Assembly (NCBI RefSeq): GCF_029962835.1
Contig: NC_080583.1
Location: forward strand, 72,525,158 to 72,589,157
DNA from: Magnolia sinica
Lineage: Eukaryota; Streptophyta; Magnoliopsida; Magnoliales; Magnoliaceae
Length of the DNA stretch: 64,000 bases
Reading direction: 5' to 3'
Part shown: in pieces, positions 1 to 64,000 of the stretch
Layout of the letters: the number at the start of each line of letters is the position of its first letter
Numbering within the stretch: the first letter of the stretch is position 1
The notes under the pieces: model-generated
What the model was told of the DNA's origin: nothing
The model's database searches: none
The model's input: the letters and a program-made list of their open reading frames with translations, nothing else
Translations under genes and position numbers: made by a program

Positions 1-300
1 CTGTGTGGGCCCACCTTCATGTATGAGTTGTATATCCACGCCATTCATAAGTTTTTACACATCATCTTAGTGCATTGTATAAAAATTGTAACATATATAA
101 ATCTTAAGTGAACCACATCACAAGAAACAATAGATATTGAGTGCCTGCCATTAAAAACTTCGCAAAGCCCATCGTAATGATTTTTTTTCCATCCAACTTG
201 TCGATAAGGTCAGAGAGACCTTGATAAAGGAGAAACACAAAATCAGCTTAATCCAAAACTTTTTTAGCCCCCACAAAGTTTTTAATGGCTAATTACCACT
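1..300. repeat. Partial GGGCCCACC-family MITE cut by the window edge
   Basis: Diverged copy of the element seen more completely at 2013..2572 and 40597..41105. It shows the family's successive phrases: a tgtgggcccacc start, a 'caagaaacaatagatattga' centre and a 'cagcttaatccaaaactt' segment. No terminal repeat pair is visible, so class and limits are uncertain. 301..840 holds AT-rich DNA with no recognisable feature. Confidence 0.5.
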
Positions 301-839
301 GTTACATGTGGCCTGGTCCATTTGAGATGAAGTGCCACATATACGTAGGAAATCCAATCTATCGGTCATGTAAGGTCTTCTTATAAGCAAGTGAAGACAA
401 TTTTTTATTTTATTTATTTGTGATCAATGATATATTATTTTTTCGTAATATTTATTTTAAAATAAAAAGACCTTCAAAATCCATCTCAACAGTCCATGTT
501 CAACTTACATGTGCGGCTATAATGATAAAAACTATTTACTAATTAGTATATAAAATTTAATTAGTAGACTCTATTTGACAAACAAACTACCTCTTCGACA
601 CATAATTTTCTAGACACTTATGTAAGCCTTGATTTCACACATATTCATGTGGTGCATTACATTGACTTGAAAGAGGAATTTATGCTATTAAATACACAGC
701 TAGTTGGACCAATTTGATTTATCCGATGTAATTATGTGTTCCCAATATGCCTTAATAAGAAAATTACCTCTTAATTAATGTAAGTAAATGCTTTCACCAG
801 GAACTAATTTTATTTTAAGCGGTAAAAGGAGCAATGGCT

Positions 840-1300
840 TGGGTGGGCCCATCATGGTCCTAATGTAAAATCAACTCTTACCAGTAGGTATGTCACACCG
901 TGTTAGATTAAGATCTCAAAATTTATCTCCATCCATAGTTCAGGTAAACCACATGATTGGAAACAATGTACATGGAAGGGTTAACCTTCCAAACTATTTC
1001 TCTAGCGTGGCTCACATGAATTATGTGTGGACCTCATTTTTGGTACGTGGGCTTACTTTCGGTGTTACATCTAATGGTTGGAATGGATTTCACTGTTTCG
1101 TCATGATGGGCCTTGTAAAAATCAAGGACGGATGTGTCTCTCCTAATTGTTCTCATTGGTGTGGCCCATCTGAATCATATTTATCCTATTTTTTTGAATC
1201 TGAGCCTATCACTGGATTACACATCTAATGGTCAGAGTGGATCTCATATACATGTCAGAGTAGGCCCATAAAAATTCAGGAGTGGGAGTGCATGTGGTAC
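840..1300. repeat. Diverged GGGCCCACC-family repeat fragment
   Basis: Contains tgggcccatcatggtcc, 'ggtgtggcccatctgaatc' and similar phrases of the abundant family. An open frame of about 110 codons crosses it (890..1228), but its peptide is low-complexity repeat translation with no recognisable domain, so it is not called a gene. Confidence 0.45.
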
Positions 1301-1394
1301 TTGTTCCCAAAACGCTGGTTTGTGTAATTTAAGGTGGTAATAAATGCTGATAACAAGGAGAGAAAGGGGGTAATTCAAGACGTCTCGTGCCAAA

Positions 1395-1868
1395 GCCTTT
1401 CACCGTAAGTTCCTATGCCGGAAGCTAAGTGGGGCCATCTTAATGTTAGTGAGAAATCCACTCCGTCTATTTTACGAGATTATTTTACAACTTGGGACAA
1501 AAAATCAGATGAATTCAAAACTTAAGTAGGATATTGAACTACCACCGTTGAAATATTCATATGGCTACAAAATTTTTGTATCAAGCTAAATTTATGGTGT
1601 TTTCAATTCACCCCAATGGGAATAACCTTATAACCCGTTTGGATGGCATATAAAAATCAAGGTAGATACTAGGAAGGTATCAATAGTAGTTATTTTTTTT
1701 CCTAATTTTCCTTCTCATATGGCTTCCTTGGGTGTTGGATCCAGCTGATTTTTGGTCTCATATATTAAAGTGATCTCGCAAAAAAAATTGGACGGAGTGG
1801 ATTTCTCTAAACATCACGGGGACCCACCTAGCTTCCCGGTGCACAGGAACTTCCTACAAAAGGTTTTA
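1395..1868. mobile_element. GGGCCCACC-family MITE with terminal inverted repeats
   Basis: The left end (ttcctatgccggaagctaag, then a block ending in ccactccgtc) is matched in reverse complement by the right end (gacggagtggatttctc, then agcttcccggtgcacaggaa). The ends form imperfect inverted repeats of roughly 70 bp. No coding capacity, so non-autonomous. The superfamily (Mutator-like is plausible from the long terminal repeats) is not established. Confidence 0.6.
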
Positions 1869-2012
1869 ATTCCAGGGTGTGATTAATCCTCGTAATGCTG
1901 GCAGATGGGCTATTTAAAGGCAGTTTGGAAAAGAGTGACCGGGTTCGGGTGGACCCGCTATATTATTAATTTTAAATTTACCCGGAACATTAGGTGGGAC
2001 AACCCACGTTCG

Positions 2013-2572
2013 CGGATTAGCTGCCGACAGGTTGAGCAGCAATACTAGCTACTGAAGTGACATCACCAAGTTCTGTGGGGTCCACCATGATGTATGTATG
2101 TGTTGTATCCATACTGTCCATACATTTGAAGAGATTATTTTAGGGCATGATCCAAAGAATGAGGTAGATTTAAGGCTGGAGTGGAATCCACCACAAAAAT
2201 CAGAGAGGAGAGTGACACCCACCATTGAAACCTTCCTGAGGTCCACCATGATGTTTATTTGAGATCCAAATTGTTCATATGTTAAGTCAAGACACGAAAG
2301 AAGGGAAAACACAAATATCATGGTGGAGCGTTAGAACATTTGTGGCCCTTAGAACTTTTTAACGGTGGGCATCACTCTCCCCACTGTTTTCTTTGGTGGG
2401 GTCCACTCGAGCTTTGGATCTGACTCATTCTTTGGATCATGCCCTAATATGATCTCTCCAACTGGATGAATCGGTGTGGATACAAAACATACATCATGGT
2501 GGGGCCTACAGAAATTAGTGACATCACTTCAGTAGCCAGTCTCGCTACTCGACCTGTCCATAGCTAATCTGC
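2013..2572. mobile_element. GGGCCCACC-family MITE with long terminal inverted repeats
   Basis: Long imperfect terminal inverted repeats: gctactgaagtgacatcacc near 2048 pairs with gtgatgtcacttcagtagc-like sequence near 2520. The pairing extends outward through gacaggttgag / ctcgacctgtcc and gcggattagct / agctaatctgc to about 100 bp. The interior has the family's two divergent halves. Non-coding and non-autonomous. The adjoining 2573..3076 shows no supportable feature. Confidence 0.7.
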
Positions 2573-3076
2573 TTCCGTTACACTTAGCTTTTAAAACACT
2601 GGGCCATGATGGATAGGGTGGATCTACTCCACGTGAACTCTTTCCTTCTAAGTCCGAAAGCAATGCCCCATTACCCCATGGAAGGTCATGTAAACATTTC
2701 CGAGATATTTAGGAAGGAGAGACATAAAGCCTGAGTAAATGCAAGATGGGTTACATACCTATTGTAGATTTGGACCATCCAACTCAAGATCAGAACCATG
2801 TGTTATATAGATTACATTGTCAATATGCTAGGGATAAATTATTTTTTTTTACAATTTTATGATCAAACATGTCAAACACTCATCGAAAGAATAAGATGTT
2901 AACAAAAAAGTCCAGCAATCCGAATTCAACATGCATGCGTCTTTTCCTTTGAAGTGTAGTTTCTTAGTTTTCATCACATGGCTTCTCCTTATTGGGTCTT
3001 AACTGATAAATGGCTTGGACCTTTGATACATCTGACACTTTACATCATTATTAGTATGTGTGTGTGTGTGTGTGTG

Positions 3077-3632
3077 GGAAATGGTACTATGAGGTCGACC
3101 TCATGGGAACTTCTCACGAGGTTGAGTTGTGTGGGCCCCTCCATGATGTCTGTCGAACATCAACACCATGCATTTGATGGGTCTCCTTTATGTCATGGGA
3201 TGTCCCAAAAATCAGCCGTATACAAAACTCAGGTGGGCCATAACATCTAAAAACATGTGAAGACATGCCTAGAACATATAAAAGTACTTGGTGGGGCCTA
3301 CATGAGTTTTGGATGCAGTGAAACTTGGTCTGACCCCTCATCCAAGTGGGACACACACCATGGATGGTATGGATTTATGAACCACATCTCGTTGGGCTCA
3401 ATAAATGATTATGAATGTTTTAATGGAACGATAACCCCCTCTTTATTGTTGTATGTGGTGTGGGCCACTCAAGTCATGGATTGACTTGATTTTTAAGCCC
3501 ACGGCCCACCGTGGAATGGTGCATCTGACTATTAGGGTTGATGTTCGACACACATCACAATGGGGCCCACACAGCTTGACCTCATGGGAACTTCCCATGA
3601 GGTTGACCCTCATAGTACCATTTCCATATATA
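3077..3632. mobile_element. GGGCCCACC-family MITE between (TG)n and (TA)n microsatellites
   Basis: Terminal inverted repeats of about 60 bp: ggaaatggtactatgaggtc on the left and gaccctcatagtaccatttcc-like sequence on the right, continuing through cctcatgggaacttc and a tgtgtgggccc block. A TG microsatellite (about 3056..3076) abuts the left end and a TA microsatellite (about 3631..3645) the right end. No coding sequence is recognised. Confidence 0.7.
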
Positions 3633-4646
3633 TATATATATATAAATCAAAAGTTTTTTTTAACAATAGAAAGAGTTTATTTCGGTCAATCCATCTTCTC
3701 TTCAAGGTTTCTCTCTTCTCTCTCAACATTCATGTTTGCTAGATACAAACTCGTATGGGACACATCAGATAGAGTAATAGAGCACGTTACGTAAGTGATG
3801 CCCATCATAAAAACTTCCATCTATGATATGGGGTCCACCGTATAGTGTATAGTGTCATCTAGCTCACTTAATTCTCGGCCGTTGAATTCAATGTCGTCGA
3901 CAACTTCCGTAGTACTCCATTTTCGACTCATAACTTGCATATGCTGGGTTCCAATTTTGGGATCGTATAAGGAAGATTTTCATGGTGAATTTTTTTTTTT
4001 TTTTTGTAAAGGAGCATAACCACAAGTGTATCCAAAGTCACAAAATAACATCACCACATATACATCCAAATCCATAGCTCAACTGACAGACTGAGTGGTG
4101 ATACCTCCTTTCAACACTTGAGGTCTTGGTATTGATCCCTAGTGGGGGTGGCTAACATGGAGTGTGTGTACTGACATGGGTGTATACTAATAAGCTAACT
4201 AAAAATAATAATAATAATAATTTTTATTTTAAAAAAAATCACTACATATCCATTAATAAAATCTTCGAATACAGTGCTGGAAGGGAAATACAAGATATAA
4301 TCAAGAACTCAAAAGATCAAACTCATGCTCCGGGCTCAATGTTGTTGATACGCCTAATCATCATGTGCAGCATAAACAAACACGCATAACTTTTAATATA
4401 TTTTTCACCTTAAGTTCTCAAGATCATATTGCAAGACAAAACATGTAGAAATAGATTAATTAAGCACTATCATGTTCATAAAACCAAGGAATAACGAGGG
4501 ATAAATATCCAATATTTCATGCACAACACATTACTATATGGAAATAACACTTTTTGTGCAAATATGAAGAACATGTAATGTTGAGAAAGTTTGGATAATA
4601 ATTTGAAGAGATACTTATATCCTGGTCAAAATATAATCAAAATTTT
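3622..4646 (-). repeat. LTR fragment A (diverged relative of the Tekay-like LTR family)
   Basis: Shares an ordered series of blocks with fragments B (6895..8237) and C (10128..12060): aacattcatgtttg, gtgatgcccatc, a cgacaacttccgt block and ggaagggaaatacaag. Fragment C in turn aligns block by block with the start of the chromovirus LTR at 20266 (gagttccgattttgg, aaggaggat). Fragment A keeps only the beginning of that series and is interrupted by a SINE. Strand follows the orientation of the related element at 20266..32937. Confidence 0.55.
4065..4240 (+). mobile_element. tRNA-derived SINE in LTR fragment A
   Basis: Shows A-box-like gactgagtggtgata, a B-box-like stretch ggtcttggtattgatccc, the family phrase agtgggggtggctaacat and an A-rich AATAAT tail. 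It is flanked by an imperfect repeat (atcaccacatat before, atcactacatat after), consistent with a target duplication. Family copies lie at 9948, 13770 and, reversed, 34285. Confidence 0.6.
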
Positions 4647-5315
4647 CAAACATTTCGAACGATTAGTGGATGATATACTAGTGAAGATAATGCCTATAGA
4701 TATCAAAATTGACTAGTGAAGATAATCAATCATTTTTTCAAATGCATTCAATTGTAAACTGTGATAAGCGTCAACAATGGGGAGGAGCTTGTGTGTGTTT
4801 TTGTGTTGAAGAAAATAATCCCATCACATTCATCTTTTGCTTAACTAGCTATTGGATTGTACTAACTCACAATGCTTGCCGCATGCATACTTGCTTGTCT
4901 ACTAATAAAGTATGAAGTTACTTTCCATAAGGTATGGTTCTTATGTTGCAGATTCATCTTCCTTAAGAGTGGCTTGGCCAACTAAACAAAATATACACAC
5001 TATAACAGTCCGATTTGCGGAGGCACGTGGAAGGTTTTACATGCGCTAAATGATCACTTCAATGGATAATATTTCATCAGATTTGATCTGTCCATCAGGT
5101 GGGCCATCACATTATCATATTGTATTATTAAATTCAGACAAATTTAAGACTTAGATCGCCCACACCGTATGCAAAAGTGTAAAATCGTTACTAACTTTTA
5201 ATTCACAAATTGGGGCCCATAGGACTCTTCTAATGTCCTGATTTTCGGGTATTTCATTCAGCCTAGTATTCTACATCAGATTAATTGATTTGATGAAATA
5301 TACACATGACCGTGG

Positions 5316-5572
5316 TGTTAAAAAATTGAAAGAGACAAATGCACAACGAATATTTTGAAAGAGGAATTCAATTTATTAATTTAAAGATCTCATTACATTT
5401 TAAATAGAAAAGCATAAACAGACTAACCAGAGAAATAGGAACCAACTAGTTCTACGATTTCACGATTGGAGTACTCCTAAACAAATGGGATACACTAACT
5501 CATTTCAATAGACTTCCTATAGAATAGGACAACCTAAACTTATTCAAAATTTATCCAAACAAACCTTTAACA
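5316..5572 (-). mobile_element. Copia-type LTR (257 bp) of a truncated retroelement
   Basis: On the minus strand it begins TGTTAAAGGTTTG and ends TTTTTTAACA, giving TG...CA termini. It is directly preceded, in element sense, by the purine-rich tract AAGGGAGGGTG (plus-strand 5573..5587), as expected for a polypurine tract next to a 3' LTR. Paralogous copy 2 lacks it: the empty site is near 9118, with gtgg/gtgg bordering the insertion in copy 1. Confidence 0.7.
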
Positions 5573-5589
5573 CCCTCCCTTAAACTGAA

Positions 5590-5850
5590 TGTCCTAAAGA
5601 CATCAGTTTAAAACAACTTCACCAGCTCATTTCTTCTTCATTAGCACTATCACAAACTACTTCCTTTTTTTGGAACAAACACCGAGCATATCTCAAAGCT
5701 TTAAAAACACAGCAGGCTTGAGGGGATTAGTCATTATGTCTGCAATTTGATTCTCACTCTTACGGTATACCAAATCAATAACATCAACCTTGTATAAATC
5801 ACGCAAGAAATGGTACCTCACATCAATATGTGAGGTTTAACTTGTGGATG
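5590..5850 (-). pseudogene. Ty1/copia pol C-terminus (RNase H tail), truncated
   Basis: Minus-strand translation shows the end of a copia polyprotein: HIDVRYHFLRD, then a DVIDLVY segment and NQIADIMTNPLKPAVFLKL, followed by a stop and MLGVC. This matches the well-known copia RNase H tail (H-I-D-x-R-x-H-F-x-R and A-D-I-x-T-K-x-L) next to its polypurine tract and 3' LTR. Everything upstream in element sense is missing. The fragment ends at a short perfect hairpin (5816..5835) next to the target sequence gtgg. A dead insertion of about 0.5 kb in total. Confidence 0.75.
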
Positions 5851-6426
5851 CTATTCACAATTCAAACAATTTTGATGGTGGGACTTCCCATCTCTGACTG
5901 TTTCCCATGGTGTCGCCCACATAAGTGTTATTCTATTTTATTTTTCGGAAAATATCTAAAAACATGGTGGGTCACCTGATGTACGGAGTGGATTTCATCC
6001 ACATGAATTCATTCTATCCATGTTAACAAAAGTGACTACTCCACCTAATGCATAGGAGATTAGAGCAAGCAGTTCGTTCTTTGGAGAGATGTTAAATACT
6101 CTGGCAAACTATTATAGAATATACACATGCACTGATCAATCTTATAAGTGAAAAGTAAAGTATTCAATCCAAATGGTCAAAATCACGGAAAACAACATAA
6201 TCACATAGAATCGCTTGTTTTTTTTTTTTAAAAAAAATAAAATAATAATTATAATGAAAATAAACTACAAATAAATAATGATTATATTTTAGACTTGTTT
6301 GAAAAAGAAAATTTTAAGTTGCAAATTGGTCGTGGAAATCATGGCGTTGAGATGGTACGTACGGTATGAAATTGTGGCCGTATATTTTGTGGGGACCATC
6401 ATTATGCATGTGTATGATCGTTTAGC

Positions 6427-6718
6427 TCCCTTATGTGCTCATTTCATAGCATGATTCAAAAAAATACAAGTTGTATGGCCTAGAGAAGAGATGAATGTCA
6501 ATGAAATTTAAAATGAGCGTTGGGCTCATGTGATGTGTACCAATCACTCAGCTCGTTCAAAATATCCTAACGTCCCTTATGTGCTCATTTCATAGCATGA
6601 TCCAAAGAAATACAAGTTGTATGGCCTAGAGAAGAGTTGAATGTCAATGAAATTTAAAATGAGCGTTGGGCTCATGTGATGTGTACCAAACACTCAGCTC
6701 GTTCAAAATATCCTAACG
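6427..6718. repeat. 146-bp tandem duplication
   Basis: Two head-to-tail copies, 6427..6572 and 6573..6718, each starting tcccttatgtgctcatttca and ending atatcctaacg, with only a few substitutions. Copy 2 of the segmental duplication (about 9690..9830) has a single unit, so this expansion came after the larger duplication. Confidence 0.85.
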
Positions 6719-6894
6719 TAAGGTGCACAGGGATGTGTACAATCGCTCAACTCACTCATAATGTAGAATAACATATATGATGGGAAAGAGTCCACGTCCT
6801 CTGTTTGCAGCAAAACAGGGTATCTGTTTGTTGTTTCATGTTTATTGGTTGACCTTATCAGTGAAATGTAATATCATTCAATATATGTAACGTC

Positions 6895-8237
6895 ATCTAT
6901 ATATATTACCAAAAGTTTTTTTTATTAAAAAAAAAAAAAAAAAAAACCAATAGAAAGAGTTTATTCTTGTTAATTTATTTTCTCTCCCGACTTTTCCTCC
7001 TCTCTTAACATTCATGTTTGTTAAATACATACTCTTATGGGACAGCGGATAAAACATTAGAGCATATTATGTAGGTGAATGTAGGTGATGCCCATCGAAA
7101 AAACTTACATATGTAATATGGGGTCAATGTTGAAAGGGAAATACAAAATATAATCAAGAACTCAAAAGATCAGGCTCATGATCCGGGCTCAATGTTGCTG
7201 ATACGTTTTAGTATCACCTTAAGCGTAAACAAATGCGCACAAGCCTCCTACGAAGTTCAGTAAAGTGCATGTGTATATACACAATGAATATGATAAGAAT
7301 ATATATATATATCAGATTATGCGGAAGATGATAGGGGTAAGTTGCCAAGTCCATGAATGTTGTTAGCCATACCAAGGTTATGCAATGTAAGGCCTACGTG
7401 GCCGCATGTTATATGCTAGAGATGCAAGGCAAACATTCCAATCTTCAACTAGTCCACATATTAGAATAGTTCGTTACTAAAAACATCATCAGGTTCTAGT
7501 ACACTCCAACACTGGTTGTCACCTATCGCACACATGACCAAGTGAGTGGAAGAGACCTCGATATTCGTCTCGTTAGTGGAATGCCAATGCCCACTCAGCT
7601 TATCGATGGCGAACTCATTTCATGAGCTGGTTAGACTCAACATAGCTTACAATCCACTACCCTTGGACGGATAAGGTCACACCCCTTTTCGACCGACCTC
7701 GACACAGTGGGAGACGATTTACTGGTATTTGACACTCGGGCGCTCATGTTATCCATTCAGTGTCGATGTTGAAGTATCTTACTGAGATTATAGGGTTTAG
7801 GGACTTTCACTCAAAGACATTCATAGCACCGAAGTGCTATAACACCTGTTTCTAGTATTCAATCCGACTATCCACGGTATTCCTGTGGAGGCCACAACCC
7901 TGATGTTGTTAGGGTGTAAAAGTGATAGCGACATACAAGATGCGAAATGCATTAGTCATATTATCCATATAATGCATCAAACCTACGCATACCACGCGAT
8001 CATATGGGATGACCCATATCTCATATAATCCCCTAAGTGTTTCAAGCCGATGAGCAAATGCTATGAATAAACTCCATCCACCATACAAATGATGCGTATG
8101 GGCATATAATTGGGCATGATATCGTTACACTAAGCATGTTATCAGTATGTCCTATTAGGCCAAGTATATTAACATGTTATCAAACATATCATGAGATAAT
8201 CGACCTTAATTGGCATATCATATACATAAAGTGGGAC
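6895..8237 (-). repeat. LTR fragment B (diverged Tekay-like family)
   Basis: Matches fragment C and, more distantly, the chromovirus LTR: ttgccaagtccatgaatgtt, a tctagtacactccaaca block, gcggactcattt-like sequence, gacctcgacacagtggg, agggtttagggactttca, and 'tacacataaagtgggactc'-like DNA at its end. Relative to C it lacks a block after gtaatatggggtc. It joins copy 2 of the duplicated unit directly at 8237. Confidence 0.6.
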
Positions 8238-10127
8238 TCAAACGATTGGTGGATGATAGACTAGTGAAGATAATACCTATAGATATCAAAAATTTTAAAC
8301 ATTTCGAACGATCGATGGATGATACACTAGTGAAGATAATGCCTATAGATATCAAAATTGACTAGTAAAGATAATTAATCATTTTTTCAAATGCACTCAA
8401 TTGTAAACTTGAACAATGTTGAGGAGCTTGCATGTGTTTTTGTGTTGAAGAAAATAATCCCATCACATTCATCTTTCGCTTGACCAGCGATTGGATTGTA
8501 CTAACTCGCAATGTTTAGCCCATGCATACTTGCTTGTCCACCGGTAAAATATGAAGTTACTTTCCATAAGGTACGCTTCTTAAGTTGCAGGTTCATCCTC
8601 TCGAAGAGAATAGGTGGCTTGGCCAACTAAACAAAATATACACGCTATTGCGAAAAAACCCAAAACATAACAATCCTTCACAGGAAAGGTTATTCAAAAT
8701 ACCACTTTGCAAAATAGCTATATTGTCTATCCCAGCACCGATTACATTTGTACATAACTGCAGTTAGGACAGACGATCCTGACCTTTCACTCGCTCCGAG
8801 CTTCAAAACAGATGTGGGTGCGACTCCGATTCGCGGAGGCACGTGGAAGGTTTTACATGTGCTAACTGATCACTTCAATGAATAATATTTCATCAGATCT
8901 TCTCTGTCCATCAGGTGGGCCATCACATTTTCATTATGAATTATTAAATTCAGACAAATTTAAACTTAGATCGCCCACACCGTATGCAAAAGTGTAAAAT
9001 CGTTACTAACTTTTAGAGTGGGGCCCGTATGACTTCTAATGTCCTGATTTTTGGGTATTTCATTCATCCTAGTGTTCTACATCAGATTAATGGATTTGAT
9101 GAAATATACACATGACCCTGGATGCTATTCACAATTTAAACAATTTTGATGGTGGGACTTCCCATCTCTGACTATTTACCATGGTCTGGCCCACATGAGT
9201 TTTTATTCTATTTTAATTTTTGGAAAAATCTAAAACCATGGTGGGTCACCTGATGGACGGAGTGGATTTCATCCACATGAATTCATTCTATCCATGTTAA
9301 CAAAAGTGACTCCGCCTAATCCGTAGGAGATTATAGCAAGCAGCTCGTTCTTTAGAGGGATATTAAATACTCTGGCAGACACTATTTTAGAAGATACACA
9401 TGCACTGGTAAATCTTATGAGTGAAAAGTATACTATTCAATATAAATGGTCAAATCATGTAAAATAACATAATCGCATAGAATCACTTGTTGTTTTTTTT
9501 TTTTGTTCATTTTATAATGAAAATAAACTACAGATAAATAATTATTATATTTTACACTTGTTTGAAAAAGAAAATTTTAAGTTGCAATTCGGTCATGGAA
9601 ATCACGGCGTTGAGATGGTACGGTATGAAATTGTGGCCGTGTATTTTGTGGGGACCATCATTATGCATGTGTATGATCGTTTAGCTCTCATATCTGCTCA
9701 TTTTAGAGCATGATCCAAAGATATACAAGTTGTATGGCCTAGAGAAGACATGAATGTCAATGAAATTTAAAATGAGCGTTGGGCTCATGTGATGTGTACC
9801 AAACACTCAGCTCGTTCAAAATATCCTAACGTAAGGTGCACAGGGATGTGTACAATCGCTCAACTCACTCATAATGTAGAATAACATATATGATGGGAAA
9901 GAGTCCACGTCCTCTGTTTGCAGCAAAACAGGGTATCTGTTTGTTGTTTGGTTGAAGTGGTAGACCGAGTGAAAGATACCTCGTTTCAACACTGAGGTCG
10001 CATCGATTCCCTCGGTCTACCAGTGAAGTGTGAACTGACGCTGGGTGTACTAAAAAGCTAACAAAAAGAAAAAAAAATGTTTAATGGTTGACGTTATCAG
10101 CAAAATGTAATATCATTCGATATGTGC
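8238..10127. repeat. Segmental duplication unit, copy 2
   Basis: Paralogue of 4647..6894 with the same block order. It lacks the copia insertion and the 146-bp tandem duplication but has gained a SINE (9948..10077). Its first 120 bp contain a short internal repeat (gatggatgatacactagtga-like). No gene recognised. Confidence 0.65.
9948..10077 (+). mobile_element. tRNA-derived SINE with a paralogous empty site
   Basis: Contains A-box-like agtggtagaccgagtgaaag, B-box-like tcgcatcgattccc and an A-rich tail. Paralogous copy 1 reads ttgttgtttcatgttta at the same place (about 6825..6840), so insertion limits and a short TGTTT target duplication can be inferred by comparison. Confidence 0.7.
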
Positions 10128-12060
10128 AACGTCATATATATATATAACAAAAGCTTTTTTTATTAAAAAAAAAACAATAGAAAAAGTTTATTCTCGTTAA
10201 CTGATTTTCTCTCCCAACTTTTCCTCCTCTCTTGGCCGGTTTGGTTGGCCGAATCCCGTGGGATTAGGAGGGATGGGAGGGATTTTAAGGTAATGATGGT
10301 GGTGTCAGTGGATTGGTTTAAGATCCATGGGATTGCTATATCCCGGGACAAGTTCACTGGGTTTGTTTGGCATGCCCGGCATATCCCGGGATTTTATCTT
10401 CCAATCCGTCCAACCAAGGGGTGGGATCAATTTTGAGGTAATGATGGTGATGTCAGTGGATTGTTTTAAGATCCATGGAATTGCTTATATCCCAGGACAA
10501 GTTCACCAGGTCTGTTTGGCTCGTCATCCATATCCCAGGATATCGCGATCCCATCCCTCCGAATACAGTGGGATCAGTCCGACCAAACAGGCCCTTAACA
10601 TTCATGTTTGTTAAATACATACCCTTAGAACAATAGAGCACATTATGTAGGTGATGCCCATCGTAAAAACTTACATCTGTAATGTGGGGTCTAATGTACA
10701 GTGTACGTTGTCATCCAGCCTATCACGTCCCAACCTCGAGAACCAAGCTCACTAAATTTTCAGTCACCGAATTCGATGCCGACAACTTCCGTGTTATTTC
10801 ATTCTCAGCTCCTAACTTGAATATACCGAGTTCCGATTTTGGAATTCTATAAGGAGGATATTCAGGATGATTTTTTTTTTTTAGGGAGCATAACCATAAG
10901 TGTACTAAAGGCACAATTAATACAATCTTCGAGTATAGTGCTGGAAGGGAAATGCAAAATATAATCAAGAACTCAAAAGATTAGGCTCGTGCTTCGGGCT
11001 CAATCTTGCTGATACGTTTTAGCATCACCTGAAGCGTAAACAAACGCGCACAAGCCTCCTACGAAGCTCGATAAAATACATGTGTGTATACACAATGCAT
11101 ATAACAAGAATACAGATATCAGAGTATGCGGAAGATGATAGGGGGCTAAGTTGCCAAGTCCATGAATGTTGTTAGCCATACCAAGGCTATGCAATGTAAG
11201 GCCTATGTGGCCGCGTGTCATATGCTAGAGATGCAATGCAAACATTCCAATCCTCAACTAGTCCACATATTAGAACAATTCGTTACCGGAAACATCATCG
11301 GGGTCTAGTACACTCCAACACTGGTTGTCACCCATCGCACATATGACTAAGTGAGTGGAAGAGATCTCGATATTCGTCTCATCAGTGGTATGCCAATGCC
11401 CACCCAGCTCGTTAATAGCGGACTCATTTCATGAGCTGGTTAGGCTTAACATAGCTTACAATCCCCTACCCTTGGACAGATAAGGTCACACCCCTTTTCG
11501 ACTAACCTCGACATAGTGGGAGACACAACCTGCTGGTATTTGGCACTCGGGCGCTCATATTATCCATTCAGTCTCGATGTTGAAGCATCTTACTAGTATT
11601 ATAGGGTTTAGGACTTTCACTCAAGGACATTTGTAGCACCCAAGTACTATAACACATGTTTTTGGTATCCAATCTGACCATCCACGGTATTCATACGGAG
11701 GCCATAACCCTGATGTTTTTAGGGTGTAAAAGTGATAGCGACATACAAGATGTGAAATGCATTAGTCATATTATCCATATTATGCATCAAACCTATACAT
11801 ATCGCGCGATCATGTGGGATGACTCATATCTCATATAGTCCCCTAAGTGTCTCAAGCCAATGGGCATATGCTATGAACGATCTCCATCCACAACATGCAT
11901 ACAAATGATGCGTATGGGTATATAACTGGGCATGATATCGTTACACTAAGTAGGTTATCAGTATGTACTATTAGGCCAAGTATATTAACACGTTATGAAA
12001 CATATCATGAGATAGTCGACCTTAATTGGCACATCATATACATAAAGTGGGACTCGAACG
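10128..12060 (-). repeat. LTR fragment C (diverged Tekay-like family), longest copy
   Basis: Aligns in order with the beginning of the chromovirus LTR (20266 onward): cccaacctcgagaaccaag, gagttccgattttggaattc, aaggaggat, then ttgttagccataccaaggc, ggggtctagtacactccaa, 'gtgagtggaagagatctcg', agggtttaggactttca. Divergence is much higher than between the two LTRs at 20266 and 29082, so it is an older or different subfamily. No polyprotein accompanies it. 12061..12650 shows no supportable feature. Confidence 0.65.
10234..10593. mobile_element. Small TIR element (GGCC(T/G)GTTTGG ends) with 3-bp TSD
   Basis: Ends GGCCGGTTTGGTTGG and, reverse-complemented on the right, GGCCTGTTTGGTCGG, flanked by CTT on both sides. 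Fragment B at about 6985..7010 (cctcctctcttaacattc) is the empty site, which fixes the limits. The terminal sequence and 3-bp duplication suggest a PIF/Harbinger-like MITE. The interior holds a tandem duplication of about 160 bp (ggtaatgatggtg(a/g)tgtcag twice). Confidence 0.75.
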
Positions 12061-12649
12061 GCATGCCCCACTAGAAATATAGAGGTCTATATTGTGTGGC
12101 TCACGTTAGAATAACATCAACTCCTCATGTAGCCTATACATAAAAAGTCTAGTAACTGGATTTAAGGCATGGATAAAATACATGTGCCAAGACTTGGCCC
12201 ACCGGGAGTGACCCAGATAGACACCCACACGTGCAACATTTGTGCCACTAGGTTATCAATCTATCGGGCACATGGCCCACTGACAATATCCCAAAACAAT
12301 TAGATTATCAACAACATCACTATAATTACTTTAATAGGGTGATCTACACCGCCTGCACATTGCCGACGTAAATCATATGTGGCCCATCCGAATATGGAGA
12401 TTTCATCATTTCCAGGAAAAATGTACATTTCAACGGATTTATTACAATTATAGGGTACTACATTTGTACCCTAATTAGAGATTTGATTTAATAATTAAAT
12501 TTAAACGCTTGAAAATATATTATGCATATTACCTTTGAATTGTTGGGATTCTGAATTCAGGTACCAATCATAACCAAGGAATTCTAGAAATCAAGGGATC
12601 CCAAATCCCTGGGATTACCAAATCCAAGGGATTCCATGTAAAATTCCAA

Positions 12650-13700
12650 AACAATCAGATTTCCACCCTCACAATTTCATGTGGTGCGGATCACCTAAGA
12701 CTTGGATCAGTCTCATTTCAGGGCCCAAAGCCTAGAATGATACAACGAATCGGATGGGCAGTGTGGATCGCACATAAACACCAAGGTGGGTCCCACGAGT
12801 GGGACTCCAATTGCTACAAAAAGCGGCAGCCTCTCTGCCAAACTGTTTCCATCTGAGATTCGGATTGGCCTGATTTTTGGGCCCTGGGTTAAAATAACTT
12901 GGCAAACCAGATGAACGGAGCGGATGAAACATATACACTATGGTGGGTCCCGCGACTGGGCCCCACTCCGCGCCCTAGAGTGCGTCCGCCCCAAGCTGGA
13001 CGCCGACAGTGCTGGCTTTTTTTTGTTGCTTAAAAAAAAAAAAAAAACTTTTGGGGCCCGTTTGGGTGATCTGATCTGTCTATTAGATTGATCAGATCAA
13101 TTTGGGTCCGATGAGCCTTGACTTAAGCTAATTTGGATTATCATGGACCCACGGTGAGCGTTGGAATGTTCCGACAGCATGAATTTAATCCTTACAGTGC
13201 GGCCTCTCGAGATTCGGATCTGCCTCATTGTTTGGTCCATGGTCTAAAATGATCTGGAGAATCAGATGGACGGTGTGGATCTAATAAATACATCAATTTG
13301 GGGTCCACGAGTGGGGCACCACTCCCCACGTGTGCAGGTGCTAACGCGAGGGTGGCTGCCAGCCCCACCGTTTCCTGTAGTGTGGTCCATCTGGGAGGTG
13401 GATCAGGTTATTTTTAGGATTCAAGAGTTAAAATAACCTGGAAAAGAAGATGGACGGTGTCGATCAAGAAAATATATCAAGGTGGGTCCCGTGAGTGGGA
13501 ACCTACTCCCCAGCTCGCTGCATGCACACCGTCAGCGACGATAAGCTTAACAGCCCCTTCTGCAACTCGTGGCGTGGCCCACCTGATGGGTGGATCGGCT
13601 TCAATTTTTTGGGCGCATGGAGAAAATGATTTGGCAAAGTGAATGGACGGCGTGGATGAAAAATATGCTCCACGGTGGGACCTACGAACGGGCCCACACG
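12650..13700. repeat. Tandem array of about five half-units of the GGGCCCACC MITE
   Basis: Units near 12660, 12830, 13190, 13365 and 13565 each run in the same order: a ctgtttcc-type block, gtggtccatctgag, a 'ggatc(t/a)gcctcattttt' block, taaaatgatctgg, 'gatggacggtgtggatc', an acatcaaggtgggtccc block and a cgagtgggacc end. Spacing is about 150 to 350 bp. Only the right half of the family is repeated, and always in the same orientation. Confidence 0.6.
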
Positions 13701-13769
13701 GTGGCCCTCGAGGTGCAAGCAGGCACGCTGCGGAAACTGGAAACTGACAATGGGGCGTACTAACAAGCA

Positions 13770-14530
13770 AACAAGTGGTAGACTGAGGGAAAGATGCCTC
13801 GTTTCAACACCGAGGTCTTGGTATCGATCCCTAGTGGGGGTAGCTAACATTGAGGTGTGAACTGATAATGAGGTGTACTAACTAGAGGTGGGCATCAAGT
13901 CCAGTTGGACTGGATTGGGTCCAACTCGACTTGATTCGATTTTTTCAAGAACTTGACTCGGACTCGATTCGATCCGGGACCGAGTCCAATAGGGCTGACT
14001 CGATCCGATCCGAATCCTTGCTGGCCTGACCCGAACCAAGTCCGATTCGATCAGGGAAACCGGACCGAGTCAGATCAAGTTGAGTTTGTCCAGTTGATTT
14101 GGACTGGGCTGAATCAAGATTGGGAGAGAGATGGAGAGAAAGGAGGAGAGAGAAGGAGAGGTGGGAAAGAAGGAGAGAAAGGAGGGGAGAGAAAGAGGGA
14201 GAGAAAGGAGGAGAGATGGGTGAGTGCGGCGCCGTTTGGGTAGAGAAAGAGAAGGGAGGGATTAGGGCTTCGTTCCAGTGAGGCAGGTAGTAAAAAATGA
14301 AAATAAAAAGTATTACTTATATGATACCCAACTGAATCAGATTGGATCCATTTGGATTGGATTGGTCTAGATTGACTACGATCCGATGTATGATCGGATC
14401 TGAGTGGTCCTACTCAAATTGCATCGATCTAGGCCTTTGGTTCAGTTAGGTTCAATTCGGATCGGTTTAGATTCTACCCAGCTCTAGTACTAACAAGCTA
14501 ACAAAAACAAAAAAAAACAAAAACAAAAGG
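13770..14530 (+). mobile_element. tRNA-derived SINE split by a later hAT-like insertion
   Basis: The 5' part (13770..13882) has gtggtagactgagggaaaga (A-box region), gtcttggtatcgatccc (B-box region) and gtgggggtagctaacattg. The 3' tail (14487..14530) continues aagctaacaaaaacaaaa. The interruption is the element at 13883..14486. Confidence 0.75.
13883..14486. mobile_element. hAT-like MITE with perfect 8-bp target duplication
   Basis: Termini TAGAGGTGGGC and, in reverse complement, TAGAGCTGGGT. Flanked by GTACTAAC at 13875..13882 and again at 14487..14494. The interior is rich in gactcgattcgat-type repeats on both sides of a purine-rich GGAGAGAAAGG stretch. There is no transposase, so it is non-autonomous. 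The 8-bp duplication and short terminal repeats fit the hAT superfamily. Confidence 0.85.
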
Positions 14531-14559
14531 CTAGTTTCGGAAATAGATTGGCTACTCCC

Positions 14560-15040
14560 TGCCACCAGCCCAGTGGTTGATGTCGGTGCTTTGTGCCCCC
14601 CACAATGATGTATGCGTTTCATCCATGTTGTTCATCCATTTTTACATATCACTTTAGGGCTTGATCCAAAAAAATAAGAGGGATAAAAGTCTCAAGTGGA
14701 CCACTCCACAGGAAAACAATAGTGATTGGATATTCACCATTAAAATTCTCCTAAGGCCCAATGTACTGTTTATTTGACATCCATTCTATTGATTAGGTCA
14801 TATAGGGAAGAGGAAGGGAAAAAACAAAGATTAGCTTGATTCAAAACTTTTATGGCCCCCAAAAGGTTTTTAGTGGTTGACGCTCATTTAACACTGTTTC
14901 TGTAATGTGGTCCACTTGAGATTTGGATATACCTAATTTTTGGTACCATACCATAAAATGATCTGGAAAAAGAGATGGACGGCATGGATGAAACACATAC
15001 ATCATTGTGCCTGAAAATCATGGTGTTGAGATGGTACGGT
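14560..15040. repeat. GGGCCCACC-family MITE, right end replaced
   Basis: The left end (gattggctactccctgccac) matches the intact element at 40597. The body follows the family order to aacacatacatcattgtg (about 15007), where it joins a sequence shared with the unit at 6330 and 9600 (atggtgttgagatggtacgg) instead of the expected terminal repeat. Confidence 0.6.
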
Positions 15041-15386
15041 ATGAAATTGTTGCCGTATATTTTGTGGGGACCATCTTTATGCATGTGTGATCGTTTAGCT
15101 TTCCTATGTGCTCATTTTAGAGCATGATCCAAAAAATACAGAGTTGTTTGACTTATAGAAGAAATAAATGCCATTGAAAATTAAAAGACAAAGATGATGG
15201 GAAAGAGTCCGTATTCTCCGTTTGTAGCAAAATACGATTTTTGTTTGTTGTTTTATGTTTATTTGTTCACGTCATCCTTAGATCTTTCATGTGCTCATTT
15301 AAGAGCATGTTTTAAAAAATACAAAGTTCTATAGCTTGGAGAAGAAATGAACACCGATGAAAGTTAAAATGAACCTAAAGCTAATA

Positions 15387-15552
15387 AGGATGTGTAACAA
15401 TCACTCAATGAATTCATAATGTCGTAACATCCTATCATGGTGTCCATATAGGGACGTGTATCAATCACTCAACTAATTCATAATGTCGTAACATCCTATC
15501 ATGGTGTCCATATAGGGATGTGTATCAATCACTCAACTAATTCATAATGTCT
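15387..15552. repeat. 64-bp tandem repeat, about 2.6 copies
   Basis: The phrase aattcataatgtcgtaacat recurs with a 64-bp period (tcactc anchors at 15401, 15465 and 15529). Each unit includes atcatggtgtccatataggg. Non-coding. Confidence 0.85.
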
Positions 15553-15741
15553 TGCTGACATAGATGATGGGAAAACACAAATATCAATTTGATCCAAAAC
15601 TTTTGTAGCATGGAGAAGAAATTAACTGTAAGTGTTGAATTTCCCCCATTTCTTATGGGGTGGTCCTCTTGAGCTTTGGATCAACTTTATTTTTGGGCTT
15701 GTGCCTTAAAATTAAGGAAGAAAATAGATGGATGCAAAGGA

Positions 15742-15743
<2 letters not shown>

Positions 15744-15779
<36 letters not shown>
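15744..15779. repeat. (CA)n microsatellite
   Basis: Uninterrupted CA dinucleotide run. The region after it, 15780..16830, is AT-rich with no supportable feature. Confidence 0.95.
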
Positions 15780-15783
<4 letters not shown>

Positions 15784-16829
15784 TGCCCTCACAAATATTA
15801 GTGGAAAATGCCTCATTTTTTAAGTGCCCTCACAAAGTTTAGTGAAAAAAGTCTACTTTTCTTAATTGGAAGACAGTAGCTCCCCTAAAAAGCTTTCTGT
15901 CAACATTAAGTCAGCATAAAAGTAGCAAAATAGTAAATAATAATTATTTATTTACACTTTATTTACTTTGAAAATTAGAAAACAAACAAGCCTTTTATTA
16001 TTGTGTTTTTTATAATAAAAGATATTTTTTGAAAACAAAAATTTATTTTTAATAAGTAAATAAATATATTGATTATTAAAACTTTTCATAAATAAAATAT
16101 ATAGCTAGATGGTAAGAGAATGAATTTTTACTTATGTAACTAGGGTTCAAATCTACCTAATAAAATATTGGAACTTTTTTAGAACTATGTTTTTCTGGCG
16201 CCGGAATTTTAGAATATCTTTTTTTAAAAATAATTTTTAGAATTCCTTTTCTTTACTTCAAATCTTTGATTTTCTTTATTCCTCACTTGGTTTTCTGGAT
16301 CTTTGGCATATGAATTCTTCATTAATGACTTCTAAATTTTCAATTCTTCATTATCTTCTTTTGAGCTCTAAATCTATCCTTTTAAGCATATATTTATAAT
16401 AAACTTCCGAATCATCTCGCATGATAAAAACGTATATACTTAAATCAAATTATCAATTAAATGCCAGAAAAACTAATGTAATTAAAGTGTTAAATACGCA
16501 ATATTTGAGTCACAACACACCCCCTAACCAGCATTTTGCTAGTCTCGAGTAAAACATGTGTGACATAATCTTCAATTCTCGAATTGCAATCCTCTTTTAG
16601 AAAACAATCTTTTGTGTAAACAAGTATGAATAAGTATAATACAAAGGGGTGAGAGCGAAAAATTGAAAACCTAGAGCCGAATCACACGAGCAATTAATCA
16701 AGTAGGTTCTTTATCAATCACTTAAGGGCATAAGTTCATACATCAAGTTTCCAATGTGCTTAGTGAATTTTACTTTGTTAGAGCATAAAATTTGGTTAAA
16801 GAATAAGATTAAAAGAAGAAGAATTGGAG

Positions 16830-17560
16830 AAAGAAAAAGAGCATAGAGGAGAAGACCAGGTGACTTGCGTGGGTCATAAGTTGCGCGGGACCCAAGTTGC
16901 GTGGGTCTACGCAACTCGTCCTGGTTGCACTAAGTTGCATAACTCTCTTCAGGGAATGATGAGTTAGAGATGCGAAGTGGGGTCCATGACACAATATTCA
17001 AGGGCTCATACGTTCAGAAACCTATAAATACCCCCTACCCCCCTCATTTGAGGGATCGGATATTCAGAAGACCAGTGCCTCTGACAGGTATTGCAAACGG
17101 ATAGAGGGAGAGAGAGTGCAAAAGGGCTAGGCCGTGCCACTCCATGCGAGTTGCACGGGTCTGCGCAACTCCATGGCCCGCACAACTTGAGTTGCGCGAG
17201 TATTCTTTGAGGCAACACCATGCTGCATTTTCTCAGGTTTTTTAGGCCGTTTCAGGTGTTTCAAAGGGACTCTAGCAATTTTTCGTCATGTCAATGAGGG
17301 ACTCTAGCACTCCATCATGTCAATGAGGGACGAAGTGTACGGAAAACCCACACAACTCATGTCCTTTGGAAATATGATTGATATGAGCCGAAACTCTGCC
17401 GAAATTTATATTTGGGAAGATTCAATACTTACACTTTTATATTTTCTAAGTTGTTAATCAGGACTCACCTAATCTGCTCCCCTCGCTTCTGGTTGCTCAC
17501 CGGTGTTACGTTCTTGATTTTGAGAGCCATGCGTGGATTACTTTTGTGAAATACACTATC
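16830..17560 (+). other. Possible solo LTR or LTR fragment with TATA box
   Basis: Contains cctataaataccccctacc (TATA-like, about 17021) followed by leader-like DNA, and a cluster of the motif GTTGCGCGGG/GTTGCGTGGG and complements before and after it (gacttgcgtgggtc, agttgcgcgggaccc, agttgcacgggtctgcgcaa). This fits a retroelement U3-R region, but no paired copy, PBS or PPT was found, so the class is a guess. Confidence 0.3.
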
Positions 17561-17639
17561 AATCAGGTACATCATATTTTATCCACCGAATTCAAAAGTC
17601 ATGATCATCCAAAACTCTGGTAATCCATCGTAAGAAAAA

Positions 17640-17960
17640 GTCGTGATGGAATTACTGCCAGCCATTAATTTTGTGGGACCCACCGTGGTGTTTAAACGTC
17701 ATCCAATAATACATTCATCTGATGTGCTTTATGATCAGGACATAAAAGATTTACCTAAAAATCACACCATTCCAAAACTTAGGTGGGACAAATCACATGA
17801 ATCTTTAGGTTTTATGTATAATATCATTGGGGGTAGCTCGCTTTTAAGTGTTGAATTAGCCTGATTTTGCAATCAAGACCCACTTATAGGCGGTGTATGT
17901 AATAAACAGGATGGATTTCATTCACTTTAAGTCATCTCTCCCAAGTTGGTGAAAGGTACC
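17640..17960. repeat. GGGCCCACC-family fragment
   Basis: Contains tgtgggacccaccgtggtg, 'tcatctgatgtgctttatgatc' in part and cgctt/ttaggtgggac phrases shared with 35570..35830. No terminal repeats were identified. Confidence 0.45.
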
Positions 17961-18034
17961 CAGTACGAGTTATGTCCAAGATTGAAAGGAGCTACACCAT
18001 AAGAAACAACTGAGATAAAATATAGGCTATCATC

Positions 18035-18877
18035 GCATGGAATTAGATGGTATTAAGTGGGATGAAACTTCAAATCCCTTTGTTTGAAAAATCATCCCTG
18101 TTTGGTTTATCATAGGTTTCCAACATTGGATCCTATGCATGGAGTACGGAGGGCTAGGGAGGGCTTTCCCCAATTCAACTAGGATTTGCAAAATTCATGG
18201 GATTTTCTCCTAAAAGCATGAGCTAGGAAGTTGGTATGGGAGGTGGGGCCCACCTTGATATTTGTGAGGAATCCACCCCATCCATCTGTTTTACAAGATT
18301 ATTTTAGGGTAAGTGACCAAAAATGAGGTAGATTTAAAACTCAAGTGGGCCACACAAGAGAAAACAGTCAGGATTGAGTGATCACCATTGAAACATTCAT
18401 ATGGCCACAAAATTTTTGTATCACGATAAAGTTTTCTATGTTGTCAGTTCATCCTGATAAGAATGAACTTATAAATGGTTGGGATGACATACAAACATCA
18501 AGGTGGAGCTCCAACGGTAGGAAATTCTTTCCCCTCGTATGGCCCACTTGAGTTTTGGATCTGCTTGAATTTTGGTAGCATGTCCTAAAATGATCTCACA
18601 AAATGGATGGACGGGGTGGATTACTTACAACCATCAAGGTTGGCCCCACCTTACTTCTCACTATAGTTTTCAAACATGATTTTCGAGATTAGTAGTTGTT
18701 TTCCATGTATAACCAAACACTACATGAATCAAAACATGTATTTAATCCCTACATCATATGTGATCCAAACACCAAAGTAAATAGCTCACTCCCATGGCAT
18801 TAAGAGACAATCCACAGACAAGTGCATTTATTGCAAAAAAGCAATTCCATCCCACTTAATACCATCTAATTCCATGC
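18035..18877. mobile_element. Foldback element with perfect 30-bp inverted repeats
   Basis: GCATGGAATTAGATGGTATT plus ten more bases at 18035..18064 is repeated exactly in reverse complement at 18848..18877. Just outside the right arm, accaaacattccc resembles common MITE termini. The interior is largely taken up by a second inverted-repeat element at 18200..18665. No coding sequence. Confidence 0.7.
18200..18665. mobile_element. GGGCCCACC-family MITE nested in a foldback element
   Basis: The left end aggtggggcccaccttgata with ggaatccaccccatccat pairs with the right end atggatggacggggtggatt followed by catcaaggttggccccacct. Inverted repeats are about 80 bp. 18900..19830 beyond it holds only family fragments (for example near 19320..19560). 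Confidence 0.65.
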
Positions 18878-19829
18878 ACCAAACATTCCCTTGGTGGATT
18901 TGTTAAATATGTTAGAGAAGCCTGTACTGGAGTAGAAATATGCTCTCATAAACATCTTCGATTTTGCCTTGATTGGCATAATTTTCGGCTAGGATTTCGT
19001 CAAATCAATCCTACCTTAGTATGACGCGAGATTCTCTTCGGATATTTCTGTTCCAAGGTCGAGGTGGTCATGTCGATTGATCAATCTTATTACCGAGTTA
19101 TAAGCTTGACCGGTTTAGCTCGATAGGCGGGTCCTTCATTGGAGCCCAACTTGGCTTCTTTGATGGTAGATACATCGGTAGCTCGAAGAGATTGCTCTGT
19201 CGATTCTTTGCGCGTGTCTCATATGGCCGGCCAGTTTGGTTTTTCCCATAACATAGACCATTGAAATCTTCTGAAGGCCTAGAAAATTTTTGGACCAAGT
19301 GGCACTCGATCGTGATGAAAATCACCTTATGAATGACTTGGATGATATATAGACCCCATATTGAGACCCATGAAAATTCCAATGATGGGCCTCTCCATAC
19401 CCACTGTTTCTCATGGTATGACTCACTAGAGTCTTGAATCTGTCTCATATATTTTTGTGTTATCATCTTGACATGAATTAGCAAAATAAATGGACAAAGT
19501 GAATTTCATACAAACATCAGTGTAGGCTCCACAGAAACTTGTGTCCGAATCAAATGAAAAGGAAGCAAATGATCAAGTGAATTTGAGAACGAATGGTTTT
19601 GACACTCAACATCACACATGGTACCTCAACGCATGAGAGATCCAAGATTAATTTTCACATGGTGGATCACATATTTATGATTTCTTGGCCCAAAAATCAT
19701 GAGTATGTTCCTATTATATGTCCCACACTTGTACACACAAAATAAGCACCTAAATGGATCAATGGTTTTTATTCAACTTGGAAGTCTGAATTACTTAATG
19801 AATCCACAACTTGACTTTGTTTGGCTAGG

Positions 19830-20265
19830 CATGGTGGGCCGCACCTAATGAATGCGTTGGGGGAACCGCGGAAGCACATAGAGATGAATCTAGGAAAACA
19901 ATCCAATAGCACCAAGCAAACACAAAAAGAACATATCAATTTAACGTGGAAAAATCTTTTCGGGAAAAAATCACGGCACAAAGCGATAGATAATCACTAT
20001 GAAAGTAGAAATTACAAAGAGAAAGTGCTTACCCAATTCGAACAACCTCGAATCTCTCCCTTGCTATACCCTTTGAAACCCTAAGACTATTTAGAAACGC
20101 TCAGAATACCTCCCAATCCAGTTTACACTCATATATATAGCCTTGTAAAGAATCCCAAACGAAATCGGAAACAAATTTTGCAAATCCGATGGATCCGCAA
20201 AATTCTGCGCAAAACTTTCGATGTCATCAAAACTTATCCTTTGATGGCATTGAAGTCGGGTCAAT
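19830..20265 (-). repeat. Left part of an older LTR interrupted by the chromovirus
   Basis: Holds aacgtggaaaaatcttttcg, aaatcacggcacaaag and a CTATACCCTTTGAAACCC segment, phrases typical of copia-type LTR ends read in reverse. Its last bases run into the chromovirus terminus at 20266. The remainder continues at 33104. The outer boundary is uncertain. Copia assignment is by resemblance only. Confidence 0.4.
20100..20265. repeat. 166-bp direct duplication, left copy
   Basis: From ctcagaatacctcccaatcc to gaagtcgggtcaat. It recurs at the same length, and identically as far as I can read, at 32938..33103 on the other side of the chromovirus. It is far longer than the 5-bp target duplication expected of an LTR retrotransposon. 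Confidence 0.9.
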
Positions 20266-21524
20266 TGTCACGCCCCAAACTCGGAGACCGGGCTCACAAA
20301 ATTCCCGATCGCCGAATCCGCCCAGCCTCAGTAGAACCCCATTCTCGGCTCCCAGCGCCCATTCGCCGAGTTCCGATCCTGGGATGCTACAAGGAGGATT
20401 TTGTACATCGTTTGATTCGTAATAAGCATAACCAAAGTCATAACCCACAAACAACAACCAAAAACACCAACACATATACACTAAAATCAAAAACTTTACA
20501 GTTACAATGACCATAAGCGAAATACAATGAAGATAGACCAAAAAACAAAAAGAAGATCAGCCACGCGTCCAAGCCTCGGCGCTGCTCCAACGTCACCCGC
20601 ACGCAACGGTCGTGCATAAGCTTATAGAAAGCTTAGAGGGTGGTGAAAGTGTATGCCCAAGGTGATAATGTAGTCATGCAGTATCAGAGTAATGCGGAAC
20701 AATGCTAAGAATCCCATTAGCCGTAACAAGGCCATGCGGTGCAAAGAATGATGTCGGCCATACCAAGGCCATGCAATGCAAAATGCAAGTCAAGCATACA
20801 AATCCTCATCTAAGTCCACATGTCAATACGGCTCAAATCGGGAATATCACTGGGGTCTAGTACACTCCAAGCCGATTGCCGCCCCATCGCGCGCAATAAG
20901 GTGAGTGGAAAAGACCTCACTATCCGCCTGCCAATATCGAGCCCGGCTCGTCGATAGCGGACCCATTCCTCGAGCTGGTCAGACTCGGCCTAGCATTGCC
21001 CCCTACTCTCGGGCGGGTAAGGCCGCACCCCCTTCCAACCGACCACGACACGGTGGAAAGCGCAACCGTCTGGTAATCGGCACCCAGCGCTCATGCACCC
21101 ACTCGGTCAGACGTTGGAGCAACCTCCTGGTACCATAAGGGTTTAGGGACTTTCACCCAGGATATCTATCGCACCCCATGTAGAAAAGTATTTCGGTATC
21201 CAATCCCGCCAACCACGATGCGTCGTGGAGGCTATGGCCCGATGTCGCTAGGGCGTACGGTAACAATATCACACAATGCAAATGCATGAATCACACTACC
21301 CAGTCATACGGCAATCTCGCGCGTATCGTGCGCTCATGTAGGGCAACACCCCTGTACGGAGCCCCTAAACAATCCGCCAGAAGGCTATGCTATGATCAAG
21401 TCATTTCTCATATCAAGCATACGTATGATGCATATGATCATGAATCATGAAATTAAACATGCTATATAGGATGGATGATGTACATAACGAAGGTAGGCCT
21501 AGACGGCCTACCACGCACGAGCCT

Positions 21525-22035
21525 AACAATGGGCCCTAGGGAAAGTCATAATGCGGACATTTAACCACACTATACTTGCAATGTGGACGTCAAACCACCA
21601 TTGCTCCCAAGGCATAGCCCTGACGTAAACTTCATTACATAAATCATATTGGGATTGTACATTGCAATGGACCTTAGGCACGTCCCATTGGGCCTTAAAT
21701 ACGTCAAATGGGCCATATCATATGGGCCTTGTATTCATCAAGTGGGCCACATCACTGGGCCACACCAATGGGCCTTATGTACATTGCAATGGACTATAAA
21801 CCGTGGGCTTTAGAACGTATCAAATGGGCCTAATCTTATGGGCCTTATGTGTATCAAATGGGCCACACCAATGGGCCCCAAATGCACATCAAATGGGCCT
21901 TAACACATAGGCCCCAATATGTCTTAATGGGCCTTAAACCATGGGCCCTTAATACCTCAAATGGGCCTTGACCCATGGGCCCATAATACATCAAAGTGGG
22001 CCTCAATTATGGGCCATAAGTAATTGAAATGGGCC
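21525..22035. promoter_or_regulatory. Cluster of about 20 TGGGCC motifs in the LTR
   Basis: ATGGGCCTTA, ATGGGCCACACC and similar phrases recur every 15 to 40 bp. TGGGCC/T is known as the plant site II element bound by TCP transcription factors. The density here is far above chance. Whether it acts as a promoter element is inference. The counterpart in the other LTR is 30312..30838. Confidence 0.5.
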
Positions 22036-22057
22036 TCACCCAAATAACTAAAATATT

Positions 22058-22135
22058 TATATATATATATATATATATATATAATAGATTATATTATATA
22101 TATAATATATAAATATATCTAATATTATATATATA

Positions 22136-22181
<46 letters not shown>

Positions 22182-22218
22182 TCTATATATATATATATAA
22201 TATATATATATATATATA
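22058..22218. repeat. (TA)n-rich tract in the 3' LTR
   Basis: Nearly pure TA dinucleotide with short interruptions (atctaat, acatat), ending in acacatacacacacgc. The matching tract in the other LTR is 30859..31020 and differs in length, as expected for slippage. Confidence 0.95.
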
Positions 22219-24286
22219 CACATACACACACGCACCACACAGTGGGCCCACACACTCACACAGTGGGCCCACACACTTATAACAGTGGGCTACGTCCACC
22301 GTCCAGGCGGACGGTGGTGGTCAAACATATACATCCATGTGGGCTCCATGTGGGGCCCACCGTAATGTTGATATGCCATCCAACCCGTTGATAAGGCCAC
22401 ATGGGCCTAGGTGAAGGGTGAAAAGACATTTCACCCTGATCCAAAACTTCTGTGGACCCCAAGGGAATTTCAAAGGTAGAAGTTCCATCCCACTGTTTCC
22501 TTTGATGTGGGCCACCCGAGTCTTGGATCAAGCCGATTTTTGGGGTGGGCCCACGTCAGGTAGTGGCCCACCCGATGAACGGTTGAGATAGCATATAGAC
22601 CTCAAGGTGGGGCCCACGGTTCCAGCCGTGAGGGGCTGCTGGTACGTCCGTCCGCCCGGACGCCGCTGGCGCAGGCAGCGCTGCTGCCTTCTGTTTTTTT
22701 TTTTTTTGAAAAATCAGATTTTACAGGTGGGGTCCACATCTAGTGAATCCACACCGTCCATTGTTCTTCTATGGCTCACTACGAGCAAAACAAGTCCAAT
22801 ATTGGACATATTCCAGTGTACAACCCATCAGGGGAGGTTTCAATGGTGAAAACCACCTTTTGGTATGGTATGGCCCGCCTGAAGGTCTGATGGATCCCTT
22901 CTTTCAGGTCAACGGCTAAAAAGGGCTTGGGAAGGGAATGGATGGTGTGGATTTAATACATACATCAAGGTGGGGCCTACATGAATAGGCCACCCCAAAA
23001 CTTTGGAAAAAGTTGATATTTGTGTTTTTCCCATTTACACGTCCAGCGTCCAGGGACGACGCTGGACTGTCTGGACATTTGAGGTGGGCCTGATCAGGTG
23101 GGCCACCACTGATGAGTGGTGTGGGTAGTACACATATAAGGTGGGCCCCACTCAAATAAAATACTTACTACATGGTGGGGTCCATTCAAGCGGGCCATAC
23201 AACCTTATCATCATACAACAAGATAAAAATAAAATAAAATAAAATAAAACAAAAAGGGAGAGATATAGAGAGTGAGACCGTATGATGGAGGGACCCCGGC
23301 ACTATGGGCCCTCCCTTGCACTAAATCATACATCAAGTGGGTCCCATTACAAGTGGGTCCATGGAATTGAAATCCAACGGTGGAGATCCCTTCTCCACTA
23401 AAATGGATGGTCTAGATGACCCTAAGCATACAAGAAAATAAACATCATGATGGGGTCCATGGAGAATGGCCCCATCATGGAATGATCATGATGATCCAAG
23501 TGGGCCATCGGCCACGTTTTAGGGTCCACAGTGAGATCCAAACCATTGATCGGTTGGCCTCACTTGGCCCATCTTAAAATATCAAAATCTATCCTATCAA
23601 AACACCCACCGCTAGATCTTCTTGCTCCCTTGGCTTCCTTAGTTCCTTGAGCTCCTCTTTGATGGTGGAAGATGAGAAATGGATGGTTGAGATGAGAGAT
23701 GAAGGGGTGGGAAAGGTGGACCTCACAAATAAAATTTTCTCACCATGGGAAGACCATACGTATGGGACTTGCTATGGGAGAGTTTGAATGAGAGAGAGAC
23801 TTGTAAGGGAGAGAGAGAGAGAGAAGGAGATGGGTGATGGAGTGATGGGGGATGGTTTGGGTTGAAAATGGTAAAAAGAGGTATGGTTGTTGTTGAAATT
23901 TGGAAAAGTGGAGTGGTGAGATGGAAAGAATGGTGGACTTTAGTAAAAGGTGGTGATGGGTTGATGTACTTGAGGTATGGGGTGCTTTGATGGTTGATTG
24001 ATGGGACTAATTGTAGAGATTCCCTCGAAATCCAACGCGCGGTGTTTCTTCGAATAAACGCCGATCGGCATCTTCTTGCCCTGGATATCGGTTTGGTGCG
24101 CAAGTCACGCGTTGGAACCGCGGCGACGCTGCGCTATGATATAACCTTCGACCGAGCCGAGCGTCGGTCGCGGGACTGGCTTAGGATCATGCGCAAATAC
24201 CGAATACGGTGCGAAGGTTGCCGGAATTTGACCGGAAGGACCGCGGAAGCTAACGGAACAGTACGGATTAGGACACGGGTCTTACA

Positions 24287-24301
24287 GCTCTCCCCTCCTA
24301 A
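24287..24301 (-). other. Polypurine tract of the chromovirus
   Basis: Minus-strand reading TTAGGAGGGGAGAGC directly precedes the 3' LTR terminus TGTAAGACCC. Position and composition are those of a plus-strand primer. Confidence 0.85.
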
Positions 24302-24429
24302 TAGAAATTTCGTCCTCGAAATTTACACAATCACCGCAACTAGGCAGAACTCAAGAGGGAGAAGAAACATAACATCAATATATAAAATCAGAGATAACAT
24401 ACAACATACAATACAATCAATCATCAAAA

Positions 24430-27400
24430 AGATGGGGATAACGCTCTCGAATCTCAGCCTCACGCTCCCAAGAAGCCTCCTCAACAGAATGGTGACCCCA
24501 CTGAACCTTCACCAACGGAATGACCTTGGTCCGGAGGACCTGCTCCTTCTGATCAAGGATACGAACTGGATGCTCAATATAGGAAGCATCCTCACGAACC
24601 TCTAACGGCTGTCAATCAATAACAGGAACGATGTCTGACCCACACTTCCTCAACATGGAGACATGAAAAACGTTGTGGACGCCAGACAACTGAGATGGCA
24701 AGGCAAGCCGATAGGCCACGGCGCCAACGCGCCCAGTGATCTCAAAAGGTCCTATGAATCTCGGGGCAAGCTTGCCCTTCGCTCCAAATCGAACTACGCC
24801 CTTCATGGGCGAGACCTTGAGATACACATGGTCCCCCACATCAAACTCCAAGGGATGACGCTGACGATCAGCAAAACTCTTTTGCCGGCTCTGAGTTGTG
24901 CGTATCCTCTGCCCGATGATATCAATAGCCTCGACGTCTCCTGCACAAGCTCGGGACCTAGAGACGACGCTCTCCCACCTCGGCCCAACAACTCGGTGAT
25001 CTGCATGGTCCGCCATATAGTGCCTCAAAGGAGCCATGCCGATGGTCGCCGATAGCTGTTATTGTATGAAAACTCACCAATCGCAGATGCTCATCCCAGC
25101 TACCCCGAAATCAATCGCGAGTTCGAAGCATATCCTCAAGGATCTGGTTGACCCTCTGGTCGCCATCGGTCTGCGGATGGTACGCGGTGCCGAGCTGCAA
25201 ATCGAACCCATCGCTCTCTGGAAGCTCCCCAAAATCGAGACGTGAACCTCGGGTCTCGGCAAAAAACAATCGAACGCCATGCAGCCTCACAATATCCTCG
25301 ATGAATAATCTCGCAAGCCGGTCCAAAGGCCAAGTCGCACGTATCGCAATAAAATGTGCCGACTTGTCGATCGATCAATGACAACCCGATGGCGTCATGA
25401 CCGCCGAGTCCTCGGCAAGCCCATAATAAAATCTGTGTCGACACGTGCTCCCATTTCCACATCGGACACTCAACGGCCGCAATAGACCAGGGGGTCTCCG
25501 ATGATCGGCCTTGACACGCCGGCATGTGTCACACTCGGCCACAAACCTGATCCGGCGCTTCATCCCCGCCCAAAAATATTGTCGCCTCATGTCATGGTAC
25601 ATCTTCGTCGAGCCGGGATGGATAGAAAACCGCGATCGATGTGCCTCGGCCATAAGATCTCGGCGTATTTCAGAATATCCGGGACACATAATCGGCCTCA
25701 GGCGAAGTCCACCATCCGTACCAATCTGCCAATCCGTCTGCGGCCTCTTCTCGGTAATCCTGTAATGACTCGTTTGTCTATCGAGCCTCGATCACCCTTG
25801 CGACAAGAGAGGGTTGAATCGACAGCTCAATAAAACACAATAGAAGACTGCAAGCCAAACTCAAAGTCGTACTCTGCTATATCCTCGAGCATCCGCCACT
25901 CCTCGAATCATCATATGCGCCACCAGGCCTCGTGGTTGCGGGTGAGGGCATCCGCCACCACGTTCGCCTTACCCGGGTGGTACGGAGATCGAAATCATAG
26001 TCCTTCGGAGTTCCATCCAACGCCTCGGCCTCATATTCAACTCAGACTGTGAGAAGAGGTACTTCAAGCTCTTATGATCGAGAAAGAGCTCGAACCTAAC
26101 CCCATAGAGATAGTGTCTCCACACCTTCGGTGCGAAGACAGCTGCAGCCAACTCTAAATCATGCGTGGGGTAGTTCGGCTCATGGATCTTGAGTGGCGAG
26201 ACGCGAAGGCTACAGTCCTGCCGTGCATCAGGACAGACCCAAACCAATATGCGAGGCATCGGTGAATACAATAAATCCGTCACTCCCGGAGGGAAGAGTG
26301 AGGACAGGAGCGACCCCGACGGTCCTTTAACTCCATAAATGCTCGCTCACGAGCGTCACTCCAAATAAACTCGCGCCCTTCCGAGTCAACCTAGTCAACT
26401 GGGCGCAATACGAGAGAAGCCCTCAATGAAACGCCGATAATATCCCGCTAAACCAAGGAAACTACGGATCTCGAACGCAGTCGTGGGTTCCCCACTGACG
26501 CACCGCCTCAACCTTCGAGGGGTCCACCTGCGACACCCTCCCTCGTCACCACGTGACCGAGGAACTTCACCTCCTCCGCCAAAACTCGCACTTCTCTAGC
26601 TTCGCATACAATCGGTGTGCGCGGAGGGTCTGCAATGTAACCTCCAAATGCCGCTCATGCTCCTCACGAGTCCTCGAATAAATCGAGAATGTCGTCGATG
26701 AAGACTACAACAAACCGATCGAGATACGGACGGAAGACCTCGCTTCATCAATCGCATGAACATCGCCGGCGCATTGGTCTCAGAAGGACATGACCAAACT
26801 CGAAATGACCATAACGCATCCTGAAAGTCGTTCTGAATGTCCTCCTCTCGGACCGAATCTGATGATAACCTGAACGCAAGTCAATCTTCGAAAAGAACTG
26901 TGCACCCTGCGGTGATCGAACAAATCATCAATCCTCGGGAGCGGATACTTGTTCTTGATCGTGACCTTGTTGAGCTCGCGGTAATCTACGCAGAGCCTCA
27001 ACGAGCCATCCTTCTTCTTCACGAAGAGTACCGGCGCTCCCCACGGCGAACTGCTCGGACGGATAAAGCCTAACTCGCGCAACTCGTCCAACTGCTTCTG
27101 CAGTTCCCGCAACTCCAATGGTGCCATACGATATGGGGCCTTTGAAATAGGCGCAGTACCGGGCACGAGATCAATCTGAAACTCGGTGAGTCGACGAGGC
27201 GGTAATCCCGGAATCTCCTGAAACACATCGGGAAAATCGCAAACCACAGGCAACTGGTCGACGCTCACCACTAAGGGATCCTCTATGGCACAAGACATCA
27301 AACAAGACAACGGCTCTCCTCTGGGCTCAGCAATGAACTGGAACAGCGGCAAGCCGGTATACAAAACATGACCCCTCGCCGAGCAATCCAATATGGCGTG

Positions 27401-27640
27401 ATACTCGGCAAGCCAATCCATGCCCGGGATGACATCAAACTCGGATAGGCAAAGCAAACAAGTCGGCAGGCAAAAACATATCCCCAACCAAAACGGGCAA
27501 GACAAGCAAAATCGGCCCAACACTGCGTCTTCCCCAAGGGAGTCGATACTATCAACCCCTCATGAGCAGACTCCAACCGGTAAACCAGTCAATCGGCCAA
27601 AACTCTCGGCCACGAAAGAATGCGATGCACCGTAATCAAA
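24430..27640 (-). pseudogene. Chromovirus pol remnant (PR-RT-RH-INT-chromodomain)
   Basis: Read on the minus strand and split over all three frames. [10 protein letters not shown] (about 27447..27412) follows the protease region. [19 protein letters not shown] lies near 27030..26960 and the reverse transcriptase catalytic motif FIDD at 26702..26691. RNase H shows [10 protein letters not shown] and [11 protein letters not shown] (about 26190..26060). Integrase shows its HHCC zinc-binding region (25650..25480, with CDTCRRVKADH) and HPQTDGD of the core (about 25180). A GAKGKLAPRFIGPFEI segment (24790..24740) is the GPY/F-type C-terminus. A chromodomain-like tail follows, with an in-frame TGA at 24613..24611 after IVPVID. 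Many 1-2 nt frameshifts occur, so there is no functional product. Order and motifs fit Del/Tekay elements. Confidence 0.85.
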
Positions 27641-28911
27641 CAACACACGTGCAATGCATGCGGATACGGAAGTATACCTCAACGACTCCTCCGGATGATC
27701 GAGGATCTCGTGGCCGCATAGAATCGAGCTCGAGCAGGCCGGGAGGTGCTGTCCCTCTCGAGCGTGCTCCTGCTGCTGCCGAGGCGGTCAAATCGCCGCT
27801 GCGCGGCCTCTCGAGGTGGTGATGCCGCTCGAGGTGGTCTCGGTGGTGGAGGCTGCGACTACCGCTGTGGGGGTCTCTGCTGCGCTGCGGTGGTGGAGGC
27901 TGTTGTGGACCTCTCTGCGCTGCTTGGGGCGAGGACACTCCCACATACGGTGTCTGTCGCACCGCACCTAAAACAAGTGCCGAGAACTGCCTCGAGGTGG
28001 TCTTTGGAGGTGCTTGGGTCCGGTGCTCGAAAGGTGGGCGACTGTGCGCCTCGCGAGGTCGACCTGCTGCGTATCACTCGAAGAAGCCTGCCTCTTCCGG
28101 TCTCTCCTGACCGCGATCAGACTGAGAACCGTCCCACTCGGCCTCAAAAATCTGGCCTTTCGCACCACTTCCTCAAAGGTAGGGAGCTCATGCCCAATAA
28201 CACGGCCTCGAAGACCGTAACGCAAGCCGCCTCAATCGGCGGGCTCTCCGCTCCTCATCATCCACTAAGTAAGGTGCAAATCGGGACAAGTGCTACAAAA
28301 CGAGCGGCATCGAGCCACTGTCATATCGCCCTGCACCAAGGCCTCAAACTCCAATGCCCGCTGTCGTTGGATGTGATAATATGTCGGTCAAACCGATCCA
28401 CAAAATCCTCCCAAGTCCAAACAAAATCGGGCTCGGCCAGAGACTGATGTCCACCGGTGCTCGGCCTCACCATGGAGAAGAAATACGGCTAATCGACTCG
28501 CCGCTCGGTCGCGCATCCCATCGTCTCAAATATCTTCTCTCCGTCGGCGCGCCATCTCTCAGCTGTGGGTCTGGCTCACCCTGGAAATGCCGGGGATCGA
28601 GGCGTCGGAACTCTCGAAGGAGGGCACTCGAGCGCTCTGCTCGCCTGTCTTTGGAGAAACGACGGGAGTGCCGCTCGCCACAAGTGCGGCCGTCACGGCT
28701 GCGGCATCTCTGCAATCGGGAAGCACTCACGGATACGGTGGGCTCCGCACCGGTCTCTGGTGGAGGAGACGCTGGGCAGCATGAATCCCTGGTAGATGGG
28801 TGGCATCCTCAGGCGGGAGGGATCTCGGGTGGAGGAGCAGGATCGTAGGTGGTAGTGCGGGAGCCGCAGGTGGTGGAGCGGAGTCGATCGGGTCACTCTT
28901 CTGCGCGCCAT
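27641..28911 (-). pseudogene. Chromovirus gag remnant
   Basis: Lies between the PBS-proximal leader and pol in element orientation. Minus-strand frames give MARRRVTRS near the start, a central region without recognisable motifs, and a partial CCHC zinc knuckle (CFRCGATD at about 27975..27950) whose second half is frameshifted, followed by a glutamine/proline-rich stretch. Frames change every 100 to 250 bp. The gag assignment rests on position plus the zinc knuckle. Confidence 0.7.
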
Positions 28912-29061
28912 GTCCTACAGAAAGAGCGAAGGTGCCTATCAACCTTGAAAACTCTCGAGGCACACTCGTTAAGGGTCGGTAATAAAAGATCGCTAGGCTT
29001 CCCGAACTTAGGACTTAAATCATTCATAGCAGACATGTAATGTTGTTTTGGTTATTCCCGA

Positions 29062-29080
29062 GTTATGCTCGATACCAACT
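29062..29080 (-). other. Primer binding site of the chromovirus
   Basis: Just inside the 5' LTR, the minus strand reads TTGGTATCGAGC, one base short of TGGTATCAGAGC, the sequence complementary to the 3' end of plant initiator tRNA-Met. The spacing from the LTR is a few bases, as usual. Confidence 0.7.
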
Positions 29081-29081
29081 T

Positions 29082-30967
29082 CGTCACGCCCCAAACTCGA
29101 GCGGGCTCACAAAATTCCCGATCGCCGAATCCGGCGACGACCTCGTAGAACCCCATTCTCGGCTCCCGCCACCCATTCGGTTCCGATCCGGGATGCTACA
29201 AGGAGGATTTTCAACATCGTTTGATTCGTAATAAGCATAACCAAAGGCATAACCCACAAACAACAACCAAAAACTCCATCACATTTCCACTATAATCAAA
29301 AACTTTACAAGTACAATGAGCATAAGGGAAATACAATGAAGATAGACCAAAACTCCAAAAGAAGATCACCACGCGTCCAAGCCTCCGCGCTGCTGCGAGC
29401 ACACGACGGTCGTGCATAAGCTTATGAAAGCTTAGAGGGTGGTGAAAGTGTATGCTCAAGGTGATAATGTAGTAATATCGGAGTAATGCGGAACATGCCG
29501 ATGAATGCTAAGAACCCCATTAGCCGTACGAGGCCATGCGGTGCAAAGAATGATGTCGGCCATACCAAGGCCATGCAATGCAAAATGCAAGTCAAGCATA
29601 CAAATCCTCATCTAAGTCCACATGTCAATACGGCTCAAATCGGGAATATCACTGGGGTCTAGTACACTCCAAGCCGATTGCCGCCCCATCGCGCGCAATA
29701 AGGTGAGTGGAAAAGACCTCACTATCCGCGCCAATATCGGGCTCGGCTCGTCAATAGCGGACCCATTCCTCGAGCCGGTCAAACTCGCCTAGCATTGCCC
29801 CTACTCTCAGGCTGGTAAGGCCGCACCCCCTTCCAACCGACCACGACACGGTGGAAAGCGCAACCGTCGGTAATCGGCACTCGGCGATCATGCACCCACT
29901 CGGTCTAGACGTTGGAGCAACCTCCCGGTACCATAAGGGTTTAGGGACTTTCACCCGGGATATCTATCGCACCCCATGTAGAACAAGATTTCCGGTATCC
30001 AATCCCGCCAACCACGATGCTCGTGGAGGCTATGGCCCGATGTCGCTAGGGCGTACGGTGACAATATCACACAATGCAAATGCATGAATCACACTACCGG
30101 TCATACAAGCAATCTGCGCGTATCGTGCGCTCATGTAGGGCAACACCCCTGTACGGAGCCCCTAGACAGTCCGCCGAAGGCATATGCTATGATCAGTCAT
30201 TTCTCATATAAAGCATACGTATGATTCATATGATAATGAATAATGAAATTAAACATTCTATATAGGATGTATGATGTACATAACGAAGGTGGGCCTAGAC
30301 AGCCTACACATAACATGCACGAGCCTAACAATGGGCCTTAGGGAATGTCATAATGCGGACATTTAACCACACTATACTTGCAATGTGGACGTCAAACCAC
30401 CATTGCTCCCAAGGCATAGTCCTGACGTAAACATCATTACATAAATCATGCTGGGATCGTACATTGCAATGGACCTTAGGCACGTCCCATTGGGCCTTAA
30501 ATACGTCAAATGGGCCATATCATATGGGCCTTGTATTCATCAAGTGGGCCACATCACTGGGCCGCACCAATGGGCCTTATGTGCATTGCAATGGACTATA
30601 AACTGTGGGCTTTAGAACGTATCAAATGGGCCTAATCTTATGGGCCTTATGTGTATCAAATGGGCCACACCAATGGGCCCCAAATGCACATCAAATGGGC
30701 CTTAACACATAGGCCCCAATATGTCTTAATGGGCCTTAAACCATGGGCCCTTAATACCTCAAATGGGCCTTGACCCATGGGCCCATAATACATCAAAGTG
30801 GGCCTCAATTATGGGCCATAAGTAATTGAAATGGGCCTCACCTAAATAAGTACAATATTTATATATATATATATATATATATAATATAGTATATAATATA
30901 CATATAATATTACATGAACTATAATATTATATATATCTATATATATATATATATATATATACATATA

Positions 30968-31001
<34 letters not shown>

Positions 31002-32937
31002 TAGATCTATATATATATATAGACAGACACACACGCATACACAATGGGCCCACACACTCACAGTGGGCCCACACACTTATAACAGTGGGCTACGTCCACC
31101 GTCCAGGCGGACGGTGGTGGTCAAACATATACATCCATGTGGGCTCCATGTGGGGCCCACTGTAATGTCGATATGCCATCCAACCGGTTGATGAGGCCAC
31201 ACGGGCCTAGGTGAAGGGTGAAAAGAAATTTCACCCTGATCCAAAACTTCTGTGGACCCCAAGGGAATTTCAAAGGTAGAAGTTCCATCCCACTGTTTCC
31301 TTTGATGTGGGCCACCCGAGTCTTGGATCAAGCCGATTTTTGGGGTGGGCCCACGTCAGGTAGTGGCCCACCCGATGAACGGTTGAGATAGCATATAGAC
31401 ATCAAGGTGGGGCCCACGGTTACAGCCGTGAGGGGCTGCTGGTACGCCCGGACGCCCGGACGCCGCTGGCGCAGGCAGCGCTGCTGCCTTCTGACACACA
31501 GCAGCAACGGCTGCTGTGTTGATTTTTTTCCTTTTTTTTTTTTTGAAAAATCACAGATTTTACAGGTGGGGTCCACATCTAGTGAATCCACACCGTCCAG
31601 TGTTCTTCTATGGCTCACTACGAGCAAAACAAGTCCAATATTGGACATATTCCAGTGTACAACCCATCAGGGGAGGTTTCAATGGTGAAAACCACCTTTT
31701 GGTATGGTATGGCCCGCCTGAAGGTCTGATGGATCCCTTCTTTCAGGTCAACGGCTAAAAAGGGCTTGGGAAGGGAATGGATGGTGTGGATTTAATACAT
31801 ACATCAAGGTGGGGCCTACATGAATAGGCCACCCCAAAACTTTGGAAAAAAAGTTGATATTTGTGTTTTTCCCATTTACACGTCCAGCGTCCAGGGACGA
31901 CGCTGGACTGTCTGGACATTTGAGGTGGGCCTGATCAGGTGGGCCACCACTGATGAGTGGTGTGGGTAGTACACATATAAGGTGGGCCCCACTCAAATAA
32001 AATACTTACTACATGGTGGGGTCCATTCAAGCGGGCCATACAACCTTATCATCATACAACAAGATAAAAATAAAATAAAATAAAATAAAACAAAAAGGGA
32101 GAGATATAGAGAGTGAGACCGTATGATGGAGGGACCCCGCACTATGGGCCCTCCCTTGCACTAAATCATACATGAAGTGGGTCCCATTACAAGTGGGTCC
32201 ATGGAATTGAAATCCAACGGTGGAGATCCCTTCTCCACTAAAATAAATGGTCTAGATGACCCTAAACATGGAAGGAAATAAACATCATGATGGGGTCCAT
32301 GGAGAATGGCCCCATCATGGAATGATCATGATGATCCAAGTGGGCCATCGGCCACATCTTAGGGTCCAAAGTGAGATCCAAACCATTAATCGGTTGGCCT
32401 CACTTGGTCCATCTTAAAAATATGAAAATCTACCCTATTAAGACACCCACCACTTGATCTTCTTGCTCCCTAGGCTTCCTTGGTTCCTTGAGCTCCTCTT
32501 TGATGGTGGAAGATGAGAAATGGATGGTTGAGATGAGAGATGAAGGGGTGGGAAAGGTGGACCTCACAAATAAAATTTTCTCACCATGGGAAGACCATAC
32601 GTATGGGACTTGCTATGGGAGAGTTTGAATGAGAGAGAGACTTGTAAGGGAGAGAGAGAGAGAGAAGGAGATGGGTGATGGAGTGATGGGGGATGGTTTG
32701 GGTTGAAAATGGTAAAAAGAGGTATGGTTGTTGTTGAAATTTGAAAAGAGGAGTGGTGAGGTGGAAAGAATGGTGGACTTTAGTAAAAGGTGGTGATGGG
32801 TTGATGTACTTGAGGTATGGGGTGCTTTGATGGTTGATTGATGGGACTAATTGTAGAGATTCCCTCGAAATCCAACGCGGTGTTTCTTCGGAATAAACGC
32901 CGATCGGCATCTTCTTGCCCTGGATATCGGTTTGGTG
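29082..32937 (-). repeat. 5' LTR of the chromovirus, truncated
   Basis: Collinear with the 3' LTR from its GC-rich end (CGTCACGCCCC here, the terminal T changed to C) to tatcggtttggtg, then stops. The counterpart of 24100..24286, about 187 bp including the outer terminus, is absent and 166 bp of flanking DNA follows instead. It carries a 30 to 40-bp stretch around 31493..31530 (cagcagcaacggctgctg) not present in the other LTR, and many small indels. Confidence 0.85.
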
Positions 32938-33103
32938 CTCAGAATACCTCCCAATCCAGTTTACACTCATATATATAGCCTTGTAAAGAATCCCAAACGA
33001 AATCGGAAACAAATTTTGCAAATCCGATGGATCCGCAAAATTCTGCGCAAAACTTTCGATGTCATCAAAACTTATCCTTTGATGGCATTGAAGTCGGGTC
33101 AAT
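32938..33103. repeat. 166-bp direct duplication, right copy
   Basis: Same sequence as 20100..20265, joined to the truncated 5' LTR at ttggtg/ctcagaat. On its far side it continues gacatcgaattaac, which would be the natural continuation of the pre-insertion site. Confidence 0.9.
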
Positions 33104-33386
33104 GACATCGAATTAACACTCAAACTGTCCAGAGATAAAACCCGATTTTCTGTAAAATCTCGATCGCATCAATTCATGTTTGATATCATCGAAAGTTCAA
33201 TCGAACATCCATCGATGGCATCGAAAAAAGTGCCAAGATAGGTCAGCGACCAACTGGAGAAAATCCAGAAAAAATCAATGGGATCGAGCATTGTTTGATG
33301 TCATCGAAGGTGACATCGAACAGTCTGTCGATTGCATCGATAGGCCCAGTAATAGACTTGATTTAAGACATCTATTACAACAGAAT
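33104..33386 (-). repeat. Right part of the older interrupted LTR
   Basis: Continuation of the element split by the chromovirus. Rich in ATCGA-type words (catcgaaagttcaatcgaac, gtcgattgcatcgatagg) and ending catctattaca, a plausible CA terminus. 33387..34280 shows AT-rich DNA without supportable features. Confidence 0.4.
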
Positions 33387-34284
33387 GTTCCGGATATAAC
33401 ACACGTGCAGTGCAGCCCTCCCTCTACCACACACAAGATTTAGTCATGGTCGCCATTGGGCAAATGACCACTAAAAAAAAGAGTTGTCCTTTTTTTTTTT
33501 TTTAATGGCTTGAAATTTGATCGTTTGTACGTTCATATGGTGCCGGGTGTAACAAAGCTTTTATACCTCAATCCGAATCGAATGCTTATGGCCCCAATTG
33601 CTGAGATAGATAGAGAGACCGTGATAGTCATCTATGATCGAGAATTAAGCATTTTGGTCATCTATTCATCTACCTGCAAACAAAATCAAGCAATTTGTGG
33701 AAGGAAGTTTTGTCTTTTTAATGAGTTCTTTTTTACTTTCAATCAAAATGAATTTTCCTTTCCATAATAATTGTAATGAACTGGAGTTTTGTAAGCCTTT
33801 ATGTACACGTGTATATATACATTTATATTCATCTAAGCATACATGTAGAGATCCATCAATTCATCCATGCATTCATACATATACACATTTATAAATCTAT
33901 GCAAGTTATAACCATTGATATGCACAATCAATCTGTTTAGTATGAACTATTAATTTATGTAATTAGCAATTATATAATTTTATATATACATAAGTATATA
34001 TATGTATATATACGTTCACTCTTACTCATAAGACCACCTGTTCATTCATAATTTAGCCTAAATCTAATTATTAATCATACACTAAACATGCTCGATCATA
34101 ACCTATAACTCGTGTATCAAAACCACACAATTAAAACCTTAAATTAAACTAAAAATCTTTCCAAATACATTTCCCACTTGAATACATATATTTTCTACAT
34201 GCATGTGTATCATCTAACAGACTCTTCAAACTATTGAAGTTTTTCCTAACTCCATTTGTAAGCTCGGATTTTATTTTATTTTAT

Positions 34285-34430
34285 TATTTATTTTTTTAAA
34301 TTAGTTTGTTAGTACACCCCACTGTCAGTTCACACTTCACTGTTAGCCACCCCCACTAGGGAATCGATACCAAGACCTCGGTGTCGAAACGAGGTATCTT
34401 TCACTCAGTCTACCACTTGTAAGCGACTTT
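34285..34430 (-). mobile_element. tRNA-derived SINE, minus strand
   Basis: Reverse complement contains gtggtagactgagtgaaaga (A-box region), gtcttggtatcgattccc (B-box region), agtgggggtggctaac and an A-rich tail. Same family as 9948..10077. Confidence 0.75.
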
Positions 34431-34984
34431 TGAATACACAAGAAATGAATATGTTTCTCTATACAAACAATCTGATTGTTCTGAATAAATCCTGTCTTCA
34501 TGGTGAAACGATCTAATTGTTTCTGGGAACTAATATTTGAGCAACCAGACTTTCAACGGTGAGGATTTTGTATTTGGAGGAGGGGGAGTAGTTTGCATGA
34601 TGTCCAGAGAGAGAAATTACAAGCACATCATTAGGATTATATATGCTAGTGCAATGCCTGTGGACGGAAAGTAGTTTGCATGACATGGGGAGAGAGAGAG
34701 TGGAAAAAAAAAAAAAAAAAAAACTTTTTTTACGGTTTGAGAGAGATTGTTTAAATTATGAAAAACCAAAGAGGGAGAAAATTTTTGAATTTTGTTACGG
34801 AAGGAATTATTTAAATTTTGTATTTGATGTGGGAATCCAATAGGTTGGGCCGGACTAGTGGGCTTTAGGCAAGAAGAAACAGGCTTGATTTATACTCTGC
34901 ACTCAGTCTTGATAATACAGCCCAAGCCCTGGCTGAGACCGGCAGACTCGAAAGCTTATCAGACTAGCCCCTCCCATGGGTTCC

Positions 34985-35150
34985 AGTCCTTGCCCGTGTG
35001 GTAGACTCTAAGGAGTTTCAACACAAGGTCTTGGGTTCAAAACCCGTAAGTGGTGAAATCTCACTACGGCCTGCGTGGGTGTGTGGCAGGTGCGTGTGTA
35101 AAAAAAAAAAAGAAAAAGAAAAAGAAAAAAAAAAAGACTAAAAAAAAATG
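34985..35150 (+). mobile_element. Second-type tRNA-derived SINE with A-rich tail
   Basis: gtgtggtagactctaaggag and ggtcttgggttcaaaaccc are A- and B-box-like regions spaced as in tRNA-derived promoters. Followed by ctgcgtgggtgtgtggcagg and a long A/AG tail. Resembles the reversed copies at 36365 and 37110. Confidence 0.65.
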
Positions 35151-35289
35151 GGATTGCTTGCATGCTGACTAACTTAGTGTGTAAAAATAAAAAATAAAAA
35201 TAAATAAAAAAACTAACCCCTCCTATTGACAACGAAATGGGATTGCTTGCATGCCGACTAACTTAATTCACTTAGCATACTGAGTAAAC

Positions 35290-36330
35290 TCTGTGGATTT
35301 TATTGTGATATATGTGTCATATCCATGTTGTCTATCCATTTTTTTTTACCAGTCATTTTAGAGCATGTTCCCAAAATTTTAAAGGTTGGCCAACCGTTAG
35401 GGATCACTCACTAAGCTGTTACCCAGGCATCCAACCTACTTTCTCGAACCGAAAGCCATGCGTGCATACCCGTCCATCAAGTATGTTGGTTCATTTTAAC
35501 CATTGAATCCAAAAGTCATGATCAACCAAAATTATGGTAGGCCAGGACACATGGAAGAGTTGAGATGAAATACCAACCATTAATTTTGTTACACCCAACA
35601 TTGTATTTATGTCATCCAATCCATTTATATGATGTGCCTCATCAAGATGAAAAAATTTCCCAAAAATTGCACTATTATAAAATTAAGGTGGGACATACTA
35701 CATGAATTTTGAGGGTTTAGGTATATTATTATTTGGGTAGCCCACTTGAATTAACCTGATTTTTGTGATCAAGGCCCACCTAAAGGCAGTGTACCTAATA
35801 GGTAGCGTGGATTTCATGCATGTGAAGTCATTTCTCCCACATGTAGATGGTATATAAATATCATAGTGAAATCCATGTGTCAATGGTGGGCCTCTCCATT
35901 CCCATGGTTTTTTATGGTATGACTTACCTTAGCCTTGAACATGCCTCATTTGTGGGCTCTTGTTCTAATATGAGTTAGCAAACCATATGTATAAAGTGAA
36001 TTTCATACAAATATCATGATGGGCTCCACATAATCTCTCTGTCTGGAGGAACACAAGTAATATGGAATGAAAGGTTTTAATACCCACCTTCACATATGGC
36101 AACTTAAGGTGTGAGACATCCAAGATGTTCATATGGTGGATCCCACATTTATGATTTCTTGGCCTAAAAATCACGAGCATGTTCCTATTACATGTTCCAT
36201 GCTTGTACAAGAGACATAAGTTGTTGAATGAAATGGATCAGCAGTTCTTATTTTACTTTTTTTTATCCACGCCGTTCATCCATTTTATTTTCAGATTATT
36301 TTAGGGTATGACCCAAAAAATGAGGCGGAT
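35290..36330. repeat. Series of GGGCCCACC-family fragments
   Basis: Contains ccatgttgtctatccattt, gacttaccttagccttgaac and 'gggctccacataatctct'-type phrases matching family halves elsewhere (for example 19300..19560 and 17640..17960). No complete terminal repeats were resolved. Confidence 0.4.
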
Positions 36331-36364
36331 CTGAAGAAAATTTCAAATTATGGCATGGTCTAGC

Positions 36365-36480
36365 ATTTTTTTTTTCACACGGACTCACTTACCCTACACT
36401 TGCCCGTGCATTCACACCATAATGGGTGCTCGAACCCATGACCTCGTGTTGAAACTCTTATGAGTCTACCACTGAGCTGG
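36365..36480 (-). mobile_element. tRNA-derived SINE, minus strand
   Basis: Reverse complement: agctcagtggtagactcata (A-box region), gaggtcatgggttcgagcac (B-box region), then a GTGTGAATGCACGGGCAAG tail and an A tract. A second copy in the same orientation lies at 37110..37225, beyond a hAT-like element. Confidence 0.7.
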
Positions 36481-37100
36481 TGTACACGAACTAAGTTAGC
36501 TCGGTTAGCTCGCTCGACAAGACTAGAAAAAGCTCGATTCGACCCGGTTCGAAGTGGAGTTCGAGCCAAGTAGAGCTGATTTTTTGAGCTTGAAAAAATT
36601 TCAAATCGAGTTCAAGCTTGCCCGAGCTCAACTCGACTCAGATCGAACCCTAACTCGAATCGAACTTAGATCGAACTAGTTTGGTGACTAGGTTACTTTG
36701 ATATTAATGTTGCTCACCAAGTGTTTGATGAAATGACTCAACGAAGTGTCGGCTAATGGCAAGGAAGGTATGTGTATGAAATAAATACCATTGTTTTTTA
36801 TTTTTTATTTTTTATTTTTTATGTTGCTTATAAGGTGTTTGATAAAATACTTGTAAACAACTGTTGTTGTTTTACATACAATGAGAAATTGAAAGTGCAT
36901 TGCATGTATTTGTGAAAATGCCGCAGAGGCTCGATTTTGGCTCGAACTAAGCTCGAACCGGGCCGATCTACTGACCAAACCGAGCTGAGTTGGCCAGTCA
37001 AGCTCAAGGACTGAGTTGAGCCGAGTTCGAATTGGGGTCAGCTAGTGGCCGAGCCAAATCAAGCTGAGGCCAGCTAGACTCGGTGTACACCCCCAGTGCA
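36481..37100. mobile_element. hAT-like MITE, GGTGTACAC termini, TCGA-rich
   Basis: Left end tggtgtacacgaactaag and right end actcggtgtacaccccc form short inverted repeats. Both flanks of the interior are packed with agctcgactcga-type words. Same family as 39739..40249. No coding sequence and no clean target duplication. Confidence 0.5.
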
Positions 37101-37109
37101 GGTACAAGG

Positions 37110-37225
37110 ATGGTGGGATTTTTTTAAAAGACTCGCTCACACACTCCACACATTCCCGTACACTCACACCATAGTGGGCACTCGAACCCATGACCTCATG
37201 TTGAAACTCTTGTGAGTCTACGGCG
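37110..37225 (-). mobile_element. tRNA-derived SINE, minus strand
   Basis: Reverse complement has tagactcacaagagtttcaa, catgaggtcatgggttcgag and gtgcccactatggtgtgagt, then an A tract. Diverged copy of 36365..36480; its A-box end is damaged. Confidence 0.65.
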
Positions 37226-37760
37226 TGGGAATTGAGTGCCTACCATTGAAAACTTATTAAGGGCTACAAAAGTTCTAGATTGAGCTGATATTTTTGTTTC
37301 TCTTTTATCTATGTATATGTAACCTTATGAATAGGTTGGACAAAAAATCAACGTCACTGCAAGCCTTGTGAAGGTTTCGACAATGGATGTCATTATCCCT
37401 ACCGTTTTGTATGGTGTGGTCCACTTGAGCTATGAATATGCTTTCATTTTGAGCTCATGCACTAAAATGAGTTGATAAAATGTTTAATGGACGGTATGGA
37501 TAAGACACATACAAAATTTGTGGGCCCTACAAAATTTAGTAATTACGCTACAAGGTTCTGAATTACTCAGCATGCAAGCCACGTCTAGCAAGAAAGGTTT
37601 AAATAGCCGGTGTTTACACCCTGCTATTTCCTGTGGTGAATGTGTTGGGTTTGATGCCATTGTGTCCGGCTTTGATTTGATTTTGTTAATGGGCAAACGT
37701 GATGAATGACTGGATTTTAGATAAACATGATGGGTGGGCTCACACAATATATGTTAATAA
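37226..37760. repeat. GGGCCCACC-family fragment
   Basis: Family phrases gattgagctgatatttttgt, tatggtgtggtccacttgag and tttaatggacggtatggata in order. The right end stops at ttgtgggccctacaaaattt. 37761..39420 after it is AT-rich with no supportable feature. Confidence 0.5.
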
Positions 37761-39426
37761 GTTACGTTTTGAGCTGAACTTAGTTTGGAAAATGGATGAC
37801 GGAAAGAAAATCACCAACTGTCGATGGGTCCCACCCCCGTATGACTGAAACTCTAAAGGTGGTCATGTGACCAACAGGTGTAAGGTATGAGAGTTGTGTG
37901 GCAGGACTCTTGCCTTGAGAGAGTTGCATTTTGAAAGCATACGTGGCCATCTCGAAGACTAGGAAATCAGACTCTGAGAGCGAGGAGCCATTAGAAGACA
38001 GACATCGTTGATTAGGGTAGTGTAATGCCTAAAGGACTTTGGATTTTGGTAAAACATGTTACAATAAGGGTTTTTTTTTTTTTTTAAAATGTTAAAATAA
38101 GGTTATTAGCTAATTGAAAGATTGTTTGTGGAAGCTACGGAGTTTCATGCACGGCCACTGGCTCACCAACGCTTATAAAAGTGGGACAGAAAAAAGAAGT
38201 CGGCCTCACACTAATAAAATCAACATAATCTTTTTCAGCTTAATGCTGCCTATCTTTTGTCTTTCATGAACACCTATTTTAATTAGTTAGTTTAAATTTC
38301 TCCAGTTCTATACAATACCATGTTGTAGTAGACTTAGAGTCTTTAGCTTAGTCTTAATTTATTTTTCACTTCTATCTATCGCATTACTGCATCAAGCCAA
38401 CTAATTTAGTTTAAATATCTAGCTAAGACCTCGTTGTTAGATCCCCAAATTCTTAAGTCCTTGCTTAGTGATTTTCTAGTCACGACATGTTGACCAAACA
38501 CCTAGATCGTCTCACGACCATTTAAGTTTAAAAAAAAATTATTTGGACCATAGCCATTTCGCCACCTAAACCATTATAAGTAATCTCTTTTGCTACTTTT
38601 CTTTATATGCTTATTGTACTTCATTCATCGTTAGATTAATAAAATTGACACTTAGTCTTTTTATAAAAAAAAAATAAATTTTTTCATCTTTATATTGCAT
38701 TTGTTGAGTAATGTGACCAAGCTATTACATTTGTAAGAAAAGTCTTTGTTTCCAAAGCAAAAGGAATTCATTCGAAGGATTAATACTCCTCTTTATAAAT
38801 TGCCTAATCACTTTACCAATCGATAGCTTAATAGTCGACTGAACTTCACAGATTTGATGTCAATCGATCTATCTTGGTGCTTGGAATTAAAAGGTGCTCG
38901 ATTCAATTTTAGTCGATTACGACTTTAGCACTCTTGACAATTACGTACCTGCACATGCATGGGCCATTCGTTACACATATGTCCATGTATCCAAATTGAA
39001 TAACAACACATATTTTTCACATGCTTGGTAAGAAATGGTGTGCTAAGTCACGGTTTATTAGTCCACATAGACTACCGTTGATAATATATTATGTTTACTT
39101 CTTTTTTTCTTTTTTTTTAAAATGTTAATAGTAATCTATCTATTTTTAAATTAATAAAATAAATATCTAACTTTTTTTAATTATATATTTTTATATTACT
39201 TTTATTAAATAACGCAACTGACGTCATGGTAAGAAAAGTTTTTTGGCCAAGGCATAAAGAATTCATCCCGAGACCCTTTGTACATCATTCATCCTTTATT
39301 TGTTGACGGTTAAATAAACAATGAATGACCAATCTTTATAAATTCAGTTTTAATCAATCCATCTTGGCACCCAAGGTCACAACTCATTACATGTGATGTG
39401 GGCCCAAAATCTAAACCGCTCGTGTG

Positions 39427-39612
39427 ATGCAGCACCCCATAAAACCCCTGGGGTCGACTTTCACCCTTATCTAAAACTTTGATCGGCCATTAAGAAAGTA
39501 AACTGTTTTCTCCCTTAATTTGTTTCTCTTTTTCCATGCATACCAAAGTTTTGGATAAAGGTAAAAGTCAGGTCAGAACCCTAGCTTCATGGGGTGCTGC
39601 CACATCACGTGT
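39427..39612. mobile_element. Short foldback MITE
   Basis: gatgcagcaccccataaaac with gtcgactttcacccttatct on the left pairs with aggtaaaagtcaggtcagaa and cttcatggggtgctgccaca on the right. The imperfect inverted repeat is about 65 bp with a loop of about 60 bp. Confidence 0.6.
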
Positions 39613-39738
39613 TTGCGAAAAGTTCTCACAAGTTCTTGTGAGAACAGGTGTGCAGGTGAGCATTGCTCTACCATAATTAAAATTGAGTCATTTTGGTATA
39701 AGTGTGGGTGCTTGTCTGAATAAAATAGCACCGCCAAC

Positions 39739-40249
39739 TAGGGGTGTACATCGAGACTAACTGAGTCAACTTGGCTTGAACAGTGGCTGACCTCAGCTCG
39801 AACTCGACTCGGCTCGGGCTGAGTTCGAGCTAAGATCGAGCCGAGTTCGCCATTAAGGCATTTCCACAAACAATTTAACCGCAACTTCAAAATCCTACTG
39901 CTTTACAAACAAAGGCAATGATTTTATAGGTATTTTTTCAAACACCTTTCTAAATAACATTTCAAAAAAAAAAAAAAAAAAAGCATTTTTTTTATGTACA
40001 TACCTTCCTTGCCACCAGTCAAACCTTCCTTACCACCTTGCCACCAGGCACATTTCGTTGAGTCGTTTTATCAAACAGTTGGTGGGCAACATTAATGGCA
40101 AAGTAACTGAGTCACCGAACTAGTTCGACTCGAGCTGGATTCGATCCGAGTCGAGCTAGGCCTGCTCGAAATCATTTTCGAGCTTAAAAATCAGCTCGAC
40201 TTAGCTCGAATCGAGTCGACCGAGCTAGCTCGGTTCGTGTACACCCCAG
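39739..40249. mobile_element. hAT-like MITE with TAGGGGTGTAC termini
   Basis: Begins taggggtgtacatcgag and ends ttcgtgtacacccca, near-perfect inverted termini. The flanks read ccGCCAAC and gtGCCAAC, a degraded 8-bp duplication. The interior is TCGA-rich on both sides of an A-rich centre. Confidence 0.65.
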
Positions 40250-40596
40250 TGCCAACAACCTATTTACGAGCGGAGCGGCATGGATGATCGACGATGTGTC
40301 TTTATACCCTATCCACAATTTTCAGTCAATCAAGAGCATTGGCCTGTTGTACCCCACCAAGGATCGACCATATCCCAAAAATTCAACAGGCCGCGAGATC
40401 CTAGCCACCGATCTTGAAATATTTCTTTTCCCAATTGAATGTGGACGGTTGATATATTTCTCATCTCAACCATCCCACTTCAAATCTAAAGTCTATGATT
40501 TGCCATAGAAAGGAGATTCACCATGCACGGTTGGGCGCAACAGGCCAATGGTCTAGATTACGGAACCATGGGTCCACTCGCCAGAACTAAAAGCCG

Positions 40597-41105
40597 GAAA
40601 CGGATTGGCTACTCCCCTGCCACCTGCCAATGGCCGATGGTTGGTGTTCCGTGGGCCCACGATGATGTATGTGTTTCATCCATGCCGTCCATATATTTTT
40701 CTATATCATTTTAGGGTATAAGACCAAAAATGAAGTAACTCCCAATCTCAAGTCGACCACATTACAGGAAACAGTGTTGAATGAACGCCGACCATTAAAA
40801 ACTTATTGGGGCCATGAAAGTTTCGTATCAAGCTGATCTTTGTTTTTCCCTTCATCTAGGTATGTATGACCTAATAAACATATTGGATGGGCATTAGGAG
40901 GATTTTAATGGTGGATATCCAATTGCTATTGTTTTCCTGTGGTGTGGTCCACCTGATATTTATATCCCTCTCATTTTTGGGATCAAGTAATAAAATGATC
41001 TCTAAAAATGGATGAACGGCATGGATTGAACACATACATTGTGGTGGGGCCCACAGAGCACCGACCATCAGCCACCGAGCTAGTGGCAGGGGGAGTAGCC
41101 AAAGC
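40597..41105. mobile_element. GGGCCCACC-family MITE, well preserved
   Basis: The left end gattggctactcccctgcca, followed by gatggttggtgttccgtggg, is mirrored on the right by cacagagcaccgaccatcag and gtggcagggggagtagcca. Inverted repeats extend over about 100 bp. It is the clearest copy in the window and useful as the family reference. Confidence 0.8.
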
Positions 41106-42076
41106 CAGCGTGTTACCTGTTCAAAGATGCGGGTCGCGTTGCTTGTGGCGTGCGTCCACCGAGATTCTCTTTGCCTCCGTCGCGGTGTAGGGTCAAGCGT
41201 ATGCCGCCTCCACTATGATCCACATGCTCAGATGGTCCGATGATTTGAACCGTCCATATTCTCATCAATACAATAAATAAGCTGTTACTACCACTCAAGT
41301 TTTATTGATGATCTAAAAAATACAATAAATAAGCTATTGGTACGTACTCTCGTTTCATTGAAAATCTTAACCTCTGAGGTTTTTAATAGTTGAATGACAG
41401 CCATTGAAAAATTTCATTTCATTGTAATAAATTCATCTACAGAAATAGATTTTCCACATCATTTTTTCAAGTTGAGTTATTATATTGGCCTATAGAGCAT
41501 AGAAACCACAAAATGGACGGTTCAGATCGTCCGAACACTAATCATGTAGGCCCCAGCGGCCGGCGACACGCTAATTTATTCACTGTCTCCTCAAGCGACG
41601 ACTTCACGGGTCAGTCCAAGAAATGTTCACATACAGAGCCGTCGTGTGAAACTCCATATACAAGCCATCCATTCCCTCCAACGTGTCATTGAGTATACCA
41701 TCCGAACCGTGGAAAATGGGACCCACTTCATTAATATCACCTGGGACGAAAATTACGATGGTCCATTCATCATATAGGCTCCCACATTAAAATCGATGGA
41801 CAGCCACTGATCTGTCGCATTTCTCTGTGTGCCTCACACGAAGAGTAGATTGTTCCAATCTTCCATCCAGCAGATCTTGACAGTGGGCCATCATTTTAAC
41901 GGTCCGGATGTTCCAATAAAGTAACACTCATCAGAAAACAAGAAGGTTGCATGTGAAAACTAACATACAGCGTTGTACGAGAACACTCGACGTTCTGCTT
42001 GGGGCGTTATAAGGGGAGCTTCTAACAAGCGCCGTTGGGCGAATCACACTCCAGTAGTGGGTTTTTCTCAAGCGCC
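41106..42076 (+). promoter_or_regulatory. 5' flank and probable promoter of the erlin gene
   Basis: The last kilobase before the start codon has no transposon signature and is less AT-rich than the surroundings. A TATA-like ttataagg lies at 42007..42014, about 65 nt before the ATG, which would allow a short leader. No other regulatory site is claimed. Confidence 0.35.
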
Positions 42077-45000
42077 ATGGATCAGGAGACGCATTCCGAA
42101 GTTACTTCGCAACGCAGGAGGGGTTCTCCTGCCGCAGATCCGTTGCGACAATCATCGAGAGCTACTCAGGCTCAGAGCAACGATGCGTTCGCCATCCCCT
42201 TGATTTTCATCAGCATCTTTTTTCTCATGATCCTGGTAATCAATCTCATTCATCGCTTGTATCAGTTTCTCGATCTTCAAATCGACGGTCTCGATTGCAT
42301 CGATCGAATGCAATGGAGGTCCGGTTGTTGTGGACATGGATGGAGTAAGTACTCTTTTCATGCACTTGCCTAGCACGTGGCAAAGAGGCACACGTGTGTG
42401 AGGCGGGAGCCGTTTATCGGGCTGTCCCCACCGTGTAGATGCAAAAACCAGGCTGTTCTGATAATCGGGTGGATCGTGGCCCACCTGATGATCGGATGTT
42501 TTCAAGATCGGCACCGCTCATTTTGCAGTTTGACTGTGTAGATGCAGCATCTGAAAAGCCGATTGATCTGATCATCAAGGGGCCCACATGATCAATGGTC
42601 CGCACTGTGCAATTGTTGATCAGATCTGTTTATACATGGTGAGGATCGCCTTACGAGGAGCTGGTAGCTACCATCGGACCCATGCCTGCGTTGTTGCTGA
42701 GTTGCAGTTGTTCCTGCTCACTTAGCTTTCACCATTGCCAAATTGGTCGGTTTTGATTATCGATCTGGACTGTCCATTTGGTCTATCTCAATCTTCATGG
42801 ACCACCATTGCAAAACCACATCAATCGGATGGTTTTGTAATTCCGGTTGATGGGTTAAAAAGGAATGGCTTGGATTTCTCTGTCTGGGGTATTTTTTCGA
42901 TCAAACAATCCAGACCATCTGTTTTGTAGCTTGGAAAATGGATAGTCATAAAATGAAGCGGTTGATTGACGGGTTTTGATAGGATATGCCTGCTTACCAT
43001 ATCACAGCTACCTTACTGGGGCAACTTGATAGCTGTTGGCATTTGAATTTAATGATATCATGAAATTTCATTATATTTGGTGCAAGGAAATGCAGCCTAT
43101 AAAGCATTTGAATTGCAGCAATAGCATTGCTATGTGATTGTCTTGATTCTACTATTGGGGAATCTGATCTATTATGAACTAGTAAGCTGAGCATGTGAAA
43201 TAATTTTGAAGTAGGGTAGCTTGTAAGCTGTAATTAGGGTGGCAACTAGGCTGGCTGGAGTCGGAGTGTTGAGGTCTATTGTGTTTGAACTGGGTTTTTG
43301 GTCCAATGACCAATTTGGCTTTACTTGCCCTTGCATTTGCCCTAAGGTCCGACAAGTGGGCCAGGCATAGCTTGACTTGCTTTACATAGGTGGGTTAAGC
43401 ATTTGGCCACTAGACTGCTTGGTTCAAGCCAGATTTGTTAGCTCATGGGCTTGGCTGTCCCAGGCTTGGACTCAGGTCGATATGTCATTGAGCAGGCTTG
43501 AATATGCTTCAGTCTGGTCTAGCTTGAGGCCTACTTGCTACACTACTTACACTACTTGCTACCCTACTTAAGAAAATTGCAGACATAAAACTTGGAGAGT
43601 AAAACAGCGAGAGACATAACATGTTTAAATATTTATATATTTTAGAGACAAAATGTCAAGCACAACTGAATTGCTATGTATGTTGGACACAGACCAGTGT
43701 GTCAGATAGATATCTGGGGTGGTGGACACAATGGCTTTTAGAAATTAGATTTGCCGATATGTCATTGAAAATACTTAGATATTCAATTTTATTAATATTA
43801 TTGAATTACATTGGTGGAATAGGATTTTTAAAGCCAACACTAAATTGCTGGTCTATTTTATGTCATTATTCTAGAGTCCAGCTAGTGTCATCTACTATCT
43901 TGAAAAGTTGTAGAGAGATTTTCTTTGGAGGGGAAGGGAAGCAGAAAAAAATGACACTTGAGGAGGTGGTGAGAAGTTTGTAAGCCTCAGGCTTTTGGTG
44001 GAGTTGGTATCAAAGATTCGAAATCTATGTATGAATCAAGTGCTTCTTGAAAAATGGTTATGGAGATTTGGGATTGAAGAAGATAACTTATGAAAACAAA
44101 TTATAGCATGCAAGTATGGGGAATAAGAAGGAAGTCAGTCCACATTTGTCTTCTAGATACTAGACCTTCTTTAAGAATCTAATGGATGATGAGATTTAGA
44201 ACCTTGCCACGTTGTTGGATCGCATTCGTGGTTTAATTGCTTGTTTTCTTGAGCATGATAAATAGTGGTGGAAGTTCAAAAGCTCCAAAAATTTCTCAAT
44301 GAGCCATTCTTTTCCTTGAAAGCAGAGTGTGTGGGGGTGCCTGCATCACCTCAACTAATATATGGAATTACCTTCATCCTCCATTGTTACTTCTTTTAGA
44401 TGGTTAGTGGCAAATAACAAATTCATAAACATTGACCATTTGCACAAGAGGAATATGATGATTGCAAATGCATGCATTATGAGATGCGAATTTAATGCAG
44501 AGGCATTTTCACACTGGGCTCGAGTGGGGTCGCTTGTTGGATGCAGGGGCACACTCGGGGTGGGTGACCCATGCGATTTGGGGCCCACGGGGGAGGTCTC
44601 GTGTTCGAGACTCCTTGCCAGGGGTGATTAATGCGCATTTCACACCGAACTCGAGTGGGGTAGCTTGTGGGATGTGGGGACACACTCGAGGTGGGCGGCT
44701 CATGTGATTTGGGGGCCCACGAAGGGAATTCGGTCGAGGTCCTAACCCATGAGATGTGGGGCCTGGGCTATGAGATAAAGGGATTAATTCGCTATACTCT
44801 AACAGTTCAAGCTTTTAGAGCAAGTGGTTAATTGTCCTGCATCAAATTGGTATCAAAGCGGAAGGTCTCATGTTCGAGACTCCTCACTGGGGGTGATTAA
44901 TGCAGGGGCATTTTCACACTGGGCTCGAGTGGGGTCGCCTGTTGGATGTAGGGGCACACTCGGGGTGGGTGACCCATGCGATTTGGGGCCCACGGGGGAG

Positions 45001-48000
45001 GTCTCGTGTTTGAGACTCCTTACCAATGGTGATTAATGCGCATTTCACACCGGGCTCGAGTGGGGTAGCCCGTGGGATGCGGGGAAACACTCGGGGTGGG
45101 GGACCCATATGATTTGAGACCCACGAATGGGGTTCGGCCGAGGTCCTAACCCATGAGATGTGGGGTCTGGGTTATGAGATAAAGGGATTAATTCGCCATA
45201 CTCTAACAGTTCGAGCTTTTAGAGCAAGTTGTTAATTGTCCTGCATCAGAATTGTGTGTAATAGGGTGTTGTATGCATCCCGTCTAGTGATGACATGCCC
45301 CCCAATGACAAAGCGCCATGTTTTTGTGTTAAATGTGGGATTCACATTAAAAAGTAACACTTGCATGAAATGACGATTTTGCCTTTTCCATTGTGGGTCC
45401 TATGCGTAACACACTCACCTAATGCTTTGTCATTGGGGGCACGCCATGTGCCTTAAGGGCGCAGAATTAATAAACCATCTATCTCAGTTCATTGTGCGGT
45501 TGCTTCAGTAGTATGGACTAAGGTTCTGGTTGGCAGCCCCATTCACATGTGAAGTGGGTTATGCTAGGTGATTTACCCTGCTGCAGCCTGCATGCAATCT
45601 ATATCCTACATTATGTACCTTTAAGGTTCAGAATCAATTAACCATCTATCTGTTTAGTTCATTCTGAGGTTGCTTCAGTAACGTGGACTAAGGTTCTGGT
45701 CCGTCCTATTCAATGTGAAGTGGGTTATGCTAGGTGATGCAGACATTGTGGCATTGGCCCATGTGACTAGACATGATCACGTAACGGGCGGGCTCCACTG
45801 CATTGTATACACTAGCTGGTGTTGACATTAGAATTTTGCCTAAGGTCAATCTGTGGTAACCATCATTGGTTAGTGCAGGGCGTTTGACGCTCATCTACAA
45901 GCTAGTGTGGGACTAGGTTACAAACTAACTAAGGTCAGTGCAAGACCATTTATGGCATTCCACGCGAATGGTTAGGGTAGGGCCAGTGCAGGTCCATTAT
46001 TCACTCACTCTGCTCACTATTTAAGGACAACACAAAACGCCTTTGGCACATTCTACGACAATGGTTAAGGCTTAACGTGAGTCCTCTGGCATCCACTCTG
46101 CCCACATTATCCAAGGGTAGCATGGAATGGTAGTGGATAGTTTCCAAGGCACCAAAAGTGTAGTTTGCGCTCACTGTTTAAGGACAGCGTGAAACCTATG
46201 TAGGCCGAACCACACCAACTGTTTGTGATCAGTGTGGTACCAATTTCCTTGACAGGAGTTCACTCCATGCCAACGGCCAAGGCTAGTGTTGGATTACATT
46301 TTGCACCTAGTGTGTAATAGCCCATGCCTACCCCGTAAGATATTGTCCGCTTTGGGCTCACGCCCGCACGGTTTTGTTCGCAGGGTTCTCCCCCAAAAGG
46401 CCTCTTACATTATAGGGTGGATCTCCACATATAACCATCACAACTTCGGACAACGCTTCCGATGTGGGACACCGTTCCACCCCACTGCATACACAGTAGC
46501 CTGCCACCACTGGTAGCTAGCCCAGGTCCTTAGACCCCACCCATACAGCGTCCGCCCACATGTGCACTAGCATTGTGTCACATTCTGGGAATGTCACTCT
46601 CGAGAAGTCGCTCTCAGCAACAGTACCTCTCCTCTCTGCTTGTATAATATCTCGCACGCTGCTACTCGTAGCTTCTCCAGCTATCCACTCTCATCACTCC
46701 CAAGGCAAACGTGTCCCAACAGCTGTTTCCAAAGGAATGGATCTACAGAAAGAGTCCCCCCTTACAGCTCTTCTCCTTCGTCCGCATCGTCTGCAACTTC
46801 GAGATGATAGAATTTTCTCTATTGGAGTCCTCTTTCAGATCCGTCACAGTGGATTTCTCCCCTCTATAAATACTAGTGTAATGTGTGTTGTAGAATAAGA
46901 GAGAAGTAAGAAATAGAAAGAAGTACTAGAAAAAACTAAGTGAGAAAATAGTGTTATAATCCCAGCTTATGTGTTTATATATTTGCTCTCATTTCATGTT
47001 TTTAACCCTGTCTAAATCATAATTTTATGTTCCGTGCTACAGTAACTTGCTACAGTACTAATGTTACAGTAACATCGCTATAGTAACGATGTTACAGTAA
47101 CACTGCTACAGTACTAGGCGCATAAGCACACACCATGGGTGGAGTAGGAAGGAGTGGAGGTAGTGGTGAGACAGATTGAGAACACCGAAGATGGGACAAG
47201 GCTTTTTGGTAGTAGGGCATAAGAGGAGGTTTGGGTGGTTGTGAGGGCTTCGGAGATGGAGGCTTTGGAGGTGAAGGTTTTGGTGGTGAAGGCTTTGGTG
47301 GTGGAGGTGAGGGTTTGCACACGGGAGGAGGTGCAGTGACTGGCTTCTTTTTGGGGTAAAGGACATAGAAGTCAAATTTGCTAGACGGTTCACCAAGAAG
47401 ACCAACTTCAGGGTCTCCAGCTTCATATCTGCGTTTGAGCTGGGCCTGAAAAGATTTGGATTTGCGAGGCTTCTTATCCTCATAGCAATCATCACACTCA
47501 CAAGCATCCCAACCAATATGGAGACCATTACGTTGTCGCCAGTCAGTATAAAGGCGTCCATAGGGATCAGGACCAGTAGGAGCTGGTTCAGTAACATAGA
47601 TGCCTTCAATCCATTCGCCAGGAGGAGGATTGACTGGAGTAAAGCAATTGAGCTCAGGAAGAGGAGTGGAGAAAACCGGCGTAGCCTGGGAGCTGGTTTC
47701 AAACTTGGTTTCCACTGTCTTGTCCTTGCGTCGAACAAAGATAGCGGAGTCATTGGAGATCACCTGAGAGGCGTCCATCTGCTTCGCATAATTGGTGATC
47801 CATATAGCAGGAAGAATTTCTTTCAACTGGTCTGGAGTCAGCTGGCGTGGAACAAATGTACACTTGGGAACATCATTCTGGTCCACACAAATCAGCAGAG
47901 CATCATGCCGAGAGGCAAGACCTGGGAGAAGCAAATCAATGGAATGATTCTGGATGCGGAAGGCGACCTGGTAGTGCAACGTGGCCGCTATGGCACCATC

Positions 48001-51000
48001 TTGGAGGTCAGCACCAGAGAGCTGAACCTTGGCTTGGAGAGCCGAGAAAAGATACGCATCACTGAATGGGAGATTAAAGTTGGGATACAGAGTGACAAAC
48101 ACTGTACCCTTGTTCAGTGTGGTCTGGATTGTGCCGATTACCGCATGTTGGTACTGTCGAAACCGGGTGTCCAGAAGAGCAAGCTTACAGGCCGTAGGAA
48201 GGCCTTTTCTGCCACAGACTGTGTGTTACTGTAGCACGGTACTGTAGCAGTGTTACTGTAGCATCGTTACTGTAACGATGTTACTGTAGCATTAGTACTG
48301 TAGCAAGTTACTATAGCACGAAACATAAAATTACGATTTAGACAGGGTTAAGAACATGAAATGACAGCAAATATATAAACACATAATTAACAAACCTAAG
48401 CAGGCTAAAATAGCTGCAATGATCTCTGGCGGATACATGGAAGAGAAGGAAGTTGATGGGGCTTTAAATAAACAGTACGAGGGAATGGAGTGGTGAAGAT
48501 AATATCAGTAATAAGTAAAAATCTAGAAAATCTATAAGGCAGTAAACACTTAAGACGAAGACGGAATTTAAAGCAAACACGTTTGCTTAACATAAGCTGA
48601 AACAGAAATAGAATTACAAAACAAATAAGGAAGAGAAGTCGTTATCAGAAAAACATCACTTTCATAAGTCTCTTTTAAACTATTTACAAACTCATAAGCT
48701 GGGATTATAACACTATTTTCTCACATAGTTTTTTCTAGTACTTCTTTCTATTTCTTACTTCTCTCTTATTCTACAATACACATTACACTGGTATTTATAG
48801 AGGGGAGAAATCCACTATGACGGATCTGAAAGAGGACTCCAATAGAGAAAATTCTATCGTCTCGAAGTTGCAGACGACGCAGACGAAGGAGAAGAGCTGC
48901 AAGGGGGGACTCTTTCTATAGATCCATTCCTTTGGAAACAGCTGTTGGGACACGTTTGCCTTGGGAGTGATGAGAGTGGATAGCTGGAGAAGCTAGGAGT
49001 AGTAGCGTGTGAGATATTATACAAGCAGAGAGGAGAGGTACTGTTGCTGAGAGCGACTTCTCGAGAGTGACATGCTGAAGAAATGGGTTTTGCAGAGATG
49101 CTTCTGCAAAGGTGCAGAGGTGCTTTAAAGTTGCAGACTTTGATGGCGATGGGTATAGCTTCAGTCGGAGCCTGAGTCACTAGTTGAAGCAGTGTGATAA
49201 ACAGAGTGGGGAGACTCATCATCGTTGGAAGAGGGTGTTGGAGCCATTAAGAGTTCGAGATTCCTTTCCATGTAGGATGTGAAATGGTCCAAGCACAAAT
49301 CACTGTTGGCTGTAGACATTGGTGTGAGCCAAATGGAACTTGGAATGTTGGCATAGAGAACATAGAATCGTTTAGACATCTTGCTGTAATGTCTATCCAA
49401 ATCAGCTTTCTCAAAAGAGCAGACTTTCATCTGTATAAATTCTTCTCGTGCTATTCGTGCATAGGAAGTAGAATTACCAACGAACTCAAGATAGAGGAAG
49501 CCTATAAAAGCTTCAAGACTGTTTTCTTGCAGTAGCTGAAGTTGGCGATATTCACCAAGCATGTTCCACCATTCACGTAATGTACCACTGAAACGGGCAA
49601 TGACTTTTTCACAGGTATGGCGTTCTGTAGCACCTGGAGTTTGGACGTCAGCTTTCATCCATGCATAGATGTCCATAAGACGTTGTTGCCATTCATGAGG
49701 TGGAATGTCATCAAGGGTGAATAACTTCTTATGATCATTCTCAGAAACAACAACACGAGGAGGTTGCGGCGGCGGTGGAGGCCGATCATCTTCATCAACA
49801 TCACTTGCTGCTTCATCAACCTGAGGGTCAGGATGAGGAGCTTGAGGGTGCGGAGTAGGCATGGCACCGTGAGGTTGGTACATCAGTTGGTCAGGAACTT
49901 CTGAATCAACATTGTCAGAGAGATCAGAAGCTTCTGAAGGAACCAAAGCACTGGTTCGAAGAAATGATGCAATTGGATTCAATGGCGCTGGAGGCAGGTA
50001 TTCATCAGAAGGAATGGACAAGGCCATTAGATCAAAAGTGAAGGGATGATCTGGCTCAAGAGGTTTCTTGCCTTTAGAAGAGGAGGGAACGGACGGATGT
50101 GAGCTTATAGGAGCTGGGTGAGAAGGTGGAGGAGTAGGTCGAAAAGATTGTGAGACGGAGGGTTGTGGTAGAGGCGGAGGGGAGTTATAGAAAGTGGGTG
50201 GAGTGGCCCATGGAATAGTAGGTGGTGTAGAGGGTATCCAAGGTAACGGAGGAGGAGCAGGTAATGGCAGTATTTTAGGGTGAGGGAATAATGGATTATC
50301 AGGATAAATGGAAGGAGCTGGCCTGGGCGGATTTTTGATGTCATGCAGTTGAGCTTTGAGGGACTTTCTTTCCATCTCTTTTTGCAAGAGAAGGTTAGAA
50401 TCACGAACCGTAGTAGCAATGAAGTACAGCTCCTTTTCAATAACAGCGATTCGAGCTTCAAGAAGAGGAATCACAGGGCTTTGCTTTTGCACAGTAGCAT
50501 TGAGCTGTTGCTGTTGGTATAGCAGTTGCTGCAAAGCACGGTTTTGTTGAGCGGCATTTTCAGCTTGCCAATTAAGGGCTGCTTCAGCAGCAGAGACGCG
50601 TTTGGGAGTACCATCAGATTGAAGACCAGGAGGGTCTTTGATTTTCCAAACATAACGAGTACGTTCAGCAGGGTACTCAAAGTCGTCTGTGGCTGGAAAA
50701 TGCGGGTCATCAGTAGGCTCATAAGCACACGCCATGGGTGGAGTAGGAAGGAGAGGAGGTAATGGTGAGACAGATTGAGAACACCGAAGATGGGACAAGG
50801 CTTTTTGGTAGTAGGGCATAAGAGGAGGTTTGGGTGGTTGTGAGGGCTTCGGAGATGGAGGCTTTGGAGGTGAAGGTTTTGGTGGTGAAGGCTTTGGTGG
50901 TGGAGGTGAGGGTTTGCACACGGGAGGAGGTGCAGTGACTGGCTTCTTTTTGGGGTAAAGGACATAGAAGTCAAATTTGCCAGACGGTTCACCAAGAAGA

Positions 51001-54000
51001 CCAACTTCAGGGTCTCCAGCTTCATATCTGCGTTTGAGCTGGGCCTGAAAAGATTTGGATTTGCGAGGCTTCTTATCCTCACAGCAATCATCACACTCAT
51101 AAGCATCCCAACCAATATGGAGACCATTACGTCGTCGCCAGTCAGTATAAAGGCGTCCATTGGGATCAGGACCAGTAGGAGCCGGTTCAGTAACATAGAT
51201 GCCTTCAATCCATTCGCCAGGAGGAGGATTGACTAGAGTAAAGCAATTGAGCTCAGGAAGAGGAGTGGAGAAAACCGGCGTAGCCTGGGAGCTGGTTTCA
51301 AACTTGGTTTCCACTGTCTTGTCCTTGCGACGAACAAAGATAGCGGAGTCATTGGAGATCACTTGAGAGGCGTCCATCTGCTTCTCATAATTGGTGATCC
51401 ATATTGCAGGAAGAATTTCTTTCAACTAGTCTGGAGTCAGCTGGCGTGGAACAAATGTACACTTGGGAACATCATTCTGATCCACATAAATCAGCAGAGC
51501 ATCATGCTGAGAGGCAAGACCTGGGAGAGGCAAATCAATGGAATGATTCTGGATGCGGAAGGTGACCTGGTAGTGCAACGTGGCCGCTATGGCACCATCT
51601 TGGAGGTCAGCACCAGAGAGCTGAACCTAGGCTTGGAGAGCCGAGAAAAGATACGCATCACTGAATGGGAGATTAAAGTTGGGATACAGAGTGACAAACA
51701 CTATACCCTTGTTCAGTGTGGTCTGGACTGTGCCGATTACCGCATGTTGGTACTGTCGAAACCGGGTGTCCAGAAGAGCAAGCTTACAGGCTGTAGGAAG
51801 GCCTTTTCTGCCATGGAAAGTTATGGCAAGGCGGACTGCACCAAAGTGCAGATGCGTGTATCCTTGGGACCGCCAGTCAGGGAGCTTCTCGCTGGGCAGT
51901 TGGAGTTGGATGAACTCCTCAAGTTGATTGGCACGGATGGGAGCCTGATCAAACTTGGAGGACAAAGCATATTCTTTGATGGGAACGTGCTGCTTGCGCA
52001 CAAGTTGCTGGAACTTGGAAGAAAGAGAACCACGATTTTTCTGAAAGAACTGGTAAGGATTGGAGACAGGAAGATGGGTAGCAGGGACATTTTCATCAGC
52101 ATACTCGACTTCATACAAAAACTCATATTTACTACCACTAAAAGAGGTAAGAGGAAGAGGAAGGGACTTAGTAGAAGAAGAAGAAGACAACGACGGAGAA
52201 CGAGCCGTAGACATGCTAAAACAAACGGCAGGATGTATGGCATGGTTAGGAAAGGGCACCAGAGGGAACTCAACTATCTTCAGAGTGCAAGTCATAGTTT
52301 GATACAATTCAAATTCCTTTTATCAAGAACATGTTGACTACAAAGGGGTGACCTTAACGCCTACCACAAGCTCAACGGTCGAAACTCACCAACTGGATCT
52401 TGATAGCCAGAAGTAGGAATTCTATATCCATCTTGTTCAACAGATATTATCAAACCAAGTGTTCTGATACAAAAGATCGCACGAGGCGCAACTGTAGAGC
52501 ATACTAATCATGGCGACTATGTATCTATCTACTATTAAAAGGAGATAGACTATGCCGACACTGAAGAAGGCGGAGATACCTGAAGGTAGTCCTATCCATC
52601 ACATAACATACACCCCGACCAACAAAGTTAGAAAGCCATGGCTCTGATACCAATAAACCAACCAGGGTGATACATAGCTAAACCCTAAACCCTAAATAAT
52701 GTTAAAACCAGTGTATCAAATAGCGTTCGTAGCGTAGCGGTAGCGTACGCTACGTAGCGTAGCGTAGCGATTTCGCTACGTAGCGTCAGAAATAGCTTAC
52801 GCTACGGGTATGTAGCGTGTAGCACAGGTAGCGTACGCTACCTGTTTTGTTTTTTTTTTTTTGTTTTTCCAGTGCAGGAAACAGTGGTGAACTCACACCA
52901 CAAGCAAACTTAAGTTAAAAAACCTAATTCTAAACGGCTTCCACCCCCAAACCGCAGCAGCCGACGCAGCTGCTCTCCCCACCCTTGCATTTGGAGACTC
53001 AAAATCTTCTCACAGAGCAAATCCGACGCTGCCGACGCTGATTCTCTCCCCACCCTTCAATGTTGTGGTCGAAAGTCAGCTGCCAGGCGCAAACCGACGC
53101 CGTTGACGTTGCTCCTTCCCACTTTTCAATCGTGAGTTGGAAAAACAACTTCCAAAGGCAAACCGATCGCTGTGGAGCTTCAATATTTACAGTTTTTAGC
53201 GATTCAATCTCATCTTGAGACAAAAATAGGTGCGCTCCTTCCTTTTTTTCTTCTTCTCCTCTTCCTTCTTCTCCTTCTTCCTCTTCTTCTTCTTCTTCTC
53301 GGACTGCTGCGGTTACGGTCGCAGCTGCGGATTCTTCTCTCTCTCTCTCTCTCTCTCTTCTTTCCCTCTTTTCTTTCGGTTTCCCCCTCTTCTTTTTCAT
53401 TTCCGGAATCGAAAATGGAATAGACGGACAGCCACACACTTATTATTATTATTATTTTTGTGTTCTGCGATGCACGTTGAACAGTGCACTTGCACTATTT
53501 TGTTACACGGTTCCTGTAATGTTTATTTTCCATCTAACCTGTTAATTAGGTTACATTGACATGGATGAAGGGAAAACACACATGTCAGCTTGATCTAATA
53601 CTTTTGTAGCCCCTAATAAATTTTTAATGGTGGATGTTTAATTATTGTTGTTTCTTATGGTGCGGTCCACCCAAGCTTTGGATTTGCCTCATTTTCGGGC
53701 TCATGCCCTAAAATTATTTGGCAAAATGGATGGACGGTGTGGATATAACACATTTATCACAGTGGGGCCCAAAAAACTGACACTTGTGTGCTACACTTCA
53801 CAATCCGAGTCCCGCCTAATTCGGTCCCTTAAAAAATTGTACACGAGACATGTATTAACTTAAAAATAATAAGACCTTATCCATCAACTTCTTACTATTT
53901 AATATTTATCATATATATATATATATTAAAATTAAAAAATAGAAGTATTGTGTAGCTTACGCTACACGCTACGCTATTTCGCTACACGCTACGGAGGGCT

Positions 54001-57000
54001 AAACGCTACGCAACACGCTACCGCTATTTAAAACACTGGTTAAAACCAACCAGGGCTAGCTACCAGTGGTTGGTAGGCTACTGTGTATGCAGTGGGGTGG
54101 AACGGTGTCCCACATCGGAAGCGCTGTCCGAAGTTGTGATGGTTATATGTGGAGATCCACCCTATAATGTAAGAGGCCTCTTGGGGGAGAACCCTGAGAA
54201 CAAAATCATGCGGGCATGAGCCCAAAGCAGACATTATCTTACGGGGTAGGTGTGGGCTGTTATAAATGGTATCAGAGCCGAGGACAGTTCTGCCCTCGGT
54301 GGAGGATAGTGTGAAGCCCCATCACTGTTGCACACATGGGCGGACGCTGATGTGGGCGGGGCCTAAGGGCCTGGGCGAGCTACCAGTAGTTGGCAGGCTA
54401 CTATGTACACAGTGAGGGCAGAATGTTGTCCCACATCGGAAGCGCTGTCCGAAGTTGTAATAGTTATATGTGGAGATTCACCCTATAATGTAAGAGGCCT
54501 TTTGGGGGAGAACCCTGAGAACAAAACCGTGCGGGCATGAGCCCAAAACGGACAATATCTTACTGGGTAGGCGTGGGTTGTTACAAATGGTATCAAAGCC
54601 AAGGACGGCTCTGCCCTCGGTGGGGGATAATGTGACACAATACTGGTGCACATGTGGGCGGACGCTGTGTGGGCGGGGTCTAATGACCTGGGCTAGCTAC
54701 CAGTGGTTGGCAGGCTACTGTGTATGCAGTGGAGTGGAACGGTGTCCCACATCGGAAGCGCTGTCCAAAGTTGTGATGGTTATATGTGGAGATTCACCCT
54801 ATAATGTAAGAGGCCTTTTAGGGGAGAACCCTGAGAACAAAACCATGTGGGCGTGAGCCCAAAGCGGACAATATCTTACGGGGTAGGAGTGGGCTGTTAC
54901 AAATGGTATCAGAGTCGAGGACGGCTCTGTCCCTCGGTGGGGGATAGTGTGAAGCCCTGTCATTGTTGCACACGTGGGCGGGTGCATGTGGGCGGATGCT
55001 GATGTGGGCAGGGCCTAAGGGCCTGGGCGAGCTACCAGTAGTTGGCAGGCTACTGTGTACACAATGAGGGCGGAATGTTGTCCCACATCGGAAGCGCTGT
55101 CTGAAGTTGTGATGGTTATTTGTGGAGATTCACCCTATAATGTAAGAGGCCTTTTGGGGGAGAACCCTGAGAATAAAACCGTGCGGGCGTGAGCCCAAAG
55201 CGGACAATATCTTACGGGGTAGGCATGGGTTGTTACAAATGGTATCAAAGCCGAGGACAGCTTTGCCCTCGGTGGGGGATAATGTGACACAATACTGGTG
55301 CACATGTGGGCGGACGCTGTGTGGGCGGGGTCTAAGGACCTGGACTAGCTACCAGTGGTTAGTAGGATACTGTGTATGCAGTGGGGTGGAATGGTGTCTC
55401 ACATTAGAAGCGCTGTCCGAAGTTGTGATGGTTATATGTGGAGATTCACCCTATAATATAAGAGGCCTTTTGGGGGAGAACCCTGAGAACAAAACCGTGT
55501 GGGCGTGAGCCCAAAGCAGACAATATCTTATGGGGTAGGCGTGGGCTATTATAGTGCGTGCTAACGGAAAGTACTTCAAGTCGTCCAATGGCAGCTTGAC
55601 ACGTGTTAATAATTGCCTCTTATGGGGTAGGCGTGGGCTATTACAATGCGTGCTAACGGAAAGTACTTCAAGTCGTCCAATGGCAGCTTGACACGTGTTA
55701 ATAATTGCCTAACAAACTTTTAAACATGACATAACGGTGTAACCTCCTCATGGGTTGGAAATAACCATCTCCCATCCTTATAAATACCCTTTTGACTTTT
55801 GAGTCTTCATTTCGGCACTTCATGCTATTCAGCCCTCGAGATTGCTTAAGAGTTGTAGATCCTCAAGGCTTTCTCTCTTCTTTTTCTTCGTGCCAAGGCT
55901 TGGGACAAGGTGAGGATGAGAGTCTAAGGACTCGTCTCCTATGAAACGTGGCTTTGCACCAACCTTTGGACCCCCTAGTAGTGGCTTAGCGCCAACAGTC
56001 TGAGAACTAGTTGTCTGGCTCTGCTGGAATGTCTAAGGTGCCTGAGCAGTGGCCCGATGCTGACCACTCAAGGCTCTGGAGGTGGTTCCACGGTGCTCCA
56101 AGCAGTGGCTCCGTGCTGACTATTTGGATTGTTCCAAAAGTGGTCCCGTGCTGACCATCAAGGCAATTTGTGCTGACCTTTGGGTTTCTTTAGCAGAATG
56201 GCCTCGTGCCATTTCTATCTGAGGTCTTCTGAGCGCTTCAGGGAATGTAGAATGTTGTCGGAACTTCTAAATTTCCTGGAGCTGTACATGACATGAATGC
56301 TAAGGCTATTGAGTCATCAAAGCATTGGAATACCTAAGCCTGATTGATGATTTAGACACCCTGAAGACGAACAACCATAGATTAGGAACTATATGCATCA
56401 TTTGCATCTGACTACTCTGTACAAGGTGTTTTGTAACGGTAACGGTGGCTGTAACAGCCGCCACCGTTAGCTTTATGATAGGGGCTGTTACGCCGGCTAT
56501 TGAGTCATCAAAGCATTGGAATACCTAAGCCTGATTGATGATTTAGACACCCTGAAGACGAACAACCATAGATTAGGAACTATATGCATCATTTGCATCT
56601 GACTACTCTGTACAAGGTGTTTTGTAACGATAACGGTGGCTGTAACAGCCGCCACCGTTAGCTTTATGATAGGGGCTGTTACGCCCCCCGTAATGGCCAT
56701 TACGGTCTATTTTTTTATTGAAAAAAAAAAATCCTGAAAAACCTGTATTTGCCCTGTAATATTGATTAAAAAGTATGGAAAACTTGTATCTACCCCATAA
56801 TAGGCCTTTAAAAGGGATATAACATGCCGTTAACTGAAATTATGGGTCATTTTTTTCCGTAACAGCTGTTACGACCCCGTAAAGTGTAACGGTTGCCACC
56901 GTTACATTTACGTAACGACCATTACGGCCCCGTAACGGCCTTTACGGCCTACCGTGACTCTGTACCATGTGACAAACTAGTTCTCTTTGGTTTTTTACCT

Positions 57001-60000
57001 TTTAATAAAGGGTTTTTTTTTCCCACGGGGAATGTAATTAAGAGTTGTGCCAAACCACAACCTAGAATGTATTTTTGTTTCTGAGATCAATAAAAGCCTC
57101 TCAGCATGGCATATTTGAGTGCATATCCTTGTGGAGTTAATATCAATCTGATATCAATTCCTATTGATCATTAAACATTTGTGTTGAATGGGTGGACATT
57201 TTATTTTTCTCATTTTCTTAGAATTCTTCTCTTATCAGGTCATTTCATTAGTTGTTACAGTCATATTCAGTCATTACTTCTTCAGACAGCTAACAGGGTG
57301 GATCTCAAATTCATATCATTGTGGGCATCATGCTACTAATTGTCTACATGAGTTACCGGGGGAGTTGACCATACCCGTACCCGTACCCGTTCGAGTTGAC
57401 CTGATATGGACAAATTTGGGCAATTTGACCAAGTTTTCCCCTCCTGTATAGGCAGGGTGTACCATATTGGTTGGACCGGAACCAGTGAGTATTGGGTGAC
57501 GCCACTGATTTCGGCTGATACTTCAAACCTTGATCCATCTAGTGGGCCATATTGTGGCAACACTTACTGGTTTCGGATGATACACTTAAAACCTTGATCC
57601 ATCTAGTGGGCCATATTGTGGATGGTCCAAGGTACAATAAGCTACACCAGGACATGGCTAACCATGGTTACATGGGTAGTGGGTTGCTCTGCTACGGGAA
57701 CAGGTACTCAGTATGCTACTTCCTCCAACGTGTGTTGGTTCGCTAGGAGTAGGTTAACGTGGGTCAGTCAACATATACACCAGGTACCAAGTTTACACAA
57801 TATATGGAAAGCTATGAATGGTGTAGTTTTATGTATGGGTTGATATTGTAATTTACATATGAAATGCTGAATATTATTGTTATAGGTCCCGCATGCGTAA
57901 TATTTTATATATCTAGAGAGTTGCATAAATCAAAGTATTAATATCTATTATCTATGCTCCAAATATAGGTTGACATTACAAGTGAATCTACACTAGGAGT
58001 ATAGAACCACAATTTTGGATCATTAAAATGATCCCGATAGCAAATGACCCATAATTCGGATTGTAGGACTTGGAACATAAAACATATGGGGGTTGGTGAT
58101 TTAGGTAGCAATTAGCATTGTTCCTAACTGTCTAACCGGTGGACTTTGCACAAATGAATGTGTGCAATTTGCAAAATTTTCATTAAAAGTCAGCTGGATC
58201 TTCATGCCACTGTTATTTTCATATTGTGGTCATCCTAGGGGCATTTCTGGTTGCACTGGCTCTACCAATAGAATAGCACTTAAAAATATAAAAGCACTTT
58301 AATCAACATTAAATTCTATAATGCAAACAGTGATGTATGGATTTCTGGTGTTTCCAAAGAAGTAAGAAGATTAGAAATCAAAGCAAAATTTGAAGAAGTA
58401 GCAAAAAACAATAAATTGATAAAAAGAAAAATAGTATTTTAATCTACATTAAAAATATATGGAAAACAGTAAAATTGTTAAAAAGAAAAATAGTATTGTA
58501 ATCTAAATTAAAAATATATCAATCAATTATTCTAATCCATGGATCTTTGAGTATTTATTAACAAAAAAGAGAGTTCCAAAAACAGTTAACATCAATTAAT
58601 CCTAATGTGCACTCTGCATGGATGATGTGATCCATTTGTATTGGGCGTTCTTTAAAATTAAACAAGAAAAGCTGATATAGCATAAAAGTGAATTGAATAA
58701 ATATTAAATTACATTGAACATCTGTATCCACTGATAGATGTTTGACGTACATATATCCAAAGATACAGAGTGAAAGCAAGTAAATCTAAGAAAAATAACT
58801 GAACAGATCTCAGTTGATGATATCCCAAGCTCAGCTGTCAGTTTTCAGTCAATCCATTGACTGTGATGTAGATAGGAGTTTTTAGCTTGATTCATTACAA
58901 CCCTTAGTTTCTTGCTTGAAATAAGGGAGAGTGATTTGTCATTCTCCATAATCGTATTTTATCCATGATCATATTTCACAAAAAGCCCAAATCACTCAGA
59001 AGACAACTCTATTTATACATGAGATCCTCAGTCCTCACAACACTTACCCACTCAGTACAAATGAGACATCCTTTAAGTCACTTAAGAAAGGTACATTTGG
59101 CTGAGTCATGAATCCCATGGGTGTATCATGTCAGTTCCCAAACTGGGATGATAGGGCAGAGGTTTTAAAACTTGGGAATATGAAATTGTAAAGGTTGGAA
59201 TTTCAGCGCTTAAGTATGAACAAATATAAGTGCGATCTTTGTGAACCATATATTTTTTCCTCTTCTTGTAACTCTTTAAATGGGCCATATTTTGCGCTTG
59301 TTTTCTCTAAACCAAAAAATTGTAAAATGTGCTATGTTAAAATTTTCAGATAGTATTTTCATCGGCAGTGGATACAGCAAGCAGCACTTTTTCCATTTTA
59401 CATCAAGTTCCTGAAGGCCATGTTGGTGTGTATTGGAGGGGTGGTGCCCTTCTTGAAGGAATTACCAATCCAGGTAAGGCTATGATGCCTTTTCAACTTC
59501 ACTAATAGTTTTATTTTGCATTGCAGGATCCAAGATCACAGATCACTTAAAATTTATCTGGGTTTTCTAGGTTTTCATTTGAAGATGCCGTTGATAACCC
59601 AATTTGAGCCTATTCAAGTGACCCTTCAAACGGATCAGGTAAATGTTGCTATGGGGGCCCCCCCCCCCCCCCCCCCCCCAATATTTAATACATATTGGGG
59701 ATATGGGGTAAAAAACTCAAAATATTTTTCCATGATTAACGGACACTTTTGCCTTTTTTTCCTGCAATCAGGTGAAGGATATCCCATGCGGTACAAAAGG
59801 TGGTGTTATGATTAGCTTTGATAAGATAGAGGTAAACCATCATAAGATTGTTCTTCATTTGTTAATACAAGTTGTCAAGCTTCAAACTTTAGCAGGGTTG
59901 GCTATTTTTATCATATAAAAATGCAGTCGTTCTAAGTTGCATATATTTTGATTGAAATGTTCACAACAGGTTGTTAATCGTCTTCGTAAAGAGTATGTGT

Positions 60001-63000
60001 ATGAGACACTGCTCAATTATGGTGTTACGTATGACAAGACATGGATATATGATAAGATTCATCATGAAATCAATCAGTTTTGCAGTGCTCATTCCTTGCA
60101 ACAAGTTTATATTGACATGTTTGATCAGGCAAGTAGCTGTATTACTATATGTACTTTGGGTCCCTTTAATTGTTTGCGACGATTTGTTTTTACAGCAATT
60201 AATCAATGGCATTTTTTCAGATAGATGAGAAAATGAAAGAAGCCCTACAAGTTGACTGTACACGTTATGCTCCAGGTGTTGAAATTTTAAGTGTGCGTGT
60301 CACAAAACCAGCCATACCAGATAGCATAAGACACAATTTTGAGCAAATGGAGGAAGAACGTACCAAGGTAATTATTTCCTGCTGACTGATATTGTGTTGT
60401 TATTGCCATGCCTTTTTTTGCTTCAAATCCTCACAATATATGATCAATCTAGACAATTCATTTTTCTTCGCTATTGTTCGGATGGTTAGAATTGTTTTAT
60501 CGAAGTGACATGAGAGTCATGTGTTATTGAAGGTCAATCCCATGTCATTGGGTGTCCAAATAGATGGTTAAACCTTTTACAATGTAATTAGTTCGAACCA
60601 TTCAATTTCCTGGCCATCAACCAAATGGCTAGGATCATCCAAACCAAAGTGATTCTTAGTAGTGATAGTAGCTCAAAGACAGGCCCACCATGATGGATGA
60701 TGCTGATCAATAATGTCACTTATAGTTCATGAAATGGAAAAACAAAATGTGAAGGCTATGATTAATAAAATCCCATTTCATGAAATAATTTGTTCATTGG
60801 TGGATTATGCTCTGCAGGTCTTGATCGCCATTGAGAAGCAAAAGGTAGCAGAAAAGGAGGCAGAGACGCAGAAGAAGATGGCTTTAACAGAAGCCGAGAA
60901 GAATGCTCAGGTAAGCAAGATCCTCATGGAGCAGAAGTTGATGGAGAAGAACAGTGCTAAGACGCAGGAAGAAATTGAGAACGAAATGTACATGGCACGC
61001 GAGAGAAGCCTGGCGGATGCCAATTTTTACAGGTAAAATGGTCTCCCTGCCCACAGCCTCCCTTTCCGAGCATGATCCGGAATATGCAACTAGATGCGTA
61101 GAAAGAAAATAGTTGTGTAGATATTTAAATTGGGTTTGTTTGGATTTTGGGAAAAGAAAAGAAAAGTGTAATGATTATTGATTGATTGATTCCGATGGAT
61201 TCCATGAGCAATATTGAAACAGGGGTTCCCATGGATTACAATTTTGGTGGTCTTGTTTGGATAGCAAATGAAAATATCATATTCCCCTTACAATGGTCAC
61301 CTCACATCTTGTGCATGAGAATTTGACTATGGAAAAGGCTTATGAATGCTATTTCCAATCTCACCATACCCTTTGCTATCCAAACAACACAAAAGGTCCA
61401 AACAATAGAAAGCTCTTTTCTTTTTCTTTTATCACAATCCAACTAATATTTCAAGTAGTGAATATCTACCCCTTCCTAGTTGATTTACATATACCCCTTC
61501 TCCATTTTTTGAACTGCAATTGCATGCATCAAGTGTCCAGCTCAATGGCCAAGTTGGTTAGTGCAGCCCCTTTCTCGAGGGTAGATGAGGGATTGAATCC
61601 CAAATCCCAATGTGGGGGTTTTGATAGTGGAAACCTGGACCAAAATAGAAGTACGCACTGAGTGTACTATTTCAGTTTCCAAAATGGGCAATGGGTGTCA
61701 AATCAGTGAGGATTTGTGTAAGTAGTGTCTCCCTTTAAATACTATTCACGTAATGCATGAAATAACACATGAATGTAGCAGAACTAGGCAAAAATAATTT
61801 ACACATTGTAAAATTGAGTAAACAGTTATCCATGTGTTACAAAACTGGATAGGACTTCCATGTTACTTCACCAACATTTTAAAATTTGTGGTGCCTTTCC
61901 CTCCTGGTGTCTGTCACAGATGTCTATCCATTCCAGACTGACCAAATTGCGCTTGTTGTGGATGGAGCATGTGTCTTAATCACCCTGATCAAGCAATCAT
62001 AACCATTCAAATAGTGCCTATAAAAAAAGGAGGGTTGAAAATAACAGTGACTGGTCAAAGACTCCAAATTCAATGGGCAAGATCAGACGTTTACTATCAT
62101 CTACCTAGTGTGATTTTGGATTATGCTTCATCCACAATTGGGTCAGCAATTTGGACGGTCTCGATTGCCATGCAACAGCCACCTTGTGTACAGTAGAAGA
62201 GTCATCGGCCTTTTAAAGATGTTGCACTATCCTAGGTTTCTAGCTAGACTACAAAACCAAAAAATATTACAAGAATGCTCCAATTTCTAACTTCCAGAGT
62301 AAACTCTTATTTTCATTTAGATAAATTGAGTTGCGAAGCAAGCTGACTCAGAACAGTGATCTGACTCGAATTGTGTGTTCTACAACGTGAACCAATTGGC
62401 CGAAAACCAGGCTGGAATGGGACCGGTCTTAAAATCAGTCTTAACCAGTGCTGGTTCTAATTTGAGCTATATTCTAAATTATGATGACACCATGATCCAA
62501 AAAACTGAGCCGCCCTAACTGAGTTGAGTTGACTCAGCTTAGTTCCAAGTTGGCTTAATGAGTTTTAGAACTATGTTGTGGAGTTTGTAACCATCCAGAT
62601 GATTAGGATGACCTATATTAAGCGGATGCTAAAATGGATACTGGATTAGTATCACACAGTTAAATTTTAACTGCAACTGCCATACCTGGTGCCATTCCCA
62701 GGTAACATAAGTATGATTATAAAGAGATGAATATTTTTACCGATTCCTTTTACAGGGTGATGAGGGAAGCTGAAGCTAACAAACTGAAACTCACGCCTGA
62801 GTTTCTCGAGCTGAAATTCATTGAAGCCATTGCAAACAATTCGAAGATCTTTTTCGGAGACAAGGTATGATGGCTCACATTGATATCTTTCTTTGCTTAA
62901 TGCATGTTAGGAAACTGATCTCTTAAAGGGATAGCTGTACAGGTACCCAACATGATATTGGATCAGCGGTTGCTGGGGAATTTTCTGAATGATGTTGCGA

Positions 63001-63029
63001 GAAACGGACACTTACAAGCAGCTGTATAG
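42077..63029 (+). CDS. Erlin-like SPFH/band 7 protein, nine exons
   Basis: Exons: 42077..42235, 59350..59473, 59571..59638, 59772..59831, 59970..60128, 60221..60367, 60818..61032, 62756..62864, 62943..63029. They total 1128 nt: 375 residues and TAG. All phases join without a break. Residues about 38-60 ([16 protein letters not shown], continued by IVFSSAV in exon 2) form one transmembrane anchor. [20 protein letters not shown] starts the SPFH domain near residue 68. [40 protein letters not shown] and [20 protein letters not shown] follow. Then a charged helical [20 protein letters not shown] region, and [15 protein letters not shown] with [17 protein letters not shown] at the C-terminus. Order and length match erlins, ER-membrane proteins that in animals form large rings and scaffold ER-associated degradation; the plant role is less clear. 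The exon 1 ATG has context gccATGG. Introns are GT-AG except intron 5 (GC-AG). Exon 1 is assigned because its helix joins exon 2 in phase 0; cDNA would confirm it. Confidence 0.9.
44493..45248 (+). mobile_element. TRIM-like LTR element with a 53-bp interior
   Basis: Two LTRs, 44493..44844 (352 bp) and 44898..45248 (351 bp), starting TAATGCAG and ending CTGCATCA. They are flanked by GAATT at 44488..44492 and 45249..45253. The interior starts with aattggtatcaaagcgg, a tRNA-Met-type PBS (TGGTATCAAAGC at 44848..44859), and ends actgggggtgat, a short purine-rich tract. No coding capacity. Each LTR also contains a stretch resembling the interior (gaggtctcgtgttcgagact), suggesting an LTR made by fusion of older LTR and interior pieces. 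Confidence 0.8.
45459..45746. repeat. Imperfect tandem duplication (about 170-bp period)
   Basis: aaccatctatct, a gttgcttcagta block, ggactaaggttctggt and gaagtgggttatgctaggtg occur in order twice. 45760..46300 beyond it has loosely repeated phrases (ggtcagtgcaagacc) but nothing assignable. Confidence 0.65.
46313..46584 (-). mobile_element. TRIM-B fragment: one LTR plus part of the interior
   Basis: Reverse complement of the units at 54106..55553. One 159-bp LTR (46313..46471, minus-strand start TGTCCCACATCGGAAGCG) is preceded in element sense by the 'type B' interior, which breaks off at about 46584 where the viral inverted repeat begins. The PBS side is missing. Confidence 0.85.
46591..47115 (+). 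repeat. Left arm of the viral promoter-region inverted repeat
   Basis: 525 bp, inverted relative to 48239..49073. Outer end atgtcactctcgagaagtcg; inner end is a run of TGCTACAGTAAC-type repeats. It lacks an internal segment of about 310 bp present in the right arm; the breakpoint lies at cccagcttatg/tgtttatatat with TTATG shared at both junctions. An open frame at 46560..46898 is a shadow without domains. Confidence 0.9.
46865..46870 (+). promoter_or_regulatory. TATA box in the left arm, pointing rightward
   Basis: TATAAA in tctataaatactagtg, followed by agagagaagtaagaaataga leader-like DNA. Caulimovirid pregenomic promoters have a TATA box upstream of the leader; the copy here faces the enclosed movement-protein fragment in its antisense direction. 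Confidence 0.6.
47117..48214 (-). pseudogene. Endogenous caulimovirid movement-protein fragment (short copy)
   Basis: A 1.1-kb direct copy of 50720..51812, homologous over 47121..48213 at a constant offset of 3599 with no net indel and few substitutions. It encodes the middle and C-terminal part of a 30K-type movement protein (minus strand; [18 protein letters not shown]) and the first proline-rich linker. Both ends are cut at the arms of the inverted repeat. No start codon, so it is not an intact gene. The frame is otherwise open, unlike the long copy, which has two nonsense codons in this interval. Confidence 0.8.
48239..49073 (-). repeat. Right arm of the viral promoter-region inverted repeat
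   Basis: 835 bp, inverted copy of 46591..47115 plus an internal segment of about 310 bp (about 48390..48697) lost from the left arm. Inner end: tactgtagcagtgttactgt repeats; outer end cttctcgagagtgacat. It lies directly downstream, in viral sense, of the coat-protein-like frame, so it is probably the viral intergenic region. Confidence 0.9.
48794..48799 (-). promoter_or_regulatory. TATA box in the right arm, pointing leftward
   Basis: The minus strand reads TATAAA within ctataaatacc, the counterpart of the left-arm box. Transcription from here would cross the leader and the short movement-protein fragment in sense. Confidence 0.6.
49161..52295 (-). pseudogene. Endogenous caulimovirid movement + coat-protein-like polyprotein, broken
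   Basis: One reading frame on the minus strand from an ATG at 52295 (or 52214) to a stop at 49163..49161, broken by in-frame TAG codons at 51629..51627 and 51428..51426 where the short copy has sense codons. Order in viral sense: 30K-type movement-protein core (about 51950..51400), proline-rich linker ([14 protein letters not shown], about 50910..50830), glutamine-rich coiled coil (about 50590..50340), second proline-rich stretch, acidic stretch (about 49800), and a coat-protein-like domain ([18 protein letters not shown], about 49600). No CCHC knuckle, protease, reverse transcriptase or RNase H follows. The layout resembles florendovirus/petuvirus-type genomes (recall of the family, not a search). 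It lies in a host intron, antisense to the host gene. No functional product expected. Confidence 0.8.
52636..52652 (-). other. Caulimovirid-type primer binding site
   Basis: The minus strand reads TGGTATCAGAGCCATGG, a match to the complement of plant initiator tRNA-Met, about 340 nt upstream in viral sense of the first ATG. This position and orientation are those of the pararetrovirus minus-strand primer site and support the viral assignment and polarity. Confidence 0.8.
52709..54038. mobile_element. hAT-like non-autonomous element, 1330 bp, 8-bp TSD
   Basis: Termini CAGTGTATCAAATAGCG and, in reverse complement, CAGTGTTTTAAATAGCG, flanked by GTTAAAAC at 52701..52708 and 54039..54046. Both subterminal regions are dense in GTAGCGTACGCTACG-type palindromic words. 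The interior holds a non-repetitive stretch (about 52860..53200), a CT/GA-rich stretch (53230..53400) and a GGGCCCACC-family segment (about 53470..53800). No transposase. Inserted at the 5' side of the viral block. Confidence 0.9.
54050..55553 (+). mobile_element. TRIM-B tandem array: five LTRs, four interiors
   Basis: LTRs, each 159 bp: 54106..54264, 54427..54585, 54743..54901, 55079..55237, 55395..55553, starting TGTCCCACATCGGAAGCG and ending TGTTACA or a variant. Each is followed by an interior starting AATGGTATCA(G/A)AGCC, a tRNA-Met PBS, and ending in a purine-rich stretch such as gtggggtggaacgg. The interiors alternate between two types: A (tgaagccc, tgttgcacac) at 54265 and 54902, and B (tgtgacacaatactggtgca) at 54586 and 55238. 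The array thus reads LTR-A-LTR-B-LTR-A-LTR-B-LTR, a dimeric higher-order repeat. It begins with a partial type B interior. No coding capacity. Confidence 0.9.
55527..55709. repeat. About 91-bp tandem duplication at the array end
   Basis: cttatggggtaggcgtgggc through gtgctaacggaaagtacttc to gtgttaataattgcct is present twice. The unit includes the last 27 bp of the fifth TRIM-B LTR plus flanking DNA, so it arose after that LTR was in place. Confidence 0.85.
56306..56687. repeat. 191-bp tandem duplication covering a MITE end
   Basis: Units 56306..56496 and 56497..56687, each from ctattgagtcatcaaagc to ggggctgttacgcc. They include flanking DNA, the target-site sequence ctctgtac and the first 70-odd bases of the MITE, so the left end of that element exists twice. 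Confidence 0.9.
56614..56957. mobile_element. hAT-like MITE rich in GTAACGGCC palindromes
   Basis: Flanked by CTCTGTAC at 56606..56613 and 56958..56965. Left end aaggtgttttgtaacg; right end, in reverse complement, tcacggtaggccgtaaagg. Interior stretches such as taacggtggctgtaacagcc / gccaccgtta form hairpins. No coding sequence. Confidence 0.7.
59658..59679. repeat. 22-base C homopolymer in intron 3
   Basis: GGGGG followed by 22 C, 20 bp after the exon 3 donor. Homopolymer length is prone to sequencing error. It lies wholly inside the 133-bp intron, so it does not affect the reading frame. Confidence 0.9.
61535..61670 (+). mobile_element. Possible tRNA-derived SINE in intron 7
   Basis: ctcaatggccaagttggtta (A-box-like) and gagggattgaatccc (B-box-like) are spaced as in a tRNA-type promoter, followed by caatgtgggggttttgatag. 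It differs from the other SINEs here and has no obvious A tail or target duplication. The rest of the 1723-bp intron 7 shows nothing assignable. Confidence 0.45.
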
Positions 63030-63170
63030 TATAATTCCACTTGTTTTAACTTAAATTTTGATACTAATGCTTGATCATACAAGCAGCTATATGATTCCAC
63101 TTGTTTGAGCACAAAGTTTCTTCAGCTTGTAAATATAATGAAAGCAAAGGTGGAAAAAGAAGAAGAAAAA
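63030..63170 (+). other. Erlin 3' untranslated region
   Basis: Follows the TAG at 63027..63029. taaatataatgaaag at about 63129 offers a weak AATAAA-like signal. A stretch around the stop codon (acaagcagctgtata ... attccacttgttt) recurs diverged about 60 bp downstream (63079..63108), a local duplication. Confidence 0.5.
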
Positions 63171-64000
63171 AAGAGAAGCAGCTCATCTCTTTACTTTTCT
63201 TCCCTTTTTTATATGTGCTTTTCATAAGATTTACATGGTTTTCTTTTGATTATTTCTGCTGCATTTGGATGCTCTAGTGAATTGAATTGGGAATATTCAG
63301 TTTCATCAAGAGGAGATGACCCAAAAGTAATGTATTTACAAATTGGAGCCTAGATCTGATTGTGTTGTTTGGTAACCTGTTCCATACATTCGTCTCTTTC
63401 GTGTGTTCCAATGTTGGAGATGGTTTCAAGCAAAAGCATTGATTGCTGATGCCCCTGAGTCGGTTGCGACTCATCTGGGTCAACCTCGAGTAGGTTGAGT
63501 CTGATCCTTCTGTTGAAGTCTGTCTGTAGGCGTAGAGATGAACTGGGCTGGCCTGTTGGATTTGGGCACTGCTCCATGCGTGCTCAGCTGTGTTTTGCAC
63601 CCTGCTCAATGTGTTCAGCCAGGTCCTGTAATAGCGGCCACTGGTTCGGCCTGTGCCTAAGTTTCGAAGCTTGATCAGTAAATGAGGAGGGGATGGACCT
63701 AGGTTTTGTAAATTTTCAGTTGAGCCCTAACCTGAGTGGACGGATGTGGTCGGAAATTTTTAGTATCGCTACATTGATAGGTTATGCGTCCGTCTTATGG
63801 TCATATAGCTATTATCTCTATGCTTGTTTTAACAATGTATGCATGAATTCCCTCATACAGGCATTGTTCAAAAACTCATTGACTCAACGGCGAGTTAACT
63901 CAATGAGATTCCAGATTGACTCATGTGTGATTTATTGTGTCAACTCAGATTATGTGGTCGACTCGACTAGACTCAACACGACTTGAAGTGAGTTGCTCGC
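63171..64000. other. Downstream intergenic DNA, no feature supported
   Basis: No gene or element was identified. A gactcaactcgactc-type stretch near 63880..63995 resembles the TCGA-rich hAT-like MITEs but is cut by the window edge. Confidence 0.4.

What the first reader, a model, noticed from the sequence alone, without database searches (positions are those of the whole stretch)
46591..49073. Convergent viral promoters around a viral movement-protein fragment inside a host intron
Two inverted copies of a caulimovirid intergenic region (525 and 835 bp), each with a TATA box facing inward, flank a 1.1-kb movement-protein fragment. Transcription from both would produce complementary RNAs over the fragment. 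The inverted arms would also fold in any read-through host intron transcript. This is a layout that could generate small RNAs against related viruses. The geometry is read directly; function is inference.
Basis: partly seen in the sequence, partly recalled or inferred. Interest (0 to 1): 0.9.

Follow-up and report, generated by a model that had tools for sequence, protein, structure and literature searches.

The report
Inverted viral promoters in magnolia intron
A scrambled piece of an ancient plant virus sits in an intron of a magnolia gene, with two copies of the virus's promoter facing each other across a viral gene fragment; it could fold into double-stranded RNA, but it looks like an accidental rearrangement of a known kind.

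Summary
The geometry is real. Two inverted copies of a caulimovirid intergenic region (46588-47114 and 48215-49076; 23 mismatches in 527 aligned positions) carry inward-facing TATA boxes and flank a movement-protein fragment (47115-48214). The block is the left end of a larger rearranged insertion (46588 to about 52707) in the 17.1-kb first intron of an ERLIN gene; host almost certainly Magnolia sinica. A genome search scored 22 copies of the outer arm: eight close inverted pairs (seven distinct loci), five copies at 7.8-kb spacing, one single. The other seven pairs face outward; this one alone is convergent and alone has a scored movement-protein match between its arms. The TATA stretch is the longest invariant run across 17 intergenic-region copies. 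Host read-through RNA is predicted to fold back strongly. Small-RNA production is plausible, as reported for rearranged tomato caulimovirids, but untested: no RNA data. Against specialised function: the layout is unique among the scored pairs, the arms are no better kept than the spacer (p = 0.027 for more divergence), and inverted caulimovirid pairs are common in this genome. New member of a known kind.

The parts
46588..47114 (+). Intergenic-region copy 1 (promoter faces right, inward); lacks 311 bp present in copy 2
46865..46872 (+). TATA box of copy 1 (TATAAATA)
   Evidence: CTATAAATA present in 17 of 17 intergenic-region copies examined
47115..48214 (-). Movement-protein fragment (internal part of MP plus proline-rich extension), spacer of the inverted repeat
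48215..49076 (-). Intergenic-region copy 2 (promoter faces left, inward)
48792..48799 (-). TATA box of copy 2
48387..48697 (-). 311-bp segment of copy 2 missing from copy 1 (unpaired bulge in a fold-back)
49092..49363 (-). Block that precedes the intergenic region in at least one arm of each of L009-L016: end of the viral polyprotein frame (stop at 49161, ...SDSGSD) plus about 70 nt
49161..51425 (-). 754-aa open frame: end of MP, coat-like part, joined in frame to the polyprotein C-terminus (protease-RT-RNase H part absent)
50714..51813 (-). Second copy of the MP region, 97.7% identical, in direct orientation to the fragment
52641..52652 (-). tRNA-Met primer-binding site TGGTATCAGAGC (viral position +1)
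   Evidence: PMC13308828 gives a tRNA-Met site starting with the same 12 letters
52653..52707 (-). Last 55 nt of the intergenic region before the primer-binding site; recognisable viral sequence stops near here at a TAGCG-repeat element
42077..42235 (+). Host ERLIN exon 1
59350..59473 (+). Host ERLIN exon 2; intron 1 (42236-59349) contains the insertion

Best explanation
A rearranged endogenous caulimovirid. A viral piece running from just before the primer-binding site through MP and a truncated coat/polyprotein to the intergenic region (52707 to 48215, minus strand) was joined to a second MP fragment and an inverted intergenic region by end joining or template switching, and lodged in intron 1 of a Magnolia ERLIN gene. 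Shown: sequence, orientation, conserved TATA, host intron, predicted folding. Inferred: ERLIN pre-mRNA read-through, or residual firing of either viral promoter, gives fold-back RNA with arms from the viral promoter/leader and an MP loop; if transcribed, DCL enzymes would cut the arms into small RNAs, as reported for rearranged inverted-repeat caulimovirids in tomato. The convergent layout is most likely accidental and mostly silent, not a selected antiviral cassette.
For: Viral identity: MP domain, primer-binding site, and in sister loci the order RT-RNase H-C-terminus-intergenic region (L013) and C-terminus-intergenic region-primer site-leader-MP (L014, L015). Core promoter: the longest invariant run across 17 copies is CCTCTATAAATA, 12 nt against a next longest of 6; 322 of 20,000 column shuffles reach 12. 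Host gene. Folding: host-sense RNA has uninterrupted helices up to 91 bp; RNAs from the minus and plus promoters have 232 and 264 long-range pairs, without a shuffled control of their own. Accidental origin: 7 of 8 close inverted pairs of this region are divergent, with differing inner ends; MP copies of relatives also form close pairs, 6 divergent, 1 convergent, 3 direct. Precedent for small RNAs: PMC10377300 section 16, PMC6256188 passages.
Against: No transcript or small-RNA data, so even the RNA step is unproven; silence is inferred, not shown. The arms remain 95.6% alike and the fragment has no stop over 377 codons, which a reader could take as signs of maintenance; but dN/dS between the two MP copies is 0.59 (NG86) or 0.90 (YN00) and only the other copy has stops (2 codons). 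On the plus strand AATAAA at 48467 and ATTAAA at 48073 could end RNA before the far arm is complete, weakening the fold-back for host-sense and copy-1 RNA. Only 22 and 42 genome matches were scored, which are lower bounds. No relative's genome was on hand to look for an empty or shared site.
Confidence: 0.7

Rival explanations
1. A working small-RNA locus: fold-back or convergent transcripts are diced into 21-24-nt RNAs that silence related caulimovirids in trans, and the locus is kept for that (the first reader's idea; like the tomato transcriptionally competent siRNA areas).
For: Geometry and folding; conserved TATA; inverted-repeat caulimovirid loci in tomato and soybean are reported small-RNA sources; 592 of 1,079 22-mers of the fragment are exactly shared with the neighbouring MP copy; five further MP copies in the genome are 88% identical.
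Against: No RNA data; unique layout among eight scored inverted pairs; arms not better kept than the spacer (p = 0.027 for the opposite); 35 of 42 scored MP matches are only 68-79% identical, too far for many exact small-RNA matches.
Confidence: 0.18
2. A source of 24-nt RNAs that methylate the viral promoter in cis and at sister copies (transcriptional silencing), because the paired arms are promoter and leader rather than coding sequence. This can hold together with the best explanation.
For: The stems are intergenic region; review passages describe 24-nt RNAs and methylation at several caulimovirid copies.
Against: No methylation or small-RNA data; CpG depletion of the arms (observed/expected 0.67 and 0.69) is no stronger than the window's 0.68.
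Confidence: 0.25
3. The arms are LTRs of a retrotransposon, not a viral intergenic region (they start TGTCAC).
For: TG start at both outer ends.
Against: No primer site follows either copy in the window; in L014 and L015 the same sequence lies between the polyprotein end and the primer site plus leader and MP; copies in two arrays are spaced 7.8 kb in direct orientation, as expected of tandem viral genomes.
Confidence: 0.03
4. Assembly artefact.
For: Inverted repeats are prone to mis-assembly.
Against: 23 of 527 arm positions differ and there is a 311-bp indel; similar inverted pairs with their own divergence lie at six other distinct loci.
Confidence: 0.03

Closest known systems
Transcriptionally competent siRNA areas of rearranged tomato caulimovirids (Valli et al. 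2023; known to me here only through the review PMC10377300, section 16)
   Same: Rearranged endogenous caulimovirid in inverted-repeat conformation whose transcript would fold back.
   Different: Here small RNAs are untested; the arms are the promoter-bearing intergenic region facing inward; host is a magnoliid.
Head-to-head endogenous cotton pararetroviral elements (PMC10458927, passages)
   Same: Two caulimovirid copies on opposite strands at one locus.
   Different: There about 15 kb with two full-size copies, 98.98% alike; here fragments with a 1.1-kb spacer.
Soybean endogenous CMV RNA1 inverted repeat (described in PMC6256188, passages)
   Same: Viral inverted repeat with a spacer; reported to yield small RNAs only from the repeated part.
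   Different: RNA virus, near-complete 3.4-kb repeat, spacer of plant origin, just downstream of a Copia promoter rather than driven by its own arms.
Florendovirus insertions in introns and bipartite component B (PMC4241990, section 7 and passages)
   Same: Intronic location; MP-coat piece with intergenic region but no RT.
   Different: Genus not tested (no RT in the window); no protease domain was found in the 754-aa frame; nothing shows that this deletion form was a replicating component.

Membership tests
Endogenous caulimovirid | 30K movement protein | tested here: met
   PF01107, E 9.6e-08 and 1.3e-08 for the two copies
Endogenous caulimovirid | tRNA-Met primer-binding site between intergenic region and leader/MP | tested here: met
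   52641-52652 minus strand, preceded by intergenic-region end; same in L014 and L015
Endogenous caulimovirid | RT-RNase H polyprotein in the same repeat family | tested here: met
   Not in the window's insertion; present beside the same intergenic region in sister locus L013: RVT_1 E 2.2e-12 and 1.2e-13, RNase H E 3.8e-23
Florendovirus or Petuvirus (genus) | RT-RNase H phylogeny | not tested
   No RT in the window's insertion; no reference RT set was used
Transcriptionally competent siRNA area (tomato type) | Rearranged caulimovirid in inverted-repeat conformation | tested here: met
Transcriptionally competent siRNA area (tomato type) | High density of 22-nt, DCL2-dependent small RNAs | not testable with these tools
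   No small-RNA data
Transcriptionally competent siRNA area (tomato type) | Silencing of transcripts with complementary sequence in trans | not testable with these tools
   Needs expression experiments
Bipartite florendovirus component B | MP, CP and AP present, RT missing, C-terminal extension, IGR over 90% like component A | tested here: inconclusive
   MP and a coat-like stretch (DUF7746, 19.7 bits, below its cut-off of 27) joined to the polyprotein C-terminus; no AP found; one insertion only

The most novel reading that the evidence does not exclude
Magnolia keeps a set of caulimovirid intergenic-region inverted repeats (seven distinct loci from several viral lineages) as a heritable, promoter-directed small-RNA memory; the ERLIN-intron locus is its only self-driven member, making RNA from its own inward promoters as well as from the host gene.
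Probability: 0.08. Interest if true: 0.78.

Novelty: new member of a known kind. Interest (0 to 1): 0.4.

Why it matters
If transcribed, the locus is a clean natural test of whether inverted viral promoters in an intron make small RNAs, and whether these come from a hairpin (arms) or from convergent transcripts (spacer too); six distinct outward-facing sister loci in the same genome serve as built-in controls. It would extend the tomato and soybean cases to a magnoliid. As it stands it mainly shows that inverted caulimovirid insertions are frequent in this genome.

Tried and rejected
Viral contig collection: the MP fragment, an 11-sequence MP alignment and a 22-nt primer-site pattern gave no relative. 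Rfam at gathering scores: 0 matches in the window. LTR reading rejected (see rivals). Methylation scars by CpG depletion: uninformative. A protein search with residues 480-754 of the 754-aa frame found only P0052. A junction-spanning genome probe did not complete; instead I checked whether any scored MP match lies between intergenic arms elsewhere: none in the 7 other pairs. An earlier arm count of mine (26 of 543, p = 0.009) counted 16 positions twice in copy 1, once against a wrong partner; the mended count is 23 of 527, p = 0.027, and I lowered the weight of that argument and my confidence slightly. Literature: searches listed no paper on convergent caulimovirid promoters around a viral gene that I recognised, but the listings were capped (for example 15 of 688 and 12 of 428); Valli 2023 and Jia 2020 are not held, so I cannot say that they lack it. 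The coat-protein and as-1 labels and the promoter function of the region rest partly on recalled knowledge.
Full report
WHAT IS THERE. Two inverted copies of one sequence lie at 46588-47114 and 48215-49076. Copy 2 has 311 bp that copy 1 lacks (48387-48697), with a 5-bp microhomology (TTATG) at the break, and 24 bp more at its inner end; the other 527 positions differ at 23 (14 of 379 outer, 9 of 148 inner). Between them, 47115-48214 encodes on the minus strand an internal part of a viral movement protein (PF01107, E 9.6e-08), a 97.7% direct copy of 50714-51813.

THE LARGER INSERTION. The block is the left end of a longer viral stretch on the minus strand. From the right: 55 nt of intergenic-region end (52707-52653), the tRNA-Met primer site 52652-52641, leader, MP, and a 754-aa frame (49161-51425) that carries a coat-like stretch (DUF7746, 19.7 bits, below its cut-off of 27) and ends in ...SDSGSD. 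Frames with the same ending lie before the intergenic region in six of the eight fetched loci (L009, L010, L011, L013, L015, L016; L014 ends differently, and no such frame of 95 aa or more was listed in L012), and L013 shows RT and RNase H upstream. So in the window the protease-RT-RNase H part is missing and the coat-like part is joined in frame to the polyprotein end. Two MP codons of this copy are stops against none in the fragment.

HOST. A plus-strand ERLIN (SPFH/Band 7) gene has exon 1 at 42077-42235 and exon 2 at 59350-59473 with GT-AG borders and a 17,114-bp intron. The best match, P0099 of Magnolia sinica, is 99% identical over the whole 311-aa query and joins the same exons. Contig lengths 85,446,948 (C11, the window's contig) and 77,824,990 (C15) equal those listed for P0099 and P0052 of M. 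sinica, so the window is almost certainly from that assembly.

PROMOTERS. TATAAATA faces inward in both copies (46865 plus, 48799 minus). CTATAAATA is present in 17 of 17 intergenic-region copies examined (two each from L009-L015 and the window, one from L016; L012 and L013 are near-duplicates; the five copies in the 7.8-kb-spaced arrays were not fetched). In their alignment 180 of 391 well-covered columns are invariant, and the longest invariant run is CCTCTATAAATA, 12 nt, the next being 6; 322 of 20,000 column shuffles reach 12. A core promoter kept in the viral phase is the natural reading; activity today is untested. A TGACG half-site lies 22 nt upstream of the TATA in both window copies but in only some of the others.

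FOLDING. Host-sense RNA 46500-49150 has MFE -1408 kcal/mol with 579 pairs spanning more than 900 nt; three controls with arm 1 shuffled gave -771 to -777 and 96-145 such pairs. RNAs starting about 30 nt after each TATA and running through the far arm have 232 (minus) and 264 (plus) long-range pairs; no shuffled control was run for these two. Thus each promoter alone could give a hairpin RNA, whose stems are leader and promoter and whose loop is the MP fragment. A hairpin source predicts small RNAs on the arms; only annealed convergent transcripts (or an RNA-dependent RNA polymerase) would cover the MP fragment. In a four-hexamer scan the minus strand has only AATAAG at 48770, but the plus strand has ATTAAA at 48073, AATAAA at 48467 and three AATAAG, so plus-strand RNA might end before the far arm is complete.

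THE REST OF THE GENOME. The outer arm has 22 scored matches in the 1.84-Gb assembly (lower bound). Sixteen form eight inverted pairs within 5 kb; C108 and C3 look like one duplicated locus (one arm 100%, the other 96.2% identical), leaving seven. Five lie at 7.7-7.8-kb spacing in direct orientation near contig ends (C2 end, C17 start); one is single. Seven of eight pairs are divergent, promoters outward; the window's is the only convergent one and the only one with a scored MP match between the arms. The MP fragment has 42 scored matches: 7 at 88% or more (two of them the window's), 35 at 68-79%. MP neighbours within 5 kb give 6 divergent, 1 convergent and 3 direct pairs, one direct pair being the window's own. 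Within L010, L011, L014 and L015 the two arms are each other's closest relatives; the window's copy 2 is closer to an arm of L009 (97.0%) than to copy 1 (95.1% in that alignment). Inner ends differ between loci, so the pairs look like separate events. In L009 and L010 all four outer ends stop, within one base, just before the primer site, which is absent there: the genome's position +1.

MECHANISM AND SELECTION. The simplest account is end joining or template switching of viral DNA pieces, in line with what the review PMC10377300 (section 12) describes for caulimovirid capture. The hairpin shows no sign of being kept: arms 23/527 against MP 25/1100 differences, Fisher p = 0.027, modest evidence that an origin of the two arms from different viral variants would also explain. 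dN/dS between the MP copies is 0.59 (NG86) or 0.90 (YN00), stops excluded.

KNOWN KINDS. Inverted-repeat caulimovirid loci that make 22-nt small RNAs in tomato, soybean inverted repeats, and intronic insertions are described in PMC10377300 (sections 12 and 16 and passages) and PMC4241990 (section 7 and passages); PMC6256188 (passages) lays out both routes, fold-back and sense-antisense annealing; PMC10458927 (passages) reports head-to-head copies in cotton. PMC9124383, PMC12904150, PMC13308828 and PMC9794742 were seen as passages. Valli 2023 itself is not held. The case is a new member of a known kind with an unusual inward topology, in a magnoliid host.

Noticed in passing
G000 whole genome: Close inverted pairs of caulimovirid pieces are mostly divergent: 7 of 8 intergenic-region pairs (6 of 7 distinct loci) and 6 of 7 inverted MP pairs among the scored matches. 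No explanation tested.
   Followed up: partly
L009:2084 and 4827; L010:2025 and 5463: All four outer arm ends of these two inverted pairs stop within one base of the position just before the tRNA-Met primer site, as if linear viral DNA ending at genome position +1 was inserted.
   Followed up: partly
G000:C2:140186983-140208897 and C17:3151-11237: Intergenic-region copies at 7.7-7.8-kb spacing in direct orientation near the end of one contig and the start of another, looking like tandem arrays at assembly breaks; not read.
   Followed up: no
window 49161-51425: Coat-like region joined in frame to the polyprotein C-terminus, with the protease-RT-RNase H part missing; resembles a component-B-like deletion form.
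   Followed up: partly
window 47036-47113 and 48227-48304: GCTACAGTA repeats (8 exact matches in the window, all here; 0.22 expected) near the inner ends of both intergenic copies, close to both joins with the MP fragment.
   Followed up: partly
window 54049-55551 and 46313-46584: A roughly 320-bp repeat unit, five copies right of the insertion and one inverted copy ending 4 bp from its left edge; one unit has a tRNA-Met site, so it may be a small LTR-type element.
   Followed up: partly
window about 52700-54045: An element rich in TAGCG repeats with inverted ends and TTAAAA on both sides (by eye), apparently inserted in the viral intergenic-region end.
   Followed up: no
window 20267-24102 and 29083-32941: 3.9-kb direct repeats, 93.8% alike, around gypsy-type protease/RT and Tf2-1-like SH3 fragments at 24.6-27.6 kb: probably a Ty3-type element with long LTRs.
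   Followed up: no
window 56304-56685: Tandem duplication of 191 bp, 99% identical.
   Followed up: no
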